Positions 1-64,000 of a stretch of DNA of 64,000 nucleotides are shown in pieces. The notes under the pieces were generated by a model. The model worked only from the letters and a program-made list of their open reading frames with translations, did no database searches and was not told the origin of the DNA. Source of the DNA: Bryobacterales bacterium KBS 96 (GTDB taxonomy: Bacteria; Acidobacteriota; Terriglobia; Bryobacterales; Bryobacteraceae); NCBI GenBank assembly GCA_000381625.1, contig KB906767.1:5261357-5325356 (forward strand). The letters are read 5' to 3'. The position numbers were made by a program, and so were the translations under genes. Numbering within the stretch: the stretch's first letter is position 1; every line of letters starts with the position of its first letter.

Positions 1-216
1 CTCCGGGGCCCGGGAGAATTTTTCGGCACGCGCCAGTCGGGCGTTCCTGGTCTGCGAATCGCCAATATTTTCCGGGATGGCGATATTCTTGAACTTGCTC
101 GCAGCGAAGCACAGGCGCTGATCGCGGCGCCGCCGGAGCATGCCGATTTGCACGGCGTTGTGCGCTACATTCAGGAACACTGGCAGCGGCAATACGGCTT
201 CGTCGAGATAGGCTGA
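1..216 (+). CDS. recG: ATP-dependent DNA helicase RecG, C-terminal end (partial)
   Basis: An open frame enters from the left edge and runs 71 codons to a TGA at 214-216. Its first residues, RGPGEFFGTRQSG, are the highly conserved motif near the C-terminus of RecG, and the tail (RDGDILELARSEAQ, then a short helical end) also fits that family. RecG is a superfamily 2 helicase that remodels stalled replication forks and Holliday junctions in the cytoplasm. Only the last part of the helicase C-terminal/wedge-proximal region is visible, so nothing can be said about the start or promoter. It ends 3 nt before rsmD, suggesting co-transcription, an arrangement seen in other bacteria. Confidence 0.9.
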   Translation, partial: LRGPGEFFGTRQSGVPGLRIANIFRDGDILELARSEAQALIAAPPEHADLHGVVRYIQEHWQRQYGFVEIG

Positions 217-219
217 TCG

Positions 220-762
220 ATGCGCGTCATTGCTGGACAATTCCGCAGCCGCCGCTTGAAAAGCGCCCCGGGCTTGAACGTGCGGCCTACGCCGGACCGG
301 CTTCGTGAAACGCTCTTCAATGTGCTTGCCCCCGAAATCGAAGGCACGGTTTTCCTCGATGCGTACGCCGGCAGCGGCGCTGTTGCAATTGAAGCGCTCA
401 GCCGTGGCGCCCGGCACGCCATCCTCTTCGAGAAAAGCAACGCCGCGCTCGCGGTCATTCACGAGAACCTGAAAACGCTGGGCCTCTCGGATCGTGCAAC
501 GGTGATTCGCGGGAATGCGCTTTCGTTGTTGCCTCGGCATCCCGCCGGCATCGTCTTTCTCGATCCTCCGTACAGCCGCGCTAGCGATTACCAATCCGCG
601 CTTGGCCTGCTGGCGCCAACTCCACTCGTTATCGCGCAACACGAATGGCGTCTGCATCTTCCAGATGATGCTGGATCGCTCCGAAAAACCCGTGTCATTC
701 GTCAAGGCAGTAACGCTCTTTCCTTCTTTCGAACGCGCTCCGAACCCGAACCGGAACCATAA
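220..762 (+). CDS. rsmD: 16S rRNA (guanine(966)-N(2))-methyltransferase RsmD
   Basis: This 180-aa protein has the full RsmD signature: an N-terminal MRVIAG...R.L with VRPTPDR..E.LFN (residues 1-35), the SAM-binding loop FLDAYAGSGA (45-54), an acidic residue ending the next strand (FEKS, about 71), and the catalytic DPPY (115-118). The family methylates G966 of 16S rRNA in the small subunit using S-adenosylmethionine. The length is typical. The ATG lies 3 nt after the recG stop, so the two are probably one transcript and possibly translationally coupled. The C-terminus ends in a proline/glutamate-rich tail of about 10 residues (SEPEPEP) that is not part of the fold. Confidence 0.93.
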   Translation: MRVIAGQFRSRRLKSAPGLNVRPTPDRLRETLFNVLAPEIEGTVFLDAYAGSGAVAIEALSRGARHAILFEKSNAALAVIHENLKTLGLSDRATVIRGNALSLLPRHPAGIVFLDPPYSRASDYQSALGLLAPTPLVIAQHEWRLHLPDDAGSLRKTRVIRQGSNALSFFRTRSEPEPEP

Positions 763-1358
763 ACGCCGTGGCGCAGGCCTCAGCCCAATGTCACTTGTTT
801 TTGGTGGGGCAGACGCCCCGTCTGCGCGCGGCTCCCAGCCGCGCTCGTCGGATATTGCTGAGTTACCGAAGAGCCGGGCACAGGTAGAGGCCATAGGCGC
901 TAATTTAAGAAACCTGGAAGCCCAGGATGGCGCTGCTCCTGTTACTTCCTAACAGCTCTGATTCAGCCTCGAATTCCCGGATGACCGATCACTCGGGAAG
1001 GTTAGAGGCGAAGACGACGGCGTTTCTCATTAGCTAACAGGTTGTTCTGTCCGGATTGCGCGTCATTCTGGCACAACTCGGAAATTATCCCCCAGGATTC
1101 GTAAACCTTGGCGGCTTTGCGCGAGTAGTCCGGGCTCGCTATGCTTCGGCGGCACTTTCCGAGATGACACCGGCTCCTGCGTGCGAAAATCCAGTCTCGA
1201 GGGACGGAAGCTCTTTTGGGGCGTTGCGCCAAATTCATTTGGTCGTCCTTGAGCATTTCAGGGCAGAATCGAGGCGACAACGTATGAACAGGCATCGCAC
1301 TATCCACATCCTGAGAGCTTTGTGGCACTCATTAGGTTCGCGCCGGAACGACTAAGAT
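763..1358. other. rsmD-greB intergenic region, no recognised gene
   Basis: About 600 nt without a convincing gene. Short open frames exist on both strands (for example 1002-1328 on the minus strand) but they are Arg/Ser-rich, have no recognisable domain and no Shine-Dalgarno sequence. The only clear structure is the tandem hairpin pair at 809-844. The greB promoter presumably lies in the right half, but I see no strong -35/-10 pair. Confidence 0.5.
809..844. repeat. Two tandem perfect hairpins downstream of rsmD
   Basis: GCAGACG (809-815) pairs with CGTCTGC (819-825) across a CCC loop. The next base starts a second hairpin, GCGCGGCT (826-833) with AGCCGCGC (837-844), again with a CCC loop. 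Two adjacent GC-rich stem-loops with identical loops look like an intergenic palindromic repeat. They could also act as a transcription terminator for recG-rsmD, though no T tract follows. Confidence 0.55.
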
Positions 1359-1976
1359 ATGCGAAAAGGGCTTACAAGAAAACCGCAAAGGGACGAGCCT
1401 GCAACGCCAAGCAAGAACTACATAACGCCAGGCGGCCTGCAGCGCCTCAAAGATGAGCACCGATTTCTGCTCACCAGGGAACGCCCGGCCGTGACGGAGG
1501 TGGTGGCGTGGGCTGCGAGCAACGGCGATCGCAGTGAAAACGCCGACTATCAGTATGGCAAGCGACGGCTGCGCCAGATCGACGGGCGGATTCGCTTTCT
1601 CACGAAGCGAATCGAAGCCGCGGAAGTGGTCGACCCGGAAACGCCGAGAACGGGGCAGGCCGCGACCAGGGCATTCTTCGGAGCGACTGTGCGCTATGCC
1701 AATGCCGCGGGAACGGAGCGAGTCGTGAGCATCGTCGGCCCCGACGAGGTCGATCTCAACCGCAACCACATCAGTTGGATTTCGCCTCTGGGGCGTGCGT
1801 TGATGAAGTCGGCCTCGGGCGATCGCGTAATTCTCCAAGCGCCGGGCGGCACAGAATACCTGACCGTGCTGGAAGTGTGTTACGAGCGCATTTCAGTGGA
1901 ACCGTTCCGTGAACCACTTGGAGCCGAGGCCTCGGCAAAGCGTCCTTGCCGAGCCAATCGACCTAGCGAAGGTTAG
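1359..1976 (+). CDS. greB: Transcription elongation factor GreB
   Basis: This 205-aa protein carries the GreA/GreB N-terminal coiled-coil, with YITPGGLQRLKDE (21-33), ERPAVTEVVAWAAS (41-54) and the GreB hallmark GDRSENADYQYGKRRLRQID (56-75). The FKBP-like C-terminal half includes IVGPDEVD and SPLGRALMKSASGD. Gre factors insert the coiled-coil into the RNA polymerase secondary channel and stimulate cleavage of backtracked RNA. The conserved acidic tip residues (D57, E60 and neighbours) are present. The protein is about 45 residues longer than typical GreB, with roughly 20 extra basic residues at the N-terminus and 25 at the C-terminus. The ATG at 1359 was kept because no better start lies inside the extension before the domain. 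Confidence 0.9.
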   Translation: MRKGLTRKPQRDEPATPSKNYITPGGLQRLKDEHRFLLTRERPAVTEVVAWAASNGDRSENADYQYGKRRLRQIDGRIRFLTKRIEAAEVVDPETPRTGQAATRAFFGATVRYANAAGTERVVSIVGPDEVDLNRNHISWISPLGRALMKSASGDRVILQAPGGTEYLTVLEVCYERISVEPFREPLGAEASAKRPCRANRPSEG

Positions 1977-2245
1977 CGAAAGGGGCACTGAACGTTCAAG
2001 ACCAGCGTAACTACGAATTTGTGAGCTGATTCTACGGCCTGTTCCGCTATTATTTCGAATCCCATTCAGGAAGGCTCGCGTGTCACGGCCCAAGCGTTTA
2101 CTTTCCGAATTGCTCCTGGATTGTCGCCAATCCGGTAATTGGCCGATTCCTATCCGATCCTGGTCTCGGGGGGCGCAGCATTTCGGAGATTCGAATCACG
2201 TCTCGCGAACGGATTGTGACACACTGGAGCCAAACTGGTGAACCT

Positions 2246-2791
2246 ATGAACTTGCTTGCACGTACAGGCGCATTATGCGCGCTTTCTTGTTCCTTGATAT
2301 TTGCGGCCGATTCCGCCGCGACCATTGGCCAGATCCATGACCGTGAGTTGTCGATTTTGGAACGGGAACTGGTTCCGTTGGCTGAGGCGATGCCTGCGGA
2401 CAAGTATGATTTCGCTCCTGCACAGGGCGCGTTCAAGGGAGTCCGGACGTTCGGGCAACAGATGACCCACATCGCATCCGTAATGTATAGTATTTCGGGT
2501 ACGGTCCTGGGCGAAAAGCCACCCGCTGATATCGGAACGGGCGAGAACGGGCCGGATTCGCTGAAAGGGAAAGACGCGATCATCAAGTACTTGAAAGAGG
2601 CGTTCGGCTATAGCCACAAGGCGATGCGGTCGCTGACCGAGCAGAATTTCTTCGAAATGGTTCAGGCGTATGGAAGTAAAACGCCTCGCGGACAAGTTGC
2701 GAGTGAACTAGTGTGGCACGGGTTCGATCATTACGGACAAGCCGTGGTGTACCTGCGCATGAACGACATCATCCCGCCAGCCAGCCGCTAA
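2246..2791 (+). CDS. DinB-family protein with predicted signal peptide
   Basis: The start at 2246 gives a 181-aa protein beginning MNLLARTGALCALSCSLIFAADS, a plausible Sec signal peptide. A start 30 nt upstream at 2216 is open but would bury that peptide. The mature part is a DinB-like four-helix bundle with the metal-ligand pattern: H75 in QQMTHIAS, then H158 and H162 in WHGFDHYGQ. DinB/YfiT proteins are metal-dependent, often thiol-transferase-like enzymes of mostly unknown substrate. Exported DinB proteins are frequent in Acidobacteriota and Bacteroidota. The gene is monocistronic here. The specific function is unknown. Confidence 0.82.
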   Translation: MNLLARTGALCALSCSLIFAADSAATIGQIHDRELSILERELVPLAEAMPADKYDFAPAQGAFKGVRTFGQQMTHIASVMYSISGTVLGEKPPADIGTGENGPDSLKGKDAIIKYLKEAFGYSHKAMRSLTEQNFFEMVQAYGSKTPRGQVASELVWHGFDHYGQAVVYLRMNDIIPPASR

Positions 2792-2991
2792 TTGCTTCAG
2801 GCACTGACCGGCGAAAGATTCTTCATATACGCCCGGATTTGGCCCGGTGACAATGGGCCGGTTCAAGTCGATGAAGATCATTTGTACCGGCTGACGCGAG
2901 TTTGTTGTGACGTGCAAACAGAGCATGCACAATCCGCCGAAGCGATAGTCACAATGTCAGCTAAACGAAATGGGCTCGAAAAAACCTGCGC

Positions 2992-3267
2992 CTATTTTCC
3001 AAACACCTTGTTCGCTGCCGCTGCAGCCTCGGTGTCCTCCATCACCGGGTAGACTTCACATTCCAGTAGGTCCGCCCATTCGGCGACATGTTGTGCAACA
3101 GCGGTAAGGTCCCCTTCGATAAGATGCCATCCAATAATTGACCCTGGAGCGTGCCAGCGGCCGATAGTTTTGGCTTCAGGTGGGACCGGACCACCAGCCC
3201 GAAGGAATGCCTCCAGGGCAGTTCTATATTTGCCGGGAACAGTTCTCCAAACAATCATGATTTTCAT
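2992..3267 (-). CDS. DUF3303-family small protein
   Basis: This 91-aa protein begins MKIMIVWRTVPGKYRTALEAFL and contains IGRWHAPGSIIGWHLIEGD and AEWADLLECEVYPVMED, matching the DUF3303 pattern (a small ferredoxin-like alpha/beta fold with a conserved GRWH motif and a W-x-D-L-L-x-x-x-V-x-P-V end). No catalytic function is established for the family. The ATG at 3267 is preceded by AAGGATGG, a good Shine-Dalgarno sequence. It is a single gene on the minus strand, convergent with the DinB gene. Confidence 0.8.
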   Translation of the reverse strand: MKIMIVWRTVPGKYRTALEAFLRAGGPVPPEAKTIGRWHAPGSIIGWHLIEGDLTAVAQHVAEWADLLECEVYPVMEDTEAAAAANKVFGK

Positions 3268-3480
3268 AGGGCCATCCTTTCCAAGAAAGTGGTTCGGAGT
3301 TTACCACACCACCGACGCATTCTGGGCGTTTGGCCGGGCACTCGGAAAGTGTCGGCCAGATACGGACTGAAAAGTCGGCTTTCGCCCGTTGGCCTTGGGC
3401 GAGAGTTGCGGACGTCGCCTCAAGGTGATCGACAAATTCTTTCCCTCCGCGTTACAATTCTCTGATTGACTGGAGGAATT

Positions 3481-3525
3481 ATGTCGAACAACATCCATAC
3501 CAACCAGTCCTTTCATGCCGAGTAG
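3481..3525 (+). CDS. 14-codon upstream ORF, probably the displaced N-terminus of the SEC-C gene
   Basis: An ATG at 3481 with an excellent ribosome site (CTGGAGGAATT directly before it) reads [14 protein letters not shown] and stops at TAG 3523-3525. It overlaps the in-frame ATG of the SEC-C ORF at 3515. Either translation re-initiates at 3515 (coupling), or this peptide is the true N-terminus of the SEC-C protein, separated by a one-base frameshift at about 3515-3525. The SEC-C ORF has no ribosome site of its own, which supports a link between the two frames. Confidence 0.45.
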
Positions 3526-3802
3526 CAAGCGACGGAAAGGATACCCCTCCGAGACACGCGTCAAGCGAGGATCGCGCGTCGTTCATGGCGACAAAGAACT
3601 GCTGGAAAAATTAGGGCGCAATGATTTGTGCCCGTGCGGCTCGGGCCGCAAGTTCAAGAAGTGCTGTCTTCGGCGCCGGGCTGTACGATGGCACGCGCAG
3701 AGACCACTTTCTTTAGGGACTAGAGAACAGCGGAGGGAGCAGATCTCCTTCCGCTATCGAATTACTCCCGGAAAGCCCGCTTCCGTCCGCTCACTCCCCT
3801 GA
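3515..3802 (+). CDS. SEC-C zinc-binding motif protein
   Basis: This 95-aa basic protein carries [18 protein letters not shown] at residues 34-51. That is a textbook SEC-C motif (CPCGSGxKxKxCC), a small zinc-binding element also found at the SecA C-terminus. Small stand-alone SEC-C proteins are common, and their role is unknown beyond probable metal and protein or nucleic-acid binding. The sequence before the motif ([17 protein letters not shown]) is typical of acidobacterial members. The last 40 residues after the motif are low-complexity and basic. The start is uncertain because the only good ribosome site serves the ORF at 3481 in a different frame. Confidence 0.7.
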
Positions 3803-3833
3803 CCCCACCCATTCCGAAACAATCACCCATCAC

Positions 3834-5972
3834 TCAAAACGCCCACGCTGACGGCTCTCGCGTTTCCACTTCCAACTCGCCCGTAATCGGCAGCGCAGCC
3901 ACGGGCAAACCATTCCGGAACACGGCAATCGAAACCCAGACCGAATCGCCGTACCGCACATGCAGTTCGCTCATCGAAATGGCGGTCTCATAAATCGTCC
4001 CGAGCGCGGCGCTGACACCCGCTTCCGGCAAATTCGTCTCTTCCAATGCCAATGCGCCCGACCGCCAACGGTGCTGGGCGTAGAACCGCTCGCTCGCCGC
4101 GTTGCGGAACTGCAGCCTGAATTCGAGATCCGGCTGCCGGGCTACCGGCTCGGAAAAATCCACGCGCAAGTACACGTTCCGTCCATCGCTGCCGTATCGT
4201 AATTCCTGAATGAGTGAGCGCTGGCTGTGCATCGCACCCGATCGTTGATCTAACCGGTACAGACCCGCTCCCAGCCATTCGAAATAAGAGCTGATCGCTC
4301 CGTCGATGGTGGCCTTGATCACCCCTGTTGGCGGCTCATGCAGTCCGAACGAAACGGTCGATAGGATCGGCCGCGACAACTCCGTGGGAACAGGCTCACC
4401 CAGCAACCGGTACACATTCGCCACGTGATCGCGAAAGAGCTGATCGAATTCCGGCCGGTTTGCGGAGCCGTGTTCCGGCCCGTACCACCAGCACCAATCG
4501 CTGCCTTCCGCGATCAGGATCTCCTCCCATGCCGTTCGCTTCGCCTCGTCCGATAACCGGTCCGCTCGCGGCGACGCCATTACGCGGTCGTAGGTCTGGC
4601 GCGCCGCCAGCAGAAACTCCCATGCCTTGTTGTCTTCTTCATGGCCGATCCACACATCGAAATTCGCCTGGATCCACGAGCCTGGAAAAATTCCCGTCAA
4701 CTTCGTGGGAGGCATTGTCTTCAGCGCTTCTGTCACTGTCACCGCGCTCATCTGCCGGTCATCGCTGATTAGCCCGTATAAATGGCGCAGGAAGGGCCGC
4801 CCGCTCTCCTGGTAGTACTCCCATGCATTCTCTCCATCGAGAATAATGGGGACCAGCGCGTCCCGCCCCTCATCGATAATCGGGCGGCTGTTCGTCCGGA
4901 TTTCGTTCAGGAAATGCTCGGCGGCGGCGTGAGCGTTCATCCGCGAATAAACGAACCCAATCAGATCGCTCAGGTAATGGTCGCGGAACAGGACATGGAT
5001 CTGCCGGCCGTTCTGCTCCCACAGATAGGGCTGGTATGTCAGCGCTGGAGTCGCCGCCTGGTTGAGCGTGCGCGCCAGCACACCGTTATCGGTCGCAATC
5101 CATCGAAAGCCTAGTTCCGACGCCATGTCGAGAACCTGGTCCGACACCGATCCTTCGGACGGCCACACTCCGATGCTGGGCGCCCCGAACTTTTCTTCGA
5201 AGAAATCTCGGGACCGGACAAGCTGCTCCTTCGCATCGCCCGGATAGGCGAATCGTGACGGCAGTGGAACGTACGGATGGGAGATGCCGGCAATATTCGA
5301 ATCGCAAAGAAGCGGCAGAATCGGGTGGTAAAACGGCGTGGCCGAAAGCTCGATCTGCCCGCGTGCCGCAAACTCCCGGTACACCGGAATCACCTTCCGC
5401 AGCGCCTCCTGCTGCTTGCGCCCGAGGAGCGCCTGATCGGTCGCTAAGAAGTCGCGGCCTTTTGCCGCAAGAGCCGCGACCTCCGCGTCATTCTGCAAAT
5501 GCTCCTCGTCGAACCAGGCCAGTTGTGAGAGAACCTGAAGGTCTCGCAGCATCGGCACGTCGAATTTCGCCGAAGTCAAATGTGGATTGCTCTGCATCCG
5601 GTCCCGAGATCTCAGCAGTTCGGCATACCGGGGATATCGACCGATGAGACGTTCTTCGTTCGCTTGGAAAAAGTATTGAAGGATGAGATTCGTTTCTCGC
5701 CCGCTCAACTCCTCAGCCGGCTTCAGAGCCAGCCGTAAAAACGGATCGGCCGCTTCGCCTCGGGCGTATTCGTCAATCTGGACCAGCATCGACGGCACCA
5801 GGTTGAACGTTTGATGGACAGCCGGAAACTCTTCGAGCACTTTCACCATGCCGTAGTAATCTTTCAGCGCATGCATCCGCGTCCACGGAAGCTTGTATTC
5901 ACCGGTTGCAAGGTCTTTATAGAACGGCTGGTGCATGTGCCAGAGAAAGCAGAGATAGATGTGGCCGGGCAT
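3834..5972 (-). CDS. Glycoside hydrolase family 57 protein (alpha-amylase / glucanotransferase type)
   Basis: This 712-aa protein opens with IYLCFLWHMHQPFYKD (5-20) and LPWTRMHALKDYYGM (28-42), the conserved first regions of GH57. The nucleophile region GVWPSEGSVSDQ places the catalytic Glu at about E273, and DGENAWEYY supplies the probable acid/base at about D379. GH57 enzymes act with retention on alpha-glucans (amylase, 4-alpha-glucanotransferase, branching activities). No signal peptide is visible, so it probably acts in the cytoplasm on glycogen or maltodextrin. The last 170 residues form a beta-rich C-terminal domain. It is divergent from the sugar dehydrogenase genes, with a palindrome between them. 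Confidence 0.9.
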   Translation of the reverse strand: MPGHIYLCFLWHMHQPFYKDLATGEYKLPWTRMHALKDYYGMVKVLEEFPAVHQTFNLVPSMLVQIDEYARGEAADPFLRLALKPAEELSGRETNLILQYFFQANEERLIGRYPRYAELLRSRDRMQSNPHLTSAKFDVPMLRDLQVLSQLAWFDEEHLQNDAEVAALAAKGRDFLATDQALLGRKQQEALRKVIPVYREFAARGQIELSATPFYHPILPLLCDSNIAGISHPYVPLPSRFAYPGDAKEQLVRSRDFFEEKFGAPSIGVWPSEGSVSDQVLDMASELGFRWIATDNGVLARTLNQAATPALTYQPYLWEQNGRQIHVLFRDHYLSDLIGFVYSRMNAHAAAEHFLNEIRTNSRPIIDEGRDALVPIILDGENAWEYYQESGRPFLRHLYGLISDDRQMSAVTVTEALKTMPPTKLTGIFPGSWIQANFDVWIGHEEDNKAWEFLLAARQTYDRVMASPRADRLSDEAKRTAWEEILIAEGSDWCWWYGPEHGSANRPEFDQLFRDHVANVYRLLGEPVPTELSRPILSTVSFGLHEPPTGVIKATIDGAISSYFEWLGAGLYRLDQRSGAMHSQRSLIQELRYGSDGRNVYLRVDFSEPVARQPDLEFRLQFRNAASERFYAQHRWRSGALALEETNLPEAGVSAALGTIYETAISMSELHVRYGDSVWVSIAVFRNGLPVAALPITGELEVETREPSAWAF

Positions 5973-5984
5973 CGAAAAAATGGT

Positions 5985-6009
5985 CCATCGCTAGTATCGC
6001 AAGCGATGG
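5985..6009. promoter_or_regulatory. 8-bp perfect inverted repeat in a divergent promoter region
   Basis: CCATCGCT (5985-5992) and AGCGATGG (6002-6009) form a perfect inverted repeat with a 9-nt spacer. It sits 13 nt upstream of the GH57 start (minus strand) and about 120 nt upstream of the dehydrogenase operon. Position and symmetry suggest an operator for a dimeric regulator. The regulator is not known. Confidence 0.35.
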
Positions 6010-6130
6010 CGCCGCCGACCCTATGGCAGGGTGAGCGCTTGATCGGAATTCTTATCGCTTCGGCGCTAGCCGCTTGTGATACGATGCTCGGACCTCGGGC
6101 AGATTCGCCCGAAGCGGAAGGAAATCGGTT

Positions 6131-6688
6131 ATGAACTGGACACGCCGCGGTTTCCTGGCGACTGGGCTCGCTAGCGCCGCGAGTCCGTCTCTCGTGGTTG
6201 AGATCGATGCCGCGCCGGCGAAGCGCGGTCCGTCGGTGGGCGCCCTCACAGCCGGCGAAACGGATACGCTGAAAGCGGCTGCCGATGAAATTATCCCGGC
6301 AGGCGATGGCATGCCGTCGGCAAGCGAAATGGGCGGGGTCGATTATGTTCGCAAGCTCGTCGAACACGAGCCTACGATTAGCGGCGATATACGGCGGAGT
6401 CTTACGGCGCTCCAAAAAGGGGCCAGGGAAAAGTTCAAGAAGCCATTCGACCAGATCGATCGCCAGAGCCGCGTTGAACTCCTTGCAAACCTGGAGAAAA
6501 GCTCACCGCATGTGTTCGCAATGCTTCGCGATTCCATTTACGAAAGCTACTACACGCAGCCGCGGATCTGGAAGCTGATCGGGTATGAATTTTATCCAAC
6601 GGATCACCCTGGTCCGCACATGGAGCCATTCGACGAAGCGGTGCTTTCGGAAATTCGTAAGCGGCCGAAATTCTATCGCGAGGCGTAA
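6131..6688 (+). CDS. Gluconate 2-dehydrogenase subunit 3 family protein (Tat signal)
   Basis: This 185-aa protein begins MNWTRRGFLATGLASAASPSL, a clear twin-arginine signal (TRRGFL). The rest matches the small subunit 3 of membrane gluconate/sugar dehydrogenases (LTAGETDTLKAAADEIIPAGDGMPSASEMGGVDYV, then YTQPRIWKLIGYEFYPTDHPG). In the family this subunit accompanies the FAD-bearing GMC subunit through Tat export and stabilises it. The ribosome site GGAAGGAAA precedes the ATG. The GMC gene follows after 2 nt, so the two form an operon. No cytochrome c subunit follows, so the electron acceptor is not evident here. Confidence 0.85.
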   Translation: MNWTRRGFLATGLASAASPSLVVEIDAAPAKRGPSVGALTAGETDTLKAAADEIIPAGDGMPSASEMGGVDYVRKLVEHEPTISGDIRRSLTALQKGAREKFKKPFDQIDRQSRVELLANLEKSSPHVFAMLRDSIYESYYTQPRIWKLIGYEFYPTDHPGPHMEPFDEAVLSEIRKRPKFYREA

Positions 6689-6690
6689 CG

Positions 6691-8289
6691 ATGCAGGAAA
6701 TCGCGGATGTGCTGGTGATTGGCGCGGGCGCGGCCGGCGCCGCCTTGACGAAACGTTTAACGGACCTGGGCGCCAAGGTCGTTTGCCTGGAGCAGGGCGG
6801 CTGGGTCAAACCGTCCGATTATCCATCGACGCGACCCGATTGGGAAATCCAGATCCGGCGCGGCGCGTTCCACTTCAGCCCGAACGTTCGCAAACGGTGG
6901 GAAGACTATCCAGTTGTCGAGACCGGCACGCACCCTCCGGACGTTCTGATGTTCAACGCCGTCGGTGGAAGCACGCATCATTGGACCGGACATTTCCCTC
7001 GCTTCCACCCGTCCGATTTTCGAGTACGGACCCTTGATGGCGTGGCCGAAGACTGGCCCATCTCTTACAAAGAGCTAGAACCTTACTACGATATGAACGA
7101 TCGCGAGATGGGTGTTGCGGGAATTAATGGAGATCCCGCGAATCCGCCGCGGGCGAAGCGGCCGACTCCGCCGCTGCCTCTGGGCACGTTGGGCGAAACA
7201 ATCGGACGCGGGTTCGACAAACTGGGCTGGTACTGGTGGCCGTCGGACAACGCCATCATCTCGCGGGATTACGATAACCGGCCGGCTTGCGAGCTGCACG
7301 GGAAGTGCATGTTCGGGTGCCCCATTGGCTCAAAAGCTTCGACCGATGTGACTTACTGGCGGAAAGCAGTGCGCAAGGGCGCGGTTGTGAAACCCTGGTC
7401 GCGGGTGCGGGAGATCACGGTCGACAAGCAGGGAAGGGCGCGCGGTGCGGTCTATTACGACCGGCAGGGGAAATTGCATGAGCAGCGCGCGAGCGTCGTC
7501 GTGGTTTGTGGAAACGGCATCGGCACGCCGCGGCTTCTGCTCAATTCGAGATCGCCGCTATTTCCAAACGGGCTGGCTAATTCCTCGGGGCTGGTCGGCA
7601 AAAACTTCATGCTGCATCCGTTCCGCTTTATTGAAGGCGTGTTCGAGGCGCCGATGAATGCATACGACGGCCCGTTCGGAATTCCCGCATTCAGCCAGCA
7701 GTTCTACGAGACCGACTCCAAGCGCAATTTTATTCGCGGCTATTCGTTCCTGCTGGAGCGCTCCTTCGGACCGCTGCATCATGCGTGGGGCGGCTTTGTC
7801 AATAAGCCTGTGCCGTGGGGAGCCAGTCACCATCAGGTGATGCGCCGGCGATTCCCGCATATCATCCGGATCAGCGTACTCGGCGAAGATCTGCCTGAAG
7901 AGAACAATCGCGTGGAACTCGATCCGGAAGTTAAGGATTCCAGCGGCATACCGGCTCCGCGCGTTGTCTACGGTTATGGCAAGAACAGCCTGAACATGCT
8001 GGAGCACGGCGGAGCCATGGCCCGCCAGGCGCTCGAAGCAGCCGGCGCCGTCGAGATTCTCGATAGCGGCGTAATCCAGCCGGCATTTCACCTGTTGGGA
8101 ACAGCGCGCATGGGGATAGACCCGAAGAAATCTGTTGTGAACGCCTGGCATCGCACTCACGATGTGAAAAACCTCTATCTTGTGGATGGAAGTTCGTTCG
8201 CGACAAGCGCCGCGGTGAATCCGACATCAACCATCGGAGCGCGGGCGCTCCGGGCGGCAGACGGCATCTGGAAGAATCGGCGCGCGTGA
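6691..8289 (+). CDS. GMC-family FAD-dependent sugar/polyol dehydrogenase (large subunit)
   Basis: This 532-aa flavoprotein has the dinucleotide-binding motif VLVIGAGAAGAALTKRL at residues 8-24 and VVVVCGNGIGTPRLLLNS in the middle. The GMC C-terminal signature HLLGTARMGIDP...SVVNAWHRTHDVKNLYLVDGSSFATSAAVNPTSTIGA includes the catalytic His region and the conserved NPT. It resembles the flavin subunit of periplasmic gluconate 2-dehydrogenase-type enzymes, which oxidise sugars or sugar acids and pass electrons to the respiratory chain. It lacks its own signal and probably hitch-hikes with the Tat-signal subunit encoded 2 nt upstream. An SMP-30 lactonase gene at 11989 could hydrolyse the lactone product, but that is an inference from proximity. 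The substrate is unknown. Confidence 0.88.
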   Translation: MQEIADVLVIGAGAAGAALTKRLTDLGAKVVCLEQGGWVKPSDYPSTRPDWEIQIRRGAFHFSPNVRKRWEDYPVVETGTHPPDVLMFNAVGGSTHHWTGHFPRFHPSDFRVRTLDGVAEDWPISYKELEPYYDMNDREMGVAGINGDPANPPRAKRPTPPLPLGTLGETIGRGFDKLGWYWWPSDNAIISRDYDNRPACELHGKCMFGCPIGSKASTDVTYWRKAVRKGAVVKPWSRVREITVDKQGRARGAVYYDRQGKLHEQRASVVVVCGNGIGTPRLLLNSRSPLFPNGLANSSGLVGKNFMLHPFRFIEGVFEAPMNAYDGPFGIPAFSQQFYETDSKRNFIRGYSFLLERSFGPLHHAWGGFVNKPVPWGASHHQVMRRRFPHIIRISVLGEDLPEENNRVELDPEVKDSSGIPAPRVVYGYGKNSLNMLEHGGAMARQALEAAGAVEILDSGVIQPAFHLLGTARMGIDPKKSVVNAWHRTHDVKNLYLVDGSSFATSAAVNPTSTIGARALRAADGIWKNRRA

Positions 8290-8292
8290 GCA

Positions 8293-8367
8293 AACCCGCG
8301 CGCTGACGTGCGGCGGCTCCGTTTAATCCTGCTTGACACGGAGCCGCATTGCGTAAACAAGCGGGTT
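8293..8367. repeat. Dispersed palindromic repeat R1, copy 1
   Basis: Imperfect inverted repeat of about 29-nt arms (from AACCCGC at 8293 to GCGGGTT ending at 8367) around a roughly 20-nt centre. It fills the gap between the convergent dehydrogenase and mannosidase genes almost exactly, from 4 nt after one stop to 13 nt before the other. It may serve as a bidirectional terminator. The arm GGAGCCGCCGCACGT (read on the minus strand) recurs at 11873-11943 and 44058-44147. Confidence 0.75.
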
Positions 8368-8379
8368 CGGACAACCGTG

Positions 8380-11300
8380 CTAATGCTCATTTCCCGCGAC
8401 TCTGACGGTCAGCACTTCGAACGGATGAAACGATAGACGGATGCTGTTGCTGTCTACCGGTAAGCTCGCTTTGTCGTCTTCCACTCCTGTGCAAAGATGC
8501 GCGGCCGCAAGTTGAGTATGCGGGAAACGCAAGGTTATCTCCGCCGCCTTCCCATCGGTTTCCGCCAGCCGCAGAATCGTTCCATTCCCGTCCTCCGCCT
8601 GCTTCCAGGTAATCAGAGCAACATCTCCGCCGGTTGCCTCGAGAAAACCTGCGCCGGCCGCCGGCAACGGTCTCGGAGGATCGCCGACCTTGTCCTGTCC
8701 GACGACATGGTCCACTTCAGCCGGCCGCATCTCATCCATTCCCAGCCGAGTGAAGGCGCCGCCATCGAGACTCGCGGCGCTCGTCAGTGCATAGCGAAAC
8801 GTGAAATCGCCGCCCTGTCCCGCCCGATAGTTCGTGTGCCAGTAATTATTCATTGCGTAAGAGAACAGGGTTCCGGTCTTCGGACGAAATACGCCGGGCC
8901 ATGTGCCGCGGTTGATGTCGCCAAAGCTGGCAAGCGGCGTATCGAGAGGCACAATCCCGACTGTAACGTGAGGATCGTGCGCCGCCATCCAATATTGGAT
9001 GTTGAACCATTCGAGGCTTCCGCCCTTCATTAGATTTCGCGAGGGGTCTACCCAGCCTTGCTGTGTCGCATATGCAAATCCCGGCGTGGAAACGGCAACC
9101 GGGAATGCAAAATACACGGCTTCTTTATCGGTCGTATAGTTCTTGTGAACTCTATAGCGGAATTCGATTTTCTTTACATCGTTGAAGAGCAGGATTTCTG
9201 TTTCGATATCGGGCGTGTTCAGACTTGAACTGGTCAAACGGATGGAGTCTCCCCAGGGCAGACGATCCACTCCCAGAAATCTGCCATTTGTGGCCGGATG
9301 AACAGTTAGTTTTCCGGGTGGCAGGGTGGGGAAGGGATTGATCATCTGCGTGTTCCCGTCTCCGCCGGTGACATATAGATATTGACCGAAGTTGTACGGG
9401 CTCTTGGCATCGACCAGGTCGCGCTGTAACTGCTTATCGTAGATGCTTGTCACAGCTCCCGTGTTCGGGTCGACTTTGATGCGATAGAACGCATTCTCGA
9501 TCGTTTGGTCATACGAGTGAGGCAGTTGGGCCGGCGGTTCATTGCCGTACGAGATCCGAAAGCACTTGTACCCGACAGCCGGCAGGTCCTTCGCAAGGAA
9601 GCGCACATGCAAAAAGTGCTGCTTCTGATAGAGCACTTGCAGCGGAACCGTCTGGTTCGTCGCGAGGTCGATTAGCGTGGAATTTTCCTGCAGATCGGTT
9701 TCGACAAGCACATCGCGCCGCCAGTTGAGAGAATTAAATACAACCAGCGTGTTAGCAGGCACGTGAATTCGATCGGCCAACTGGCTGAGCGACCGATTTG
9801 TCACGTCCTCGATCTCGAGTGAAGCCCGGTCGGCGCGGCCGTCTTTCACTCGCAATTGCTTCACCGCCTCCTCATGATCCGGTTGTGAAACAGAGTTGTA
9901 GGAAGTCCATGTGTGCTCGGAAAACAGAACGATGTTTCGCCAGATATCGGTAAACAGTCCTGCCGGCGGATTCAGATCGGAATCAATCGAGTGCGTCACT
10001 GTGGAGAGAATCTCTGCCGATAACGCCCGGTTCTGATTTTCGCGGTCTTTGGCCGTGAAATAAGCATCGCTCTCGGCGCCATCTTCCCAATAAGGGCCGC
10101 CGTCTGCCTTGTAAGTGGGCAACTCTTTGCCGTAGTGCGCCTCAACGTAGTGAAAGAAATCGGGAAAGGTTGCGTACTGCAGCTTCGGATAGGCGAACTT
10201 CTTGTTCCAATCGTCCGCGAACGTAGCCGTTGTCGGGAACAGGTCGGTGTTTTCCACCTGCGTGCCGTAGATCAGCGCCACGTCCGGCCTATAGTCCGGC
10301 TTTGAATACGCCTGCAAAAAGATGGGCAGGGACTCGCGAATGGCAGGCAGTTCCGGCGGCAACCCGAACAACGTCTGCACCTGCATGTAATGGCGCGAAT
10401 ACCAGAACAGCACTTTTTTCCCGTCGGGGCCCTCCCACCAGAATGGTGATTTCTCATTCCAGTGTTCGTATTCGAAAATCGGCGCCCGATCGTTGTTTGC
10501 GGCCGCGACCCAATACTTCACTCCGCTGCTGGCGAGAATCGACGGATAACTGCCGGAATAGGTCGGCACGTCAGTGATATTTGCGTATTCAAACGGCAGT
10601 CCATATTGACGTGCCAGCGCCTTTGATTCATAGAGAGAGCGGTAAAGCGTCTCGAGCGATGCATACCCGGTGAGCAGATTGCAATATTGCGCCGGCAGGG
10701 CCATCTTGCCACTGCGAATCAAGTTGAGAATCTCATCCTGCTTCGATTTCGACCGCGTATCGAGTAACTGCCGCAAGTTCCACGATCCATCCATGGAGAA
10801 TCGAAAATCGGGATGCTGCTTTATTAATTCGGCGGCCTGGCTCAATACGCGCGGCTGAATTTCGGCGACTTTGCCTTGATAGTCCGTATATCCAACGTCG
10901 AGATGGGTGTGCGGAACCACGAAGAGCGTCCATTTGCGCGCGGCTGTCAGGCTCACGTCGAAAATTCGCGGATTGCCGGAGGGAATAGACAATTTGCCGC
11001 TGGCCGTTCCAGTCCATTCGGGCACTTCGAACGAAACGCGTTCCTCTCCGAAATCGCGACCGCCCGTTAGTTTGGAGATGTAATGCTTCCCTCCAATTGC
11101 AAGATCGGCCGTACCGGTGGGAGTGGGGCCATTTGAGCGAATGAATGCATCTACAATTTCAAGCAGGCCCGCTTCTCCCTGCCGGTAGAAAATCGTTGGC
11201 TGCGCTTCGGCTGATATTTTCGCGGGCGCATATTTCTGCGAGATCCGCTGTTCCAGGCTCAACGCATCGTAAGTGATGCCGGAGAATTGCGGCTCGTCCG

Positions 11301-11778
11301 CCTGCGCCGGCGGATCGTCCAGACACGTAATCGTCAGGGTATTATCGCCCTGCTTTAGAAACGATGGAGGGATCTCAATATTCAGCGTGCTGTCGGACTC
11401 GTGCGGGTCGAATGCAAATGTGAAATCTCCGGGGTAGTAACTCAATTTCGGATGTAAATAGAACATCCCGGAATGGCCGTTCACATCGATCTGTAGCACC
11501 GGCACGCGAGGCTGCTCAATGAGCATCGCGATTTTCAGCAGATACACGCCCTGCAGCGACTTCAGTGGAAACCTTACCGCGTACGGATGCTTGATACCCT
11601 GACGGCCAGGCCATTCCGTTTTCCAATCGCTCTTTCCCACGGCGTAGGTAAGCTCGTTTTGCGCGGCGCTTGAAAACTCCAGCGGCGACCGATCGAACTT
11701 GCCAATTTCCCAAAGAGTCTGCGCGGAAGCGGCAGTCAAGAATGAAAACGAAAGAAGGAACCCCAATAAACGTCTCAT
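8380..11778 (-). CDS. Secreted GH38-family alpha-mannosidase-like protein with N-terminal PL4-type domain
   Basis: Starting at the ATG at 11778 gives 1132 aa with a signal peptide (MRRLLGFLLSFSFLTAASAQ). The open frame extends 49 codons further up, but that part is not protein-like. Residues 22-155 (WEIGKFDRSPLEF, VGKSDWKTEWPG, YPGDFTFAFDPH, LKQGDNTLTI) resemble the C-terminal carbohydrate-binding-like domain III of family 4 rhamnogalacturonan lyases. The GH38 catalytic domain begins about residue 283 with VVPHTHLDVGYTDYQ (H290/D294-type zinc ligands) and has the nucleophile region ANITDVPTYSGSYPSIL (about D403). A long beta-sandwich C-terminal region follows. GH38 enzymes are zinc-dependent retaining alpha-mannosidases. 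The glycan substrate cannot be deduced here. Confidence 0.85.
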   Translation of the reverse strand: MRRLLGFLLSFSFLTAASAQTLWEIGKFDRSPLEFSSAAQNELTYAVGKSDWKTEWPGRQGIKHPYAVRFPLKSLQGVYLLKIAMLIEQPRVPVLQIDVNGHSGMFYLHPKLSYYPGDFTFAFDPHESDSTLNIEIPPSFLKQGDNTLTITCLDDPPAQADEPQFSGITYDALSLEQRISQKYAPAKISAEAQPTIFYRQGEAGLLEIVDAFIRSNGPTPTGTADLAIGGKHYISKLTGGRDFGEERVSFEVPEWTGTASGKLSIPSGNPRIFDVSLTAARKWTLFVVPHTHLDVGYTDYQGKVAEIQPRVLSQAAELIKQHPDFRFSMDGSWNLRQLLDTRSKSKQDEILNLIRSGKMALPAQYCNLLTGYASLETLYRSLYESKALARQYGLPFEYANITDVPTYSGSYPSILASSGVKYWVAAANNDRAPIFEYEHWNEKSPFWWEGPDGKKVLFWYSRHYMQVQTLFGLPPELPAIRESLPIFLQAYSKPDYRPDVALIYGTQVENTDLFPTTATFADDWNKKFAYPKLQYATFPDFFHYVEAHYGKELPTYKADGGPYWEDGAESDAYFTAKDRENQNRALSAEILSTVTHSIDSDLNPPAGLFTDIWRNIVLFSEHTWTSYNSVSQPDHEEAVKQLRVKDGRADRASLEIEDVTNRSLSQLADRIHVPANTLVVFNSLNWRRDVLVETDLQENSTLIDLATNQTVPLQVLYQKQHFLHVRFLAKDLPAVGYKCFRISYGNEPPAQLPHSYDQTIENAFYRIKVDPNTGAVTSIYDKQLQRDLVDAKSPYNFGQYLYVTGGDGNTQMINPFPTLPPGKLTVHPATNGRFLGVDRLPWGDSIRLTSSSLNTPDIETEILLFNDVKKIEFRYRVHKNYTTDKEAVYFAFPVAVSTPGFAYATQQGWVDPSRNLMKGGSLEWFNIQYWMAAHDPHVTVGIVPLDTPLASFGDINRGTWPGVFRPKTGTLFSYAMNNYWHTNYRAGQGGDFTFRYALTSAASLDGGAFTRLGMDEMRPAEVDHVVGQDKVGDPPRPLPAAGAGFLEATGGDVALITWKQAEDGNGTILRLAETDGKAAEITLRFPHTQLAAAHLCTGVEDDKASLPVDSNSIRLSFHPFEVLTVRVAGNEH

Positions 11779-11872
11779 GTTCAACGATGCTTGCGCCGGC
11801 GTGTCTCGCGCCTCGCGTCTAATCCACCGAGAGTCTATCGCACCCGATATCCGATTGTGACTTGCCCTGAAA

Positions 11873-11943
11873 CAGAGCCGTCTTACGTGAGCAAGCGGGT
11901 CGAAACGACCGCACAACTCGCGCACTCACGTGCGGCGGCTCCG
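11873..11943. repeat. Dispersed palindromic repeat R1, copy 2
   Basis: The region from CAGAGCCG at 11873 to GGCGGCTCCG ending at 11943 is an imperfect inverted repeat. Its right arm, read on the minus strand (GGAGCCGCCGCACGT, then GCGCGAGTT), matches copy 3 at 44058-44147 nearly base for base. It lies between the divergent mannosidase and SMP-30 genes, so unlike copies 1 and 3 it cannot simply be a terminator for a convergent pair. Confidence 0.75.
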
Positions 11944-11988
11944 ATTATGGTTTGTCTCGGCGAGCCTGTGTCGTCTAATGGAAGCAAT

Positions 11989-12897
11989 ATGGCGATTCGA
12001 AAAGAGGCTATTTGTGTAGCGCCTACAGGCGACAGGTGCGGGGAGGGCGCGGTCTGGCACGCCGGAGAGCAAGCGCTCTACTGGACCGACATCAATCGTT
12101 TCCTTATACACCGCTTCGAGCCGTCATCCGGATGCGTGCGGTCGTGGTTCTTCAATGAGCCCGTCACCGCGCTTATATTGACCGATCGCGACGATACGCT
12201 GGCCGTCGCGCTCGGCTCGTGCCTCATTTTATGGCGCCCGCAATCGGATGAACGCATCGACCATACATTCCACTTGAAAGGATGGCCGTCGGTCCGCTTG
12301 AACGACGCCCGCGCCGATCCGCGAGGTTCTCTTTGGCTGGGCTCCATGCGCAACAACGTCGGCGCTGACGGTTCCGAGGGCGAAGCGGGTGGCACGGACG
12401 GAATTCTGCAGCGTCTCGATCCGGATGGGACCATTACCGAATGGAGGCGCGAGTTAGGCATCTCAAATACAATTGCATGGAGTCCCGATCAAACGCGTTT
12501 CTATTCCGCCGACACATTGTTGAACGAGCTCCGTGTCTATGATTACGACAAGAAGACCGGCGCCATCGCCGGCGAGCGACCATTCTTGACCGATTTTCCA
12601 CGCGGTTCCCCTGACGGGTCCACCGTTGACACCGAAGGGTATCTGTGGAACTGCCGGTATGGCGGAGGATGTATTGTTCGCGTGGCGCCGGATGCCAATA
12701 TCGACTGCGTGGTCGAAATGCCGACGAAAAACATCACGACCTGTACCTTCGGGGGCAAGGATCTGAGAACGCTCTACGTCACCACCGCGGCCGGTTCGAC
12801 TCCCGCGAATCAGGTTGCCGGCGGACTATTTGCGATTGAAACGGATGTGCCAGGGCAGCCGGAGAACCGGTTCCGTGTTTTTGGGAACGTAAGCTGA
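11989..12897 (+). CDS. SMP-30/gluconolactonase/LRE family protein
   Basis: Starting at the ATG at 11989 (ribosome site GGAAG) gives 302 aa. The longer open frame to 11791 runs through the R1 repeat and is not coding. The protein is a six-bladed beta-propeller of the SMP-30 type: GEGAVWHAGEQALYWTDI with metal ligand E19, VRLNDARADPRGSLWLGSM with the conserved Asn, SNTIAWSPDQTRFYSADT, and SPDGSTVDTEGYLWNCRYGGG with the metal-binding Asp. These are the calcium- or zinc-dependent lactonases that open sugar lactones to aldonic acids. No signal peptide is seen. It could act after the GMC dehydrogenase encoded at 6691, as inferred from proximity. Confidence 0.88.
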   Translation: MAIRKEAICVAPTGDRCGEGAVWHAGEQALYWTDINRFLIHRFEPSSGCVRSWFFNEPVTALILTDRDDTLAVALGSCLILWRPQSDERIDHTFHLKGWPSVRLNDARADPRGSLWLGSMRNNVGADGSEGEAGGTDGILQRLDPDGTITEWRRELGISNTIAWSPDQTRFYSADTLLNELRVYDYDKKTGAIAGERPFLTDFPRGSPDGSTVDTEGYLWNCRYGGGCIVRVAPDANIDCVVEMPTKNITTCTFGGKDLRTLYVTTAAGSTPANQVAGGLFAIETDVPGQPENRFRVFGNVS

Positions 12898-12907
12898 AGG
12901 GCCAGCC

Positions 12908-14482
12908 CTACCTTGTTTCCACCAGTTCAATCGCATTGATCTCCGCATAGTTCTCTACCGGCACGAACTCGAGCGACAAAACACCCTGAGCGTTCGGCTG
13001 TTGGTTTTCGAAGACCCTGGTCACTTCACGGTTAATGCCGCCCGCCTGCGCTATGTCGAAGTTCTGAAGAAGCGCCACGCCGTTGCCATACACATTGAAG
13101 ATGCGAGAGCCCGGGCCGGGCAGACGCGATTCGGGAGTTCCGAACCAGGTCTCGGCGAAATGGAGCGTCAGCCGGTATGTTCCCGGCGCCAGCGGTATCC
13201 GGTACTGGAAATGGCCATAACGTTCTCCGCGATAGAGCGCCTTGTCGCGCGCATCCAACACCGTGGTATTGCGCAGAACGGGGAATCCGCCGGCGAAGTA
13301 TTCGTCGGCCGACCAGACGCGGCCATCCGCATCCGTCACGGGGCGATCTTGCGCGACAATTCGGACCGGCCGGATCATCCCGGGCGTGCTTGGGAAAATT
13401 TCGATTGCGTTGAGAAACGCAGGGGCAGTTCCAGGTATGAACTCCAAATGTAGCTTTCCATCGTTCGAAGGGGAAATATCCTTGAGGACCCGTTCGTCGA
13501 GGCGATTGGGCGCGCCTGCTTCGGCCAGTGCGTCGAACGACCTGAGCGCGGGTACGCCGTTGATTGAGACCTGAAACACGCGGCTGGATTCACCGCCTCC
13601 GCGCGGGTTGCCAGGTCCGTATTCCGTCTCCGCGAAGAACAGATGTAGCTCGTAAGTGCCTTTGCCAAGCGGGATATCATAGCGGAATTCGCCGGACCGT
13701 TGCGCTTTAAGCAGGTTCGGATCGGGCTGCCCACCAATGACTCGATTGCGTGGAATCGGCGACGATTGACCTCCGGTGAAATATTCGTCCGCTGTCCATC
13801 CATGGCCCTGCGCATCCGTGAACGGGGCGCCATGGTAGCCCGCCAGAAACCGGACTTCGCTTGGCAAAGGGGTGGCCGAAGTCCCAGTCCATTTTTCTTC
13901 CGGAGCGGATATCGGACTCTTCTTCCCCACATTGGAGAGCCGCAAGCTCAGACCGGCCGCGACCAGGCAGATAGCGACCGTCGAAAACGCGATCACCCAC
14001 CAACGCCGCAGTCTCCAGACGGGTCTAGCCGTATCAGACTGTGCTTCGATTGTATGCACGACCTCAGGCGCAAAGGCCGCGACTCCGGGCGCCGCTGTAT
14101 CTAAATCGCCTTCAAGCTGCTTAGCTTCGGCCAGTGGACTTTCTTGCTGCGAGCTGAAAGTTGGGGCGTACTGCCCGTTCGGGATCGTGATTCGTACGCA
14201 GTGGCCGGCGCCCGGGCCTTGGTAGTAGTCGTGAAGGCGCTTCCGTAGCCGATGAGCCTCCACTCGCACAATCGAATCCTTTTTGGGATCGAATGCCGCC
14301 GGCCGGCCAAGGGCTTCCACGGCGATTGTGTATTCCTTGATAAGATCGGCGCGCCCCTCAAAATGACGCCCGCAGACATAACGGAACATGTTCTCGAGCA
14401 GAGGAGCGCGATGAAACATGCCCGATTGCAGAATCGCTTCCACCTCTGCCAGTTCTTGCAGCGACGGAGTGGTGGCATCCAT
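12908..14482 (-). CDS. Membrane-anchored regulator-like protein with two extracytoplasmic malectin domains
   Basis: From the ATG at 14482 the protein is 524 aa. Residues about 8-108 form a domain frequent in Acidobacteriota (SGMFHRAPLLENMFRYVCG, LIKEYTIAVEALGR, FDPKKDSIVRVEAHRLRKRL, YYQGPGAGHCVRITIPNGQYAPTF). It precedes transmembrane segments in many sensor-like proteins and is rich in Arg/Lys, as in DNA-binding modules. A single transmembrane helix lies at 161-182. Outside it are two malectin-type carbohydrate-binding domains (about 207-345 and 355-524), each with DA.G..W.ADEYF.GG and HLFFAET or LHFAETWFG. The topology is like ToxR/CadC one-component sensors, but DNA binding is an inference. 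It is divergent from a TonB receptor with paired palindromes between them. An upstream start at 14548 is possible. Confidence 0.72.
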   Translation of the reverse strand: MDATTPSLQELAEVEAILQSGMFHRAPLLENMFRYVCGRHFEGRADLIKEYTIAVEALGRPAAFDPKKDSIVRVEAHRLRKRLHDYYQGPGAGHCVRITIPNGQYAPTFSSQQESPLAEAKQLEGDLDTAAPGVAAFAPEVVHTIEAQSDTARPVWRLRRWWVIAFSTVAICLVAAGLSLRLSNVGKKSPISAPEEKWTGTSATPLPSEVRFLAGYHGAPFTDAQGHGWTADEYFTGGQSSPIPRNRVIGGQPDPNLLKAQRSGEFRYDIPLGKGTYELHLFFAETEYGPGNPRGGGESSRVFQVSINGVPALRSFDALAEAGAPNRLDERVLKDISPSNDGKLHLEFIPGTAPAFLNAIEIFPSTPGMIRPVRIVAQDRPVTDADGRVWSADEYFAGGFPVLRNTTVLDARDKALYRGERYGHFQYRIPLAPGTYRLTLHFAETWFGTPESRLPGPGSRIFNVYGNGVALLQNFDIAQAGGINREVTRVFENQQPNAQGVLSLEFVPVENYAEINAIELVETR

Positions 14483-14564
14483 GAGATTCGGGGAAGAGTA
14501 TATCAGAGCGGCCCCGCTCATGCTTCGGGCGCTAGTCCTGCTACTCACAAACTGCTGTTTCTTG

Positions 14565-14607
14565 CGTTAACGTACTTGAAAACAAAGGAGATAGCATCGT
14601 TAACGTA
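14565..14607. promoter_or_regulatory. Two identical palindromic boxes, candidate operators for the malectin regulator
   Basis: The decamer CGTTAACGTA occurs at 14565-14574 and again at 14598-14607, 33 bp apart (about three helical turns, same DNA face). Each contains the palindrome ACGTTAACGT or a near version of it. A degenerate relative, AACGTAAC, follows at 14619-14626. All lie upstream of the predicted receptor promoter, a position suited to an activator. Confidence 0.5.
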
Positions 14608-14636
14608 GCGCTAACCCCAACGTAACCGGCAAACCC

Positions 14637-14665
14637 TTGCTCTGCGCTTCGAACCCTAGTATATT
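14637..14665 (+). promoter_or_regulatory. Predicted promoter of the TonB receptor gene
   Basis: TTGCTC (14637-14642), a 17-nt spacer, and TATATT (14660-14665) form a sigma-70-like pair with a weak -35. This would start transcription about 37 nt before the receptor ATG. A weak -35 with upstream palindromic boxes fits positive control. Confidence 0.4.
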
Positions 14666-14708
14666 CCCGTTAACCCTTTGTTGTTCTCTGTTGCGGGGGA
14701 GGTCTTTC

Positions 14709-17700
14709 ATGCTAAAAAAATTGAACCGGTTGTTGTGCGGGCTAGCCATCGTACTACTCATAGGCACGGCCATTTGGGCGCAAGGTATGTTTGCGACGCT
14801 TACGGGCGTCGTGAGCGATTCAACGGGAGCGCTGGTTGCGAACGCGAAGGCCACGCTGCGCGATGCGGGATCGGGCTCGGAGCGAGTGACGACCACCGAT
14901 AGCCACGGCTACTATACGTTCGCCTCCGTTCCTGTCGGCGCCTACATCCTGACGATAGAGGCTTCGGGATTCCAGGCATATAAAGTGCAGGACATCCGGC
15001 TTGGCGGTGCGGAAAAGCGGAACATCAATGCCACTCTACAGGTCGGCGTCACCAGCCAGACCGTTGAAGTGTCTGGCGCCGCCGATATCGTCGCTCCAGT
15101 CGATTCCGGGGAAAAATCAAGTACGCTCACGACCAAGGAACTGCAGAATTTTGTCCAGGTGGGCAGCAATGCCGCTGAGTACATTAAGATCATGCCGGGA
15201 TTCGGCATGCAGAATGGGGCCGTGAATAAGTCGAACTACAGCGGCCAGACGATCGGCATCAACGGCAATGGCGACTCCGGAAGCCAGAGCCCGCTGAACA
15301 ACGCCTTTAACTACAACGGTCTTCCGACCAACACGCTCGACATTGTGGCCGACGGCGCGCACGTATCGGACCCCGGTTGCAACTGCGACACTCCGGTGAA
15401 CCCAAACTCGGATTTCCTTCAGGAGTTCAAGATATTGACATCGAACTACGGCGCCGAGAACCAGAAGGGGCCGGCCGTTATCACGTCTGTAACCAAAGCT
15501 GGCGGATCGGATTTCCACGGCAACGCGTTCTTCGACGCCAGGAACTACGTGTTGAACGCAAACGACGCGTACGCGAACGCGACTGGCACACCGCAACCCG
15601 CGAATAAGTATTACTACCCCGGGGGCAGTATTGGCGGCCCCGTGTTGATTCCCTTTACGAATTTCAATAAAAATCGAGATAAGCTGTTCTTCTTCACCGG
15701 CTATGAGTACTTTTATCAAGTCCTCGATACCGGCATATTGACGGCTACGGTCCCCACCGCCGGCATGCTCAATGGTGATTTCTCGCCCGCGGAAGTCGCA
15801 AAATTGGGGAACATCACGGCATCCGGCAAGGCTCCTGGGCAAGTGAATCAAACGATGTTCCCGGGTGGCCAGATTCCTGCCTCGCAGATCGACCCGAATA
15901 TGCTGGCGCTGATGAAACTGTATCCGGCGGCGAACGCGGACCCTAACGCAACCGGGGGGTTCAACTACGTGAAGTCGGAAATCTTCAACCAGAACAACAT
16001 TCAGTGGGTATCGCGAGTGGACTACAACATCAGCGATAACACAAAGCTGTTTGTGCGCTACAACTTGCAGCGCGAGACGCAGCAGTTTCCGGTTGGTCTC
16101 TGGTGGCGGCAAAATGACCAGGTCCCCTATCCAACTCCCGTTGAGGGGAAGAACCGGTCCGATTCCATAACAGGATCGCTGACCCACGTATTCAGCCCGA
16201 CCATGACAAACGAAGTTGTCTTTGCGTATACGTTCGTCGGCTTCCCGAATGTCTTTGCGGACCCCAGCAAGGTCGACCGGAAGACTGTTGGCTACAATAA
16301 CGCGGGGCTGTTCAAGAACGGCGTTTCGCAGATTCCTTCTTTTGGCGGAAACGGCGGATCGGGAGAAGCGGCTCTTGTTTTCCAGCCAGGCGGTTTTGAA
16401 GCCGGCGGCCCCACTTCGGGACTGTATGCCAATAAGTATATGCCGAGCGCAGGCGACACCCTGACGAAGGTTTGGGGCACTCATACGCTGAAAACAGGTT
16501 TCTTTTATGAGTGGATACGGAACGCTCAGCCGGCTAACAATAATACGAACGGCTACATGCAATTCGTGCCGTCATCCAATACGTTTACCTACGGCAACGC
16601 CTACGCCGACATGCTGACGGGCAACATGTCCAGCTACAACGAGGCGAACTTTAATCGCATTAACGATATCGCCTACAACACATATGAGGGCTTCATCCAG
16701 GATTCCTGGAAAACTACACAGAGACTCACGCTGGAATTCGGCCTGCGCCTCTCGCATTTTCAGCCTTGGGTGGATAACGAAGGGTTTGGCTATTCCATCT
16801 TCAACCAATCGCAGTTCAGCCCAGGATGCGCGGCGGCGCCGACGTTTTGCGGATTCCAATGGCACAGCAAGGATGCGAGTGTTCCACTAGGCGGCTTTCC
16901 ATCGAGAGCTGTCTTCTGGCAACCGCGCCTGGGCGTCGCCTACGATCTTACGGGTAAGGGCAATACCGTCCTGCGCGGCGGTTGGGGCCGGTTCTACTAT
17001 CATTCCGGCCAGTTCACAAACGGCTTAGATGCCTCCGCTGGTTCTGAATCGATCAGTTTGAATCCGACCAACTGGGGCGGTGCGGGACCACTGCTCGCAA
17101 GGAATCTCTCTTCGATCGATTTCAACGCAACCCCCGCCGCGCCCGCGGCCGTGGATAGCAGGGACGACAAGCAGCCTTACACTGACAGCTATAGCGTCAC
17201 GCTGTCGCAGCGGCTGCCCTGGACAAGTCTGATGGAACTGTCCTATGTCGGAAATCGCAGCCGCGACCTACAAAATACCTCCGGCGGAGCGGGAAGCAAC
17301 ATCAATCTGGTTCCAGCAGGGGCGATGTTAGGAGAGGTCAATCCAGCAACTGCGGATGCAAATGCATTCCGTCCTCTGCAGGGCTATAGCGATCTCAACC
17401 TGGCGACGAACAACCTGTACGCAAATTACAACTCGCTTCAGCTTACGTGGGCGCGCCAGAGAGGGCGCTATACGATGAGCCTGAACTACACTTTCCAGAA
17501 GGCAATGGGTATTGTCGATCCCACGCGTGATCCGTTCAACCTAACAAACGATTACGGCATTCAGCCGGGCAACCGGACACACTTGTTCAATGCGGCATAC
17601 TCAATTGAACTTCCGAGCCCCATTCGAAACAACAAGATTGTCTCAGGTCTTGTGAACGGCTGGCAGGTTTCGGGTATCGCGCAGTGGCAAAGCGGGGCCA

Positions 17701-18227
17701 ACCTTACCTTCAACGGTGGCGGCAACGACAATTTCAATATGCAGTTGAACAATGCCATTATTCCCGGTTCAATCAGCGCCGCGAACCCGGATGGCATTCA
17801 GATCGGCAATCAGTCCATCTTGGGCACGAACGCGATTCAACTCAACCCGATCGTTACCTGCGACCCGACGAAGAACCTCGGGCCGCATCAATACATCAAC
17901 GGAAGTTGCTTTGCGGCGCCCACCCAAGTGGGAGTGAACGGTCCGACCCTCTTGCCGGTGGCTTATGGTCCGGCCTTCTTCGATGCCGATCTGGGTATCT
18001 TCAAGAATTTCCAGATCAAAGAATCGATGAAATTGCAGTTTCGCGTCCAGGCTTACAACTTCTTGAATCACCCGTTATGGTCGTTCCCCAGCGGAACCAA
18101 TAATCTGACCCTCAATTTCCAACAGGACGCGAGCGGTCAAATAACACAGACCAATCCCAACTTCGGGACTGCCACAAACAAGCAGGGCAATCGTATTGTC
18201 GAACTGGAAGTGAAGTTCTACTTCTAA
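14709..18227 (+). CDS. TonB-dependent receptor, Oar-like, with N-terminal carboxypeptidase-regulatory-like domain
   Basis: The ATG at 14709 follows GGGGGAGG, a strong ribosome site, and gives 1172 aa. A signal peptide (LLCGLAIVLLIGTAIWAQ) precedes a carboxypeptidase-regulatory-like beta-sandwich at about 27-110 (ATLTGVVSDSTGALVANAKATLRD, YYTFASVPVGAYILTIEASGFQ). A plug domain follows (SGQTIGINGNG, EFKILTSNYGAENQKGPAVITSVTKAGGSDFHG), then a long beta-barrel ending in the aromatic VELEVKFYF expected of outer-membrane proteins. This architecture is typical of acidobacterial receptors that take up oligosaccharides or similar ligands with TonB-ExbBD energy. The divergent malectin regulator suggests a carbohydrate ligand. 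No SusD-like partner is present. Confidence 0.9.
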   Translation: MLKKLNRLLCGLAIVLLIGTAIWAQGMFATLTGVVSDSTGALVANAKATLRDAGSGSERVTTTDSHGYYTFASVPVGAYILTIEASGFQAYKVQDIRLGGAEKRNINATLQVGVTSQTVEVSGAADIVAPVDSGEKSSTLTTKELQNFVQVGSNAAEYIKIMPGFGMQNGAVNKSNYSGQTIGINGNGDSGSQSPLNNAFNYNGLPTNTLDIVADGAHVSDPGCNCDTPVNPNSDFLQEFKILTSNYGAENQKGPAVITSVTKAGGSDFHGNAFFDARNYVLNANDAYANATGTPQPANKYYYPGGSIGGPVLIPFTNFNKNRDKLFFFTGYEYFYQVLDTGILTATVPTAGMLNGDFSPAEVAKLGNITASGKAPGQVNQTMFPGGQIPASQIDPNMLALMKLYPAANADPNATGGFNYVKSEIFNQNNIQWVSRVDYNISDNTKLFVRYNLQRETQQFPVGLWWRQNDQVPYPTPVEGKNRSDSITGSLTHVFSPTMTNEVVFAYTFVGFPNVFADPSKVDRKTVGYNNAGLFKNGVSQIPSFGGNGGSGEAALVFQPGGFEAGGPTSGLYANKYMPSAGDTLTKVWGTHTLKTGFFYEWIRNAQPANNNTNGYMQFVPSSNTFTYGNAYADMLTGNMSSYNEANFNRINDIAYNTYEGFIQDSWKTTQRLTLEFGLRLSHFQPWVDNEGFGYSIFNQSQFSPGCAAAPTFCGFQWHSKDASVPLGGFPSRAVFWQPRLGVAYDLTGKGNTVLRGGWGRFYYHSGQFTNGLDASAGSESISLNPTNWGGAGPLLARNLSSIDFNATPAAPAAVDSRDDKQPYTDSYSVTLSQRLPWTSLMELSYVGNRSRDLQNTSGGAGSNINLVPAGAMLGEVNPATADANAFRPLQGYSDLNLATNNLYANYNSLQLTWARQRGRYTMSLNYTFQKAMGIVDPTRDPFNLTNDYGIQPGNRTHLFNAAYSIELPSPIRNNKIVSGLVNGWQVSGIAQWQSGANLTFNGGGNDNFNMQLNNAIIPGSISAANPDGIQIGNQSILGTNAIQLNPIVTCDPTKNLGPHQYINGSCFAAPTQVGVNGPTLLPVAYGPAFFDADLGIFKNFQIKESMKLQFRVQAYNFLNHPLWSFPSGTNNLTLNFQQDASGQITQTNPNFGTATNKQGNRIVELEVKFYF

Positions 18228-18236
18228 AGGCGATCT

Positions 18237-18263
18237 CCGGGGCGAGGCATGACCTCGCCCCGG
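18237..18263 (+). terminator. GC-rich hairpin after the TonB receptor gene
   Basis: CCGGGGCGAGG (18237-18247) pairs perfectly with CCTCGCCCCGG (18253-18263) over a 5-nt loop, 10 nt after the receptor stop. There is no T run, so termination may be Rho-assisted or the hairpin may protect the transcript 3' end. Confidence 0.6.
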
Positions 18264-18306
18264 CATTTGCCTCGACAATTTCGCGCGGCACGCTACAATC
18301 GCGTCT

Positions 18307-18401
18307 GGAAGCTAGACTCTGCCGGTGCAGGGCCCGGTCTTCAAAACCGGCGTGCGGCGCTTTGTGTCACGGGTGGGTTCGACTCCCACTAGCTTCCGCC
18401 A
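18307..18401 (+). tRNA. selC: tRNA-Sec (selenocysteine), anticodon TCA
   Basis: The 95-nt sequence folds as a selenocysteine tRNA. An 8-bp acceptor stem, GGAAGCTA (18307-18314) with TAGCTTCC (18390-18397), is followed by the discriminator G and an encoded CCA (18399-18401). The anticodon stem CCGGT/ACCGG (18334-18338/18346-18350) bounds the loop CTTCAAA with anticodon TCA at 18341-18343, which reads UGA. A long extra arm and GGTTCGACTCC T-loop region follow. Length, the 8-bp acceptor and the UCA anticodon together distinguish it from tRNA-Ser. It implies the host decodes some UGA codons as selenocysteine. No selA, selB or selD lies in the window. Confidence 0.95.
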
Positions 18402-18963
18402 GCTTAAGCTATTGAGTCTGCTATAGTTCCGCTAATGGACTGTTTCTGGATTGTACTCCAGATTACAGTGGTGATACGCTTTTCTCCGCGGCATGTTGAA
18501 GCTCTACCTTCGACATCGAAAAGATTGCGCCCGCTCGTATCCAAAAGAGAGGCGAGTCTATGAGCCTAAAACAGAGAGTGAAAGAAATAAGGATTGCGAC
18601 TGTACAATCAGTGCCGAAAGTACGCTGCGTGGGGAGAATACGCTGCGTGGGGAGAATAACGTCACCAACAAATCCACTGGTACCGCAGACTGGAGCGAGG
18701 CGCAGCAGGTCATCAAGAATGGTTCGCTTGGGATTCAACAGTTCCGCCGTCCGAAATTGAACAAGAAAAACCCGACGATTGGCTATGGGTCCGAAGCTTC
18801 CTGGAGAGCCTCGGGCGTGCCGGCACGAACGTTGAGCCCTCCGCAAGGCGAAAGTTCGAGCTATTCGCGAATCCTCCCGTTGGATCACCTCGACACGATC
18901 AGCAAGTTTGTCGAGTCGTGGCGGAATTGGAACCCGAACCACAACAAGGCAAGTCCACCAGAC
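18402..18963. other. Gene-poor region downstream of tRNA-Sec
   Basis: About 560 nt between the tRNA and the beta-helix remnant. It contains a small stem (TCTGGA at 18445-18450 with TCCAGA at 18457-18462) and an 18-bp tandem duplication (18621-18656). Open frames on both strands have no recognisable domain, and their compositions look non-coding. Confidence 0.5.
18621..18656. repeat. Perfect 18-bp tandem duplication
   Basis: The unit TACGCTGCGTGGGGAGAA occurs at 18621-18638 and immediately again at 18639-18656, with no mismatch, inside apparently non-coding DNA. It looks like a recent slippage duplication. Confidence 0.8.
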
Positions 18964-19173
18964 AAGAAAATCCCCCGGCGCCGGGTATCCAGCAGCATTG
19001 TTGATGGTGCGTTTAGGCGTGCTTATATTCCGTGCCTCAACGCAGCTTCTTCCATCGGATCTACCCGGCGAGACATAGAGGTTCCTTCCAGATCTCGCAT
19101 GCGCGCTGATTGGGCCAGCAAGCAATAAGGCTGCGCCGGGTAGCGTAGAGGCAGTCCTGACACTTGGATACAT
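18964..19173 (-). pseudogene. Remnant of a secreted right-handed beta-helix protein gene
   Basis: On the minus strand an ATG at 19173 opens MYPSVRTASTLPGAALLLAGPISAHA, which resembles a signal peptide. The following 40 residues (LYVSPGRSDGRSC, STPKRTINNAAG, PAPGD) match the start of the beta-helix domain of the intact protein encoded at 39187-41070 (YYVSPNGSDGRSC...). After the PAPGD segment the similarity ends abruptly and the frame loses all domain character. The DNA match is a gap-free 104-nt block (18974-19077 with 40220-40323). This is therefore the 5' stub of a related gene, without the LamG domain of the other copy, truncated at the 3' end of the exopolysaccharide cluster. Confidence 0.75.
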
Positions 19174-19234
19174 AGCTAGCGTCCCTGTGTGGCGGAGCGA
19201 AGCAGGATTAGTGATAAGTTGATGTAGTGATAAG

Positions 19235-20758
19235 TTATAGAGCAGCCCCACCTGCGAACGCTGCCATCACCACCTCGTCCCTCTGCTCGGCGTGGCGTGG
19301 GATGCCGGCATTGGCCAAACATTTCTGATTGCTGTATGAGGGATTTCGATAATCCCGAATGTCTCCGGCTTCTAGATGCCGCTTCATTTCCAGAATGCCT
19401 TTTTCGAGAGTCCATTGGGCCTGAAAACCTAGCAGTCTCTCTATCTTTATGAACGAAACACGGTAGTTGCGACGGTCAGAGTTGTCGATATGTTCGATTC
19501 GCGCATCTGGAAAGAACTTCTGGATCTTCGTACCGATATCCGAAAGTGTGAAATTCAGGTGCGAATCGCCAACGTTGAGGATCTCTCCTCCGAGGTGTTT
19601 GCGTGCGGTGAGCACAAGCATCATCGCGTCTGCGATGTCGGCGACATGAATGAACGGACGCCATTGCTGGCCGTTGTAGATTGTGATTAATTTCTCCTGA
19701 TACGCCTTAGCGGTTAGGAGATTGACGACGAGATCGAAGCGCGGTCTGTACGAGTGGCCAAACACCGTTGCCAATCTCAGAATGGTTGGTTGGAAGTTCT
19801 CATCAGCCGCCGCCATCAGCGCTTGCTCTGATTCCACCTTGGTGCGTCCATACAGAGAAATCGGCTGAGCGGGTGCGGTCTCGTCCACCATGTCGTCAGT
19901 TGCCCCGTACACGCTACAACTGGAAGCGAATACCAATTTTCGGACGCCATCGCCCTTCGCCACTTCAATCAGCATGCGAGTGGCTGCGTAGTTGATCTCC
20001 GATGTCGTGCGGTGATCCAATTCACACGCGGGGTCGCCCACGATTGCCGCAAGATGAATAATCGAACCAACACCGTTGACTGCCTGCACCACGTGTTTCA
20101 TGTTGCGGCAGTCGCCCTCGATTAGCTGAAACCGGTTGTGACATAGGATGTCTTGAATTGCTCCCGGTCCGTACAGGAGCTTATCGAGCACCTTGACTTG
20201 ATACCCCTGCGCCAGCAAGCGACGAACCAGAATCGACCCGATATAACCTGCACCGCCGACTACCAGCACCGTTTTGCACCGATTCGTGACAGCGACCCCG
20301 TCGCGAGGGGCGACCTCGTAGCGCGAAACGAAAACCTCCTTAAGAAGCCGCGATGCCGGGACAACCAAGCTCACCAACACGGCAAAACCGACGGCAATCG
20401 AATGTTCGAGCATAACGCGATCATTCAGTGCAAAGGCGGAAACTGAGTAAGTGATTCCGATTAACGCACATGCTCCCGCCGCCCTTGCGGCGCGTTGCCG
20501 TCCGGACAAGCCGCGATTGTAAATCCCCCCAACGGCGAAAGTAATCGGGAATAGGGCGGCGAACGGACAGAACATCAGATAATAGTTCGCGAAATGACTC
20601 AGTTGTGCATGGACGCCGGTCAAATCGGCTGACGCAATTCTCCAGAGAGCCACGGCAAGCCATACCGCCAACATGCAAATATTGACGATAGCGAAATCAA
20701 TTGCTGCCCGCACTCGGAACTCGCCGTGGGAGCCAAATGAACTCAGTCTGGTGATCAT
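19235..20758 (-). CDS. NAD-dependent sugar epimerase/dehydratase with N-terminal four-helix membrane domain
   Basis: This 507-aa protein has about four transmembrane helices in its first 145 residues (AIDFAIVNICMLAVWLAVALW, YYLMFCPFAALFPITFAVGGIY, AAGACALIGITYSVSAFAL, SIAVGFAVLVSLVVPASRLL), then an extended short-chain dehydrogenase domain. That domain shows VLVVGGAGYIGSILVRRL (NAD-binding), HLAAIVGDPA, and SSCSVYG with the catalytic YGRTK. The membrane part resembles the N-terminus of WbpM/CapD/PglF dehydratases, but the catalytic part is closer to 4-epimerase/dTDP-glucose-dehydratase-type enzymes and has Tyr, unlike the Met of WbpM. GGAGGAATC precedes the ATG. As the last gene of the cluster it probably makes a nucleotide sugar at the membrane. 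Confidence 0.82.
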   Translation of the reverse strand: MITRLSSFGSHGEFRVRAAIDFAIVNICMLAVWLAVALWRIASADLTGVHAQLSHFANYYLMFCPFAALFPITFAVGGIYNRGLSGRQRAARAAGACALIGITYSVSAFALNDRVMLEHSIAVGFAVLVSLVVPASRLLKEVFVSRYEVAPRDGVAVTNRCKTVLVVGGAGYIGSILVRRLLAQGYQVKVLDKLLYGPGAIQDILCHNRFQLIEGDCRNMKHVVQAVNGVGSIIHLAAIVGDPACELDHRTTSEINYAATRMLIEVAKGDGVRKLVFASSCSVYGATDDMVDETAPAQPISLYGRTKVESEQALMAAADENFQPTILRLATVFGHSYRPRFDLVVNLLTAKAYQEKLITIYNGQQWRPFIHVADIADAMMLVLTARKHLGGEILNVGDSHLNFTLSDIGTKIQKFFPDARIEHIDNSDRRNYRVSFIKIERLLGFQAQWTLEKGILEMKRHLEAGDIRDYRNPSYSNQKCLANAGIPRHAEQRDEVVMAAFAGGAAL

Positions 20759-20856
20759 GATTCCTCCAAATACTCAAGGAACATTCGAGGTTTTAAGGCG
20801 CCGCCGCACAGACTTGGTGTGACTTGGCGATAAGAGGACGTTTTAGCTTCCAGAAG

Positions 20857-22044
20857 TTAGGCAGACGCAGCAGCCCTCGTAATCACTGGGGCCGAACGTG
20901 ACCGCACCACGGCTGTCTGTACCGCCTCGATGACATCCTGAGTGTCTGCTTCGGACATTTTCGGGTAAAGCGGGAGGGAAACGAGACCGCGATATAGCTT
21001 TTCAGCGACCGGAAATTCCTTAGTTCGGTATCCGAAGACCTCGCGGTAAAAAGAGTGCCGGTGTACCGGGATGAAGTGCACACTGCAGCCGATCTCGGCT
21101 GTCGCGAGCTCGGCAATGAAGCTACAGCGATCCAGCTTCCCGTTTCCGTCCAGTTGTACGGGATAGAGGTGATAGACATGAGACCGGTCATCACGACGAA
21201 CAGGGCAGTGGACTTCTGGAAGATTGGCGAACGCCGTATCGTAAGTTGCGGCAATTTCCTGCCTCCGCCGGATGAAGTTGTCAAGGCGGTGCAGTTGGTG
21301 AATGCCAATGCTCGCCTGGATATCCGTCATGTTGTATTTATATCCGGCATAGCGAACGTCGTACTCCCATCCTGCGCCGCGGGTATAACGTTTCCATGCA
21401 TCGCGTGTCATTCCGTGCAGCGAGAGCAGGCGCATGCGCCCGGCGAGTTCGGGATCCGCGGTGGTCACCATACCTCCTTCCCCGGTAGTCAAGTTCTTTG
21501 TTGCATAGAAGCTAAATGCCACTGCGTGGCCGTGCGTGCCGATTTTCTTCCCGCGGTACAGCGCTCCTGCGGCGTGCGCGGCGTCCTCCACAACAGCTAG
21601 TCTATGCTGGACACCGATGTCGAGAATTTCGTCTAATTCGCAAGCTTGGCCTGCATAATGCACTGGCATGATTGCTCGCGTCCGGGGCGTGATCGCCCGC
21701 CTTACGCATGCTGGATCGATTTGGAAATCCGGCTTGACATCAACCAGAACGGGTTTCGCTCCCAGATGCACGACAACGTTTGCGGTCGCACAGAACGTCA
21801 TTGTCGGCAGAATCACTTCGTCTCCCTGGCCAATTCCTAGAGCTGTAAGCGCGACGTGCAGACCGGCAGTGCAGGAACTTACTGCCACAGCGTGAGCGCA
21901 GCCGACATAAGCGGCGAATTCCTCTTCGAACCGCTTCACTTTTGGCCCAGTTGTGATCCAACCACTCCGCATGCTATCGGCGACCTCGGCAATCTCTTCC
22001 TCACCGATGCTAGGCAAACAAAACGGCAAATACGTTTTTCGCAT
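20857..22044 (-). CDS. DegT/DnrJ/EryC1/StrS-family sugar aminotransferase (first copy)
   Basis: This 395-aa PLP enzyme has SSCTAGLHVALTALGIGQGDEVILPTMTFCATANVV (56-91), VVEDAAHAAGA (151-161) and the PLP lysine in FSFYATKNLTTGEGGMV (K183). The family transfers an amino group to keto-sugars on nucleotide carriers during polysaccharide building-block synthesis. With the SDR gene downstream it could form a dehydratase/aminotransferase pair (4-keto to 4-amino sugar), which is an inference from adjacency. It lies 18 nt after the epimerase gene and in the same orientation. It differs clearly from the second DegT protein at 23158-24282, so the two probably have different substrates. Confidence 0.9.
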   Translation of the reverse strand: MRKTYLPFCLPSIGEEEIAEVADSMRSGWITTGPKVKRFEEEFAAYVGCAHAVAVSSCTAGLHVALTALGIGQGDEVILPTMTFCATANVVVHLGAKPVLVDVKPDFQIDPACVRRAITPRTRAIMPVHYAGQACELDEILDIGVQHRLAVVEDAAHAAGALYRGKKIGTHGHAVAFSFYATKNLTTGEGGMVTTADPELAGRMRLLSLHGMTRDAWKRYTRGAGWEYDVRYAGYKYNMTDIQASIGIHQLHRLDNFIRRRQEIAATYDTAFANLPEVHCPVRRDDRSHVYHLYPVQLDGNGKLDRCSFIAELATAEIGCSVHFIPVHRHSFYREVFGYRTKEFPVAEKLYRGLVSLPLYPKMSEADTQDVIEAVQTAVVRSRSAPVITRAAASA

Positions 22045-22062
22045 TATCGACTATCTCCTTTG

Positions 22063-23142
22063 CTAACCCACTGCCTCTGCGAGAGCCAAGGCAATCTTTC
22101 GCGAAGCAGTGCCGTCGCCGTATGGATTTGCTTCAATTCCCGTGCTTCCCCACGCGGCATTCACTGCTTCAACTATCGAATCCACTGAGACCGGGGGCGC
22201 CAGCCGGTTCCACCCCAGCGCCACCGACTCGACCCATTCCGTCTCCTCGCGCACGGTTACACACGGCACGCGATGAAAAAACGCCTCCTTCTGCAAGCCT
22301 CCGGAATCTGTCACAACCAGGCCGGCGTTCACTGTAAGTTGCATCATGGGCAAGTAGCCCACCGGACCGCTCACATGAACGTTGCTTGCTGCCTTCCATC
22401 CGTTGATTAACCTTCGGGTCCGGGGGTGGACCAGGAAAACAACCTGTCTGGTAGTAGCAATGGTATTTAGTGAATCGAGCAAATATCGCAGCCGGCATGG
22501 TTCGTCTGTGTTCTCTGCACGATGAATGGTCGCGACTACATACTGCTTTCTGGAAAGCGGCAGATTCGCGATGCAGCCATTAGTGGAAGTCAGCAAGGAC
22601 CGATACTGGAGAGCCGCGTCCAGCATTACGTCACCTACGACGTGAATGCGGTCGCCTGCAATACCTTCTCTCATCAGGTTGTCCCGTGAATTCGCTGTGG
22701 GAGCGAATAGCAGATCGGACAATGTGTCCGTCACTACCCGGTTCACCTCTTCGGGCATTCTGCGATTAAAGGATCGCAACCCCGCTTCGACATGCGCGAT
22801 CGGGCGTTGAAGTTTGGCAGCTACGATGGCGGCCGCCAACGTTGAATTGGTGTCGCCAAACACAAGAATCCAGTCGGGCCTACAGGAGAGAATAGGCGTC
22901 TCGAGGGCTGCTATCATTCGCGCCGTCTGGCTAGCATGGCTTCCGGACCCGATGCCGAGATTGACATCGGGCTTTCTGATGGCAAGTTCTTCAAAAAACA
23001 GATCGGACATTTCCGGATCGTAGTGCTGCCCGGTATGAACCAGAATCTCCCGTAAACCGGCGTTTGCAAGAGCGCAACTTACTGGTCCTGCCTTGATAAA
23101 CTGTGGTCTCGCTCCGACAACGGTGAGAACCACAGGTTTCAT
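22063..23142 (-). CDS. UDP-N-acetylglucosamine 2-epimerase-family protein (WecB/WbpI-like)
   Basis: From the ATG at 23142 the protein is 359 aa, beginning MKPVVLTVVGARPQFIKAGPV. It has HTGQHYDPEMSDLFF, HVEAGLRSFNRRMPEEVNR, HVVGDVMLDAAL, ATIHRAENTD and DSGGLQKEAFFHRVPCVTVREETEW. These are the signature blocks of non-hydrolysing UDP-HexNAc 2-epimerases, including the catalytic His/Glu region. The family interconverts UDP-GlcNAc and UDP-ManNAc, and WbpI-type members act on the diacetamido-uronic acid. With WbpB/D- and WbpE-like genes directly upstream, the WbpI role is the better guess. A TTG start at 23157 is also open. Confidence 0.88.
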   Translation of the reverse strand: MKPVVLTVVGARPQFIKAGPVSCALANAGLREILVHTGQHYDPEMSDLFFEELAIRKPDVNLGIGSGSHASQTARMIAALETPILSCRPDWILVFGDTNSTLAAAIVAAKLQRPIAHVEAGLRSFNRRMPEEVNRVVTDTLSDLLFAPTANSRDNLMREGIAGDRIHVVGDVMLDAALQYRSLLTSTNGCIANLPLSRKQYVVATIHRAENTDEPCRLRYLLDSLNTIATTRQVVFLVHPRTRRLINGWKAASNVHVSGPVGYLPMMQLTVNAGLVVTDSGGLQKEAFFHRVPCVTVREETEWVESVALGWNRLAPPVSVDSIVEAVNAAWGSTGIEANPYGDGTASRKIALALAEAVG

Positions 23143-23157
23143 AATCTGTCTCAGCAA

Positions 23158-24282
23158 TCAGTTGGCGGTGGCGGCAATTGCAGATGGCATCCATGCCAGC
23201 ACGCTATCCGCCACGTAGGCCAGCATGTCAGCACTGAGTTCGGGATAGACCGGCAACGCGAGTACTTCTTGGGCAGCGGCTTCAGCTTCCGGGAAACAGC
23301 CATTCCTAATCCCGAGATACGCGAAGCACGGCTGTAAATGCATCGGAAGCGGATAATAGATCTCACAGCCAATCTGCTTAGCCTTCAACCAATCGAGTAA
23401 CTCGTCGCGATTCTTTAGTCGAACGACGTATTGGTTGTAGATGCTGCAGGCGTTGGCAGCAATGTATGGAACACCGATATGGGAGCCGCCAAATCGGGCG
23501 TTGTAGTATGCAGCATTCCGGCGGCGTGCGTCATGCCACCAGTCGAGGCGGCGTAATTTTACCAGCAGGATGGCAGCCTGAATTGCGTCGAGTCTGAAAT
23601 TTCCGCCCACATAGTGGTGAAAGTACTTCGACTGGGCGCCGTGGTTGCGAAGCGTTACCAAGCGCCGGTGCAGCGCGGGGTCGTTCGTGACGACCATGCC
23701 GCCGTCTCCGGCTGCACCCAGATTTTTGCTCGGAAAGAAACTGAAACAGCCCGCAGTCCCGATGGCGCCGGCACTGCGCCCCTTGTAAGTTGCCCCGATT
23801 GCTTGGGCCGCATCCTCAACCACTGCCAACCCGTGCTCTTCGGCGATTGCCAGGATCGGGTCCATATCGGCCATCTGCCCAAATAGATGAACGGGCACGA
23901 TAGCTCTCGTCTTGCTCGTCACTGCGTCATGTAGCAAGGCCGGATCCAGGTTATATGTTCGCCTGTCGATGTCGACAAAAACCGGCGTGGCGCCAAGACG
24001 GGCGATGCAACCTACCGTCGCGAAAAATGTAAAAGGTGTTGTGATGACCTCATCGCCCGGCCCGATCTGCAGGGCCATCATGGTACTAAGAAGGGCGTCG
24101 GTTCCGCTTGACATCGCCACGGCGAAAGCACATCCGTACTTCGCGGCGACAGCGCGCTCCAGTTCCGTCACGTTCGGGCCACCGATACAAACCTGCGACT
24201 TCAGGACACACGCGACGGCGTCCATAATTTCGTCTTCGATGGTGGCAAACTGCGCCTTTAGATCAAGCAGTGGAACTTGCAA
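23158..24282 (-). CDS. DegT-family aminotransferase (second copy, WbpE-like)
   Basis: This 374-aa PLP enzyme begins MQVPLLDLKAQFATIEDEI and carries SSGTDALLSTMMALQIGPGDEVITTPFTFFATV (58-90), VVEDAAQAIGATYKGR and the PLP lysine in FSFFPSKNLGAAGDGGMVVT (K186). These motifs and the length match WbpE/WlbC, which aminates the 3-keto product made by the Gfo/Idh oxidoreductase WbpB/WlbA. Its neighbour upstream encodes exactly such an oxidoreductase fused to the acetyltransferase that would act next, and a 2-epimerase gene follows, so the context supports this role. Assignment is by motif and context, not by alignment. Confidence 0.88.
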   Translation of the reverse strand: MQVPLLDLKAQFATIEDEIMDAVACVLKSQVCIGGPNVTELERAVAAKYGCAFAVAMSSGTDALLSTMMALQIGPGDEVITTPFTFFATVGCIARLGATPVFVDIDRRTYNLDPALLHDAVTSKTRAIVPVHLFGQMADMDPILAIAEEHGLAVVEDAAQAIGATYKGRSAGAIGTAGCFSFFPSKNLGAAGDGGMVVTNDPALHRRLVTLRNHGAQSKYFHHYVGGNFRLDAIQAAILLVKLRRLDWWHDARRRNAAYYNARFGGSHIGVPYIAANACSIYNQYVVRLKNRDELLDWLKAKQIGCEIYYPLPMHLQPCFAYLGIRNGCFPEAEAAAQEVLALPVYPELSADMLAYVADSVLAWMPSAIAATAN

Positions 24283-24312
24283 GCTGGATCTCCTTCCGGC
24301 AGAACTAGGGCG

Positions 24313-26010
24313 TCAGCAACTCATGGCGCGATCGGCCTTGAGAGATTGCTTCCACTCGCGATAGGATTTCGTTCCCGTCGCCATGTCTGAGGGGAGCGCA
24401 GCCTCCTCGTCAAGGTCCAGACAGCGGATGATACCGGGCCGGCACTCCTGATATCGCAGCCCGGTTTCCGGACAAACCATCACTCCATCGCGCTCCAGTA
24501 ACCGGTGCCCGTGCCGGCTCATCCATCCTTTTTGGCGAGCGGGATTTCCCGTCATCAAAGCGTAATCCGGAACGTTTCGCGTCACAACGGCCCCCGCGGC
24601 AATAAAGCTGTAGCGGCCGATCTCCACTCCGCACAGGATAGTTGCGTTGGCCCCCACCGTGGCGCCCCGGCGGAGAATAGTGCTCTCGTAGAGGGCGTGG
24701 CGATTGATTTGGGATCTCGGATTGGTGACATTGGTCAGTACGCACGAGGGACCCAGAAAGACGTCGTCTTCAACTATGGTTCCCGTATAGATCGAGACAT
24801 TGTTCTGAACCTTTACGTTGTCGCCGACTCGCACACCCTCGGCGATGTTACAATTCTGGCCGATTACGCAGCCTTTGCCGATTTTGACGTTTTTCATCAC
24901 GTGAGAGAAGTGCCAGATCTTCGTGCCCTCGCCGATTTCGCAGGGCTCATCGACAATCGCAGTCGGATGCACGTAACAGAACGGAGGCGCAACGTACATC
25001 CGCTCCTCCATCGCCGGCGTTCTGTTCGCTCCTGCCGCCGGGACCGTTTCCCTGGAATCCAGCGCTCTCTGACAGGCGGCCAGCACTTTCAGAACCCTCA
25101 GGCCTTCAATGCCATCGCTAAGCGGACGAGTGTGCGAACTCACGCAATTGAGGAAGTGTTGGCACTCGGATCTAAGCGGCTCGCCGCTGTCGATCGGCAC
25201 CGCAACGCCCTCGGCTTTGATGGCTTGCGGGGTCCCGTTCCTCCACGCGATACGGTGCGGATACAACATGAGTTTCTCCCGTGCAGTATCGTCAAACACC
25301 GCCATCTTCTCCGCACCGACGACGACAAGGCGCTGCTCTTTGAAGGGGTTCAACCAGCTCACAAAAATGTGAGCGTGCACACCGCTGGGAAATGCAAACT
25401 CGCTCGTCGTGACATCGGCAACGCTTGCATTCAGATAATGGGCTCCCTGGGAGGTTACCTGGCAAGGTTCCTCATTGATCAGAGACAACATTACCGAGAT
25501 ATCATGCGGCGCGAAGCTCCATAGAATGTTCTCTTCACTCCGGATCTTGCCGATGTTCAGACGATGCGAGTACACATACTGTAACTGTCCCAGCTCGCCT
25601 TCGGCGATAAGGTCCTTGATTTTGATCACCGCGGGATGATACTGCAGGACATGCCCGACCATCAGGATGCGTGAGCCACGCGCTGCGGCGGCAACGAGAT
25701 TTGCTCCCTCATTTGCGTCTAAAGCAAGCGGCTTCTCAACGAATACATGTTTGCCAGCATCAAGCGCTAGCCGCGCCATCCGGTAATGCATTGTCGCCGG
25801 AGTTGCGATAACAACGGCATCGATCTTCCGATCCTGGAGTAGGCTTCGGTATTCGCCTGTAAATGCAACACCAGGGTAATTCGTATGTACGATCTCGGCG
25901 CGCGACTGTTGCTCGTCACAGACAATCTGGAGCGCGCCTAGCTCGGCGAAGTTCCGCACGAGGTGTTTACCCCAATACCCCATTCCCACAACAGCTATCT
26001 TGGGCGTCAT
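24313..26010 (-). CDS. Fusion of Gfo/Idh/MocA sugar dehydrogenase with left-handed beta-helix acetyltransferase (WbpB-WbpD-like)
   Basis: The ATG at 26010 has a strong ribosome site (GGGAGGTAAAG) and gives 565 aa. The longer open frame upstream lacks one. Residues 1-340 are a Gfo/Idh/MocA oxidoreductase: IAVVGMGYWGKHLVRNF (5-21), VVIATPATMHYRMARLAL and the conserved EKP (92-94). After a short linker (about 335-348) comes a hexapeptide-repeat acyltransferase (HPTAIVDEPCEIGEGTKIWHFSHV, GQNCNIAEGVRVGDNVKVQNNVSIY, ANATILCGVEIGRYSFIAAGAVVTRNV) and a 60-residue tail. In the WbpA-B-E-D-I pathway to UDP-ManNAc3NAcA, WbpB oxidises the 3-hydroxyl and WbpD acetylates the 3-amine. Here both are in one chain. 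The WbpA-type 6-dehydrogenase is not in the window. Confidence 0.87.
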   Translation of the reverse strand: MTPKIAVVGMGYWGKHLVRNFAELGALQIVCDEQQSRAEIVHTNYPGVAFTGEYRSLLQDRKIDAVVIATPATMHYRMARLALDAGKHVFVEKPLALDANEGANLVAAAARGSRILMVGHVLQYHPAVIKIKDLIAEGELGQLQYVYSHRLNIGKIRSEENILWSFAPHDISVMLSLINEEPCQVTSQGAHYLNASVADVTTSEFAFPSGVHAHIFVSWLNPFKEQRLVVVGAEKMAVFDDTAREKLMLYPHRIAWRNGTPQAIKAEGVAVPIDSGEPLRSECQHFLNCVSSHTRPLSDGIEGLRVLKVLAACQRALDSRETVPAAGANRTPAMEERMYVAPPFCYVHPTAIVDEPCEIGEGTKIWHFSHVMKNVKIGKGCVIGQNCNIAEGVRVGDNVKVQNNVSIYTGTIVEDDVFLGPSCVLTNVTNPRSQINRHALYESTILRRGATVGANATILCGVEIGRYSFIAAGAVVTRNVPDYALMTGNPARQKGWMSRHGHRLLERDGVMVCPETGLRYQECRPGIIRCLDLDEEAALPSDMATGTKSYREWKQSLKADRAMSC

Positions 26011-26041
26011 CTTTACCTCCCAGTCAAATATTGATCTGCCG

Positions 26042-26755
26042 TCAGCGGGCGTTTGGATCGCGCTTCTCGATCCAGCAGAGGACGTGCGTCCGAAGCAACG
26101 GAAGTAAGTTGAAGAGTGTATAAAAGTGCGGATGTACACGCGTGACTCTACGGCTGATGGGCGGCGCCAGTGTGATATGCCTGCTGTAGGTCATGACGCC
26201 ATTTGGAAACAGTTCCCTCACATGCCTCAGCGGCACGCCCCTTACATCCTGGTTGCTGGGGTTGTTATATACGAAGTCGTACCAGAGTACGCCGCCGGCT
26301 TCGCTGACCCAATTCCACATTCGCGCGGCAAGAGCCACTTGAAATTGGCGATCGATGATGGAAGTGAAGACTGTAGATTGAAGGACTACGTCAAATGAGT
26401 TGGGATCAAAGCGCGCATCCATCGCGTCTCCCGGTATCAGCCGAACTCCGGACGGAAGTATCGCGCGCGCAGTTTCGAGTCTGTCCGGTAGCAAGTCGTT
26501 GCCGGTCATGTTTTCGGGTTGGAAGCCGAGACGTAGAAGGTCGAGCAATGTCCGCCCCGTTCCGCATCCAATTTCGAGTACACGCAAATCACGTACGGCA
26601 GGTGGCCCCCAGTCACGAATCCACTGGTGCAATGCCCGCTCGCGTTCCTGTGTCGACATCAGCACCGAGAGATTTAAGGGATGATATAGCTCGGCATCGC
26701 GCTTTGCGGCGCGCCGCGCATATCGGGCCGCGATGGATGATGCTTCCGGATTCAT
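26042..26755 (-). CDS. Class I SAM-dependent methyltransferase
   Basis: This 237-aa protein has the SAM-binding motif VLEIGCGTGRTLLDLL (about residues 58-73), a following acidic motif (GNDLLPDRLE) and FDVVLQSTVFTSI, typical of small-molecule class I methyltransferases (Methyltransf_11/25 type). In a polysaccharide cluster such genes usually O-methylate a sugar or cap the chain, but the substrate cannot be seen from sequence. The ATG at 26755 lies 4 nt after the upstream glycosyltransferase stop, so it is in the same operon. Confidence 0.85.
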   Translation of the reverse strand: MNPEASSIAARYARRAAKRDAELYHPLNLSVLMSTQERERALHQWIRDWGPPAVRDLRVLEIGCGTGRTLLDLLRLGFQPENMTGNDLLPDRLETARAILPSGVRLIPGDAMDARFDPNSFDVVLQSTVFTSIIDRQFQVALAARMWNWVSEAGGVLWYDFVYNNPSNQDVRGVPLRHVRELFPNGVMTYSRHITLAPPISRRVTRVHPHFYTLFNLLPLLRTHVLCWIEKRDPNAR

Positions 26756-26759
26756 TTGG

Positions 26760-27989
26760 TTAGCTCAGAACCGGTTTCAGAAACTCTCGCGCCAGCACGC
26801 GATAGTCATGCCGGGCAGTTACGTACTGTTTTCCGAGACGGCCCATTGCCGCAAGTCGATCTGGTCCAATGGCCATCAGGGTCATTGCGGCATTGGCGAT
26901 CGCCGACGGGTTTTCCCCCGGCACCGACAGGCCGCAGCCACAGTCGCCGACGATATCGCTTGAGGCATCGATAGCTTGAATGACTGGCTTTTCTGCAATC
27001 ATATAATCCATTAGCTTGTTCGGGCTCACGCCGAATTGAAACAGCGGACTGCGCTTCAGGCTAATGATCATGGCGTCCATGGACCCGATAAGTGCCGGAA
27101 CGGTTCGCCTTGGCACGGACGGGAGAAAATGCACCTCGGCTAAACCAAGTGATTTGGCCAATTGCTGCAGCGAAGGTTTTTCCGGCCCATCCCCTACGAG
27201 CACGAGCGAGACTGCGGTGCTGGCTAGCGCCTCACCGGCCCGGACAACACTGTCCAAGGCGTTAGCCAAACCATGGGCGCCTGCGTATCCGATAAGGAAG
27301 CGGCCCTTTCCCCGAAGGCTTGCAATTAATTTCGCGTGTTCCGCCGGCAGTTCACTCGGCGAAGATTCCCACTCGCTCAAATCGACACCGTTAGGCACGT
27401 AAAGATACTTCTCGGGCGACATTCCACGGCTGACCATGTAGGGCTTCGCATTCGGCAGCATAGATACAACCCAGTCGGCTTCGCGATATGCGAAATCTTC
27501 GGCCCACTGCAGGAGGACTATGAAAGGATGCTTTGCCGACATACCGCTGAGTAACATCGGACTTAACGGCCAAAGATCATGCACTTCGAACATCAGTGTG
27601 GCCGCGGCGCACTTGGCAATCCGGTATGCCGGCACTATGTCCAACGGGTAAGTGGAGGAGGCAATAACGATGTCGGGACGGCAAGCACGAACAATCCACC
27701 TCGTGTATCGCATTACCTGGGCTACGAATGTCAACATATTGGCGACGCGCCGGGCGCCGTTGCCGCGATAGGAAGGCGTGCGTAGCCATAGGTACTGAAT
27801 TCCGTCTAGCACCTCTCGCGAAAGGCCCGCCTCAGTGTGTGGATCGCGTGACCGCGAATGAGCGTGGGATGCAGCCACAATCGTGACGCTATGGCCGGCG
27901 CGCACCCATTCCCTAGCCATGAAAAACGGACGGTACTCCATTCCGTGCCGTAAGGAGCCGGCGTAGTGATTGATAAGAACAATATTCAC
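26760..27989 (-). CDS. Family 4 glycosyltransferase (WbuB-like)
   Basis: The protein proper begins at a GTG (27989): VNIVLINHYAGSLRHGMEYRPFFMAREWVRAGHSVTIVAASHAHSR, 409 aa. The open frame runs 100 codons further upstream into the polymerase gene, and that stretch is not protein-like. It has a GT-B fold with the N-terminal domain up to about 190 and a nucleotide-sugar-binding C-terminal domain (FLIGYAGAHGLANALDSV, LVLVGDGPEKPSLQQLA, SPNKLMDYMIAEKPVI with the conserved acidic and Lys residues). Members such as WbuB add sugars to the undecaprenyl-linked O-unit on the inner face of the membrane. The donor is unknown. No good ribosome site is visible, so the start is uncertain. Confidence 0.82.
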   Translation of the reverse strand: MNIVLINHYAGSLRHGMEYRPFFMAREWVRAGHSVTIVAASHAHSRSRDPHTEAGLSREVLDGIQYLWLRTPSYRGNGARRVANMLTFVAQVMRYTRWIVRACRPDIVIASSTYPLDIVPAYRIAKCAAATLMFEVHDLWPLSPMLLSGMSAKHPFIVLLQWAEDFAYREADWVVSMLPNAKPYMVSRGMSPEKYLYVPNGVDLSEWESSPSELPAEHAKLIASLRGKGRFLIGYAGAHGLANALDSVVRAGEALASTAVSLVLVGDGPEKPSLQQLAKSLGLAEVHFLPSVPRRTVPALIGSMDAMIISLKRSPLFQFGVSPNKLMDYMIAEKPVIQAIDASSDIVGDCGCGLSVPGENPSAIANAAMTLMAIGPDRLAAMGRLGKQYVTARHDYRVLAREFLKPVLS

Positions 27990-28009
27990 GGATATTGCAG
28001 TCCAGACGT

Positions 28010-29269
28010 CTACAAGCTTTCGTGAAGGTAGATCTGCGAAGCCCTTAGCCGTGCGCATTCTTGTATTGACAAGCGTCTCAAGCGATCCGACCATTCCACG
28101 TGTGCTCCGCTCGCTAGCCCATAACCCAAAACAACCCAGCACAGCTTCGATAGCAGCCAGTCCTGCGTTACATTGACTACCAGAACGCAGGTAAATAAGG
28201 CGAAGGGCAGTGCTCCGTCTACGCCCAGCCGACCGCGCCATGCGCTCCAGAAACAGAGAGCCAGGCCCAAAAAGAAAGGAAGCATTCCGCAAACGCCAGT
28301 GCTGGTCGCGACCTCAAGATACAGGTCGTGTGAGTCCCTTCTCGCGAAACTCAATTTCGGATGTTGTGTGCGTCGGCCGAGTTCATATTGACTGTCAACG
28401 AGACCCCAACCGAGAATGGGGCGTTCCAGGAACATACCGTAGAGCGTTGGATACAGCTCTTCGCGGCCCGACATTTGTCCTTCTTCGAGCGTTTCTTCAA
28501 ACCGGCCTCGCGTGGAAGGCGAGGAATAGCAAAGGGCTATTACACCGCCGGCAACTCCCAAAGTAAATAGCAGCCGAATTGCAAATGAACGTGGATTCCA
28601 AGTTCCTGTGGGAACCATCGACATTGCGAGCAAGCCAGCAATCAAGCCAACGATCGCGCCGCGCGATCCCATCTGCACCATCGCAAAACATATCGAAATG
28701 CTGGCGCCAGCCAACAAAATGCGAACAGGCCAGCGCCGGCGGCCAGCAAAACCTAGCCCTATCAAGATCAACAAACCGATGGCCAGATTCGCACTTGCGT
28801 TGTTGGGATTCTCCCCCCACGCTGTAAGTCTCTCCTCCGTTTCCCACCTTCCTAGGCTTGTGGTTCCGAAACCAGCCACCTGGAGGGCCGCGCGGATCAC
28901 ACAACCCGCCGCAATGGCCCACAGCATCATTCGCAGTGTTCGTGAATCTCGTCCTGCATTGTAGATCGTGGCCAGCACCAGCATAGGCTCCAAAATCTGA
29001 AGGATAAGCGCGCTGGACTCGAGGGGATGGTGTGCCCCTCCATAAAGCGTCGCTAGAACTCCGATGTACAGCCAGGCGGCGAAAAGCCACAATCCGCCCG
29101 GCAGTGCCCATGAAGAACCTCTGTCATATATGGCGGCGAACAACATCATAGCTGCCGTTATGGTTGGAACATCGACCGGTATTGGCCGGTTCGGGATGTC
29201 AAATGGGATAGACGCGAGAAACAGGTAGGCCGTCAAACGAAAAACCCGCTCCGAAGTAATACTGGCCAT
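28010..29269 (-). CDS. O-antigen ligase/polymerase family membrane protein (Wzy/WaaL-like)
   Basis: Starting at the ATG at 29269 (GCGAGGT ribosome site) gives 419 aa with about 10-12 hydrophobic segments. A large loop carries the Wzy_C-type motif (GREELYPTLYGMFLERPILGWGLVDSQYELG, SHDLYLEVATSTGVCGMLPF), in which the conserved H and surrounding residues are typical of O-antigen polymerases/ligases. It probably polymerises repeat units on the periplasmic face. The upstream extension of the open frame to 29557 overlaps the flippase gene and was rejected. It follows the flippase and precedes a glycosyltransferase gene, the usual company for a Wzy protein. Confidence 0.84.
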   Translation of the reverse strand: MASITSERVFRLTAYLFLASIPFDIPNRPIPVDVPTITAAMMLFAAIYDRGSSWALPGGLWLFAAWLYIGVLATLYGGAHHPLESSALILQILEPMLVLATIYNAGRDSRTLRMMLWAIAAGCVIRAALQVAGFGTTSLGRWETEERLTAWGENPNNASANLAIGLLILIGLGFAGRRRWPVRILLAGASISICFAMVQMGSRGAIVGLIAGLLAMSMVPTGTWNPRSFAIRLLFTLGVAGGVIALCYSSPSTRGRFEETLEEGQMSGREELYPTLYGMFLERPILGWGLVDSQYELGRRTQHPKLSFARRDSHDLYLEVATSTGVCGMLPFFLGLALCFWSAWRGRLGVDGALPFALFTCVLVVNVTQDWLLSKLCWVVLGYGLASGAHVEWSDRLRRLSIQECARLRASQIYLHESL

Positions 29270-29286
29270 ACCTCGCGTCTTTTTTG

Positions 29287-30855
29287 CTATTGCGTGGCGC
29301 CCAGAGGCCGCGCATATCGTCGTGTCACCGCGCGTACTGTCTCGTTCGCAGTCGACATCATGACAGGTGTCGCGGCCGCAGTTACCGCGTACCCTAGCAC
29401 CAGCGCGACGGCAACTGCTGTGGTCATTCCGGTTGGCGATTGGAAGCCGCCACCGATGCACCAACGGCACAATCCCACGGTCAGTAAACAGGCGCCGATC
29501 GGAAGCCAGAAATCTCTGTAGCTCCAAATCCTGGTGAATTTGTTGTGGAGCGCCCAATCCGTATAGCCGATTTGCACAACTGCTGAGAATCCCTTGGCCA
29601 AAGCAAATGCACTCGCTCCTCCAATCGGCCCAAAAAGCTTAACGCCTGCGACGATCATCGGGATAACAAGTACGACACCCAAGCCCGTGATTGCGAGAGA
29701 GAACCGAATCAATCCAAGAGCGCGCTGTACGTTAAGCGACACCTCCAGGAAGGCGCTAACAAGACTTGCTATTACCAGCACCGCGGCGATGCCCGCGGCG
29801 TGATGCGCTGCTGTCGCGTCCCTGGTCCAGATGCGGATGATGGGGCCCGCGAAAAACACCGTTACGACCGTGACAGGCGCTAACACCACCGTGACCAGTT
29901 GAATACTCTTTGCATAGAGGTCGTTAACGGAGGTTATGTCCTCCAGCGCGGCGTGTTGTGAAAGACGAGGAAACACCGAAGCGCATACGGGCGTGACGAG
30001 CATGTAGAGGCTTGCGGCTAACGTGCACGCGAGCATGTAGTATCCGAAATCAGCCAATTGCAGATACCGCGACAAAATCACTTTATCAGTCTGGTTCAAG
30101 CAGGTCGAAAACAGGCTGACTCCGCTGATGGCAGCCGATAGGCCAAGTGTTGCTTTGAGCATCTGAACCCGAAAGCGCGGCCGCCCGTTTCCTCGTGGCA
30201 ATGAAGACCACAGCGCCACGGCCATGGCGCTAATGGTGACCAGTGTGACTGCAGCCTGCACTAAGCAAAACGCAGTAACCGAGCGGTCAACAAACATCAG
30301 AATGCCGAGGGAAAATGCAACCTTTACGATGGCGCCGCCGCTGTAAATGGTATTCGCTATCAGCGGTTTCTGCAGAGCCATCAATCCGCCGAAGTACAAG
30401 CTTCCGGGCCATTGAAGCGCGATGCTGATAACCAGGCAGATGATCGCGATGCCGAGTGTAGACGCGGATAGCTGGTTGAACCGGAGCCAATTACGCGTCA
30501 GCACGGTAGCAAGCAGCGGTGATGCAGCACAGAGTAAGATTGCCGCTGCCCAATATGCGGCTTCAATCGTACGGAAGAAATCACGAATATTCTGCGCGGC
30601 GCCGGAACGAACGGATTGCATGGCCACTTCGCGACTGGAGGTCGTTGTCAGGCCTACTTCGAGAATTTGCAATACACCCTGCAGGGTGACGAACACACCA
30701 ATGAACCCATAGCCCTCGGGTCCCACTAAATGCATATATATGGGCGCAGCTGCGAAATTCACGAGACCGGCTGCAAGCTTCGAACCCATCGTCACCACGA
30801 CACTCTTTCGGACCGAGGCGGGACTGTTCGTTAAGTCTTGGTTATATTTCGGCAT
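29287..30855 (-). CDS. Polysaccharide flippase, Wzx/MOP family
   Basis: This 522-aa protein has about 14 transmembrane segments spread evenly over its length. It begins with SVRKSVVVTMGSKLAAGLVNFAAAPIYMHLVGPEGYGFIGVFVTLQGVLQILEVGL, which is characteristic of the N-terminus of Wzx/RfbX proteins (the LGPEGYG pattern). The family moves undecaprenyl-linked repeat units across the inner membrane. Its ATG shares the A of the stop of the amidotransferase gene upstream (TAATG), so translation is coupled. With the polymerase and the Wzc-like protein it makes up a Wzx/Wzy-dependent assembly system. Confidence 0.87.
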   Translation of the reverse strand: MPKYNQDLTNSPASVRKSVVVTMGSKLAAGLVNFAAAPIYMHLVGPEGYGFIGVFVTLQGVLQILEVGLTTTSSREVAMQSVRSGAAQNIRDFFRTIEAAYWAAAILLCAASPLLATVLTRNWLRFNQLSASTLGIAIICLVISIALQWPGSLYFGGLMALQKPLIANTIYSGGAIVKVAFSLGILMFVDRSVTAFCLVQAAVTLVTISAMAVALWSSLPRGNGRPRFRVQMLKATLGLSAAISGVSLFSTCLNQTDKVILSRYLQLADFGYYMLACTLAASLYMLVTPVCASVFPRLSQHAALEDITSVNDLYAKSIQLVTVVLAPVTVVTVFFAGPIIRIWTRDATAAHHAAGIAAVLVIASLVSAFLEVSLNVQRALGLIRFSLAITGLGVVLVIPMIVAGVKLFGPIGGASAFALAKGFSAVVQIGYTDWALHNKFTRIWSYRDFWLPIGACLLTVGLCRWCIGGGFQSPTGMTTAVAVALVLGYAVTAAATPVMMSTANETVRAVTRRYARPLGATQ

Positions 30856-32756
30856 TACTGATCCGGCGATATGTTGAAAATGTCAAGCCAACGATCGAAT
30901 ACAAACAAGCGAAATAGCTGCTGACCTGCCTCGTCGGACCTATCGCGCATATCCCACACGGTGGCAGCCAGGCGCCGGACAGGTTCGCGCTCCAGTAATC
31001 GCCACAATGGACGGTCTGACCGTAGCCACAACTGCAATGCCGGCCGCATATATCCTTTCATCCATTTCGATTGCGGGGTTTCAAAACCGAACTTCGTGCG
31101 GCGGAAGAAGACTTTCGGAGGAAGCAGGTTGCGCAGCCCTTGACGAAGCGGCAACTTGGTCCAGCCGTTTCTGTAGAGCAGATCTCCCCGAAACGAGAGC
31201 ACCAGTTCGATCAGCTCATGGTCGAGAAAGGGATACCGACCTTCGATGGAGAACGCCATCGAGTTCCGGTCATCCCATTTGAGAAGCCGCGGAAGAAACA
31301 TTGTCCTGATCTCATAAACTCGTCGGGCACGTTCTTCTAAACTCAGAATGGTTCCGACTAACTCCGGGCGCGACGCGGATTTTGGCCCATTCCCGTTCAA
31401 GCGAATTGAAACGTGAGGTTTACTTCGCGCGCGGTATCGTCGCCATATGATCGGCAGCTGACGTACCATCTCCGAATTGCCGCCGGGCCACAGCGCACCG
31501 ACGAACTGCCCTAGAACTGCGCCGGCCTTTCGCTTTCGGAGTAGTTCGCGAAGGTAGACAAAATACGATGGCCAATACGCCCCGAACAGTTCGTCGCCCC
31601 CTTGACCATTTAGAAGCACGGGCACCTGGGCCAAGCGCGCGAGCCGCGCGATGCAGTAGCTTGCATATATCGACGTGCTGGATACAGGCTCATCATGAAC
31701 CCAGATCAACCGGTCAAGGTCGGCAAGAAACATCTCCGGGCCAGGCGTGTCGAAATGAGCTTCGTGACGAATTCTGGCGAGGACGGCGTTTGCATATTCC
31801 TTCTCATCCAGTCCGTCGCCTGGGAACGTCGACGTAAACGTGTGCAACGGCGTGTTGACGGCGCCGGACAGGTGATTCACCGTGACTGCGATCGAGCTGG
31901 AATCCAAACCGCCGCTTAGCGCACAGCCGACCGGAACGTCGCTGCGCAAATGCAGCGCAACGCATTCTTGAAATTTCTTCGCGAATCCAGCGCTGGCTTC
32001 CCCGAGACTCGCGCCGGCCGCCTGTATCTGTTCGGGAAACCAGTATGCCTCTGACGCACTCATCGTGCGTTGCTGCGCGTCGATACGAACCCAGTGACCG
32101 CCGGGCAGAGGGGCGATGTCGCGGAAAAGCGTACGCGCCGGATCTTCGTAGCCCGTTCGGAGATACTCGGTCGCAGCCGTCGAATCGAATCCAAATTTCA
32201 GTCCTGGCAGATGCCGAAATTGCTTAATCTCAGAGGCGACCGCAATGATGCCACGCCCTCTCCATATGTACACCGGTTTTATGCCCAGACGATCGCGGCA
32301 AACAACTGCCTCGCGGCGTTCGGAATCATAGATGACAAGGCCCCACATTCCCCGGAATCGCTGGAAACAAGCCGAGCCCCAATGAGCGTACGCGGCCAGA
32401 AGAACCTCAGTATCCGTTGCCGATCGAAACCGATGACCAGCCTTCTCCAGTTCCCGCCGCAGCTCAATATAGTTGTACACTTCTCCGTTGTACGTGATCC
32501 AGTAACGGCCGCGGTACTGCATCGGCTGCAGCCCTGCCTTGCTCAGATCGATGATGCTCAATCGGCGGTGCGCCAGCGCGGCGTTCCAGGTTGTTCCGAG
32601 AGGGCCAAACTGAACCGGGGTTATTTGATCAACTGCGAAAAATTCACTGCCGAAGCCATCCGGGCCGCGATAACTCACCTCGTCGCGCATTCGATTCACT
32701 GTCGCAACAGAGCAACGGACGTCGTTCGCTTTAAATACAGCAGCGATGCCACACAT
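30855..32756 (-). CDS. asnB: Asparagine synthase (glutamine-hydrolysing) family protein
   Basis: This 633-aa protein starts MCGIAAVF with the N-terminal Cys2 nucleophile of the class II glutaminase domain. It also has HRRLSIIDLS, YNGEVYNYIELR, and the ATP-pyrophosphatase P-loop SGGLDSS (281-287) of the synthetase domain. AsnB-like proteins in polysaccharide clusters often amidate uronic acids on the sugar chain or precursor rather than make asparagine. With a uronic acid pathway encoded downstream, amidation of that sugar is plausible but inferred. It lies 5 nt after a glycosyltransferase gene, in the same operon. Confidence 0.88.
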   Translation of the reverse strand: MCGIAAVFKANDVRCSVATVNRMRDEVSYRGPDGFGSEFFAVDQITPVQFGPLGTTWNAALAHRRLSIIDLSKAGLQPMQYRGRYWITYNGEVYNYIELRRELEKAGHRFRSATDTEVLLAAYAHWGSACFQRFRGMWGLVIYDSERREAVVCRDRLGIKPVYIWRGRGIIAVASEIKQFRHLPGLKFGFDSTAATEYLRTGYEDPARTLFRDIAPLPGGHWVRIDAQQRTMSASEAYWFPEQIQAAGASLGEASAGFAKKFQECVALHLRSDVPVGCALSGGLDSSSIAVTVNHLSGAVNTPLHTFTSTFPGDGLDEKEYANAVLARIRHEAHFDTPGPEMFLADLDRLIWVHDEPVSSTSIYASYCIARLARLAQVPVLLNGQGGDELFGAYWPSYFVYLRELLRKRKAGAVLGQFVGALWPGGNSEMVRQLPIIWRRYRARSKPHVSIRLNGNGPKSASRPELVGTILSLEERARRVYEIRTMFLPRLLKWDDRNSMAFSIEGRYPFLDHELIELVLSFRGDLLYRNGWTKLPLRQGLRNLLPPKVFFRRTKFGFETPQSKWMKGYMRPALQLWLRSDRPLWRLLEREPVRRLAATVWDMRDRSDEAGQQLFRLFVFDRWLDIFNISPDQ

Positions 32757-32761
32757 TGGAA

Positions 32762-33835
32762 TTACCGTGTTCGTTCGACAGCAACGCCCTGAACTCTCGG
32801 CGAAATCACTGATGCGTTTCGCCGTTCCAAGATTGCCGCGTACAGGCCGGACAACCTCCTGGCGACGTCGTCAAGCGTAAGCTCTTGAGCGCGGATCGCA
32901 TCGGGCCCGTTCGAGCGCTTGCCGTCCCGGATCACCTGGACAATCGCACGCGCGAGCGCATCAGCATTGTATGGACAGATGCCGCCCGGCGACACATTTC
33001 GGAGCCGCTCGGCGACGTCACCGCAAGGCACCGACACAACTGGCAACCCGCTCGCCATAGCTTCTTTCACGATGTTCGGTGACCCTTCATGAATCGAAGT
33101 AACGAGGAGGCAATCGGCTGCATTGAGGGCGAGGGCCACTTCGTCGGCACTGAAACCCGATAAGGTGCGCAGGCGCACCTGCCCGTGCGTTCTCCTCACG
33201 AGTTCCACTGTCCGTCGCGCTAACTCAGGGTTCTTTACCGCAGTGTTGCTTCCTACACTTGCATTGAACAGCACTATCGGGTCGTCAAGTGACCATCCCA
33301 GTTCGCGGCGGCAGTTCTCTTGGCTACGAGGGCGAAAATGGTTCACGTCGACGCCATTCGGCAGAATGACGGCACGTTGCTTGAGCGCTTCCGGTAATGC
33401 GGCGCGCAGGTTGTCACTTTTCACAATGACGCACGTGGCGAAGAGTCCGGCGAATAACCCAAGCCAGCGCGCACCAGCCTCACGCAGACGCCATCGCCAG
33501 CCATCAACTGGCGTGCCAAGAAGGTCATCACCGCAGAATGAAATCACTAGCGGTTTACCGCTCTTGATCAAATCGCCGACCAGCGCAGTTACTGAACCGT
33601 ATAGTGCATGGACCAGAACTGCTTGACTTGTTCGCATTTCACTGCGCAACCTGAGAACGCCTCGCACCACGCCGACTGGCGATGTGCGGTCATCAAGTAT
33701 CCCAACGTACGGCTGCCATCCTCGATTGCACAGTGACTCTATCTGTGCGCTCATAAACACCGAAATCCGTGCCTCCGGCCCGCGGGCGCCTGGGGCCAAC
33801 ATGAATGCGACAGGATGAAATCCGGGTGAGGACAT
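32762..33835 (-). CDS. Family 4 glycosyltransferase
   Basis: This 357-aa GT-B protein has a Rossmann-like N-terminal domain (AVLVHALYGSVTALVGDLIKSGKPLVISFCGDDLLG) and a C-terminal glycosyl-transferase group 1 domain (ILPNGVDVNHFRP, VLFNASVGSNTAVKNPELA, LLVTSIHEGSPNIVKEAMASGLPVVSVPCGDV). The E-x7-E-type motif region (EGSPNIVKEAM) is intact. It most likely adds one sugar of the repeat unit in the cytoplasm. Donor and acceptor are unknown. It lies between the Wzc-like gene and the amidotransferase gene, with gaps of 10 and 5 nt. Confidence 0.87.
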   Translation of the reverse strand: MSSPGFHPVAFMLAPGARGPEARISVFMSAQIESLCNRGWQPYVGILDDRTSPVGVVRGVLRLRSEMRTSQAVLVHALYGSVTALVGDLIKSGKPLVISFCGDDLLGTPVDGWRWRLREAGARWLGLFAGLFATCVIVKSDNLRAALPEALKQRAVILPNGVDVNHFRPRSQENCRRELGWSLDDPIVLFNASVGSNTAVKNPELARRTVELVRRTHGQVRLRTLSGFSADEVALALNAADCLLVTSIHEGSPNIVKEAMASGLPVVSVPCGDVAERLRNVSPGGICPYNADALARAIVQVIRDGKRSNGPDAIRAQELTLDDVARRLSGLYAAILERRNASVISPRVQGVAVERTR

Positions 33836-33845
33836 AGAAAAGACG

Positions 33846-36131
33846 TCAAATGGAATACATCCGATATCCGTAGCGAGTGGCTGGCGAGAACCTTGGATCC
33901 CAATCGTTCAGCACCACTCCAATGACTGGTGTTGAATCATCTTCGAATCGCTGCCGTACCATGTGCAATGCAGATTTTGGCGTCGTCCCGGACCTCCCTA
34001 CAAGAATCACGCTGTCCGCGAGACGGGCGATCACGCGTGCGTCAGGCAGCAGCAGCGCGGGAGGTGTGTCGATGAGGATGAAATCAAATTCTCTGCGGAG
34101 CCGTTCGAGTATAACCGGGAGGTTTTCAGAATAGAGAAGCGTAGTAGCCGTTGCACTGGTGGGGCCTGCCGGGACAATGGATACCGCCGGAACACACGTC
34201 TCATGCACCGCGTCCTTGATGGTAACCGGGTCGAATTTCTCCTCTGAAAGTAGGCTGCTCAACCCCAGCTCATTAGAGACATTGAAAATCTCATGCAAAT
34301 GGGGCCTGTGCATGTCGCCATCGATCAGTAGGACTCGTTTCTTAATTTCTGCTAAAGCTATGCCGAGATTGCTCGCGACGGTCGTTTTGCCTTCGCCAGC
34401 GACGGCACTGGTTAGAACCAGCGCTTGCGGTCGGTGGCCGGACTCAGAAAACAGCAGCGACGCGACCACGTTGCGGAAAGAGGCGGCCGTGAGTGAGGAC
34501 TTGTGTTGGACTGTGATCAGCTCTACTCGCTCCCGAGAAGACTCGGAACCACCAATAATAGGAAAACTCTGCGATGAAGGGATCAAGACGTCCAACGTGG
34601 CCTGTTGCCGAGTGCCCACTGGTGGTTTATGATTTCGCAAAAGTCTGTTATCGGAGATGATGACGCCGAGCTCGGGCGTATTCACGCACACGCTCGCCTC
34701 TCCCGGTTCTTCTAGCCTGGCGTGCACGTGCTCACGGACAAATACGAACACCACTCCGCAAAAGAAGCCGGTTAGCGTTCCAAGTGCCGAACTGAGAGCG
34801 GTTCGGGGTTTATATGGAAGAAGCGGCGGTTCGGCCGGGTCCACCACCCGAATATTGCTAGCTTTCAGTGCGGAAACTATATTCGACTCTTTGACCCGCC
34901 GTAGCATTGAGTCGTAGAGTTCACGGTTCGATTCGACGTCACGTCGAAGAATGCTGTATTGCACGCTAAATCCGGCATCACGATTCACGACCCCTAACTG
35001 ACTTGCATATTGCGCTACCAGCAAGGTTTCCTGGCGTGTCGCCGTTTCATACTCGTCCTGAATGCGCGTGACGACTGCCGCGCGCTCGCGATCCACTGCC
35101 GCCTGAAGCGTTTGTACTTGCGCTTGCAGCCGTTGCATCTTCGGATTCTCAGCTGTGTAAAACATCGCAGATTCAGCCATTTGGCGATGTAACTCGGTAA
35201 GCCGCATCTGATACTCGCGCAGGCTTTGGTCATTCAGGACCTCCGGCAGCGATTCCGCCGGCGCGCTGCGGGACAGCTCGTAACGGGATTGTTTCTCCGC
35301 ACACTCGGCCTGAGCGCGGGTCAATTCCGCTTGCAATTGGCGGAGCTTCTCTTCACTGACAGTACTGCGGTCGGTATTGTACAGCAGTCCTGTACGGGTG
35401 ACATAGGCCTGCAAATTAGCCTCGCTTCGCTCGAGCTTGAGGCGGGTTTCTTGAAGCTTCTTCTCAAGCCATTCGCTAGTGTGCTCGCTCATATTCCACC
35501 GCGCGTCCAGGTTGCTCTGGATGAACTCATTTGCAAGCGTATTCAGGAAGTTCGCCGCCCATCGAGGGTCGGCGGAGTCAAACCAGATGTGCACGACACG
35601 TGTTTGCATCGGCGCGCGCACATCCAGCCTTTGGGCTGCGTCCCGCACGGCCTCGTCCAAACTTGGGCTCTTCAGAGGCATATGCAGTAGATTCCGCCAG
35701 GTACGAAGGCTCGCCGCGTCAGGGGCGGAAGGGTGCCAGTGCAGCTTCGTCAACACACGCGTGATAAGAGCCTTGCTATGAAAGAGCTCGGTCTGCGTCT
35801 TGATGTCTGATAAAGCTTCGTAGGTAATCGGCTCCGGCGTTGTCTCTGTTATGTGAACGTAGTTTGGATTTAGGTTCTCAATCTCAAGCGAGGTTTCCGC
35901 TTTATATATGGGGCGCTGTGCTAGTGCAACTAGCAAACCTGTTACCGTTCCCGCAAATGTTAGAGCAAGCAAGATTTGTTTTCGGCGGCTCGCGATCTGC
36001 AAGTACCGGAGAAGATTTATCGGTTGATAGGAAACAAGTGGTATCTCCGCGCGATGATAGCGCGGCCGTACCGGATCAATTTCGGGTATGAGGACATCTT
36101 CGCCTCGCCTATCGGTAGTCTTACGGAGCAT
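33846..36131 (-). CDS. Wzc-type polysaccharide co-polymerase with bacterial tyrosine kinase domain
   Basis: This 761-aa protein has an N-terminal Wzz domain with a transmembrane helix at about 52-70 (ILLALTFAGTVTGLLVALA). A long periplasmic coiled-coil follows (LQETRLKLERSEANLQAYV, LRQLQAELTRAQAECAEKQ), then a GNVR-like segment and a second helix (about 445-465). The cytoplasmic BY-kinase domain has Walker A SAVAGEGKTT (about 575-584), Walker A' LLIDGDM (about 601-607) and Walker B ILIDTP (about 685-690). The C-terminal tail has only three tyrosines (YGYRMY), fewer than in E. coli Wzc. Such proteins set chain length and couple polymerisation to export. No outer-membrane Wza gene is in the window. 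Confidence 0.9.
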   Translation of the reverse strand: MLRKTTDRRGEDVLIPEIDPVRPRYHRAEIPLVSYQPINLLRYLQIASRRKQILLALTFAGTVTGLLVALAQRPIYKAETSLEIENLNPNYVHITETTPEPITYEALSDIKTQTELFHSKALITRVLTKLHWHPSAPDAASLRTWRNLLHMPLKSPSLDEAVRDAAQRLDVRAPMQTRVVHIWFDSADPRWAANFLNTLANEFIQSNLDARWNMSEHTSEWLEKKLQETRLKLERSEANLQAYVTRTGLLYNTDRSTVSEEKLRQLQAELTRAQAECAEKQSRYELSRSAPAESLPEVLNDQSLREYQMRLTELHRQMAESAMFYTAENPKMQRLQAQVQTLQAAVDRERAAVVTRIQDEYETATRQETLLVAQYASQLGVVNRDAGFSVQYSILRRDVESNRELYDSMLRRVKESNIVSALKASNIRVVDPAEPPLLPYKPRTALSSALGTLTGFFCGVVFVFVREHVHARLEEPGEASVCVNTPELGVIISDNRLLRNHKPPVGTRQQATLDVLIPSSQSFPIIGGSESSRERVELITVQHKSSLTAASFRNVVASLLFSESGHRPQALVLTSAVAGEGKTTVASNLGIALAEIKKRVLLIDGDMHRPHLHEIFNVSNELGLSSLLSEEKFDPVTIKDAVHETCVPAVSIVPAGPTSATATTLLYSENLPVILERLRREFDFILIDTPPALLLPDARVIARLADSVILVGRSGTTPKSALHMVRQRFEDDSTPVIGVVLNDWDPRFSPATRYGYRMYSI

Positions 36132-36446
36132 GGGATTTAGCGGCGATATGTTGCGTTACCAGTCCCGCGCTGGCCGCCTTCCGAGAGCTGAACCCGCGAT
36201 TCTGGCGGCACTGCATGGGACGACAAATACGTTAGGCTACAGGATAAAGTCTGGAGCAGTCGGCCGGCGCCATTTTCAATCGGCTCTATGCGAGAGGTTC
36301 CGGGCTGCGAGCCGCAGGACCTTGCGTCGCTCATATTGAGGTTCGATCTAAACTCTCAACTAGCGCCGTGTCTGTAAAAGGAGACGACGTGCGCCCGTTC
36401 AGCGGAAAGCCGACCGCCTTCCGTACACCGCCGATCACGTACCGGT
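36132..36446. other. Gap between sugar transferase and Wzc-like genes
   Basis: A 315-nt gap inside the otherwise tightly packed cluster. A 65-codon minus-strand frame (36137-36334) is open but Ser/Arg/Gly-rich, with no recognisable domain, and I do not call it. It may hold an internal promoter or leader for the Wzc gene, but no clear -35/-10 pair is visible. Confidence 0.45.
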
Positions 36447-37148
36447 CTATTCCGTCTCTCTATGTTTCTCTGTAATCGGCTGCCGGAAGTCCAATCGAAA
36501 CAATCCCGTCAAAGCACCGGCCGTCTGAAACAAAATCGAAAGATCCTTCCAGAATGTCCATTCGCGGATGTATTCCGTCGCCAGAGCAAGCTTTTCTGGC
36601 AGGACCCACTGGACATAGGCCCCGATTGGGTCGGGTTCCTCGGCAAGGACCTTCTCTTCGTTACGAAAACGCAACGAGGCGAGATCTGTCAGACCGGGAC
36701 AAACAGTCAGAATAAGCTCATAATCGCTGCGGAACATTTCTACATACCGCGGCACTTCCGGCCGGGGACCCACTAAGCTCATATTCCCCGTCAGAACATT
36801 CCACAGTTGCGGGAGTTCATCGAGCTTTGTAGCCCGCAGGAGGCGGCCGATAGGCGTGATCCTCGTATCCCCCGCAACGGTAATGAGTCGCTCCCCTGGG
36901 CGCTGAATCATGGAACGGAATTTCCAGATGCGGAACAGAACGAAGTTCCTGCCCACTCGGGTTTGCGAAAACAGGATCGGCCGCCCTGAGTCTATAAAGA
37001 TCGCAAGTGCGATCAGAGTCATGAGCGGAGCAGCAACGAGCAGCAGAGTTGCACTCCCGATTACATCCATTCCACGCTTGGCAATCTTATCCATGGCTCG
37101 TATTGAATACCGTTCTGCCGACGGCTCGATCACGGCTTTTGTCGGCAC
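36447..37148 (-). CDS. Undecaprenyl-phosphate sugar phosphotransferase (bacterial sugar transferase family)
   Basis: This 233-aa protein is a small initiating transferase of the WbaP/PglC type. One N-terminal hydrophobic segment ([22 protein letters not shown]) is followed by the catalytic region [66 protein letters not shown] (KLDELPQL and the GPRPE motif). It transfers a sugar-1-phosphate from a nucleotide sugar to undecaprenyl phosphate, the first step of repeat-unit assembly. An alternative start at 37094 ([10 protein letters not shown]) would remove 18 residues and is equally plausible, since many family members begin close to this KRxxD motif. Confidence 0.88.
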
Positions 37149-37289
37149 GCATCTCTAAGGGTCAGAGACATTACTGGTTCGGCAATACGTAATTCACGAG
37201 CAAAACAATGCAGCCGCAGCCCAATACAGTGGCAATAATAGGAATGAATGAACCGATACGGAGTCAAGCTCGCTTTTAGGTCTCCAGCA

Positions 37290-37802
37290 CTAAGCCGAGG
37301 TGACCCATGCGGAGTCGATCTGTGCCGATACCGAACGTTGCAGCAGTGTTATCGATACAAGCATTCGCCAGTCGCTCTTTTTTTTGAGTAGAATGCCCTC
37401 GAGTCCCTTAAGCGGGCCCGAGTTTATGCGGATCCGCTGGCCTTCTCGGAGGTATAAACATGGTTCCGTCACGAAACCTGACTCCGAGAGGAGCCGGACG
37501 GCCTCGATTTCCGCCTCGTCTATGGGGGTCGGTTCGTTGCCAAATCCAATGATGGAGACAATTCCAGGTGTTGTAAGAATGGGTAGCCGTTTTTTCATGT
37601 CGAATCGGCAAAACACGTAGCCTGGGAACAATGGCCGATCGGCTTCGACGACTCTGTCCGACCAGCGACAGTGCCGATGATATACCGGCAAGAACTGGTC
37701 AAAGCCCTTGGCTCTAAGCGATAGAGCTACAGTCTTCTCACAATTTGCTCTCGTGCGAACACCGTACCACGGCAATCGCGGCGATTGGTCGTCATTGTGC
37801 AT
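37290..37802 (-). CDS. NusG-like specialised transcription antiterminator (RfaH/UpxY/LoaP type)
   Basis: Starting at the ATG at 37802 with ribosome site AGGTGG gives 170 aa. A GTG three codons upstream is also open. The N-terminal NGN domain reads PWYGVRTRANCEKTVALSLRAKGFDQFLPVYHRH, then RPLFPGYVFCRFDMKKRLPILTTPGIVSIIGF. The C-terminal KOW domain has EGQRIRINSGPLKGLEGILLKKKSDWRMLVSI. NusG paralogs of this size at the head of capsule clusters bind RNA polymerase and let it read through long operons. Here the gene is first in a cluster of about 18.5 kb on one strand, and an ops-like sequence lies 59 nt upstream. It probably controls its own operon. Confidence 0.88.
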   Translation of the reverse strand: MHNDDQSPRLPWYGVRTRANCEKTVALSLRAKGFDQFLPVYHRHCRWSDRVVEADRPLFPGYVFCRFDMKKRLPILTTPGIVSIIGFGNEPTPIDEAEIEAVRLLSESGFVTEPCLYLREGQRIRINSGPLKGLEGILLKKKSDWRMLVSITLLQRSVSAQIDSAWVTSA

Positions 37803-37847
37803 AACGCCCACCTGGGATTGACTGATCGACCCGATATTTGAAATGTG

Positions 37848-37871
37848 AGCCTAGGGGGACAGGCTACCGCC
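37848..37871 (-). promoter_or_regulatory. ops-like element and overlapping hairpin in the leader of the polysaccharide operon
   Basis: Read on the minus strand, 37871-37861 is GGCGGTAGCCT, matching the ops consensus GGCGGTAGNNT at every defined position, including the GC-GGTA-GC mini-hairpin that RfaH recognises in the non-template strand. Immediately downstream, AGCCT (37865-37861) can pair with AGGCT (37852-37848) across an 8-nt C-rich loop. The element is 59 nt before the ATG of the NusG-like gene, correctly oriented for transcription of the cluster. Confidence 0.65.
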
Positions 37872-38079
37872 ACGTCTCTCCCAGTAGCTCGTGGGTCTTG
37901 AACATCTGGGATAGTTCACACTATGTCGGCAGCTCTAATGGGTAACATATGTCAACGAGAAATATAAGCCCCTATTTGACACAAACGAACGTAGAGTGGT
38001 ACTAAAACGTACGTAAGTGACTTGCCGCTGACTATCATCACGAAGGTAGCCAACCTCACGTCTCCACGAAGCGCCTAAC

Positions 38080-38667
38080 CTATATCACTCGGACTGGACG
38101 CATATTGCCATCCATAAGCTTAGGGTGAGCATGTAAGTCTATGTGAAGAGCGCCTGCCGCTTTCGCTTGTGCTTTAAAGTTCTTCCGGCTGGCCCATGCT
38201 TCGACCAAAATGCCATTAACCGTGAAATGTTCAGCGATGGTCGGAGCTTTGTTCCGCGATAGGTTCACTGCCCAACATACAGCTTGCGAGCCAGGTCCAT
38301 TTAGCAGGCGATCGCGACTTCTTCGCAAACACGCTGACATGTCACACGGCCTAATCCGGACCCATGCCCACAACCAGCGCCACAGTAAACTGTATTCCAT
38401 CTCTTCCGTCAGCAATCGTTCGCTACGCACTGAATAAAACATCTGGATTAACCAACTGCACCGGCAGCAGGCTTCTAGCGCAAATCGTTGGGTGCCCGTG
38501 TGTTCGCATACATGCAGTCGATCGGTCCAACATATTGTCAAGCGCTCCAGGTCGGCCATGGCGCGAATGGCTTGCGGCGAACAGTCCTTTTGCGCCGTGG
38601 TTCGGGCGACAGATAGCTGAATAAGATCGACTGTCGATGATCTTGGCCCTACAGAGAAAGTAGACAT
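38080..38667 (-). pseudogene. Decayed IS5-type transposase fragment
   Basis: The minus-strand frame contains IQMFYSVRSERLLTEEMEYSLLWRW and NRSRDRLL-like SRDRLLNG, then EHFTVNGILVEAWASRKNFKAQ. These are the conserved N-terminal blocks of IS5-group transposases (typically LYSIRSERLL, LLFRWFVGL, DRLL, HFSVDGTLIEAWAS). In the first third the recognisable sequence shifts frame (ALDNMLDRSTACMRTHG and ICARSLLPVQL are read in the neighbouring frame), and the DDE catalytic part is absent. No terminal inverted repeats were identified. It is an inactive remnant lying just upstream of the polysaccharide operon leader. Confidence 0.7.
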
Positions 38668-39186
38668 TTAGAATGTTCATGTTGTAACTTGTTGCAGGCA
38701 GTTCCGCATCCTGCTATATAGCGACTGGACCCGGCCTAGTGCGTTTACGCCGAAACGCAAAGAGCCGGTTCGGGTTGAGGTTGTCACCGTTGATCACCTG
38801 CAAATAGCCAGACCCGAACATCTGCCCAGGGCGCTACCCGAACTGTTCACCAATCGCGGTGCGCTTGCTTTACAAGCCTGCCGCGCGCCCGCCCGGCATT
38901 CTGGTGTCCTGAAACTTCGAGGAGTTGCGGCCGGCATAAACGCGACAAGGACGCGGTCGCTTCTGCCACTGAACTGGCTTAGGGCAACGAACAAGTCGAA
39001 GGCCAAATTCATAGGTTCAAATTCCTAAACGTCTGCCTGAAGGTCAAACTATTATGGAAAACCTGGCTTCCTTCTACTAGGCCGTCCGACTACGCCGTCG
39101 TGTTTTGTATCTCCCTCATTTCTATGGCTACCTGCTACATGAACTTCCCCAAAATCGAGAGAGAAGCAATCTCGAAGCGCCCATTA
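38668..39186. other. Gene-free stretch between the IS remnant and the beta-helix gene
   Basis: About 520 nt with no frame that looks coding. A 72-codon minus-strand frame (38794-39012) is Ala/Arg-rich and unrecognised. I see no clear repeats or promoter here. It may contain degraded mobile-element DNA continuing from the IS5-type fragment. Confidence 0.4.
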
Positions 39187-41070
39187 TCAATAATATCCGT
39201 AGGCACCGATATCGAATGCCGCGTTTTGCAGCCTCGCGTTACCATCTTTGTCCACTGTGACCAGCGGCAAGACTGCATTTGTACCGGCCGCTATGGCGGG
39301 ACTGCCTGCCTGAAGGTGAAAGTCGTCAGTTGAAACGTCGACAAAATCGGGATCTATCCCATCCAAATTGCTCGCCAAACCTGCATCGAATCGGGCGTTT
39401 GTGAGGTTGCTTGAGTTGCGATAACAGATATTGTTGTAGATCTGAGCGTCAATACTTCCGGTTCGGCTGTCATCGGTATCGTTGCCGTTGTAAATGCCAT
39501 AGTGATTTACGCCTCGATTGTTGTTATATACGGTATTATTGTAAATCTTTGTTCCACGTGCTCCGTAATTGGCCGTAATGCCGCCCGAGTTGTTATATAC
39601 CACGTTGTTATAGGCGACGTTGTCTATGCCATTGTATAGGCCGATGCCCACACCTCGCGTGCCCGAGCGCGCATTATCGTGAAAGGTGCTGTTACGGATC
39701 ACGTTGCCGTTGATCGGACGACCATCCACTCCGGTATATGCCTGCAAACCCCATCCGGAGTTGTTATACACATTCGCATCATCAATTAGGTTATAGCTGC
39801 TTTCAACATAGAAACCATGGTGCATATCGGTGGTTCCGTTGTCGTGCACTGAAACGTTAATGAACTCGTTGTAGTCGGTGCGGTGCGCCGAGTCGCCCTG
39901 ATGAATGCCTACACCGCTGCGCGGGGCGTTCCTGATTTCCGAATTCTTCACCCGAATGTGATGTGCATAGTCCGAACCGGCTCCATATGTGATTTCAACC
40001 GCGTCATACCGAACGTTGCGGCCGTCGAAGATCAGACCGTTCAGGATGATATACGAACCGCGCGTGGATTGGAAAACAAACTGTCCTCCTGACGGCTGAA
40101 TCTCGACCTGTTCGCCGGGGTAGGCCGCCACCGTCACTGGAGTGCTCCAAGAGGCGCCGGAAGGAATTGTGTCGTCTATATTTTCGGCGTAAAGTCCCGC
40201 CCGGACCAGAAGTGTATCACCCGGCGCCAAGCATCCTGCAGCATTGTTGATGGTACGTTTTGGCGTGCTTATGCTCTGTGCCTGAACACAGCTTCTTCCG
40301 TCGGATCCATTCGGTGAGACATAATATGCATGCGTTCTCGATATAGCAGATGCATTGGGAAGAGTATTGAGATATAAAGCGAGGACATCAGAGTCGCTCA
40401 GAGCTTGATTGTAAATTAGTACATTGTCGAGAGTCCCCTTGGCAAAATGAGCCGGAGTTGGATCCGAGCCAATAGTGATTCCATAGGGACTTGCCGAAAG
40501 CGCCATTCCAGGTGTAAACGTATTGCCAAGGAGAGGCTGCGGGTACCCGTTCACGTACCCCTTTAGCGTGCCGTGCGCAAACGTGAAGGCAACGTGCTGC
40601 CATTGGCCAACCGCGAGACGTGACGCGAGGACCCCATATTTTCCATCTGCCGAAAACTGCGGTCGCAAACCGTTGAGCTTGATCTCCCAACTCAAGCGCT
40701 TCGCCAGGATGCGTGGATCCCACGTTGTCGTTTGCGGATTGATCCAGAATGCCACGGTTATGTTGGCTGATCCGTTGAGACTCCTGCTCGGAGGAACACT
40801 CACGTAAGTGGACGTACCATTAAGTGAGAGTCCCGGAGTATTAGCGTATCCCTTCGTCCATCCTGCTCCGCCCTTCAAGGTTCCTGTATTGCCATTCCCG
40901 GAGCTATCGCCGGCCAATGCGCCGGAACCCTCGTTAAAAAGCCACTCACCGGCCAGGTTTGTATCCGCCAAAGCGGGCAACGACAGAGCGCCGAGCAACA
41001 CAAGAGTTGCAACAGCGACTTTAGTAATTAAATCGTACGGGGGAACCCCACGGGTAGGCATCGAGCGCAT
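39187..41070 (-). CDS. Secreted LamG-domain plus right-handed parallel beta-helix protein
   Basis: Starting at the ATG at 41070 gives 627 aa with a signal peptide (DLITKVAVATLVLLGALSLPALA). A LamG/concanavalin-like domain follows (LAGEWLFNEGSGALAGDSSGNGNTGTLKG, LSLNGTSTYVSVP, ITVAFWINPQT, WQHVAFTFAHGTLKGYVNG, GTLDNVLIYNQALSDSDVLALY). After about residue 245 comes a pectate-lyase-like beta-helix (AYYVSPNGSDGRSC, GDTLLVRAGLYAENI, and many NNxxYNN coils such as VYNNSGWGLQ and VYNNSGGITANYG). Such proteins bind or cleave polysaccharides outside the cell, and no lyase active site can be picked with confidence. It sits upstream of the polysaccharide cluster on the same strand. The start is uncertain, since several ATGs are open. 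Confidence 0.82.
   Translation of the reverse strand: MRSMPTRGVPPYDLITKVAVATLVLLGALSLPALADTNLAGEWLFNEGSGALAGDSSGNGNTGTLKGGAGWTKGYANTPGLSLNGTSTYVSVPPSRSLNGSANITVAFWINPQTTTWDPRILAKRLSWEIKLNGLRPQFSADGKYGVLASRLAVGQWQHVAFTFAHGTLKGYVNGYPQPLLGNTFTPGMALSASPYGITIGSDPTPAHFAKGTLDNVLIYNQALSDSDVLALYLNTLPNASAISRTHAYYVSPNGSDGRSCVQAQSISTPKRTINNAAGCLAPGDTLLVRAGLYAENIDDTIPSGASWSTPVTVAAYPGEQVEIQPSGGQFVFQSTRGSYIILNGLIFDGRNVRYDAVEITYGAGSDYAHHIRVKNSEIRNAPRSGVGIHQGDSAHRTDYNEFINVSVHDNGTTDMHHGFYVESSYNLIDDANVYNNSGWGLQAYTGVDGRPINGNVIRNSTFHDNARSGTRGVGIGLYNGIDNVAYNNVVYNNSGGITANYGARGTKIYNNTVYNNNRGVNHYGIYNGNDTDDSRTGSIDAQIYNNICYRNSSNLTNARFDAGLASNLDGIDPDFVDVSTDDFHLQAGSPAIAAGTNAVLPLVTVDKDGNARLQNAAFDIGAYGYY
40220..40323. repeat. 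104-nt direct repeat shared with the beta-helix remnant
   Basis: This block inside the beta-helix gene aligns without gaps to 18974-19077, with about 16 mismatches counted by eye, in the same orientation. The two copies bracket the polysaccharide cluster about 21 kb apart. Confidence 0.8.
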
Positions 41071-41542
41071 CACTTTCTGTAGAGGCAGGACGGGTGCAGT
41101 ACTTTCGCCAATCACATGGAGAAAGTTCCGAGGCCCAACACTGTTCTTCCTAATAGTGCAAGGATGATGCAGTTCTTCTCTGATCATGCTGCCCACAGAT
41201 CGGCAAGCAACGTTGGATCGGAAAAGAGAACCGCTACGCGGCGGCTTTCTGCATGAGTTCTGAAAGGCATTGAGAAATCTATCCTCCTGATGAGTATAGT
41301 GGACCCGACAATTCGGATCAGACAATGAGCTAAAATCTCGGGCGGAATCGTTGCAATGAGGGGTCGATGCTGACGGTGGGGAAGCAGTACGTACAACATT
41401 TTTTGATATATTCGAGACTGCACTTCAGGTTGCATCCCGTCCGCGGAAAGGGAAGATCCCACCTGAATGAGTTTTTTGGCGTCGAGCACTGACTTCTCTT
41501 CGGCCCGTCGTAGCGGATACCGGGTCATCGAAGGAGGAGTAC
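41071..41542. other. Region upstream of the beta-helix gene, no confident gene
   Basis: The beta-helix frame stays open to 41325, and a 114-codon minus-strand frame covers 41184-41528 (LDAKKLIQVGSSLSADGMQPEVQSRIYQKMLYVLLP...). That frame is not obviously random but matches nothing I recognise, has no ribosome site, and may be a remnant. The ankyrin gene's ribosome site (GAAGGAGGAG) lies at the right end. Confidence 0.4.
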
Positions 41543-43008
41543 ATGTCTCGTCAGTTACCTCAAAAACCCAATCTCGAATATCTCAAAAAGCAAGCCAAAG
41601 AATTGCTGCGCGGAATGCGGCAGGGCAAACTGGCGGACGCGCAACATACACTGGCAAATGAGTACGGTTTCGCCACTTGGGCGAAGCTGAAGTCACACGT
41701 TGAGTCGCTGGGGTTCACTCCGGCGGAGGCATTGAAGGCGGCAGTGTGCGACAGCGATGCGCCACGCGTCCGCGAGGTCCTTGAGCGTTATCCGGAACTG
41801 CGCGCGAAGATCGACGATCCGCTGCCCAACTATGGCTTTGGCCAACACGCGTTATTCGCGGCCGTACAGCGGAGCGATCGGGCGACAATCGACGTGCTGT
41901 TACGCGCGGGCGCAAACATCCGGAAACGAAGCGAGTGGTGGGCGGGCGGATTCGGCGTGCTGGACGATTGCGATCCGAGCCTGGTGGACTTTTTGATCGA
42001 ACGCGGCGCGGCGTTGGATGCGCACGCCGCCGCGCGGCTGGGAATGACGCCGAAATTGAGAGAGTTGGTGGAGGCGGACCCGGGCGTGGTGCATGCAAGA
42101 GGCGGCGACGGGCAGACGCCGCTGCACTTTGCCTCCACTGTGGAGGTTGCGGCGTTCCTGCTTGCGAACGGCGCCGGCCCTGATGTGTGCGACGTGGATC
42201 ACGAATCGACGCCGGCTCAGTACATGCTGCGCGTGCAGCAGAAGCGGCACTATCCGGGGGATCGGCAGGATGTAGCGCGCTACTTAGTGTCGCGCGGATG
42301 CCAGACGGACATCCTAATGGCGGCGGCGCTCGGCGACACAGATCTGGTACGGCGGCATCTGGACATCGATCCCTCCTGCATCCGGATGAACGTCGGACGA
42401 ATGGTTTCCAAAGCAGGATCAGCGCGCTGGCGGCACGATTTACATCTGGACACTGGGGGCGCATCGCACCGCACACACTTGTAGCGCGCGATTTCGGTCA
42501 CGAGGAGGTTTTTCAGTTGCCCATGGAGCGGACGCCGGAGGACCTGAAACTCGCGCTGGCATGCGAACTTGGCGACGAAGCGGTATTTCACGAATTTCTT
42601 TCGAAGAAGCCGGACGCCGCCAGGATGCTGTCTGAGATGGAGCGGCAAAAGCTGCCCAACGCCGCGCGCAATAATAACACAAAGGCCGTTCGGCTGATGC
42701 TGGAGGCGGGTTGGCCGGTGGATACTCCGGGAGAATGGGAGCGACGGCGCTGCACTGGGCTGGGTTTAATGGCAATGCGGAGATGACGCGCGAGATACTG
42801 CGGTTCCATCCGGCGCTGGAATTGAAATCGCGAGAGTATGCGGGGACCGCACTTGCGTGGGCGGTGTACGGGTCCGGGAATGGTTGGCATCGCGACACGG
42901 GGGATTTCATTGGGACGATTCGGGCGCTACTGGATGCTGGGGCGGCTCTTCCGCCGCATGCGGAGGAACTTGGAGCCTAGCGCGGCCGTGCTGGAGGTGC
43001 TGCCATGA
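41543..43008 (+). pseudogene. Frameshifted ankyrin-repeat protein gene
   Basis: The gene opens well (ribosome site GGAGG, MSRQLPQKPNLEYLKKQAKELL) and encodes ankyrin-type repeats (ALFAAVQRSDRATIDVLLRAGANI, GQTPLHFASTVEVAAFLLANGAG). The frame is lost near 42400-42440. The expected continuation (LVARDFGHEEVFQL, ERTPEDLKLALACELGDEAVF, NNNTKAVRLMLEAGWPVD) is read in the -1 frame. After about 42730 it moves to a third frame (GATALHWAGFNGNAEMTREILRFHPALELK, GWHRDTGDFIGTIRALLDAGA), and near 42965 it shifts once more (LEPSAAVLEVLP). The last frame ends in a TGA that overlaps the ATG of the next gene, showing where the intact gene ended. At least three frameshifts make it a pseudogene, unless sequencing is at fault. 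Confidence 0.82.
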
Positions 43009-43367
43009 ATGCGAACAAACGCCCCCTCTCCGTTACGATCCTCGGATGCCTGTATATAGCGGTGGGTACGGTCGGCTTTGTTTACCACTTGTCCGAGTTC
43101 CTGGCGAGGGATGCGTTTCAATACGACGCCGTCTGGGTCGAACTCGTCGAGTTCTTGGCGATTGTGTGTGGAGCATTTATGCTCCGAGGCAGCAACTGGG
43201 CGCGCTGGCTTGCGCTCGCCTGGATAGGATTCCACGTGATCCTGAGCGCCTTTAATGCGTTCCCCGAATTCGCCATCCACTGTTTGTTCTGTGCTGTGAT
43301 TGCCTGGATTCTTTTTCGGCCCAAAGCCGCGTGGTATTTTCGCGGCAGTCAAATCGAACCAACATAG
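43005..43367 (+). CDS. Small integral membrane protein of unknown function
   Basis: This 120-aa protein has four predicted transmembrane helices (SVTILGCLYIAVGTVGFVYHLSEFL, VWVELVEFLAIVCGAFML, WARWLALAWIGFHVILSAFNAF, FAIHCLFCAVIAWILF) and a short polar C-terminus. Its ATG overlaps the terminal TGA of the broken ankyrin gene (ATGA), so the two were once translationally coupled. I do not recognise the family. The frame is intact although its neighbours on both sides are broken, so whether it is still expressed is unclear. Confidence 0.65.
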   Translation: MNANKRPLSVTILGCLYIAVGTVGFVYHLSEFLARDAFQYDAVWVELVEFLAIVCGAFMLRGSNWARWLALAWIGFHVILSAFNAFPEFAIHCLFCAVIAWILFRPKAAWYFRGSQIEPT

Positions 43368-43399
43368 GTTCGAACTGCGCGCCGCGGCCGGTACCGCGA

Positions 43400-43886
43400 C
43401 GGCCTTGGTCCAAGCGGTGAAGCGTCCGGTCAACGCGGTTGATCTCGACGCTTCCTTGCAGTTCAGAACAGATCGACGAGTCGCTCGCGCGCGAACGGCT
43501 GCTCGCCACGCTCTCGGGCTCCTTTGGTGGGCTCGCGTTGCCGCTCCCGACGATTGGACTATACGGCGTCACTTTGTACAACATCACCCAACGGCGAAAC
43601 AAAATCGGCATCCGCATGGCGCTAGGGAGCTCAACAGTCGCGCGTACTTCGCACAACGTTAGGAGAAGTGATGATCCTGATCGGAATTGGTCTCGCAATC
43701 GGATTGGCCGCGATAATCGGCGCTACGCATTTCATGGCGAGTCTTCTCTGTGGGATCACGGCAAACGATCCCTGGACGCTTGCTGTAACCGCCGCGATGC
43801 TCGCCTTGCTGGCTATAGTAGCTGGATTTCTGCCCGCCCTCAGAGCTTCGCGTCTCGATCCGATGGACGCTCTTCGCGAAGAGTAG
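43400..43886 (+). pseudogene. C-terminal fragment of a MacB/FtsX-type ABC permease
   Basis: The readable parts lie in three frames. One gives NAVDLDASLQF, a second gives EQIDESLARERLLATLSGSFGGLALPL and IGLYGVTLYNITQRRNKIGIRMALG, and a third gives EVMILIGIGLAIGLAAIIGATHFMASLLCGITANDPWTLAVTAAMLALLAIVAGFLPALRASRLDPMDALREE with a stop at 43886. This is the typical end of the macrolide-export/FtsX permeases, including the orphan permeases that are multiplied in Acidobacteriota genomes (the final DPMxALRxE is diagnostic). The N-terminal two thirds are missing and there are at least two frameshifts, so it is a dead fragment. Confidence 0.82.
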
Positions 43887-43954
43887 GAGGCAGCACGAAC
43901 TGCCGAATGTGCGCGCCCGCTCCATTGAAGCCGTCCGCTCCTTGACAGTCGCGG

Positions 43955-44027
43955 TTCAGTGCAGGCAACCGAGCGTCTTCATCAAGCTATGGCGGCCCGC
44001 CGGGCCATGGGCAGTCGGTTGAAGACG
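43955..44027. repeat. Palindromic repeat R2, copy A
   Basis: GAGCGTCTTC (43971-43980) and GAAGACGCTC (44021-44030) form a perfect 10-bp inverted repeat around a GC-rich centre that itself contains GGCCC-GCC-GGGCC. The block from TTCAGTGCAGGCA to GAAGACG is repeated at 44168-44237. Confidence 0.7.
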
Positions 44028-44057
44028 CTCTGAAAGCGCTGGGCGTGCGGTTGCCCG

Positions 44058-44147
44058 AACCCGCTCGCTCACGCGAGGCGGCTCTGAGTCGGCAACCTGG
44101 AAACGGAGCCGCCGCACGTCAGTGCGCGGGTTGTGCGATGGTCCGAA
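44058..44147. repeat. Dispersed palindromic repeat R1, copy 3
   Basis: AACCCGCTCGCTCACGCG (44058-44075) and CGGAGCCGCCGCACGTC (44104-44120) with GCGCGGGTTG form the two arms. The right arm matches copies 1 and 2 read on the minus strand. A further GGCTCCGTT (44150-44158) hints at nested or tandem insertion. Confidence 0.75.
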
Positions 44148-44167
44148 CTGGCTCCGTTGAGTGTCCG

Positions 44168-44237
44168 TTCGGTGCAGGTAGCCGGCTTCTTCATAAATTT
44201 CCGTGGCCCGCCGGGCCATGGGCACTCCATTGAAGAC
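44168..44237. repeat. Palindromic repeat R2, copy B
   Basis: Aligns with 43955-44027 with a few gaps: TTCGGTGCAGG, CTTCTTCAT, the identical GGCCCGCCGGGCCATGGGCA, then CATTGAAGACG. The outer inverted repeat is less perfect than in copy A, as if older or degenerating. Confidence 0.7.
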
Positions 44238-44285
44238 GGTCGCAAGAACGTACCAGTTCAGCTAAGCGGCGCGCGGAGTACACAT

Positions 44286-46367
44286 TCACTCCGACCAGTC
44301 GAGTGCTGCCCATAGATAAGACGAGTAAGCAAGATTATCGAACCGGAGATCCGAAAGGCCCTCGGTTTCCACACTTACCTTCGAAGCACGATTTCTCCAA
44401 CCTGTCCTAATACGCCTCAATTGACCTGGCTTCAGGTGGAACGTCACTTCACGCATTTCAGGCGCGCTCAATGTAAGGACGATTTCGTGATCGGTAGGAT
44501 TGTAAACATCCAGGCGCATCAATATTCTTGGAAAAGCGAATTGAAACTCGGCCTTAACCGCTTTCGAGTCGTTCGCGCAGAGAGAAAACGTGCTCATTCG
44601 ACCCATCGGAGGGCAAGCTTTCCACTGGTCCTTGCCCCAATCGGCAACACCGGAAGGATACTGACCGGTCAGCGGCACGTTCGCACCGATATGAGGATTA
44701 TCGAAGTCGATGATTTGAGGAACCGGCTCTTCAGATGCGCCTTGTATGTCGATGTCGCGCGACTCGTCATGGCGGATCCTCATCACATGAGTCGTGTCGT
44801 TAAAGGTATAACCTGCCCGTTTTCGATCAGTTTCGTTCGATTCCGGCAGTCGAGTCAGCTTGTGGCCGCCGGACCACACGGAAGTGGGCGAGAAGTTTAG
44901 GCGCAATATATCAGTCGAAGCCGGGTCAAACGTGGAGTAAGTCACGGAGCCCTTCCCGTAGACAATTCGGGTGACAACTGAGCTTGAGCCGACAAGATGT
45001 GATTCATCTGCCGGCGCCCATTCCGGGACGGCCCACAATCCATCCATCAACCGGCGCGGCCCATCCGAGAATTCATCGGTGAACCACCATTGGTTGCCAA
45101 ACGGAGCGTGCGCGCCCGCCGGCATACCTTGAAAATAGGTAACCCAGTTAAAGGAACGGAAAGCCTCTTCGCGATAAGCAACATCGCCTGTGCGAGCATA
45201 GTAGAGAGCCTCAACCGCGGCAAGTCGCGATGTATGGCTGTCGCAGCATTCGTTCGGAAGGTTGCAGCAGAACGTCTTGCCGTTGCCTTGTTCGGTAGTG
45301 ACGGTGGCGCCATGAACCACATACTTCGGCCATTTCGGCGTGGTCTTCACCCATTCAATAAGTTTGCGTGAATTCTCGCGCCAGTTCGGGTCTTTATCCG
45401 GGTTCAAAAGAACGTAGCGCGCGTATTCCAAAGGGATAACCTGATTCATGTTTGCCATGCTGGGCGTGACATCTTCGAAATATCCAACCCAGATATTATT
45501 TTTCATCGGATACTTGTGCAGCCATTCCCAGGCGCCTTGCCGAACCTGCTTGAACGTATTAACATCGCCCTGGCCGAGCCGTATGAGTTCGTCGAAAAGC
45601 ATGATGGGTTCGACCACGTTAGCTGAGTACGGCCCCATGCTTTTCCCCTCAATCTTTCCGTCGCGGGCATAACAGCGGACCGGCCATGGCGATTTGTTCG
45701 CGTCGCCCGGCGCGTAATTCTTGGCAAGCGCCGTGGCGCAGCGTATCGCTTCTTCCAGGTACTTGGTGTTACCAGTCATTTCGTAGAACCGCAGATAGGC
45801 ATAGCCATCTTCACCGACAATGGGAGGTTCTAGAAAATCCTCGGCGTGGTGGCTCCATCCCGTATAACGGTGGTCACCCGGGTTCGCCGACGTGTACGGC
45901 ACATGGGCCCAGGCATAATTGTCGGGTGTGAGGCCATTTTCCAATTCGTAATCCATAAAGGCTTGCAAGAGCGTCAGAGTATGTGAGTCACCCGTATACG
46001 GATAGAGACGTTCGATGAAACCTTCCATCATGGCGCGAAGATAGGCGGTCGAATTCGCCCAATGAAAATCGGGCTGCATCTCGAACGTGGTGCGATCGAA
46101 GTCGAAACAACAGTGGAAATAATAGAAACGCTGACGATTGTATTGGTCCCAGAGAATGCTCCACTGTGTCATCAAGTGCGAGTTATAGGAATATCCGGTA
46201 TCCTCGGGCATCGGCCAGGGAAGTAGCTTGCGGCTGGCATCCAATGCAATAGGCCGGCCGGCGATGGTGTGGGCGTCTACTGTCGAGACCGTCTGGAACG
46301 GTTCCTGCGCTGCGATCGTGAACGCTGCAGCCAGAACCAAGAGAGCACAACTGCAAAAACGGGACAT
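44286..46367 (-). CDS. Secreted putative (alpha/alpha)6-barrel glycan hydrolase/lyase, Cys-rich variant
   Basis: The ATG at 46367 has GAGG 6 nt upstream and gives 693 aa with a signal peptide (FCSCALLVLAAAFTIAAQ). Helical tandem patterns through residues 60-450 (YLRAMMEGFIERLYPYTGDSHTLTLLQAFMDYEL, YLRFYEMTGNTKYLEEAIRCATAL, NTFKQVRQGAWEWLHKYPMKNN) suggest a six-hairpin glycosidase-like fold. Conserved blocks are APGDANKSPWPVRCY (219-233), FEDVTPSMANM, and FCCNLPNECCDSHTSR (366-381), which resembles the Cys-rich metal site seen in GH127-type enzymes. A beta-sandwich follows after about 540. It is homologous to the protein at 54967-56577, which lacks the Cys pairs. I cannot assign a CAZy family. 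It lies downstream of the mutarotase-like gene and shares its promoter. Confidence 0.7.
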   Translation of the reverse strand: MSRFCSCALLVLAAAFTIAAQEPFQTVSTVDAHTIAGRPIALDASRKLLPWPMPEDTGYSYNSHLMTQWSILWDQYNRQRFYYFHCCFDFDRTTFEMQPDFHWANSTAYLRAMMEGFIERLYPYTGDSHTLTLLQAFMDYELENGLTPDNYAWAHVPYTSANPGDHRYTGWSHHAEDFLEPPIVGEDGYAYLRFYEMTGNTKYLEEAIRCATALAKNYAPGDANKSPWPVRCYARDGKIEGKSMGPYSANVVEPIMLFDELIRLGQGDVNTFKQVRQGAWEWLHKYPMKNNIWVGYFEDVTPSMANMNQVIPLEYARYVLLNPDKDPNWRENSRKLIEWVKTTPKWPKYVVHGATVTTEQGNGKTFCCNLPNECCDSHTSRLAAVEALYYARTGDVAYREEAFRSFNWVTYFQGMPAGAHAPFGNQWWFTDEFSDGPRRLMDGLWAVPEWAPADESHLVGSSSVVTRIVYGKGSVTYSTFDPASTDILRLNFSPTSVWSGGHKLTRLPESNETDRKRAGYTFNDTTHVMRIRHDESRDIDIQGASEEPVPQIIDFDNPHIGANVPLTGQYPSGVADWGKDQWKACPPMGRMSTFSLCANDSKAVKAEFQFAFPRILMRLDVYNPTDHEIVLTLSAPEMREVTFHLKPGQLRRIRTGWRNRASKVSVETEGLSDLRFDNLAYSSYLWAALDWSE

Positions 46368-46468
46368 GTTCATCCTCGAAATTGTCAAGCGGCGATCCGC
46401 GGAGCATCGCCGCCCTCCAAACTTATTTCTCAACAAAAGCAATCCGCAATGCGGGACGTCGCCATCGT

Positions 46469-47443
46469 TTATCCAACACGCGCCAGATTGCGCTCGGTTA
46501 GTAGTTGTCTCAACGTCACAGGCAAGCGCCATGGGGTCGCGCGCACCATGCACGAAAAAACATCTCCCGGCGATAACGTCCGATGTGTTTTAGCAATTAT
46601 CGCTTCCGAAAGTGTAACCGGACAACTGGTCCAGGCCTCGATTACGGCAACATAGTGGCCTCGCCAACCGCCATAGCTTAACCACAACCAAAGATACGGA
46701 CACACGTCGAGGGGAAATTCGAACAAGAGCCCGGTTTGGCGATCGGGATATTCTAGTGCGTACCAACCTGCGGTGAGCTCTGTCGCGTAATGACCCGTGG
46801 AAAGTTTGCCGGGCGGCTCAACGCGGCTCATATCGACGGAATCGCCCCGTGTCTTTATCAGTGGCCATTCATAGCGTTGTCCCGGTTCGCCTAGACGCGG
46901 ATGATTGGCTTGGCCAACGATGCCGGTGCGCGCCGGAATGTGGATCACGCAACCTGGCTGGATCGCATAGGCCGGATGTGTGCCCCAAATGAAGTCAATC
47001 GGATGGTGGCCGATGTGGTGCACACTGAACTCAGTTTCGACAGAGCCATTGCAAAGTCGAACGATCTTCCGCGCCTTAATCGGACTAATGGGCCCGAATG
47101 ACGTAAGGGTAATGGACGGCTCCGATGCGCCTGCATCCAATGGGTCTATCTCCCATCGAATGGAACGCAGTTCGCCAAGATTCGGATACGCTTCTCCGTT
47201 GTGCACGCACGCTTCACAAGTAGGAAATCCGTCGTCCCAGCCGCCGCACCAGTAGTTATCGAAATTGGCTTCGATTGGATAAGTTTGCGGCGCAATCCGC
47301 GGATTATGCCACAGGAAGTTGTGCCCGGTGGTCCGGTCGATAAGGTCGAGAATTTTCCCGCCCACTTCCGGAAGAATGGAAATGTCCAGCGATTCGCTTC
47401 GAAGGCGAAGTATTTGTGGATCGGACGATGAACTTGTGATCAT
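46469..47443 (-). CDS. Aldose-1-epimerase-like (galactose mutarotase superfamily) protein
   Basis: This 324-aa protein has the mutarotase-type opening LDISILPEVGGKILDLIDRTTGHNFLW and DNYWCGGWDDGFPTCEACVHNG, and later WGTHPAYAIQPGCVIHIP. In the latter, the conserved His sits on the strand that carries the catalytic His in this superfamily. These proteins bind and mutarotate free sugars or are uncharacterised DUF4432/DUF5107 relatives. A typical mutarotase is about 300-340 aa. No signal peptide is visible. GGAG precedes the ATG at 47443, and the promoter 15 nt upstream carries the GntR palindrome. The secreted hydrolase gene follows about 100 nt downstream on the same strand. Confidence 0.75.
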   Translation of the reverse strand: MITSSSSDPQILRLRSESLDISILPEVGGKILDLIDRTTGHNFLWHNPRIAPQTYPIEANFDNYWCGGWDDGFPTCEACVHNGEAYPNLGELRSIRWEIDPLDAGASEPSITLTSFGPISPIKARKIVRLCNGSVETEFSVHHIGHHPIDFIWGTHPAYAIQPGCVIHIPARTGIVGQANHPRLGEPGQRYEWPLIKTRGDSVDMSRVEPPGKLSTGHYATELTAGWYALEYPDRQTGLLFEFPLDVCPYLWLWLSYGGWRGHYVAVIEAWTSCPVTLSEAIIAKTHRTLSPGDVFSCMVRATPWRLPVTLRQLLTERNLARVG

Positions 47444-47460
47444 GGTCTCCGTGTGATCCT

Positions 47461-47493
47461 AAACATCATATGTTTGGAGAGATCGCCCGTCAA
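47461..47493 (-). promoter_or_regulatory. Promoter of the mutarotase-hydrolase operon with overlapping GntR operator
   Basis: On the minus strand TTGACG (47493-47488), a 17-nt spacer and TATGAT (47470-47465) make a near-consensus sigma-70 promoter. The palindrome AAACATCATATGTTT (47461-47475) covers the -10 box. It is the exact reverse complement of the one at 48427-48441. Predicted transcription begins about 15 nt before the ATG. Overlap with the -10 indicates repression by occlusion. Confidence 0.72.
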
Positions 47494-47632
47494 GGGGCAC
47501 GTGAAGCCGGAATCACGTTTCCTAAACGCCACGTGCGAGTTCGCGAACGAACTCTGTCCGCCGCAAATTTAAATTGGGTCAGGCGCTGCCGAGTTATCTG
47601 AAGAGCGCGGCATAAGATTGAAAGGTATAACC

Positions 47633-48337
47633 ATGCAGAAGCGCAGTTTCCGAAACGGGCGGCTTAGCGAACAAGTGCTCCACGAAATGCAACGCCTGAT
47701 CGCCGAGGAGTACCCCGAACCCGGTTCCCGGCTTCCGAAAGAGGCTGAGTTGGCGGAGCGATTTCAAGTAAGCCGAATCGTAATCCGGGAAGCAATGAAG
47801 ATCCTGGAGGACCGGGGAATCGTGGAGGTGCGTGCCGGCCGAGGCACCCTGACCGTCGCCCCGAACCCCGATCGAGTGAAGGAATCGCTTCTCTGGCTGT
47901 TCCGCGATCAGCCCATGCCCACGATGGCGGAAATGGAATTGATGCTGGAGTTGCGACAGGTATTGGAAGAAACTAGCGCCAGCTTGGCCTCCGTTCGAGC
48001 CACTGAAGAGGACTTAAAGGAAATTGAAAGCGCGCTGCATTGCATGGCGGAGGAAGATGGTGGGCTGGAAAGCCTTATTGATGCCGACCTTCGTTTCCAT
48101 CGTGCTGTTTTGAAAGCAGCTCACAATCCTTATCTTGAAATGGTGCTCGATCCCGTAATGTCGACGTTCTTGCAGCAAATTAAGCTTTCCAACAGCTTCA
48201 ACCCCGGACTGGAGATGCATCGTCATATCTTTGTAGAGATTCGAGAACGGAATTCCGTCGGCGCCCGCCAGGCAGTGCGCCGGCTGATGAAGAGTACGTT
48301 AGAAGACTCTCGAAGGGCTTTGAAGAACCTTTCCTAG
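47633..48337 (+). CDS. FadR-subfamily GntR transcriptional regulator
   Basis: From the ATG at 47633 (AAAGG ribosome site) the protein is 234 aa. A TTG start at 47618 is also open. The winged-helix domain has SEQVLHEMQRLIAEEYPEPGSRLPKEAELAERFQVSRIVIREAMKILEDRGIVEVRAGRGT (12-72). The FCD ligand domain has ELRQVLEETSASLA, the metal-binding D..FH in IDADLRFHRAVL (D152, H156), HNPYLEMVL, and a further His in LEMHRHIFVEI. FadR-type regulators respond to sugar acids or other small carboxylates and usually repress. Two identical palindromes (ACAT-N3-ATGT core) flank the gene on promoters to the left and right, so it probably controls both operons. Confidence 0.88.
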   Translation: MQKRSFRNGRLSEQVLHEMQRLIAEEYPEPGSRLPKEAELAERFQVSRIVIREAMKILEDRGIVEVRAGRGTLTVAPNPDRVKESLLWLFRDQPMPTMAEMELMLELRQVLEETSASLASVRATEEDLKEIESALHCMAEEDGGLESLIDADLRFHRAVLKAAHNPYLEMVLDPVMSTFLQQIKLSNSFNPGLEMHRHIFVEIRERNSVGARQAVRRLMKSTLEDSRRALKNLS

Positions 48338-48407
48338 CGTCTCATCCATTCTTTGCCTGCTCAGCCCGCTGTTTCCCCCTTATTTTTTACGGCGATATGA
48401 AAAGTTC

Positions 48408-48455
48408 TTGACCACTCTCTCGGTTTAAACATATGATGTTTAAACAAAAGGGAGG
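48408..48455 (+). promoter_or_regulatory. Promoter, GntR operator and ribosome site of the TonB-SDR-aminotransferase operon
   Basis: TTGACC (48408-48413), an 18-nt spacer and TATGAT (48432-48437) form a good promoter. The perfect palindrome with arms TTTAAACAT and ATGTTTAAA around a central ATG (48424-48444) covers the -10 box. The ribosome site GGAGG is at 48451-48455, 6 nt from the ATG. The arrangement mirrors the leftward promoter at 47461-47493. Confidence 0.75.
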
Positions 48456-48460
48456 TCTTC

Positions 48461-51400
48461 ATGGCCCACTGTTCCTTAAAATCTCCATGGGGTGGATCGA
48501 CGCATCTGCCGGTCTGGTTAACTCTCGTCGGTTGTGCTGTGTGGATGGCCTCTCCTGCCGCGGGTCAAATCAACACAGGCAAAATTTCGGGAACCGTTAC
48601 GGATTCAGGAGGCGCCGCCATTGCAACAGCCACAGTCCGCGCCATAAATGAAGCAACAGACGTTATCACGACGGTACGGACGCAGGACAACGGCGATTAT
48701 TTGATCAATTTTCTGATTCCGGGCCAGTACGCAGTCGAAATCGAGGCCCAAGGATTCGCGAAACGAGTCGAGAGAGGATTGGCCGTAACCGCCGGGCAAT
48801 CGGCGCGGCTGAATATCACGATGCAGATTGGCGAAATTCGCCAATCCGTTGAAGTACAGGCGCACCCATTAGCGGTGAATACTGAGAGTGCCGAACTCAG
48901 CCAAACATTCGGATACAAAGCTCTCGATCAGTTGCCAAACATCGATCGAAATCCCCTCTATCAAATGAATCTGATGCCTGGGGCCAACAATAGCAGCGGA
49001 AGCGGCAACTATGGTTCAAATGGTGGCGAGAATGGCTCAGCCGTCGGGCTGACGCGACCGCAGTTGAGTTCGATTGGCGGTGTAGACGCCAATGCGAACG
49101 GCGTATACATTGAGGGTATTTTCAATCGCGAACCGCAGAATGCCTACATCGGAGTTGTGCCTCCCATTGAAGGTATTCAGGAGTTACAAGTATTCGCCGG
49201 TAAATACGATGCCGAGTACGGCTTTTCGGGCAGCACGGTAATCAACGTCATCAGCAAATCGGGCACGAACGAGTTTCATGGGGCGCTCTTTGAATTTCTT
49301 CGAAACAACGCCACCGACGCGCTGAACTATTTTTCCACGGACTCCACGCCCTTTCGGCGCAATCAGTTCGGCGGCGCGATTGGCGGCCCCCTTTTAAAGA
49401 ACAAGCTTTTCTTCTTTGCCGACTACCAGGGAACCCTCTTTGGAACGAGCAATCACGAATACACGAGCGCCCCCACGGCGAAGATGTATAACGGCGATTT
49501 TTCAGAACTCTATTCGTTGAGCCCTCCCGCGGGGACAGATGCCAGCGCGTACAGCCAACTTTACGATCCCTTCTCGCGGGTTTTCGACGAGAGCGGCAAT
49601 GTTGTCTCCGCCACGCCGTTTGCTGGCAACATCATTCCGGCTAGCCGGTTCGACCCGGCCGCGGCCAAAATGAATGCCGATCATGTGTTTGGCACGGCTA
49701 ATCTTCCCGGCCTCACCAACAATCTTTACTACTTGTATCGCAACACGCAAGATGCTCATCAGGCCGATGGCCGCATCGATTTCAATGCTTCCGACAAGCA
49801 TCGTTTGTTCTTCCGATATTCGATCCTCAATTCAACGGCCGCCAACTCGACCGATATCAACCAATTTTTTCAAGACGGTCAAGCCAATTCTCACAGTGTG
49901 AACCAAAATATGCAGATGACGCTATTCAGCACGCTGAATGCGTCACAAGCAAATGAAGCACGCATTGGCTATAACCGCACTCACGTGAATACAAATGCAA
50001 ATTCGATGACAAAGGACTGGAACAACTTCTACGGGATTCCGAATGGCAATCTGGGAGACCCGATTACGCAAGGCATTTTCGAGATTTCATCGTTGCCCCC
50101 GATATCAAATTTTGGGCAACCAGATTGGGTTGCGTTTATAATCAGCAACACCATTGCGGCGACCGATAACTTCACTTGGGTGAAAGGGCGGCACACAATC
50201 AAGGTTGGAATTAACTTGAATCACATTGAGGATACCTCGGCGGATACCATCGGCGGCGACGATCCGCGTGGCTCCCTGACGTTCGATCCTGCGATGACAT
50301 CGTTCAACGGCGTTGCGCCGCCCTTTGCCTATTCGAGCTTTTTGTTAGGCGCAATGACCAGTAGCGCCCGGGCGCGATTTGTGAACGGCTGGCCTTATCA
50401 AACCTATTGGCAGAACGCCTTCTACGCGCAGGACGATTTCAAAGTGCTGCCATCACTCACTCTGAATCTCGGCTTTCGTTATGAGTTGACCACTCGCCCT
50501 GTCGAGCGATACAACCGCCAATCGAACTGGAACACGGCTACTAATCAACTGGTAGTCGCCACGAAAGACAATCGAAGTCCGTCCTTAAACCTCGACAAGG
50601 GCGACATCGGGCCGCGCATCGGTCTAGCGTGGTCGCCTGATAACGGCAAAACGAGCCTGCGAGCAGGTTTCGGAATTTCATATTGGCAGACGTACTGGAC
50701 TGGGCCGCTGACAGTTCTTGGACTCGGCTATCCGAACTATGCTAAGCAGCAACTCCTTTCATCCAACAACTTGACGCCGGACTTGCTCCTTTCGCGGGAT
50801 GGCCTTCCACTGGCGTCCGCCCAATATGATGCGGCCGGCAACCTGATTATCCCGGCTAACGCCGTGATTAGAGGAACAAACGCAAACTGGAAGAGCCAGC
50901 AAGTGGCTCAGACTTCGGTGAACCTGCAGCGAGAACTGTTCCGCGGAGTGCTTCTGGACGTGGGCTATCTCAGTGTACGCGGCCTTCATAACAACCATAC
51001 GACTAATGTCAATCAAGCGCCGCCGCAACCACCGGGAGCGAACTATAACCTGGCGAGGCCGCTTGCCGAGCAATATCCTCAGTTGGGAGACATCCCCGTA
51101 CAGTTCTCGAATACCGCGAGTTGGTACGACGCAGTGACCGCGCGCGTGGTCGCGCAACTCGGCAGTGGATTCACCGTGAGCGCCAGTTACGCGCATGGGC
51201 GCAATTTTACGAACGGAAACAACGTCGATCAGGAAAATCTCTATCAGTATTACGGTCCAACACAACAGGACATCGCACACACATTCAGTGCGCAATTCAG
51301 CTATGAACTTCCGGTAGGCCGCGGCAAGCGCTTTCTGGGGAACGCGAACCGCCTTGTCGATGGATTGGTTGGAGGATGGCAGTACTCTGGCTTCTTGACG

Positions 51401-51808
51401 ATCCGCAGTGGGCTGCGATTCGATGTGCAGTCTTCTGTTAGCTTGCTCAATAATGGTCAAGGCAACCGATCAAACCGAATCTGTAGCGGGACTCTCCCGG
51501 ATCCGACTGTCAACATGTGGTTTGACACCAGTTGTTTCGTGGACGTTCTTGTCCCGGATACTTACGGTAATGCCGGCATTAATCCTCTTCACAGCGATGC
51601 GCTTCAACAGCTAGATTCCTCGTTGTTCAAGACTTTTAAACTCACGGAGAGGATGAACCTGCAGTTCCGCGCCGATGCGTTCAACACATTTAACCATCCG
51701 AATTTTGCAGCGCCGGATGCGACCGTGGGCGATCCTTCCGCCGGCCAGGTTTTTTCGACGTCGGTGGATAACCGGCGGATGCAATTTGGATTGCGCCTTT
51801 TCTTTTAA
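48461..51808 (+). CDS. TonB-dependent receptor, Oar-like, with N-terminal carboxypeptidase-regulatory-like domain
   Basis: This 1115-aa protein has a signal peptide (LTLVGCAVWMASPAAG) and a carboxypeptidase-regulatory-like domain (GKISGTVTDSGGAAIATATVRAIN, GDYLINFLIPGQYAVEIEAQGF). A plug follows (IGGVDANANGVYIEGIF, IQELQVFAGKYDAEYGFSGSTVINVISKSGTNEFHG), then a long barrel ending in RMQFGLRLFF, the terminal aromatic needed for outer-membrane insertion. It is the first gene of a rightward operon with an SDR, aminotransferase, EamA transporter and hydrolase, all behind a GntR-type operator. This suggests induced uptake of one particular ligand. The ligand is probably a carbohydrate or sugar-acid derivative, inferred from the neighbours. 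Confidence 0.9.
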   Translation: MAHCSLKSPWGGSTHLPVWLTLVGCAVWMASPAAGQINTGKISGTVTDSGGAAIATATVRAINEATDVITTVRTQDNGDYLINFLIPGQYAVEIEAQGFAKRVERGLAVTAGQSARLNITMQIGEIRQSVEVQAHPLAVNTESAELSQTFGYKALDQLPNIDRNPLYQMNLMPGANNSSGSGNYGSNGGENGSAVGLTRPQLSSIGGVDANANGVYIEGIFNREPQNAYIGVVPPIEGIQELQVFAGKYDAEYGFSGSTVINVISKSGTNEFHGALFEFLRNNATDALNYFSTDSTPFRRNQFGGAIGGPLLKNKLFFFADYQGTLFGTSNHEYTSAPTAKMYNGDFSELYSLSPPAGTDASAYSQLYDPFSRVFDESGNVVSATPFAGNIIPASRFDPAAAKMNADHVFGTANLPGLTNNLYYLYRNTQDAHQADGRIDFNASDKHRLFFRYSILNSTAANSTDINQFFQDGQANSHSVNQNMQMTLFSTLNASQANEARIGYNRTHVNTNANSMTKDWNNFYGIPNGNLGDPITQGIFEISSLPPISNFGQPDWVAFIISNTIAATDNFTWVKGRHTIKVGINLNHIEDTSADTIGGDDPRGSLTFDPAMTSFNGVAPPFAYSSFLLGAMTSSARARFVNGWPYQTYWQNAFYAQDDFKVLPSLTLNLGFRYELTTRPVERYNRQSNWNTATNQLVVATKDNRSPSLNLDKGDIGPRIGLAWSPDNGKTSLRAGFGISYWQTYWTGPLTVLGLGYPNYAKQQLLSSNNLTPDLLLSRDGLPLASAQYDAAGNLIIPANAVIRGTNANWKSQQVAQTSVNLQRELFRGVLLDVGYLSVRGLHNNHTTNVNQAPPQPPGANYNLARPLAEQYPQLGDIPVQFSNTASWYDAVTARVVAQLGSGFTVSASYAHGRNFTNGNNVDQENLYQYYGPTQQDIAHTFSAQFSYELPVGRGKRFLGNANRLVDGLVGGWQYSGFLTIRSGLRFDVQSSVSLLNNGQGNRSNRICSGTLPDPTVNMWFDTSCFVDVLVPDTYGNAGINPLHSDALQQLDSSLFKTFKLTERMNLQFRADAFNTFNHPNFAAPDATVGDPSAGQVFSTSVDNRRMQFGLRLFF

Positions 51809-51864
51809 ACAATGCTCGCGTAAGGACTGCATACGAACATGGATTACCTGGAGATGTGGCGCGA

Positions 51865-52638
51865 ATGCGTCTTGAAAATAGAATCGCGGTAGTGACCGGT
51901 GGCGGAGCCGGCATTGGACGGGCTATCGCCAGGGCATTTGCGCTGGAAGGCGCCAAGGTGGTTGTCGCCGATATTGACGGGGGCGCGGCGGCAGAATCGG
52001 TGTCTTCGATCCATGCGGATGGAGGCGCTTCCGTGCCCGTCACCACCGACGTGGCAAACCCAAGCTCGGTCCAAAGCTTGGTCGCCGCTACGTTGCAACA
52101 CTATGGCGCGGTTCATATTCTGATGAACAATGCCGCCATTCAAGTGAACAAGCGAATCGAGGATACCGAAGTTGAAGAATGGAATCGTCAAATGGCCACA
52201 AATATAGGGGGCGTATTTCTATGTTCGAAATATTTCCTCCCTCACTTGCGCGCTACCCGCGGGGCCATTATTAATATGTCTTCTGTGAACGGCACATTTG
52301 TTGAACCGATGTGCGCGGGTTATTGTGCCACCAAGGCGGCCATCTTGGGATTCACCAAAGCGATTGCCATTGACCATGGCTGGGAAGGAATTCGTGCTAA
52401 TGCCATCTGTCCGGGTTATATTGACGCCGGTTTGGCCGAGGGATACTTTCTGTCTCAACCCGATCCGGCGGCGGCGCGCGCGCAAGCCGGCAGATTACAC
52501 GCTCTACGTAGAATCGGAAAACCCGAAGAAGTTGCCCGGTTGGCCGTCTTCCTTGCCAGTGACGAAGCGTCTTTTATGACCGGAGCCGCTGTCGCGGTGG
52601 ACGGCGGTTTCAGTTCAGGTTTACCGCCAGGAAATTAA
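51865..52638 (+). CDS. Short-chain dehydrogenase/reductase (classical SDR)
   Basis: From the ATG at 51865 the protein is 257 aa. A GTG at 51856 is also possible. It has the cofactor motif VVTGGGAGIGRAIARAFA, the NNAA motif (MNNAAIQ), the catalytic Ser in IINMSSVNG, YCATKAAI with Tyr-x3-Lys, and the C-terminal GKPEEVARLAVFLASDEASFMTGAAVAVDGG. The D in VVVADID after strand 2 favours NAD over NADP. The family oxidises or reduces secondary alcohols of sugars, sugar acids or steroids. The gene is second in the GntR-controlled operon and lies 2 nt before the aminotransferase gene. An oxidise-then-transaminate sequence on one substrate is plausible but inferred. Confidence 0.9.
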   Translation: MRLENRIAVVTGGGAGIGRAIARAFALEGAKVVVADIDGGAAAESVSSIHADGGASVPVTTDVANPSSVQSLVAATLQHYGAVHILMNNAAIQVNKRIEDTEVEEWNRQMATNIGGVFLCSKYFLPHLRATRGAIINMSSVNGTFVEPMCAGYCATKAAILGFTKAIAIDHGWEGIRANAICPGYIDAGLAEGYFLSQPDPAAARAQAGRLHALRRIGKPEEVARLAVFLASDEASFMTGAAVAVDGGFSSGLPPGN

Positions 52639-52640
52639 TT

Positions 52641-53987
52641 ATGCGATTGACGGAGAGACAGCTTAGGCTGCTGAATCACACTTTTATCGACTATCAAGCC
52701 ACGTCGGAATTCCTCGAATATCCGTTGATATTCGAGCGTGCAGAAGGTTTGTATTGCTGGGATACGGACGGTAAACAATATTTCGACGCCATCGGCGGAA
52801 TTTTCGTCGCCGTGCTGGGACACCGCCACCCGCGCGTGATGAAAGCCATGCGTGACCAGATGGAGAAGATCACGTTTGCTCCGCCGCTGCTAAGCACCAC
52901 TAATGTTCTATTGGATTTTGTCGAGAAGTTGGGACTGGCGGCGCCGGGAAATCTCAACTACGTAAAGCCGTTCAGTGGCGGATCGGAAGCTGTCGAATCC
53001 TCACTGAAGTTCGCTCGGCAATATTTCAAACAGACGGGCAAGTCGAGCAAATATAAATTTATCAGTCGCTATTACTCCTATCATGGCGGGACGTTTGGAG
53101 GCATGGGCGCCAGCGGCAATGGCTCGAGAAAATCGAAGTTTGAACCGCAAATGGATGGATTCCTGAAAGTATTTCCGCCAAGCTATTATCGCGATCGCTT
53201 CTCAACCTGGGAGGAAGCGAATCGCTTTGCGGCACGCTCCTTTGAAGACGTCATCCTACAGGAAGATCCGGAGACCGTAGCCGGAATCTTAGTGGAGCCT
53301 ATTGGCAACACCGGCGGCATTATTACGCCCACTGAGGAGTACTTTGAAATTCTGCGTGACATCTGCGATCGCTACGACGTGCTGTTGATTTTTGACGAGG
53401 TAATTACAGGGTTTGCGAAAACGGGACAGATGTTCGCCGCTCAAACGTACGGAGTGACTCCTGACATCCTATGCGCGGGTAAAGGCATTTCCAGCGGCGC
53501 ATTGCCTCTGGGCGCCATGATCGCGCGTGAAGATATGGCGGACGCTTTTCGGGGCAGACCGGAAGACGGTGTTCACTTCGCACACGGTCATACCTTTGCC
53601 GGCAATCCGCTGGCTTGTGCCGTCGGTCTGGCAGTGCTTGAAGTAATTCAGGAAGAAGATCTGTGCGCTAAGGCGCGCCGTCTTGGCGAGTATCTGCGAA
53701 GCAAGCTCGATTGCCTGAAGAAATACGGCGTTGTTCGGGAGGTGCGTGGCAAAGGGACTTTGCTTGGAGTTGAGTTTGTGCAGAACACCAAATCGATGAA
53801 GCCCTTCCCTCAACTGGGCCGCGAATTCAAGAGGACTTCTCTCGAGCAGGGAATCATTCTGCGCACCGACCCCACGTGGTTTGCGGTTGCGCCGCCGCTG
53901 ATCGCGGAAGAGAAGGATATTGACGAAATGTGCGATCTGATCGACGGTAGTCTCCGCGCCGCCTTGGATCGCGTCGAGCGCTCATGA
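52641..53987 (+). CDS. Class III (omega-amino acid type) aminotransferase
   Basis: This 448-aa PLP enzyme has GLYCWDTDGKQYFDAIGGIFVAVLGHRHPRV (36-66), PFSGGSEAVESSLKFARQY (110-128), YYSYHGGTFGGMGASG (144-159), LLIFDEVITGFAKTGQMFA (248-266) with the conserved Asp, and the PLP lysine K281 in PDILCAGKGISSGALPLGAMI. It belongs to the broad class III group (beta-alanine:pyruvate, 4-aminobutyrate and related enzymes), which acts on omega-amino compounds. Length and motifs are complete. It overlaps the following EamA gene by 4 nt (ATGA) and lies 2 nt after the SDR gene. The substrate within this locus is unknown. An amino-sugar derivative is one possibility. Confidence 0.9.
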   Translation: MRLTERQLRLLNHTFIDYQATSEFLEYPLIFERAEGLYCWDTDGKQYFDAIGGIFVAVLGHRHPRVMKAMRDQMEKITFAPPLLSTTNVLLDFVEKLGLAAPGNLNYVKPFSGGSEAVESSLKFARQYFKQTGKSSKYKFISRYYSYHGGTFGGMGASGNGSRKSKFEPQMDGFLKVFPPSYYRDRFSTWEEANRFAARSFEDVILQEDPETVAGILVEPIGNTGGIITPTEEYFEILRDICDRYDVLLIFDEVITGFAKTGQMFAAQTYGVTPDILCAGKGISSGALPLGAMIAREDMADAFRGRPEDGVHFAHGHTFAGNPLACAVGLAVLEVIQEEDLCAKARRLGEYLRSKLDCLKKYGVVREVRGKGTLLGVEFVQNTKSMKPFPQLGREFKRTSLEQGIILRTDPTWFAVAPPLIAEEKDIDEMCDLIDGSLRAALDRVERS

Positions 53988-54928
53988 CCTTTAGATCGAC
54001 AAAAGTGGTCGATTGGTTCTTGTTGCTTTCCTGCAACTTGATGTGGGCCAGCCAATTCGTAATGGTAAAGCTTGTGCAGCGGGAAATGGGACCGCTGTTT
54101 GCCGTCACATTTCCAATCGCGCTTTCCACTCTTCTACTGATCATCTTGGTGGGGCGCAAACCCGGCGCCCGCATAACGAAGCAAGACCTCTGGACTTTCG
54201 TGTTGCTTGGTTTGGCTGGCCAGCTTGTCGCGCAGTTGTTCATCACTTGGGGTGTTCGCCTGGCCCCTGCATCCGACGCCGCGTTATTGGCCCTCATCAT
54301 GCCAATATCGACGGCGGTGATGGCGCACTTCTTGCTCGGTGAACGCATGACGCCAATTCGCTGGGTTAGCTTCGGGTTGGCCATTTTGGGTGTGTTGGTG
54401 TGTTCCGGAGTCGATTGGACCGGTCTGAATTTTGGTCGCGGCTACCTTGCCGGAAACATACTGATTTTCTTCAGCGTACTTGGGAGCGCCTTCTACAATG
54501 CCTATAGCAAAAAAGCGCTGGAGCGGCATTCTCCTTTAAAAGTGTTGCTCTACAGTTACTACGTGCTTTTGTTGGTGCTGCTGCCGGTGACGGTGGCCAT
54601 CGAACCCGCGGGCTTCACAAATCTGATGCACTATTCGACAACAGTTTGGGTCGGTTTGGCTATTCTCGCGCTGTTCCAGTACTTTTTGTCGATGGTTATC
54701 TTCTTGAATGTGTTAACACGGCTGGATGCCACGCAAGCGGCGCTTTCTAATTATCTAATTCCGTTTTTTGGCGTCATCATTGCTGCCGCGGTATTGCACG
54801 AACGTCTGACGGCGTTTATGATCGCCGGCGGCATGCTGGCTCTTGTGAGCACTTTGCTGATCACGGTTTGGGATGATGCGCCTCGGCAAGGCCTTGCTGA
54901 GCACGAAAATCCAAGCCCCGTCGTGTAG
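53984..54928 (+). CDS. EamA/DMT-family transporter
   Basis: This 314-aa protein has ten predicted transmembrane helices arranged as two EamA repeats: first WFLLLSCNLMWASQFVMVKL, LFAVTFPIALSTLLLIILVG, PASDAALLALIMPISTAVMAHFLLGERM, then ILIFFSVLGSAFYNAYSKKAL, LLYSYYVLLLVLLPVTVAI, LSNYLIPFFGVIIAAAVLHERLT. The ..P...A....L.GE repeat signature is present in both halves. Members export or import small metabolites such as amino acids or sugars. It is translationally coupled to the aminotransferase (4-nt overlap), which suggests the transported molecule is the substrate or product of that enzyme. Direction of transport cannot be deduced. Confidence 0.88.
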   Translation: MTFRSTKVVDWFLLLSCNLMWASQFVMVKLVQREMGPLFAVTFPIALSTLLLIILVGRKPGARITKQDLWTFVLLGLAGQLVAQLFITWGVRLAPASDAALLALIMPISTAVMAHFLLGERMTPIRWVSFGLAILGVLVCSGVDWTGLNFGRGYLAGNILIFFSVLGSAFYNAYSKKALERHSPLKVLLYSYYVLLLVLLPVTVAIEPAGFTNLMHYSTTVWVGLAILALFQYFLSMVIFLNVLTRLDATQAALSNYLIPFFGVIIAAAVLHERLTAFMIAGGMLALVSTLLITVWDDAPRQGLAEHENPSPVV

Positions 54929-54966
54929 CGCAAGTAGACAAACTGACGCCCGTTTTAAGGAGGCTT

Positions 54967-56577
54967 ATGTCTGGAGAGTACATGAAACGATTGATTCGGC
55001 GGACAAAGTTGATAAATGAGCCATATTGTGCGCGGTTTAGCCGTATCTGCGGGTTTCCAGTGAGCGTCCTTCTGATTTGTCTGGCTTACGTAGCGCCGTT
55101 GGCCTTCGGAGCGGACACCATGGGCTATCACGAGGTGAAGCTCGATTCAACTGGTCACATTATTCCGTGGTATGGGAAATCGTCGGGCGAAGCGTACGAC
55201 CATGTTGTTCGCCTTGTTTGGGCTTTCTGGCGCGACATGCGTTCGTGCTCTAATGGTGTTCCCGTCTATTTGCAGCATCAGGTTTGGAAGCCGGAGCAAG
55301 ATGACCCGCGTGGTCTCGGCGGCGATCAGATCAGCATGGCTCTTTCGTCCTGGAATCTCCTTTACGACTACCTTGGCGACGAGGCGGTCAAGAATAACAT
55401 GACGCGCATCGCCGATTATTGGCTGGAGCATGGAATGTCGAAACCGGCAGATTTGTGGGCAAATCTGCCATATCCCTATAACACCGACGTCCATTCAGGA
55501 TGGTATGACGGCGATATGCGCGCCGGAAAGAACTTTCTTCAACCGGACAAGGCCGGAAGCTTTGGCGCTGAACTCGCGACGCTTTATAAAATCACGGGAA
55601 ATCGGAAATACCTGGACGCCGCGACCAAAATCGCCGATTCACTGGCGGCGCATATCCGTCCCGGCGACGCAAACAATTCTCCCTGGCCTTTTCGCGTGAA
55701 TGCGGTGACCGGCGAGGTGCATAGAGCAACCACAAAGGATGGCAAGCCGATCTCTGCATCCTATACGACGAATTGGAGCCCATCTCTTCGTCTGTTCAAC
55801 GATTTAATTGCTTTGAACCACGGAGATGTCAGTCACTATCGGAAATGCGTAGAAATCACTACGGCATGGATGAAGCAATATCCGCTCCGAACGAATAAAT
55901 GGGGGCCATTCTTTGAGGACATCAAAACGGCCGACTATTCGGACACAGAGATCAACGCCGATACCATGGCATTTTATATTCTCGACCATCCGGATTGGGA
56001 TCCCCAATGGAAGCAGCAGGCTCGCGGAATCCTGGTTTGGTCTTATAAGACCTTTCAGAACCACGAATTCGATAAGTGGGGCGTCACGGCGATCAATGAG
56101 CAAACGGTCTACCGGGTGCCCGGCAACAGTCACACTTCTCGACACGCTTCAACCGAATTGCGATATTGCGAAGCAACCGGCGACTGCGAGTGGAAGGAAG
56201 CGGCGATTCGCCGCCTGAACTGGGCGACCTACACCGTTGAGAACGATGGCAAGAATCGCTATCCGCGCGACGATATCTGGCTGACCGACGGCTATGGGGA
56301 CTATGTACGGCATTACCTGCGCGCGATGGCCGCGGACCCTGAACTCGCGCCGCCTGGTCAAAATCATTTGTTGCGAACCTCATCCGTTGTGAAGTCGATC
56401 CACTATGGCCCCAAGCTGATCCGCTATACAAAGTTCGATAAGGGATCTACCGAACTTTTTAAATTGGGAGCCGCTGCGCCGAAATCTGTAAACGGCGGAT
56501 CGATGAAGTGGAATGCTAAAACGCAAGTGCTTGTTGTTGTGTCTAAGAGTCCGTCTATTACTATCAATTTGGAGTGA
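54967..56577 (+). CDS. Secreted putative (alpha/alpha)6-barrel glycan hydrolase/lyase, paralog of the 44286-46367 protein
   Basis: The ATG at 54967 has a full ribosome site (AAGGAGG) and gives 536 aa. A hydrophobic signal segment (VSVLLICLAYVAPLAFGA) follows an unusually long basic N-terminus. Helical hairpins dominate (QISMALSSWNLLYDYLGDEAVKNNMTRIADYWLEHGM, ELATLYKITGNRKYLDAATKIADSL). Blocks shared with the other protein are RPGDANNSPWPFR (231-243), FFEDI (316-320), GNSHTSR (386-392) and HLLRTSSVVKSIHYG...YTKFDKGSTELFKL. It lacks the CC...CC cysteines and much of the C-terminal beta-sandwich. It is the last gene of the rightward GntR-controlled operon. The family is unassigned by me. A role in trimming the imported or surface glycan is inferred. 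Confidence 0.7.
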   Translation: MSGEYMKRLIRRTKLINEPYCARFSRICGFPVSVLLICLAYVAPLAFGADTMGYHEVKLDSTGHIIPWYGKSSGEAYDHVVRLVWAFWRDMRSCSNGVPVYLQHQVWKPEQDDPRGLGGDQISMALSSWNLLYDYLGDEAVKNNMTRIADYWLEHGMSKPADLWANLPYPYNTDVHSGWYDGDMRAGKNFLQPDKAGSFGAELATLYKITGNRKYLDAATKIADSLAAHIRPGDANNSPWPFRVNAVTGEVHRATTKDGKPISASYTTNWSPSLRLFNDLIALNHGDVSHYRKCVEITTAWMKQYPLRTNKWGPFFEDIKTADYSDTEINADTMAFYILDHPDWDPQWKQQARGILVWSYKTFQNHEFDKWGVTAINEQTVYRVPGNSHTSRHASTELRYCEATGDCEWKEAAIRRLNWATYTVENDGKNRYPRDDIWLTDGYGDYVRHYLRAMAADPELAPPGQNHLLRTSSVVKSIHYGPKLIRYTKFDKGSTELFKLGAAAPKSVNGGSMKWNAKTQVLVVVSKSPSITINLE

Positions 56578-57082
56578 ATGCCGTCGACGTGTCGGGCTCA
56601 ATCTCTATCGAATGAGCATATCTCCCACGGCAGAGATCAAGACCACCGTGCTCCGAAATTCATTCGTTCCAAAATATTAATGAAGCCCGGATCCGAACGA
56701 AGAGGATCGTTCTTTTCGCCCAGTTCAAGAGAACTCAGCAGCGACTGTGGCGCTGGAACATAACGCGTGACCGCCAGTTCCTCCACTTCCGTCCAGGTGG
56801 AGCGATTGGCGGCGGTCGAGCGTCTGCTTCAGGCTTGCACTTGCAAGATGTCTTATAGCGACGTCGATGCTGCGTCGACCTTTGGGATATTTGCTTCGGC
56901 GGGGTCCGGGCGCGCCGGCGTTTCATTCCTGGAGATCTGCCATCACTTCGCGACTCCGAATCGAAACCGGCCGTGCCGTTATGCGCGGCCCCTTTCCTTC
57001 TCCATTCTAAAGATCCAGGCAAAAATCGATCGGCGCCTCGAAAAGTGTGAACAAGAAGCGCGAAAAAAGAATATTCAAATGA
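56578..57082. other. Gap before the third TonB receptor, with one doubtful ORF
   Basis: About 500 nt. A 107-codon plus-strand frame at 56767-57090 (SVQVERLAAVERLLQACTCKMSYSDV..., ending KIDRRLEKCEQEARKKNIQMNA) overlaps the receptor ATG by 8 nt. Its tail is charged and helical, but it has no recognisable domain and no ribosome site, so I leave it as possible only. No repeat or clear promoter is visible. Confidence 0.35.
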
Positions 57083-59473
57083 ATGCTTGAGCATAAGTTT
57101 TTCAGGAGGCGAACGCACAGATGCAACTTTGGGCTCCGTTGGCTGCGGCTTTTCGCTCTGCCGACCGCTTTGGGCTGCGGCATGACCCTCCTGGCGCAGA
57201 ACAACGCAGGCGAACTGCGAATATCAGTTAGGGACGAGAGCGGCGCGCAGATCGACGCCAAGGCTGAATTGGTCAGTCAGGCAACGAAAACCCATCAAAT
57301 TGTGAACCTTCCGGTGGAGGGCGGATATTCTTTCAAGAATCTCCAATTTGGCATATATGCCCTGACCATAACGAAATCGGGCTTCGCGCCATCTTCCGAC
57401 CTGATCGAAATTCGATCGGTGATTCCGATCACTCGCGAGATTAAATTGGCGGTGAACCCCGTTCAGAGTGTGATTGAGGTGAAGGATTCGGAAACTCTCA
57501 TCGCTCCCGATCGGACGGCGGCAGCGTATTACACAGGATCGCGGGAAATTCGTGAGCGAAGAATGGCGCAGCCAGGGCGCGGGCTCATCGATCTCGCTGT
57601 CATGCAGCCGGGATGGACTCTCGAGGCAAACGGCATTCTGCACCCTCGCGAATCGGAGTATGACACGCAATACATCGTCAACGGATTTCCCGTGCAGGAC
57701 AATCGCTCACCGGCCTTTGCGCGCCCCCTCGAAGCAGACGACGTGGAGTCCATGGTGCAGTATACAAGCGGCATTCCGGCCGAATTTGGCGATAAACTCG
57801 GCGGCGTTATCGAACTGAATACCGTCCGTAATACATCTCCCGGATTCCACGGCGTCTACATCGCGCAGGGCGGCAGCTTCGATACCCTGAGCAGCTACTT
57901 ATCCGGTCAATACCTGTCGGGGAAAACAACTGTTTCGGCCAGTGGCGAAGGTTTCCTCACTGATCGCTATTTGGATCCTCCGACGGCGCAGAACTACACC
58001 AATCATGCGTCCAGCACCTCCTTCACTGGCTCCCTGGAACGGGACTTCAGCGATGCCGACCGGTTGCGGGTTTCCGTGATCAATCAGCAAACGTGGCTCC
58101 AGGTTCCGAACGACCTGCTGCAGCAGGCGGCAGGACAACTCCAGAATCGGACAAGCGGATCGACAGAAGGTCAGGTTTCCTATCAGCACGTCTTCTCCCC
58201 GTCGCTCTTAGGTTCCATTCGCGGGAGCGTGCGCGACGTCGGGTCGACTCTGTGGTCCAATCCTTTGTCGATACCGATTGACGCCGCGCAACATCGGGAT
58301 TACCGCGAAGGATATTGGGATGCAAGCCTGGCTGGACATGCGGGCTGGAACGAGTGGAAGGCCGGAACGCAGGGCCGCTACGCATCCGTCAACGAAAAGT
58401 TTAACTACAACATCCTTGCGTACAGTCTCAATGGGGTTCCCATCTTTGATGACAACCTGCCGGAATCCTACACGTTCCGAGGACATGCTCCGGACCGGGA
58501 GCAGGCGGGCTACGGGCAAGACATGATGCACTTGGGCAATCTGAATATCAGCCTGGGACTGCGTTTCGATCACTATGATTTCTTAGTCAACGAGACGGCA
58601 TGGAGCCCACGTGCGGGCGTTGCGTATAACGTCAAACCACTGAGTCTCGTTCTGCATGCTTCCTATGACCGCACGTTCGGCACGCCGCCATTCGAAAATG
58701 TGCTGGTGTCGGCGGCCCCATCCTCTCGGTTTGAAGAAGGCTTCTACCTGCCTCTACGCCCTTCGGGCGGCAACTATTATGAAGTTGGTTTGTCCAAGGC
58801 ATTCGGAAGCCACATTCGCCTGGATGCAAACTGGTTCCGGCGCAACGTTAGTGATTTCGAGGATGATGATCTTCTGCTGAATACCGGAGTGAGTTTCCCT
58901 ATTGCATTTCGGAAGGCAAATATTAGCGGTGTGGAAGTCAAGCTGGAGGCGCCTCGATGGGGCAATTTTTCCGGCTTTCTCAGCTACTCGAATACAACAG
59001 GGATAGGGCAATTCCCCATTTCGGGCGGATTGTTTCTGGATGACGACGATGCCGATCTGCTCAATGCGACGAACAAGTTTCCGATCTCGCAAGACATTCG
59101 AAACGTCGTGAATGGTTACGTCCGCTATCAGGTCCTGCCGCGCCTCTGGACGGCTTGGAGCGCAATATATACAAGTGGCCTTCCTATCGAAGATCCAGGC
59201 GAACTGCCGGATATGGATTTTCTCATCGCCCAGTACGGCAGCGATGTTGTAAACCGGGCGAACCTTAGTCGTGGCCGCGTGCGGCCAAGCTTTTCACTAA
59301 GCGCGTCGGCGGGACTGGATCTATTCCAGGGTGAAAGGACGAAAGTCGGACTGCAAGCCGATGTGACGAATATTACCGATCGACTCAATTTAATTAATTT
59401 TGATGGATTGTTGTCAGGCACCGCGCTGGCGTCGCCACGTGGCGCGAGCGCACGCCTTCGCATCGACTTTTGA
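57083..59473 (+). CDS. Shorter TonB-dependent receptor with carboxypeptidase-regulatory-like domain
   Basis: This 796-aa protein has an Arg-rich start and signal segment (LRLFALPTALGCGMTLLAQ). A carboxypeptidase-regulatory-like domain follows (GELRISVRDESGAQIDAKAELVS, GYSFKNLQFGIYALTITKSGF), then a plug (DTQYIVNGFPVQDNRSPAFARPLEADDVESMVQYTSGIPAEFGDKLGGVIELNTV) and a barrel with the receptor C-terminal segment KVGLQADVTNITDRLNLINFDGLLSGTALASPRGASARLRIDF. It is about 300-400 residues shorter than the two other receptors and ends in a proper F, closer to classical siderophore/vitamin-type receptors in size. A sigma/anti-sigma pair follows about 100 nt downstream. The ATG at 57083 has no strong ribosome site, so the start is tentative. 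Confidence 0.85.
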   Translation: MLEHKFFRRRTHRCNFGLRWLRLFALPTALGCGMTLLAQNNAGELRISVRDESGAQIDAKAELVSQATKTHQIVNLPVEGGYSFKNLQFGIYALTITKSGFAPSSDLIEIRSVIPITREIKLAVNPVQSVIEVKDSETLIAPDRTAAAYYTGSREIRERRMAQPGRGLIDLAVMQPGWTLEANGILHPRESEYDTQYIVNGFPVQDNRSPAFARPLEADDVESMVQYTSGIPAEFGDKLGGVIELNTVRNTSPGFHGVYIAQGGSFDTLSSYLSGQYLSGKTTVSASGEGFLTDRYLDPPTAQNYTNHASSTSFTGSLERDFSDADRLRVSVINQQTWLQVPNDLLQQAAGQLQNRTSGSTEGQVSYQHVFSPSLLGSIRGSVRDVGSTLWSNPLSIPIDAAQHRDYREGYWDASLAGHAGWNEWKAGTQGRYASVNEKFNYNILAYSLNGVPIFDDNLPESYTFRGHAPDREQAGYGQDMMHLGNLNISLGLRFDHYDFLVNETAWSPRAGVAYNVKPLSLVLHASYDRTFGTPPFENVLVSAAPSSRFEEGFYLPLRPSGGNYYEVGLSKAFGSHIRLDANWFRRNVSDFEDDDLLLNTGVSFPIAFRKANISGVEVKLEAPRWGNFSGFLSYSNTTGIGQFPISGGLFLDDDDADLLNATNKFPISQDIRNVVNGYVRYQVLPRLWTAWSAIYTSGLPIEDPGELPDMDFLIAQYGSDVVNRANLSRGRVRPSFSLSASAGLDLFQGERTKVGLQADVTNITDRLNLINFDGLLSGTALASPRGASARLRIDF

Positions 59474-59577
59474 AGCGAGTCTGCGTGGTGGCTTGAACTT
59501 GGTTAAGGTTGTCTGACTTGGGATCACGATGGCCGGGACGCATTTACAATATGGATTGAGTTTAAAGTTGAAATTCA

Positions 59578-60153
59578 ATGAGTGATTCGTCCAGGACTTC
59601 GATTTTCGATCTGCTGCTTCTCAGGAAACCGGCCGTGGAGGAGATTTCAACTTCGATCGCAATTGAAGCGACGGTGACGGAATTATTCGAACAGTTCCGT
59701 CGCGGGATGCTGCGTTACATCGGTTCGCTTGGTTTATCGGTTCATGATGGCGAAGAGATCGTTCAAGAAGTATTCCTTTTGTTGTTTCAACATCTTTGCG
59801 ATCGTAAGCCACAAGAGAATCTTCGGGGCTGGCTGTTTCGCGTGGCTCACAACCTTGCGTTGAAAAGGAGAATTGCTAAACAGGCTGCTACGAAGACGAC
59901 ATGCTGTATTTCCGCGGACGAGCACTACGATCCGCGGCCTTCACCAGAGGACCACCTCTTTTTTCAACAGCGCCGCGACCGCTTGCTTTCGGTATTGCAT
60001 GCGCTGCCTGAACGGGATCAATGTTGCCTATACCTTCGTGCCGAAGGTCTGCAATATCGGGAAATCGCGGGGGTTCTGGACATTTCGCTCGGCAGCGTTT
60101 CTAAATCGCTGGCGCGAGCTATTCGGCGCCTCAGCAATGCCGATCGTTGGTGA
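59578..60153 (+). CDS. Sigma-70 family RNA polymerase sigma factor (ECF type)
   Basis: This 191-aa protein has sigma region 2 (FEQFRRGMLRYIGSLGLSVHDGEEIVQEVFLLLFQHL, ENLRGWLFRVAHNLALKRRI) and region 4 (LLSVLHALPERDQCCLYLRAEGLQYREIAGVLDISLGSVSKSLARAIRRL), whose helix-turn-helix is complete. Regions 1.1 and 3 are absent, as in ECF sigma factors. The first 30 residues before region 2 are poorly conserved. The stop overlaps a possible GTG start of the anti-sigma gene (GTGA). Together with the upstream TonB receptor this recalls, but does not prove, cell-surface signalling, because the receptor shows no N-terminal STN-type signalling domain. Confidence 0.88.
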   Translation: MSDSSRTSIFDLLLLRKPAVEEISTSIAIEATVTELFEQFRRGMLRYIGSLGLSVHDGEEIVQEVFLLLFQHLCDRKPQENLRGWLFRVAHNLALKRRIAKQAATKTTCCISADEHYDPRPSPEDHLFFQQRRDRLLSVLHALPERDQCCLYLRAEGLQYREIAGVLDISLGSVSKSLARAIRRLSNADRW

Positions 60154-60158
60154 TCATT

Positions 60159-61103
60159 ATGCGATTTGAGATAACTCATCTGTCTGACGAGGAACTTCTG
60201 CTTTCGGCTGATGGCGAACTGCCCGCCAAGCAAGCATCCGCCGTTCATGTCCATCTCGAAACGTGCTGGGAGTGCCGGACACGTTTCGCAGAAATGCAGA
60301 ACGCGATAGGCGACTTCATCCATATCTATCGTGAGAGATCCCAAGTAAGTATTCCTCCGATAGATGGACCTCGGGCTCTGCTTCGCGCCGAAATCAGGCA
60401 ATTCAGTTCCGCATCAACGGCACATGCCGGTCGCGGTTTTGTAGCGTCCACTACGGGCGGCGCGCGTGAGTGGGCCGTTTCCAGGGTTGTTGAGAAGGCT
60501 CTTAGGGTACCGCACGTTGTTGCGTTCGCGACTGTGCTGGCCACGTTCGCGTTACTTTTGTTTGTAGTCCATCTGCACCGCGCTCAATTGAGTCATCATG
60601 CATCCAAAGGTTCTTCCGAACTAAATGGCGCCATGCCTCAAGTCAGTTTGACTCCGGGGGAAACTGTGTCCGTAACGGTGCAGGATGTCTGCGCGCCGGA
60701 TTTTCCGACGGAACGACAAATGCTGGTGCCGGCCTCTCTGCGGCGCCGCGTTTTTCAGCAGTACGGCATCAGCAACCCACGGCCCGATGCGTTCGAAGTG
60801 GATTACCTGATTACGCCGGATTTGGGAGGCGCAAGCAGCGCGCGCAATTTGTGGCCTGAGCCTTACCATAACACCATTTGGAATGCCCGCGTGAAGGATG
60901 AGTTGGAAGTTCATTTGAAGGACCTGGTGTGCAGCGGAAAGCTGGATATGGCGACGGCGCAGCGCGACCTATCCGGTAATTGGATCGCTTCATACAAGAA
61001 GTACTTTCAAACCGATGCCCCCTTGGGCAAACCTAGGCCGTTCCTGGCTCTGCTGGCGCGATTCAATCACCGGGAACTTGTAGGCGCTTTCCTGGCGCCC
61101 TGA
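60159..61103 (+). CDS. Anti-sigma factor with zinc-finger (zf-HC2-type) N-terminus and additional C-terminal domain
   Basis: From the ATG at 60159 the protein is 314 aa. A GTG at 60150 overlapping the sigma stop is equally likely. The ZAS-type motif is HVHLETCWECR (H32, C36, C39), the zinc finger by which such proteins hold ECF sigma factors. A transmembrane helix lies at 119-139 (VVAFATVLATFALLLFVVHL). The outer part ends in a separate domain at about 210-290 (DAFEVDYLITPDLGG, NLWPEPYHNTIWNARVKDELEVHLKDLVCSGKLDMATAQRDLSGNWIASYKKY). I recognise that as a small conserved domain usually found on its own in other bacteria, of unknown function. It probably senses an envelope signal and releases the sigma factor. 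Confidence 0.82.
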   Translation: MRFEITHLSDEELLLSADGELPAKQASAVHVHLETCWECRTRFAEMQNAIGDFIHIYRERSQVSIPPIDGPRALLRAEIRQFSSASTAHAGRGFVASTTGGAREWAVSRVVEKALRVPHVVAFATVLATFALLLFVVHLHRAQLSHHASKGSSELNGAMPQVSLTPGETVSVTVQDVCAPDFPTERQMLVPASLRRRVFQQYGISNPRPDAFEVDYLITPDLGGASSARNLWPEPYHNTIWNARVKDELEVHLKDLVCSGKLDMATAQRDLSGNWIASYKKYFQTDAPLGKPRPFLALLARFNHRELVGAFLAP

Positions 61104-61197
61104 GTCGAAGTAAGTTCCAGAACGCTGGATACATTCACACTGAAGCGATGGATACCGGGTCCTCTTCGACCCGCGGCGTGCTACCGTGTCGAAACAG

Positions 61198-61947
61198 ATG
61201 AATAGAGTCAAGGAGAAAGTCGCTATCGTGACCGGTGGCGCGAATGGAATCGGCAAGGCCATTTGTGAACTTCTCGCCGAAGAAGGGGCCTGGGTGCTCG
61301 TTGCCGACATTGAGGACGAACCGGGCCGCGAGATGGTGCGCGGCATTGCCAAGAAGGGCGGACGCGCAGAGTATTTCCATGCCGACGTGTCGCGTCGCGA
61401 AGATGCGGCCGCCGCAGTTCAGAAAGCCGTTGAGCAAAACGGCCGCATCGATATCCTCTGCAACAATGCCGCTTATCTCGGGAAGTCCCATGCCATTCTC
61501 GAATCGACCGATCAAGAGTGGGACAAGTGCATCAAAGTAGCGCTGATGGGCACGCACTACTTCACGAAGGAGGCGCTGCCTTACATGATCCGGCAGAAAA
61601 AGGGTTCGATCGTGAACGTGGTGTCGATTCAGGCGCTTGCCGGGATGATGACCTCCGTGGCATATACGGCAACCAAAGCGGCGCTGCTCGGATACACTCT
61701 GAGCGCGGCCTACGATTACGGTCCGCACAACATTCGCGTCAATTCCCTGTGCCCCGGGCCGATTCAGACCCGAATTTCCGCCGGACCTGGAGAAGCGCAT
61801 TACAAATGGCAGTGTGACAATACCGTGCTGGGACGTGTCGGATATCCGGAAGAGGTCGCCTGGGCCGCGCTCTTTCTGGCTTCCGATGAAGCCTCCTACG
61901 TGACCGGAGTGACGTTGCCTGTCGATGGAGGCTGGACATCAAAGTAG
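61198..61947 (+). CDS. Short-chain dehydrogenase/reductase (classical SDR), second
   Basis: From the ATG at 61198 the protein is 249 aa. A GTG at 61186 is open. It has VAIVTGGANGIGKAICELLAEEGAWVLVADI (cofactor site, Asp favouring NAD), LCNNAAY, the catalytic Ser in VNVVSIQ, AYTATKAALLGY with Tyr-x3-Lys, RVNSLCPGPIQT and the C-terminal YPEEVAWAALFLASDEASYVTGVTLPVDGGW. This is a typical 3-oxoacyl-reductase/sugar-dehydrogenase-like SDR with an unidentified substrate. It stands alone between the anti-sigma gene and a convergent penicillin-acylase gene, with only 3 nt between its stop and that gene's stop. Confidence 0.9.
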   Translation: MNRVKEKVAIVTGGANGIGKAICELLAEEGAWVLVADIEDEPGREMVRGIAKKGGRAEYFHADVSRREDAAAAVQKAVEQNGRIDILCNNAAYLGKSHAILESTDQEWDKCIKVALMGTHYFTKEALPYMIRQKKGSIVNVVSIQALAGMMTSVAYTATKAALLGYTLSAAYDYGPHNIRVNSLCPGPIQTRISAGPGEAHYKWQCDNTVLGRVGYPEEVAWAALFLASDEASYVTGVTLPVDGGWTSK

Positions 61948-61950
61948 GCC

Positions 61951-64000
61951 TTACGGAATCCCTAGCGCAAATCCAGCACGCCCTCGGTTTAGTTGCGATG
62001 CAAGACGGTTGCGATTGCCCCAGACGGATTCCGTGTGATCCAGAATCTCTTCCGGAGTGAACCAGAACCGCTTCACTTTTCGCTGGCTGTGCAGCTTCGT
62101 TTGGTCGTTGTAATGTGGCGAGGACGGGTTTTGCGATTCGCCGTAAGGCAAAAGGCTCCAGACCTGTTTCGGATTGCTTTCCATCACAATCAGCAGATGC
62201 CCCCATCCGTCGTTGCACTGAATTTGCCCGTTACTCTGCTCGATTCCTTCGTCCGGATGAAGCACGCCGTATAGTCCCGTGCCGCCGAGGGGAAATGTCC
62301 CATCGCGCACGACCACGTTGATATCGCCCCAGCGAACTTCAGCTCTGCCGTATGTCTTCTGAATGTGCGCCAAGGCTTTGTCCAAAGCCTTCAGCGCCAT
62401 CTCCTGTTCCTCGGGAGAATCGATATTTATCTCCCGCTTGCGGTTGTAATCCATGAACCGGCCGAATTTTGCTTCCGAGAACAAATCACGATACGACATG
62501 CCCCAGAAATAGATGTACGTGTAAGCGGCGGACTCTTTGCTCGACCGGCGATCCCACTTCTTAATTAAGTCCATTGCGTGCGCCATGCGTGGGTCGTGTC
62601 TATTTGCGTTCGCCCAGGCTCGTTCAAGCAGCGGGACGATAACGTCGGACGGAACGATCCACGTATCAAAACCGAGATCAGTCATTTCCGCCAGCGTGAA
62701 TTTCTTCGACTGGGTCAAAATTTGGAATAACCGTTCGCCGCGCGTGTTCAAGGCTTCTTCGCCGGCATCCGCTTTGGGGGTCTGCTGTAGGTACCAGGGC
62801 GCCGGATCCAGTGGCTTCAGTCCCGAGTTTCGCGTTACCACCCAGGGCGGATTGTTGCAATTCTGTAGAAAACCCGAAGCCGGATTTTCCACCTGCGGAT
62901 ATTCTTTGAACGGCAGATAGGGACCCCATTCGGTATTTTTCGTCCAGCCCGGCACAGGCTTGCTCCAATCGTATCCAGGCGCTCTGCGGGCAACGTTTCC
63001 GTTGTGTACCCAGAAGATATTTTTAGGATCGGAGTAAAGAAAATTCCATCGCGGGATCAACTGAAGAGCAAGCGCCGCTTTGAACTCGGGAAGATTGCGC
63101 GATTTCATAATCCGGTACAGCCCGGTGGCGTAATTGACGCCTTCGAAATTAGGCAATTTGACGGAATAAGCACGGTTGTGTTCCCGGTCGAAGCTTACGA
63201 TAGGGCCATGCGACGTGTAATACAGAGGCAGCGTTCGCGACTCCATGCCCTTAGCGTTCTTGATTTTGAACGTTGCGTACGACACGCGGATATCTCGCCA
63301 TTTGCCGTCGTAGAGATACTGCAGATGGTTCTTCGGATTGATTTTCTCTTCGTAAACGTCGGCGATATTCGGTTGGTTCCAGGTAGCCGACCACGTGATC
63401 CTGTCGTTGAAGCCATCGAGGAACACCGGGCTGCCGAACCAACTGATGCCCGCGGCGTCCAGCTTGCCGGGCGTGATGAGTTGCGCTTCGTAATTCTGGA
63501 AGCGGTTAGCCCAGGGCATATGGGTGTGCTCGACGTGAATGATCCGCCCGTTCACGGACCGGCTGCGGGAGATCGCCCACTGGTTGGAGCCGAAATTCGG
63601 AAACGCATCCACTTTGTTCGTCATCTTCGAAAGCGCATCGTGGATGCTGTAAAACCGCATGTAGTTGCTGCGCTCAAGCGCCTCGATATCTTCGGCGCTC
63701 ACGGAATCAATCCACGTCGGAATCGTAGCCCGATGTTCCGAAATGTAGGCGTTTATGCCACTCGCAAAGGCGGCCAGAATTTTGTATACATCAGGGGCGA
63801 TCTGATCGCGATGTTCGACAACTGCCGCCTTCGTCCGGAGCAGTCGCTGCAGGTAGTCGCCATCCCAACGATATTCGTATGGAATGAAATGAAGATAGCC
63901 ATCGCCCAGCGCCTTAATCCCCTGCACTTCGGCCCGGCGCCCCTGAGCATCGCGATACTGGATCATCATCTCCTCCAAATGATCCTGAGCCTGCGCGTAG
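61951..64000 (-). CDS. Penicillin acylase family protein (N-terminus beyond the window)
   Basis: The frame continues past the right edge: the residues just inside it (YAQAQDHLEEMM, then IQYRDAQGRRAEVQG) match the GYxHAQDRLxQM start of penicillin acylase alpha chains, so the true start is outside. About 682 residues are visible. The autocatalytic cleavage site is FGSNQWAISRSRS, with the Ser nucleophile of the beta chain encoded at 63586-63588. NFLYSDPKNIFWVHNGNVARRAPGYDW and LQNCNNPPWVVT are further family blocks, with the oxyanion-type Asn region present. These Ntn hydrolases are periplasmic and cleave amide bonds of acyl side chains, acyl-homoserine lactones or similar molecules. The natural substrate is unknown. 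Confidence 0.9.
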   Translation of the reverse strand, partial: YAQAQDHLEEMMIQYRDAQGRRAEVQGIKALGDGYLHFIPYEYRWDGDYLQRLLRTKAAVVEHRDQIAPDVYKILAAFASGINAYISEHRATIPTWIDSVSAEDIEALERSNYMRFYSIHDALSKMTNKVDAFPNFGSNQWAISRSRSVNGRIIHVEHTHMPWANRFQNYEAQLITPGKLDAAGISWFGSPVFLDGFNDRITWSATWNQPNIADVYEEKINPKNHLQYLYDGKWRDIRVSYATFKIKNAKGMESRTLPLYYTSHGPIVSFDREHNRAYSVKLPNFEGVNYATGLYRIMKSRNLPEFKAALALQLIPRWNFLYSDPKNIFWVHNGNVARRAPGYDWSKPVPGWTKNTEWGPYLPFKEYPQVENPASGFLQNCNNPPWVVTRNSGLKPLDPAPWYLQQTPKADAGEEALNTRGERLFQILTQSKKFTLAEMTDLGFDTWIVPSDVIVPLLERAWANANRHDPRMAHAMDLIKKWDRRSSKESAAYTYIYFWGMSYRDLFSEAKFGRFMDYNRKREINIDSPEEQEMALKALDKALAHIQKTYGRAEVRWGDINVVVRDGTFPLGGTGLYGVLHPDEGIEQSNGQIQCNDGWGHLLIVMESNPKQVWSLLPYGESQNPSSPHYNDQTKLHSQRKVKRFWFTPEEILDHTESVWGNRNRLASQLNRGRAGFALGIP

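Follow-up and report, generated by a model that had tools for sequence, protein, structure and literature searches.

Recruitment of a NusG paralog by an ops element has been treated as mostly a speciality of proteobacterial RfaH, whose contacts to ops are placed late in its evolution (PMC7593976, PMC7819879). In Enterobacteria, ops lies inside the 39-bp JUMPstart sequence; in the E. coli element the loop G4-A7, the pair C3:G8 and the TG at positions 11-12 matter, while RfaH itself reads bases 5 and 6 (PMC5995543). LoaP is a cis-encoded NusG paralog serving long operons, and TaA of Myxococcus is likewise encoded in its target operon, albeit in a different pathway and with an unknown mechanism (PMC7593976). 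According to Saba 2024 (cited in PMC12691694), UpxY of the Bacteroides capsule operons bridges to the DNA duplex upstream. No earlier description of such a system in Acidobacteriota was found in the literature searched, although most subscription papers fell outside that search.

The locus considered here lies in a 64,000-nucleotide stretch of the genome of Bryobacterales bacterium KBS 96 (the window). Its minus strand carries GGCGGTAGCCT at 37861..37871, an exact match to the ops consensus GGCGGTAGNNT, as the initial annotation had claimed; with the TG at positions 11-12 the sequence reads GGCGGTAGCCTG. The eight bases GC-GGTA-GC (37863..37870, minus strand) are predicted to form a mini-hairpin in the non-template strand, with a DNA fold of -2.4 kcal/mol for the 12-mer. 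Its loop bases G4-A7 and the C3:G8 pair are identical to those of E. coli ops, and the formation of the hairpin within a transcription complex is inferred from this identity. The predicted pause dinucleotide, TG, occupies 37860..37861, in keeping with a preference for T and G at positions 10 and 11 of the related elements described below. An upstream half, TGGGAG (37878..37883), conforms to TGKRAS at a fixed spacing, so that the whole may be written as a putative composite recruitment element, TGGGAG-AGACGTG-GCGGTAGC-CTG (37860..37883, minus strand), which fits the pattern TGKRAS-N7-GC(loop)GC-NTG. The GGCGGTAGNNTG core, the GC-GGTA-GC hairpin, the TG pause and the leader position in a polysaccharide operon are thus all held in common with the ops/RfaH system.

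The gene behind this element, 58 nt from the core, encodes a NusG paralog of 170 residues (37290..37802, minus strand; 65.3 bits against the Pfam NusG profile), for which the ATG at 37802, preceded by AGGTGGG, is the preferred start and a GTG at 37811 a possible one. It scores 102.3 bits against the NCBIfam UpxY profile NF033644, only just above the cut-off of 100, and fails both RfaH equivalog profiles (73.4 against a cut-off of 144.5, and 55.2 against 124); judged by these profile scores, the factor is a UpxY-family protein rather than an RfaH. Its nearest named relatives belong to the Bryobacteraceae/Bryobacterales (65% and 58% identity). An AlphaFold2 model built with 40 homologs (mean pLDDT 85.5) contains an NGN domain followed by a beta-barrel KOW domain, and Foldseek matches it to NusG and RfaH; one of the matches is the structure of RfaH bound to the ops-paused complex (8pen), with an rmsd of 1.5 across 96 columns. 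The C-terminal domain is therefore predicted to be NusG-like and not the helical hairpin of RfaH, with the caveat that AlphaFold2 may miss a fold switch. A comparison with the DNA-contact residues of RfaH had been proposed, and it shows no conservation: the base-reading residues H20, R23, Q24 and R73 are replaced by S, A, K and P in the window paralog (the RfaH sequence used for numbering is consistent with the residues that PMC5995543 names). DNA recognition cannot, therefore, be identical to that of RfaH. The paralog shares with UpxY of the Bacteroides capsule operons its NF033644 family and its place as first gene of the operon that it presumably controls; no UpxZ-like gene was seen adjoining it, although no dedicated search was made.

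The paralog heads a run of same-strand polysaccharide genes extending to position 18463, which bears out the assertion that a NusG-like gene just downstream of the motif leads about 18.5 kb of such genes; that the paralog serves this operon is inferred from its position. The run comprises, all on the minus strand, an initiating sugar transferase (36447..37148; PF02397, 2.5e-55), a Wzz/Wzc-type chain-length determinant and tyrosine autokinase (33846..36131; GNVR, AAA_31 and Wzz domains), a glycosyltransferase (32762..33835), an asparagine-synthase-like amidotransferase (30855..32756), a Wzx-type flippase (29287..30855), a Wzy/O-antigen ligase-type protein (28010..29557; PF04932), a second glycosyltransferase (26760..28292), a methyltransferase (26042..26755), an oxidoreductase and hexapeptide transferase (24313..26139), two DegT aminotransferases (23158..24282 and 20857..22044) on either side of a UDP-GlcNAc 2-epimerase (22063..23157), an NAD-dependent sugar epimerase/dehydratase (19235..20758) and a final ORF without a Pfam match (18463..19251). 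Immediately upstream of the leader, a fragment of an IS5-like transposase (38080-38667, minus strand; E 3.7e-8) suggests a past insertion near the operon promoter. Within the window leader itself we found no convincing promoter upstream of the element and no terminator-like site between the element and the paralog gene.

On the evidence of the window alone, the core match is not significant. GGCGGTAGCCT is the sole match to GGCGGTAGNNT in the window, 0.33 are expected by chance, and at least one occurs in 29 of 100 shuffles, as would suit a chance match or a dispersed repeat travelling with such loci. The whole genome (6.69 Mb) gives a different picture. It holds 33 matches, fewer than the 121 of the reversed control, so the motif is not a dispersed repeat; 28 of them lie inside ORFs, and three of the remaining five precede NusG paralogs. 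Indeed, three of the four NusG paralogs of this genome have GGCGGTAGNNT within 350 nt upstream in the sense orientation. From the genome density, the chance of this for any given gene is about 9e-4. By simple arithmetic the chance for three of four is about 3e-9 with the prompting site included; setting that site aside leaves two hits among the three other paralogs, for which the figure is about 2e-6. The enrichment recurs strongly in independent genomes (see below), and we accordingly give the chance or repeat explanation almost no credence.

The individual leaders of this genome vary. The third paralog (genome position 2618182) is preceded by tandem elements, GGCGGTAGTTTATTGCGGTAGCTATG, without the upstream half, and tandem arrangement was also seen in a relative's leader (L232), where two full composite elements lie at -111 and -73. 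At genome position 4203105 the ops core ATGGCGGTAGCC overlaps the presumed start codon of a NusG paralog, such that site and coding start coincide. The fourth paralog (genome position 5499632) has no recognisable leader element. The two other intergenic sites, in front of genes judged by eye to be CbiM-like and YdcF-like, have no upstream half and probably arose by chance.

A search of related genomes had been put forward as a check of conservation. From genomes of the same order we collected 400 nt upstream of 46 UpxY-like paralogs, and an unbiased count of 8-mers, made without any prior motif, returned GCGGTAGC as the commonest word (12 of 46 leaders). Widening the set to class and phylum level brought it to 164 leaders and revealed a more general element, consisting of TGKRAS, 7 nt, a GC-loop-GC DNA hairpin with a GNA or GNNA loop, and the TG pause dinucleotide. 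It occurs in 82 of the 164 leaders, as compared to 1.0 in dinucleotide shuffles. A second, independent set, made up of 66 additional leaders taken from named acidobacterial genomes, gave 33 composites (shuffled, 0.1) and 22 matches to GGCGGTAGNNT (shuffled, 0.05; antisense, none), while none of 10 housekeeping nusG leaders carried the composite. The motif is thus kept in front of the orthologous NusG-like genes of related Acidobacteriota, in the sense orientation and far above shuffled expectation, which confirms that it is real and not a product of chance. The ops-type core is a single loop form within a larger, composite element.

The spacing between TGKRAS and the stem is rigid (7 nt in 74 of 87 leaders, 8 nt in 12). 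The loops include the tetraloops GGTA, GGCA, GGAA, GATA, GTGA and GTAA and the triloops GAA and GGA, the latter two being the commonest class-wide forms and dominant outside the family of the window. About half of the UpxY-like genes have no recognisable element, and outside the class, in other acidobacterial classes, most lack it. In those other classes, TCGAGTGGA recurs upstream of four UpxY-like genes. A subgroup of triloop leaders (L123, L135, L138, L178, L183 and L201) shares a further GGGTTAGGTCACAAA-like sequence, also conserved, that immediately precedes the element. The small hairpin that had been described downstream of the window motif is present (AGCCT/AGGCT, 37865-37848) but is not conserved, occurring in 3 of 119 leaders against 1.7 expected.

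Since the element precedes polysaccharide operons both with and without NusG genes, it might be an ordinary DNA-binding site for a regulator of these genes, or a part of their promoters. Such a site is difficult to reconcile with the strict orientation, there being no antisense composite in the 230 leaders of the two sets. The element is also not palindromic over its full length, its core is identical to ops, and it lies near the gene start; two further leaders of this genome have, by eye, a promoter-like sequence ahead of it. We consider a regulator or promoter site very improbable. A sigma-70 scan upstream of the element gave at least 9 matching positions in 15 of 118 leaders where 9 leaders are expected, the excess sitting at 10-12 matches (8 leaders against 1.2 expected).

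The position of the TG dinucleotide supplies a further constraint. With the opening G of the stem taken as position 1, T is found at position 10 in 74% of triloop and 70% of tetraloop elements, and G at position 11 in 56% and 57%, respectively. These positions correspond to 11 and 12 of ops, the pause-inducing TG of E. coli. The spacer behind the stem absorbs the difference in loop length and leaves the TG register unchanged, as is expected of a signal read from a polymerase that has stopped at a fixed base.

This register bears on the possibility that the signal acts as RNA, the paralog binding a leader hairpin once this has left the polymerase, as LoaP does with the dfn hairpin. LoaP shows that a NusG paralog can recognise RNA (PMC12691694), and GC-GNNA-GC could fold as an RNA hairpin. 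However, the acidobacterial signal has the architecture of an ops pause, the fixed TG register fits a paused polymerase, the tetraloops GGTA, GGCA and GATA are not of the GNRA type, and the upstream block displays no base-pair covariation. The window leader folds no better as RNA than its shuffles (z -1.14), and a search of 17 leaders, including that of the window, against Rfam up to E = 1 returned no match, so that membership of JUMPstart as an Rfam family is not supported for these leaders. It seems unlikely, therefore, that RNA is the form in which the signal is read, though this is the alternative to which we would still leave some room. An upstream half acting as an RNA pause hairpin (CTGT..ACAG), which fits many triloop leaders by eye, was rejected, as 59 sequences revealed no covariation and the tetraloop leaders remain unpaired.

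The bases that vary among the acidobacterial loops are those equivalent to ops bases 5 and 6, the very ones that RfaH reads, which leads to the question as to whether loops and paralogs form cognate pairs. Loop class tracks the protein tree, with 4 changes between tetraloops and the rest (17.2 when shuffled) and 15 changes for all three loop groups (38.4 when shuffled). Such tracking fits cognate pairs, but is equally expected of neighbours that are inherited together. Genomes with two elements have differing loops in four of six cases. In a column scan of GAA against GGA loops, H20, T68, A71 and T72 rank high; the pairwise test of loop against contact residues was not significant (p 0.2-0.4), and the tree offers too few independent pairs. 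Covariation of the loop with the RfaH contact residues is, on these alignments, only suggestive.

We also sought sites that lack an adjacent NusG gene, using a sequence model built from 41 NusG-linked tetraloop elements from which the sites of the window's own genome had been left out. In that genome (6.69 Mb) the two best hits were the leader at 4203091 (rank 1) and the window element (rank 2), both of which precede NusG paralogs, a ranking that also contradicts a chance origin. No orphan element was found there, the model scan yielding cis sites only. Applied to 41 genomes of the family, the model also matched sites that are not followed by a NusG gene. Of ten such orphan sites tested, eight precede polysaccharide genes, the product being an initiating sugar transferase in four cases, a polysaccharide export protein in two, and a Wzz-type protein and a polysaccharide deacetylase in one each. 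The remaining two precede a haem-oxygenase-like protein and a product without a Pfam match. As the model is blind to the operons behind orphan sites, their association with polysaccharide genes constitutes independent support. Several of these genomes (G011, G012, G014, G019 and G024) encode a paralog without the composite in its own leader. The orphan sites suggest that in relatives the factor works in trans as well, as RfaH does, with several operons per genome. The initial annotation had inferred a self-regulating, ops-guided antiterminator outside Proteobacteria, an inference that holds for the most part; the factor gene is indeed the first behind its own site here and the motif is conserved and sense-only, but the element is longer and more variable than ops, the factor is of the UpxY family, and the system in relatives is not only self-regulating.

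A comparison with E. coli extends to the upstream half. The JUMPstart sequence was confirmed between galF and rfbB. Where the acidobacterial element has CTGTAAGT, JUMPstart has CTGTAAAG (K-12 rfb), CTGTTGAG (waaQ) and CTAAAAAG (wza). Of the three K-12 sites (L325 5139, 29424; L326 10184), rfb and waaQ, but not wza, have an upstream half that shares its register and a TGTWRA-type sequence with the acidobacterial block. This hints at an upstream block with a common role, perhaps in contacting the upstream duplex as reported for UpxY, although with three sites it is no more than a lead. No such composite element was present in the two Bacteroidota UpxY leaders examined, nor in six leaders of plasmid-borne loci of Bacteroidota and Alphaproteobacteria that encode RfaH or UpxY in cis.

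The conservation of the element, its orientation, rigid spacing and fixed pause register, and its link to NusG paralogs and polysaccharide operons are established by these comparisons. We think it probable that the element recruits the UpxY-family paralog during transcription, in the manner of ops and RfaH, for processivity through the polysaccharide operon; recruitment, pausing, the DNA hairpin, binding and antitermination are all inferred, and there are no expression or binding data. RNA polymerase would pause at the TG of the element, and within the bubble the exposed non-template strand would fold as a small GC-loop-GC hairpin, whose loop the paralog would read, probably helped by the TGGGA block, which lies about 20 bp upstream of the RNA 3' end. 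The paralog would then bind polymerase and stay on it, rendering it processive through the long operon. Here the factor gene is the first behind its own site, while in relatives the factor may act in trans as well. The differences from ops/RfaH lie in the factor, a UpxY-family protein whose gene follows its own site and whose C-terminal domain is predicted to be a NusG-like beta-barrel, and in its reading, the RfaH residues being missing and the loops varied.

A broader reading, which we offer tentatively and rate as somewhat less than an even prospect, is that ops belongs, as a single word, to an older code: varied mini-hairpin loops (GGTA, GGCA, GGAA, GATA, GTGA, GAA and GGA) would address acidobacterial NusG paralogs, different paralogs of one genome would read different loops and so keep polysaccharide operons apart, and the TGKRAS upstream-duplex block would share the register of the E. 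coli JUMPstart. In any event, the findings suggest that the switching of long sugar-coat operons in the manner of ops and RfaH also occurs in Acidobacteria, in a more varied form, with the same core and pause register serving another subfamily of NusG proteins in a different phylum. The natural loop variants, at the bases that RfaH reads, provide many paralog-site pairs with which to study how NusG-type factors choose their operons. Such pairs predict which operons each factor serves, and the varied sites may possibly offer orthogonal processivity switches.
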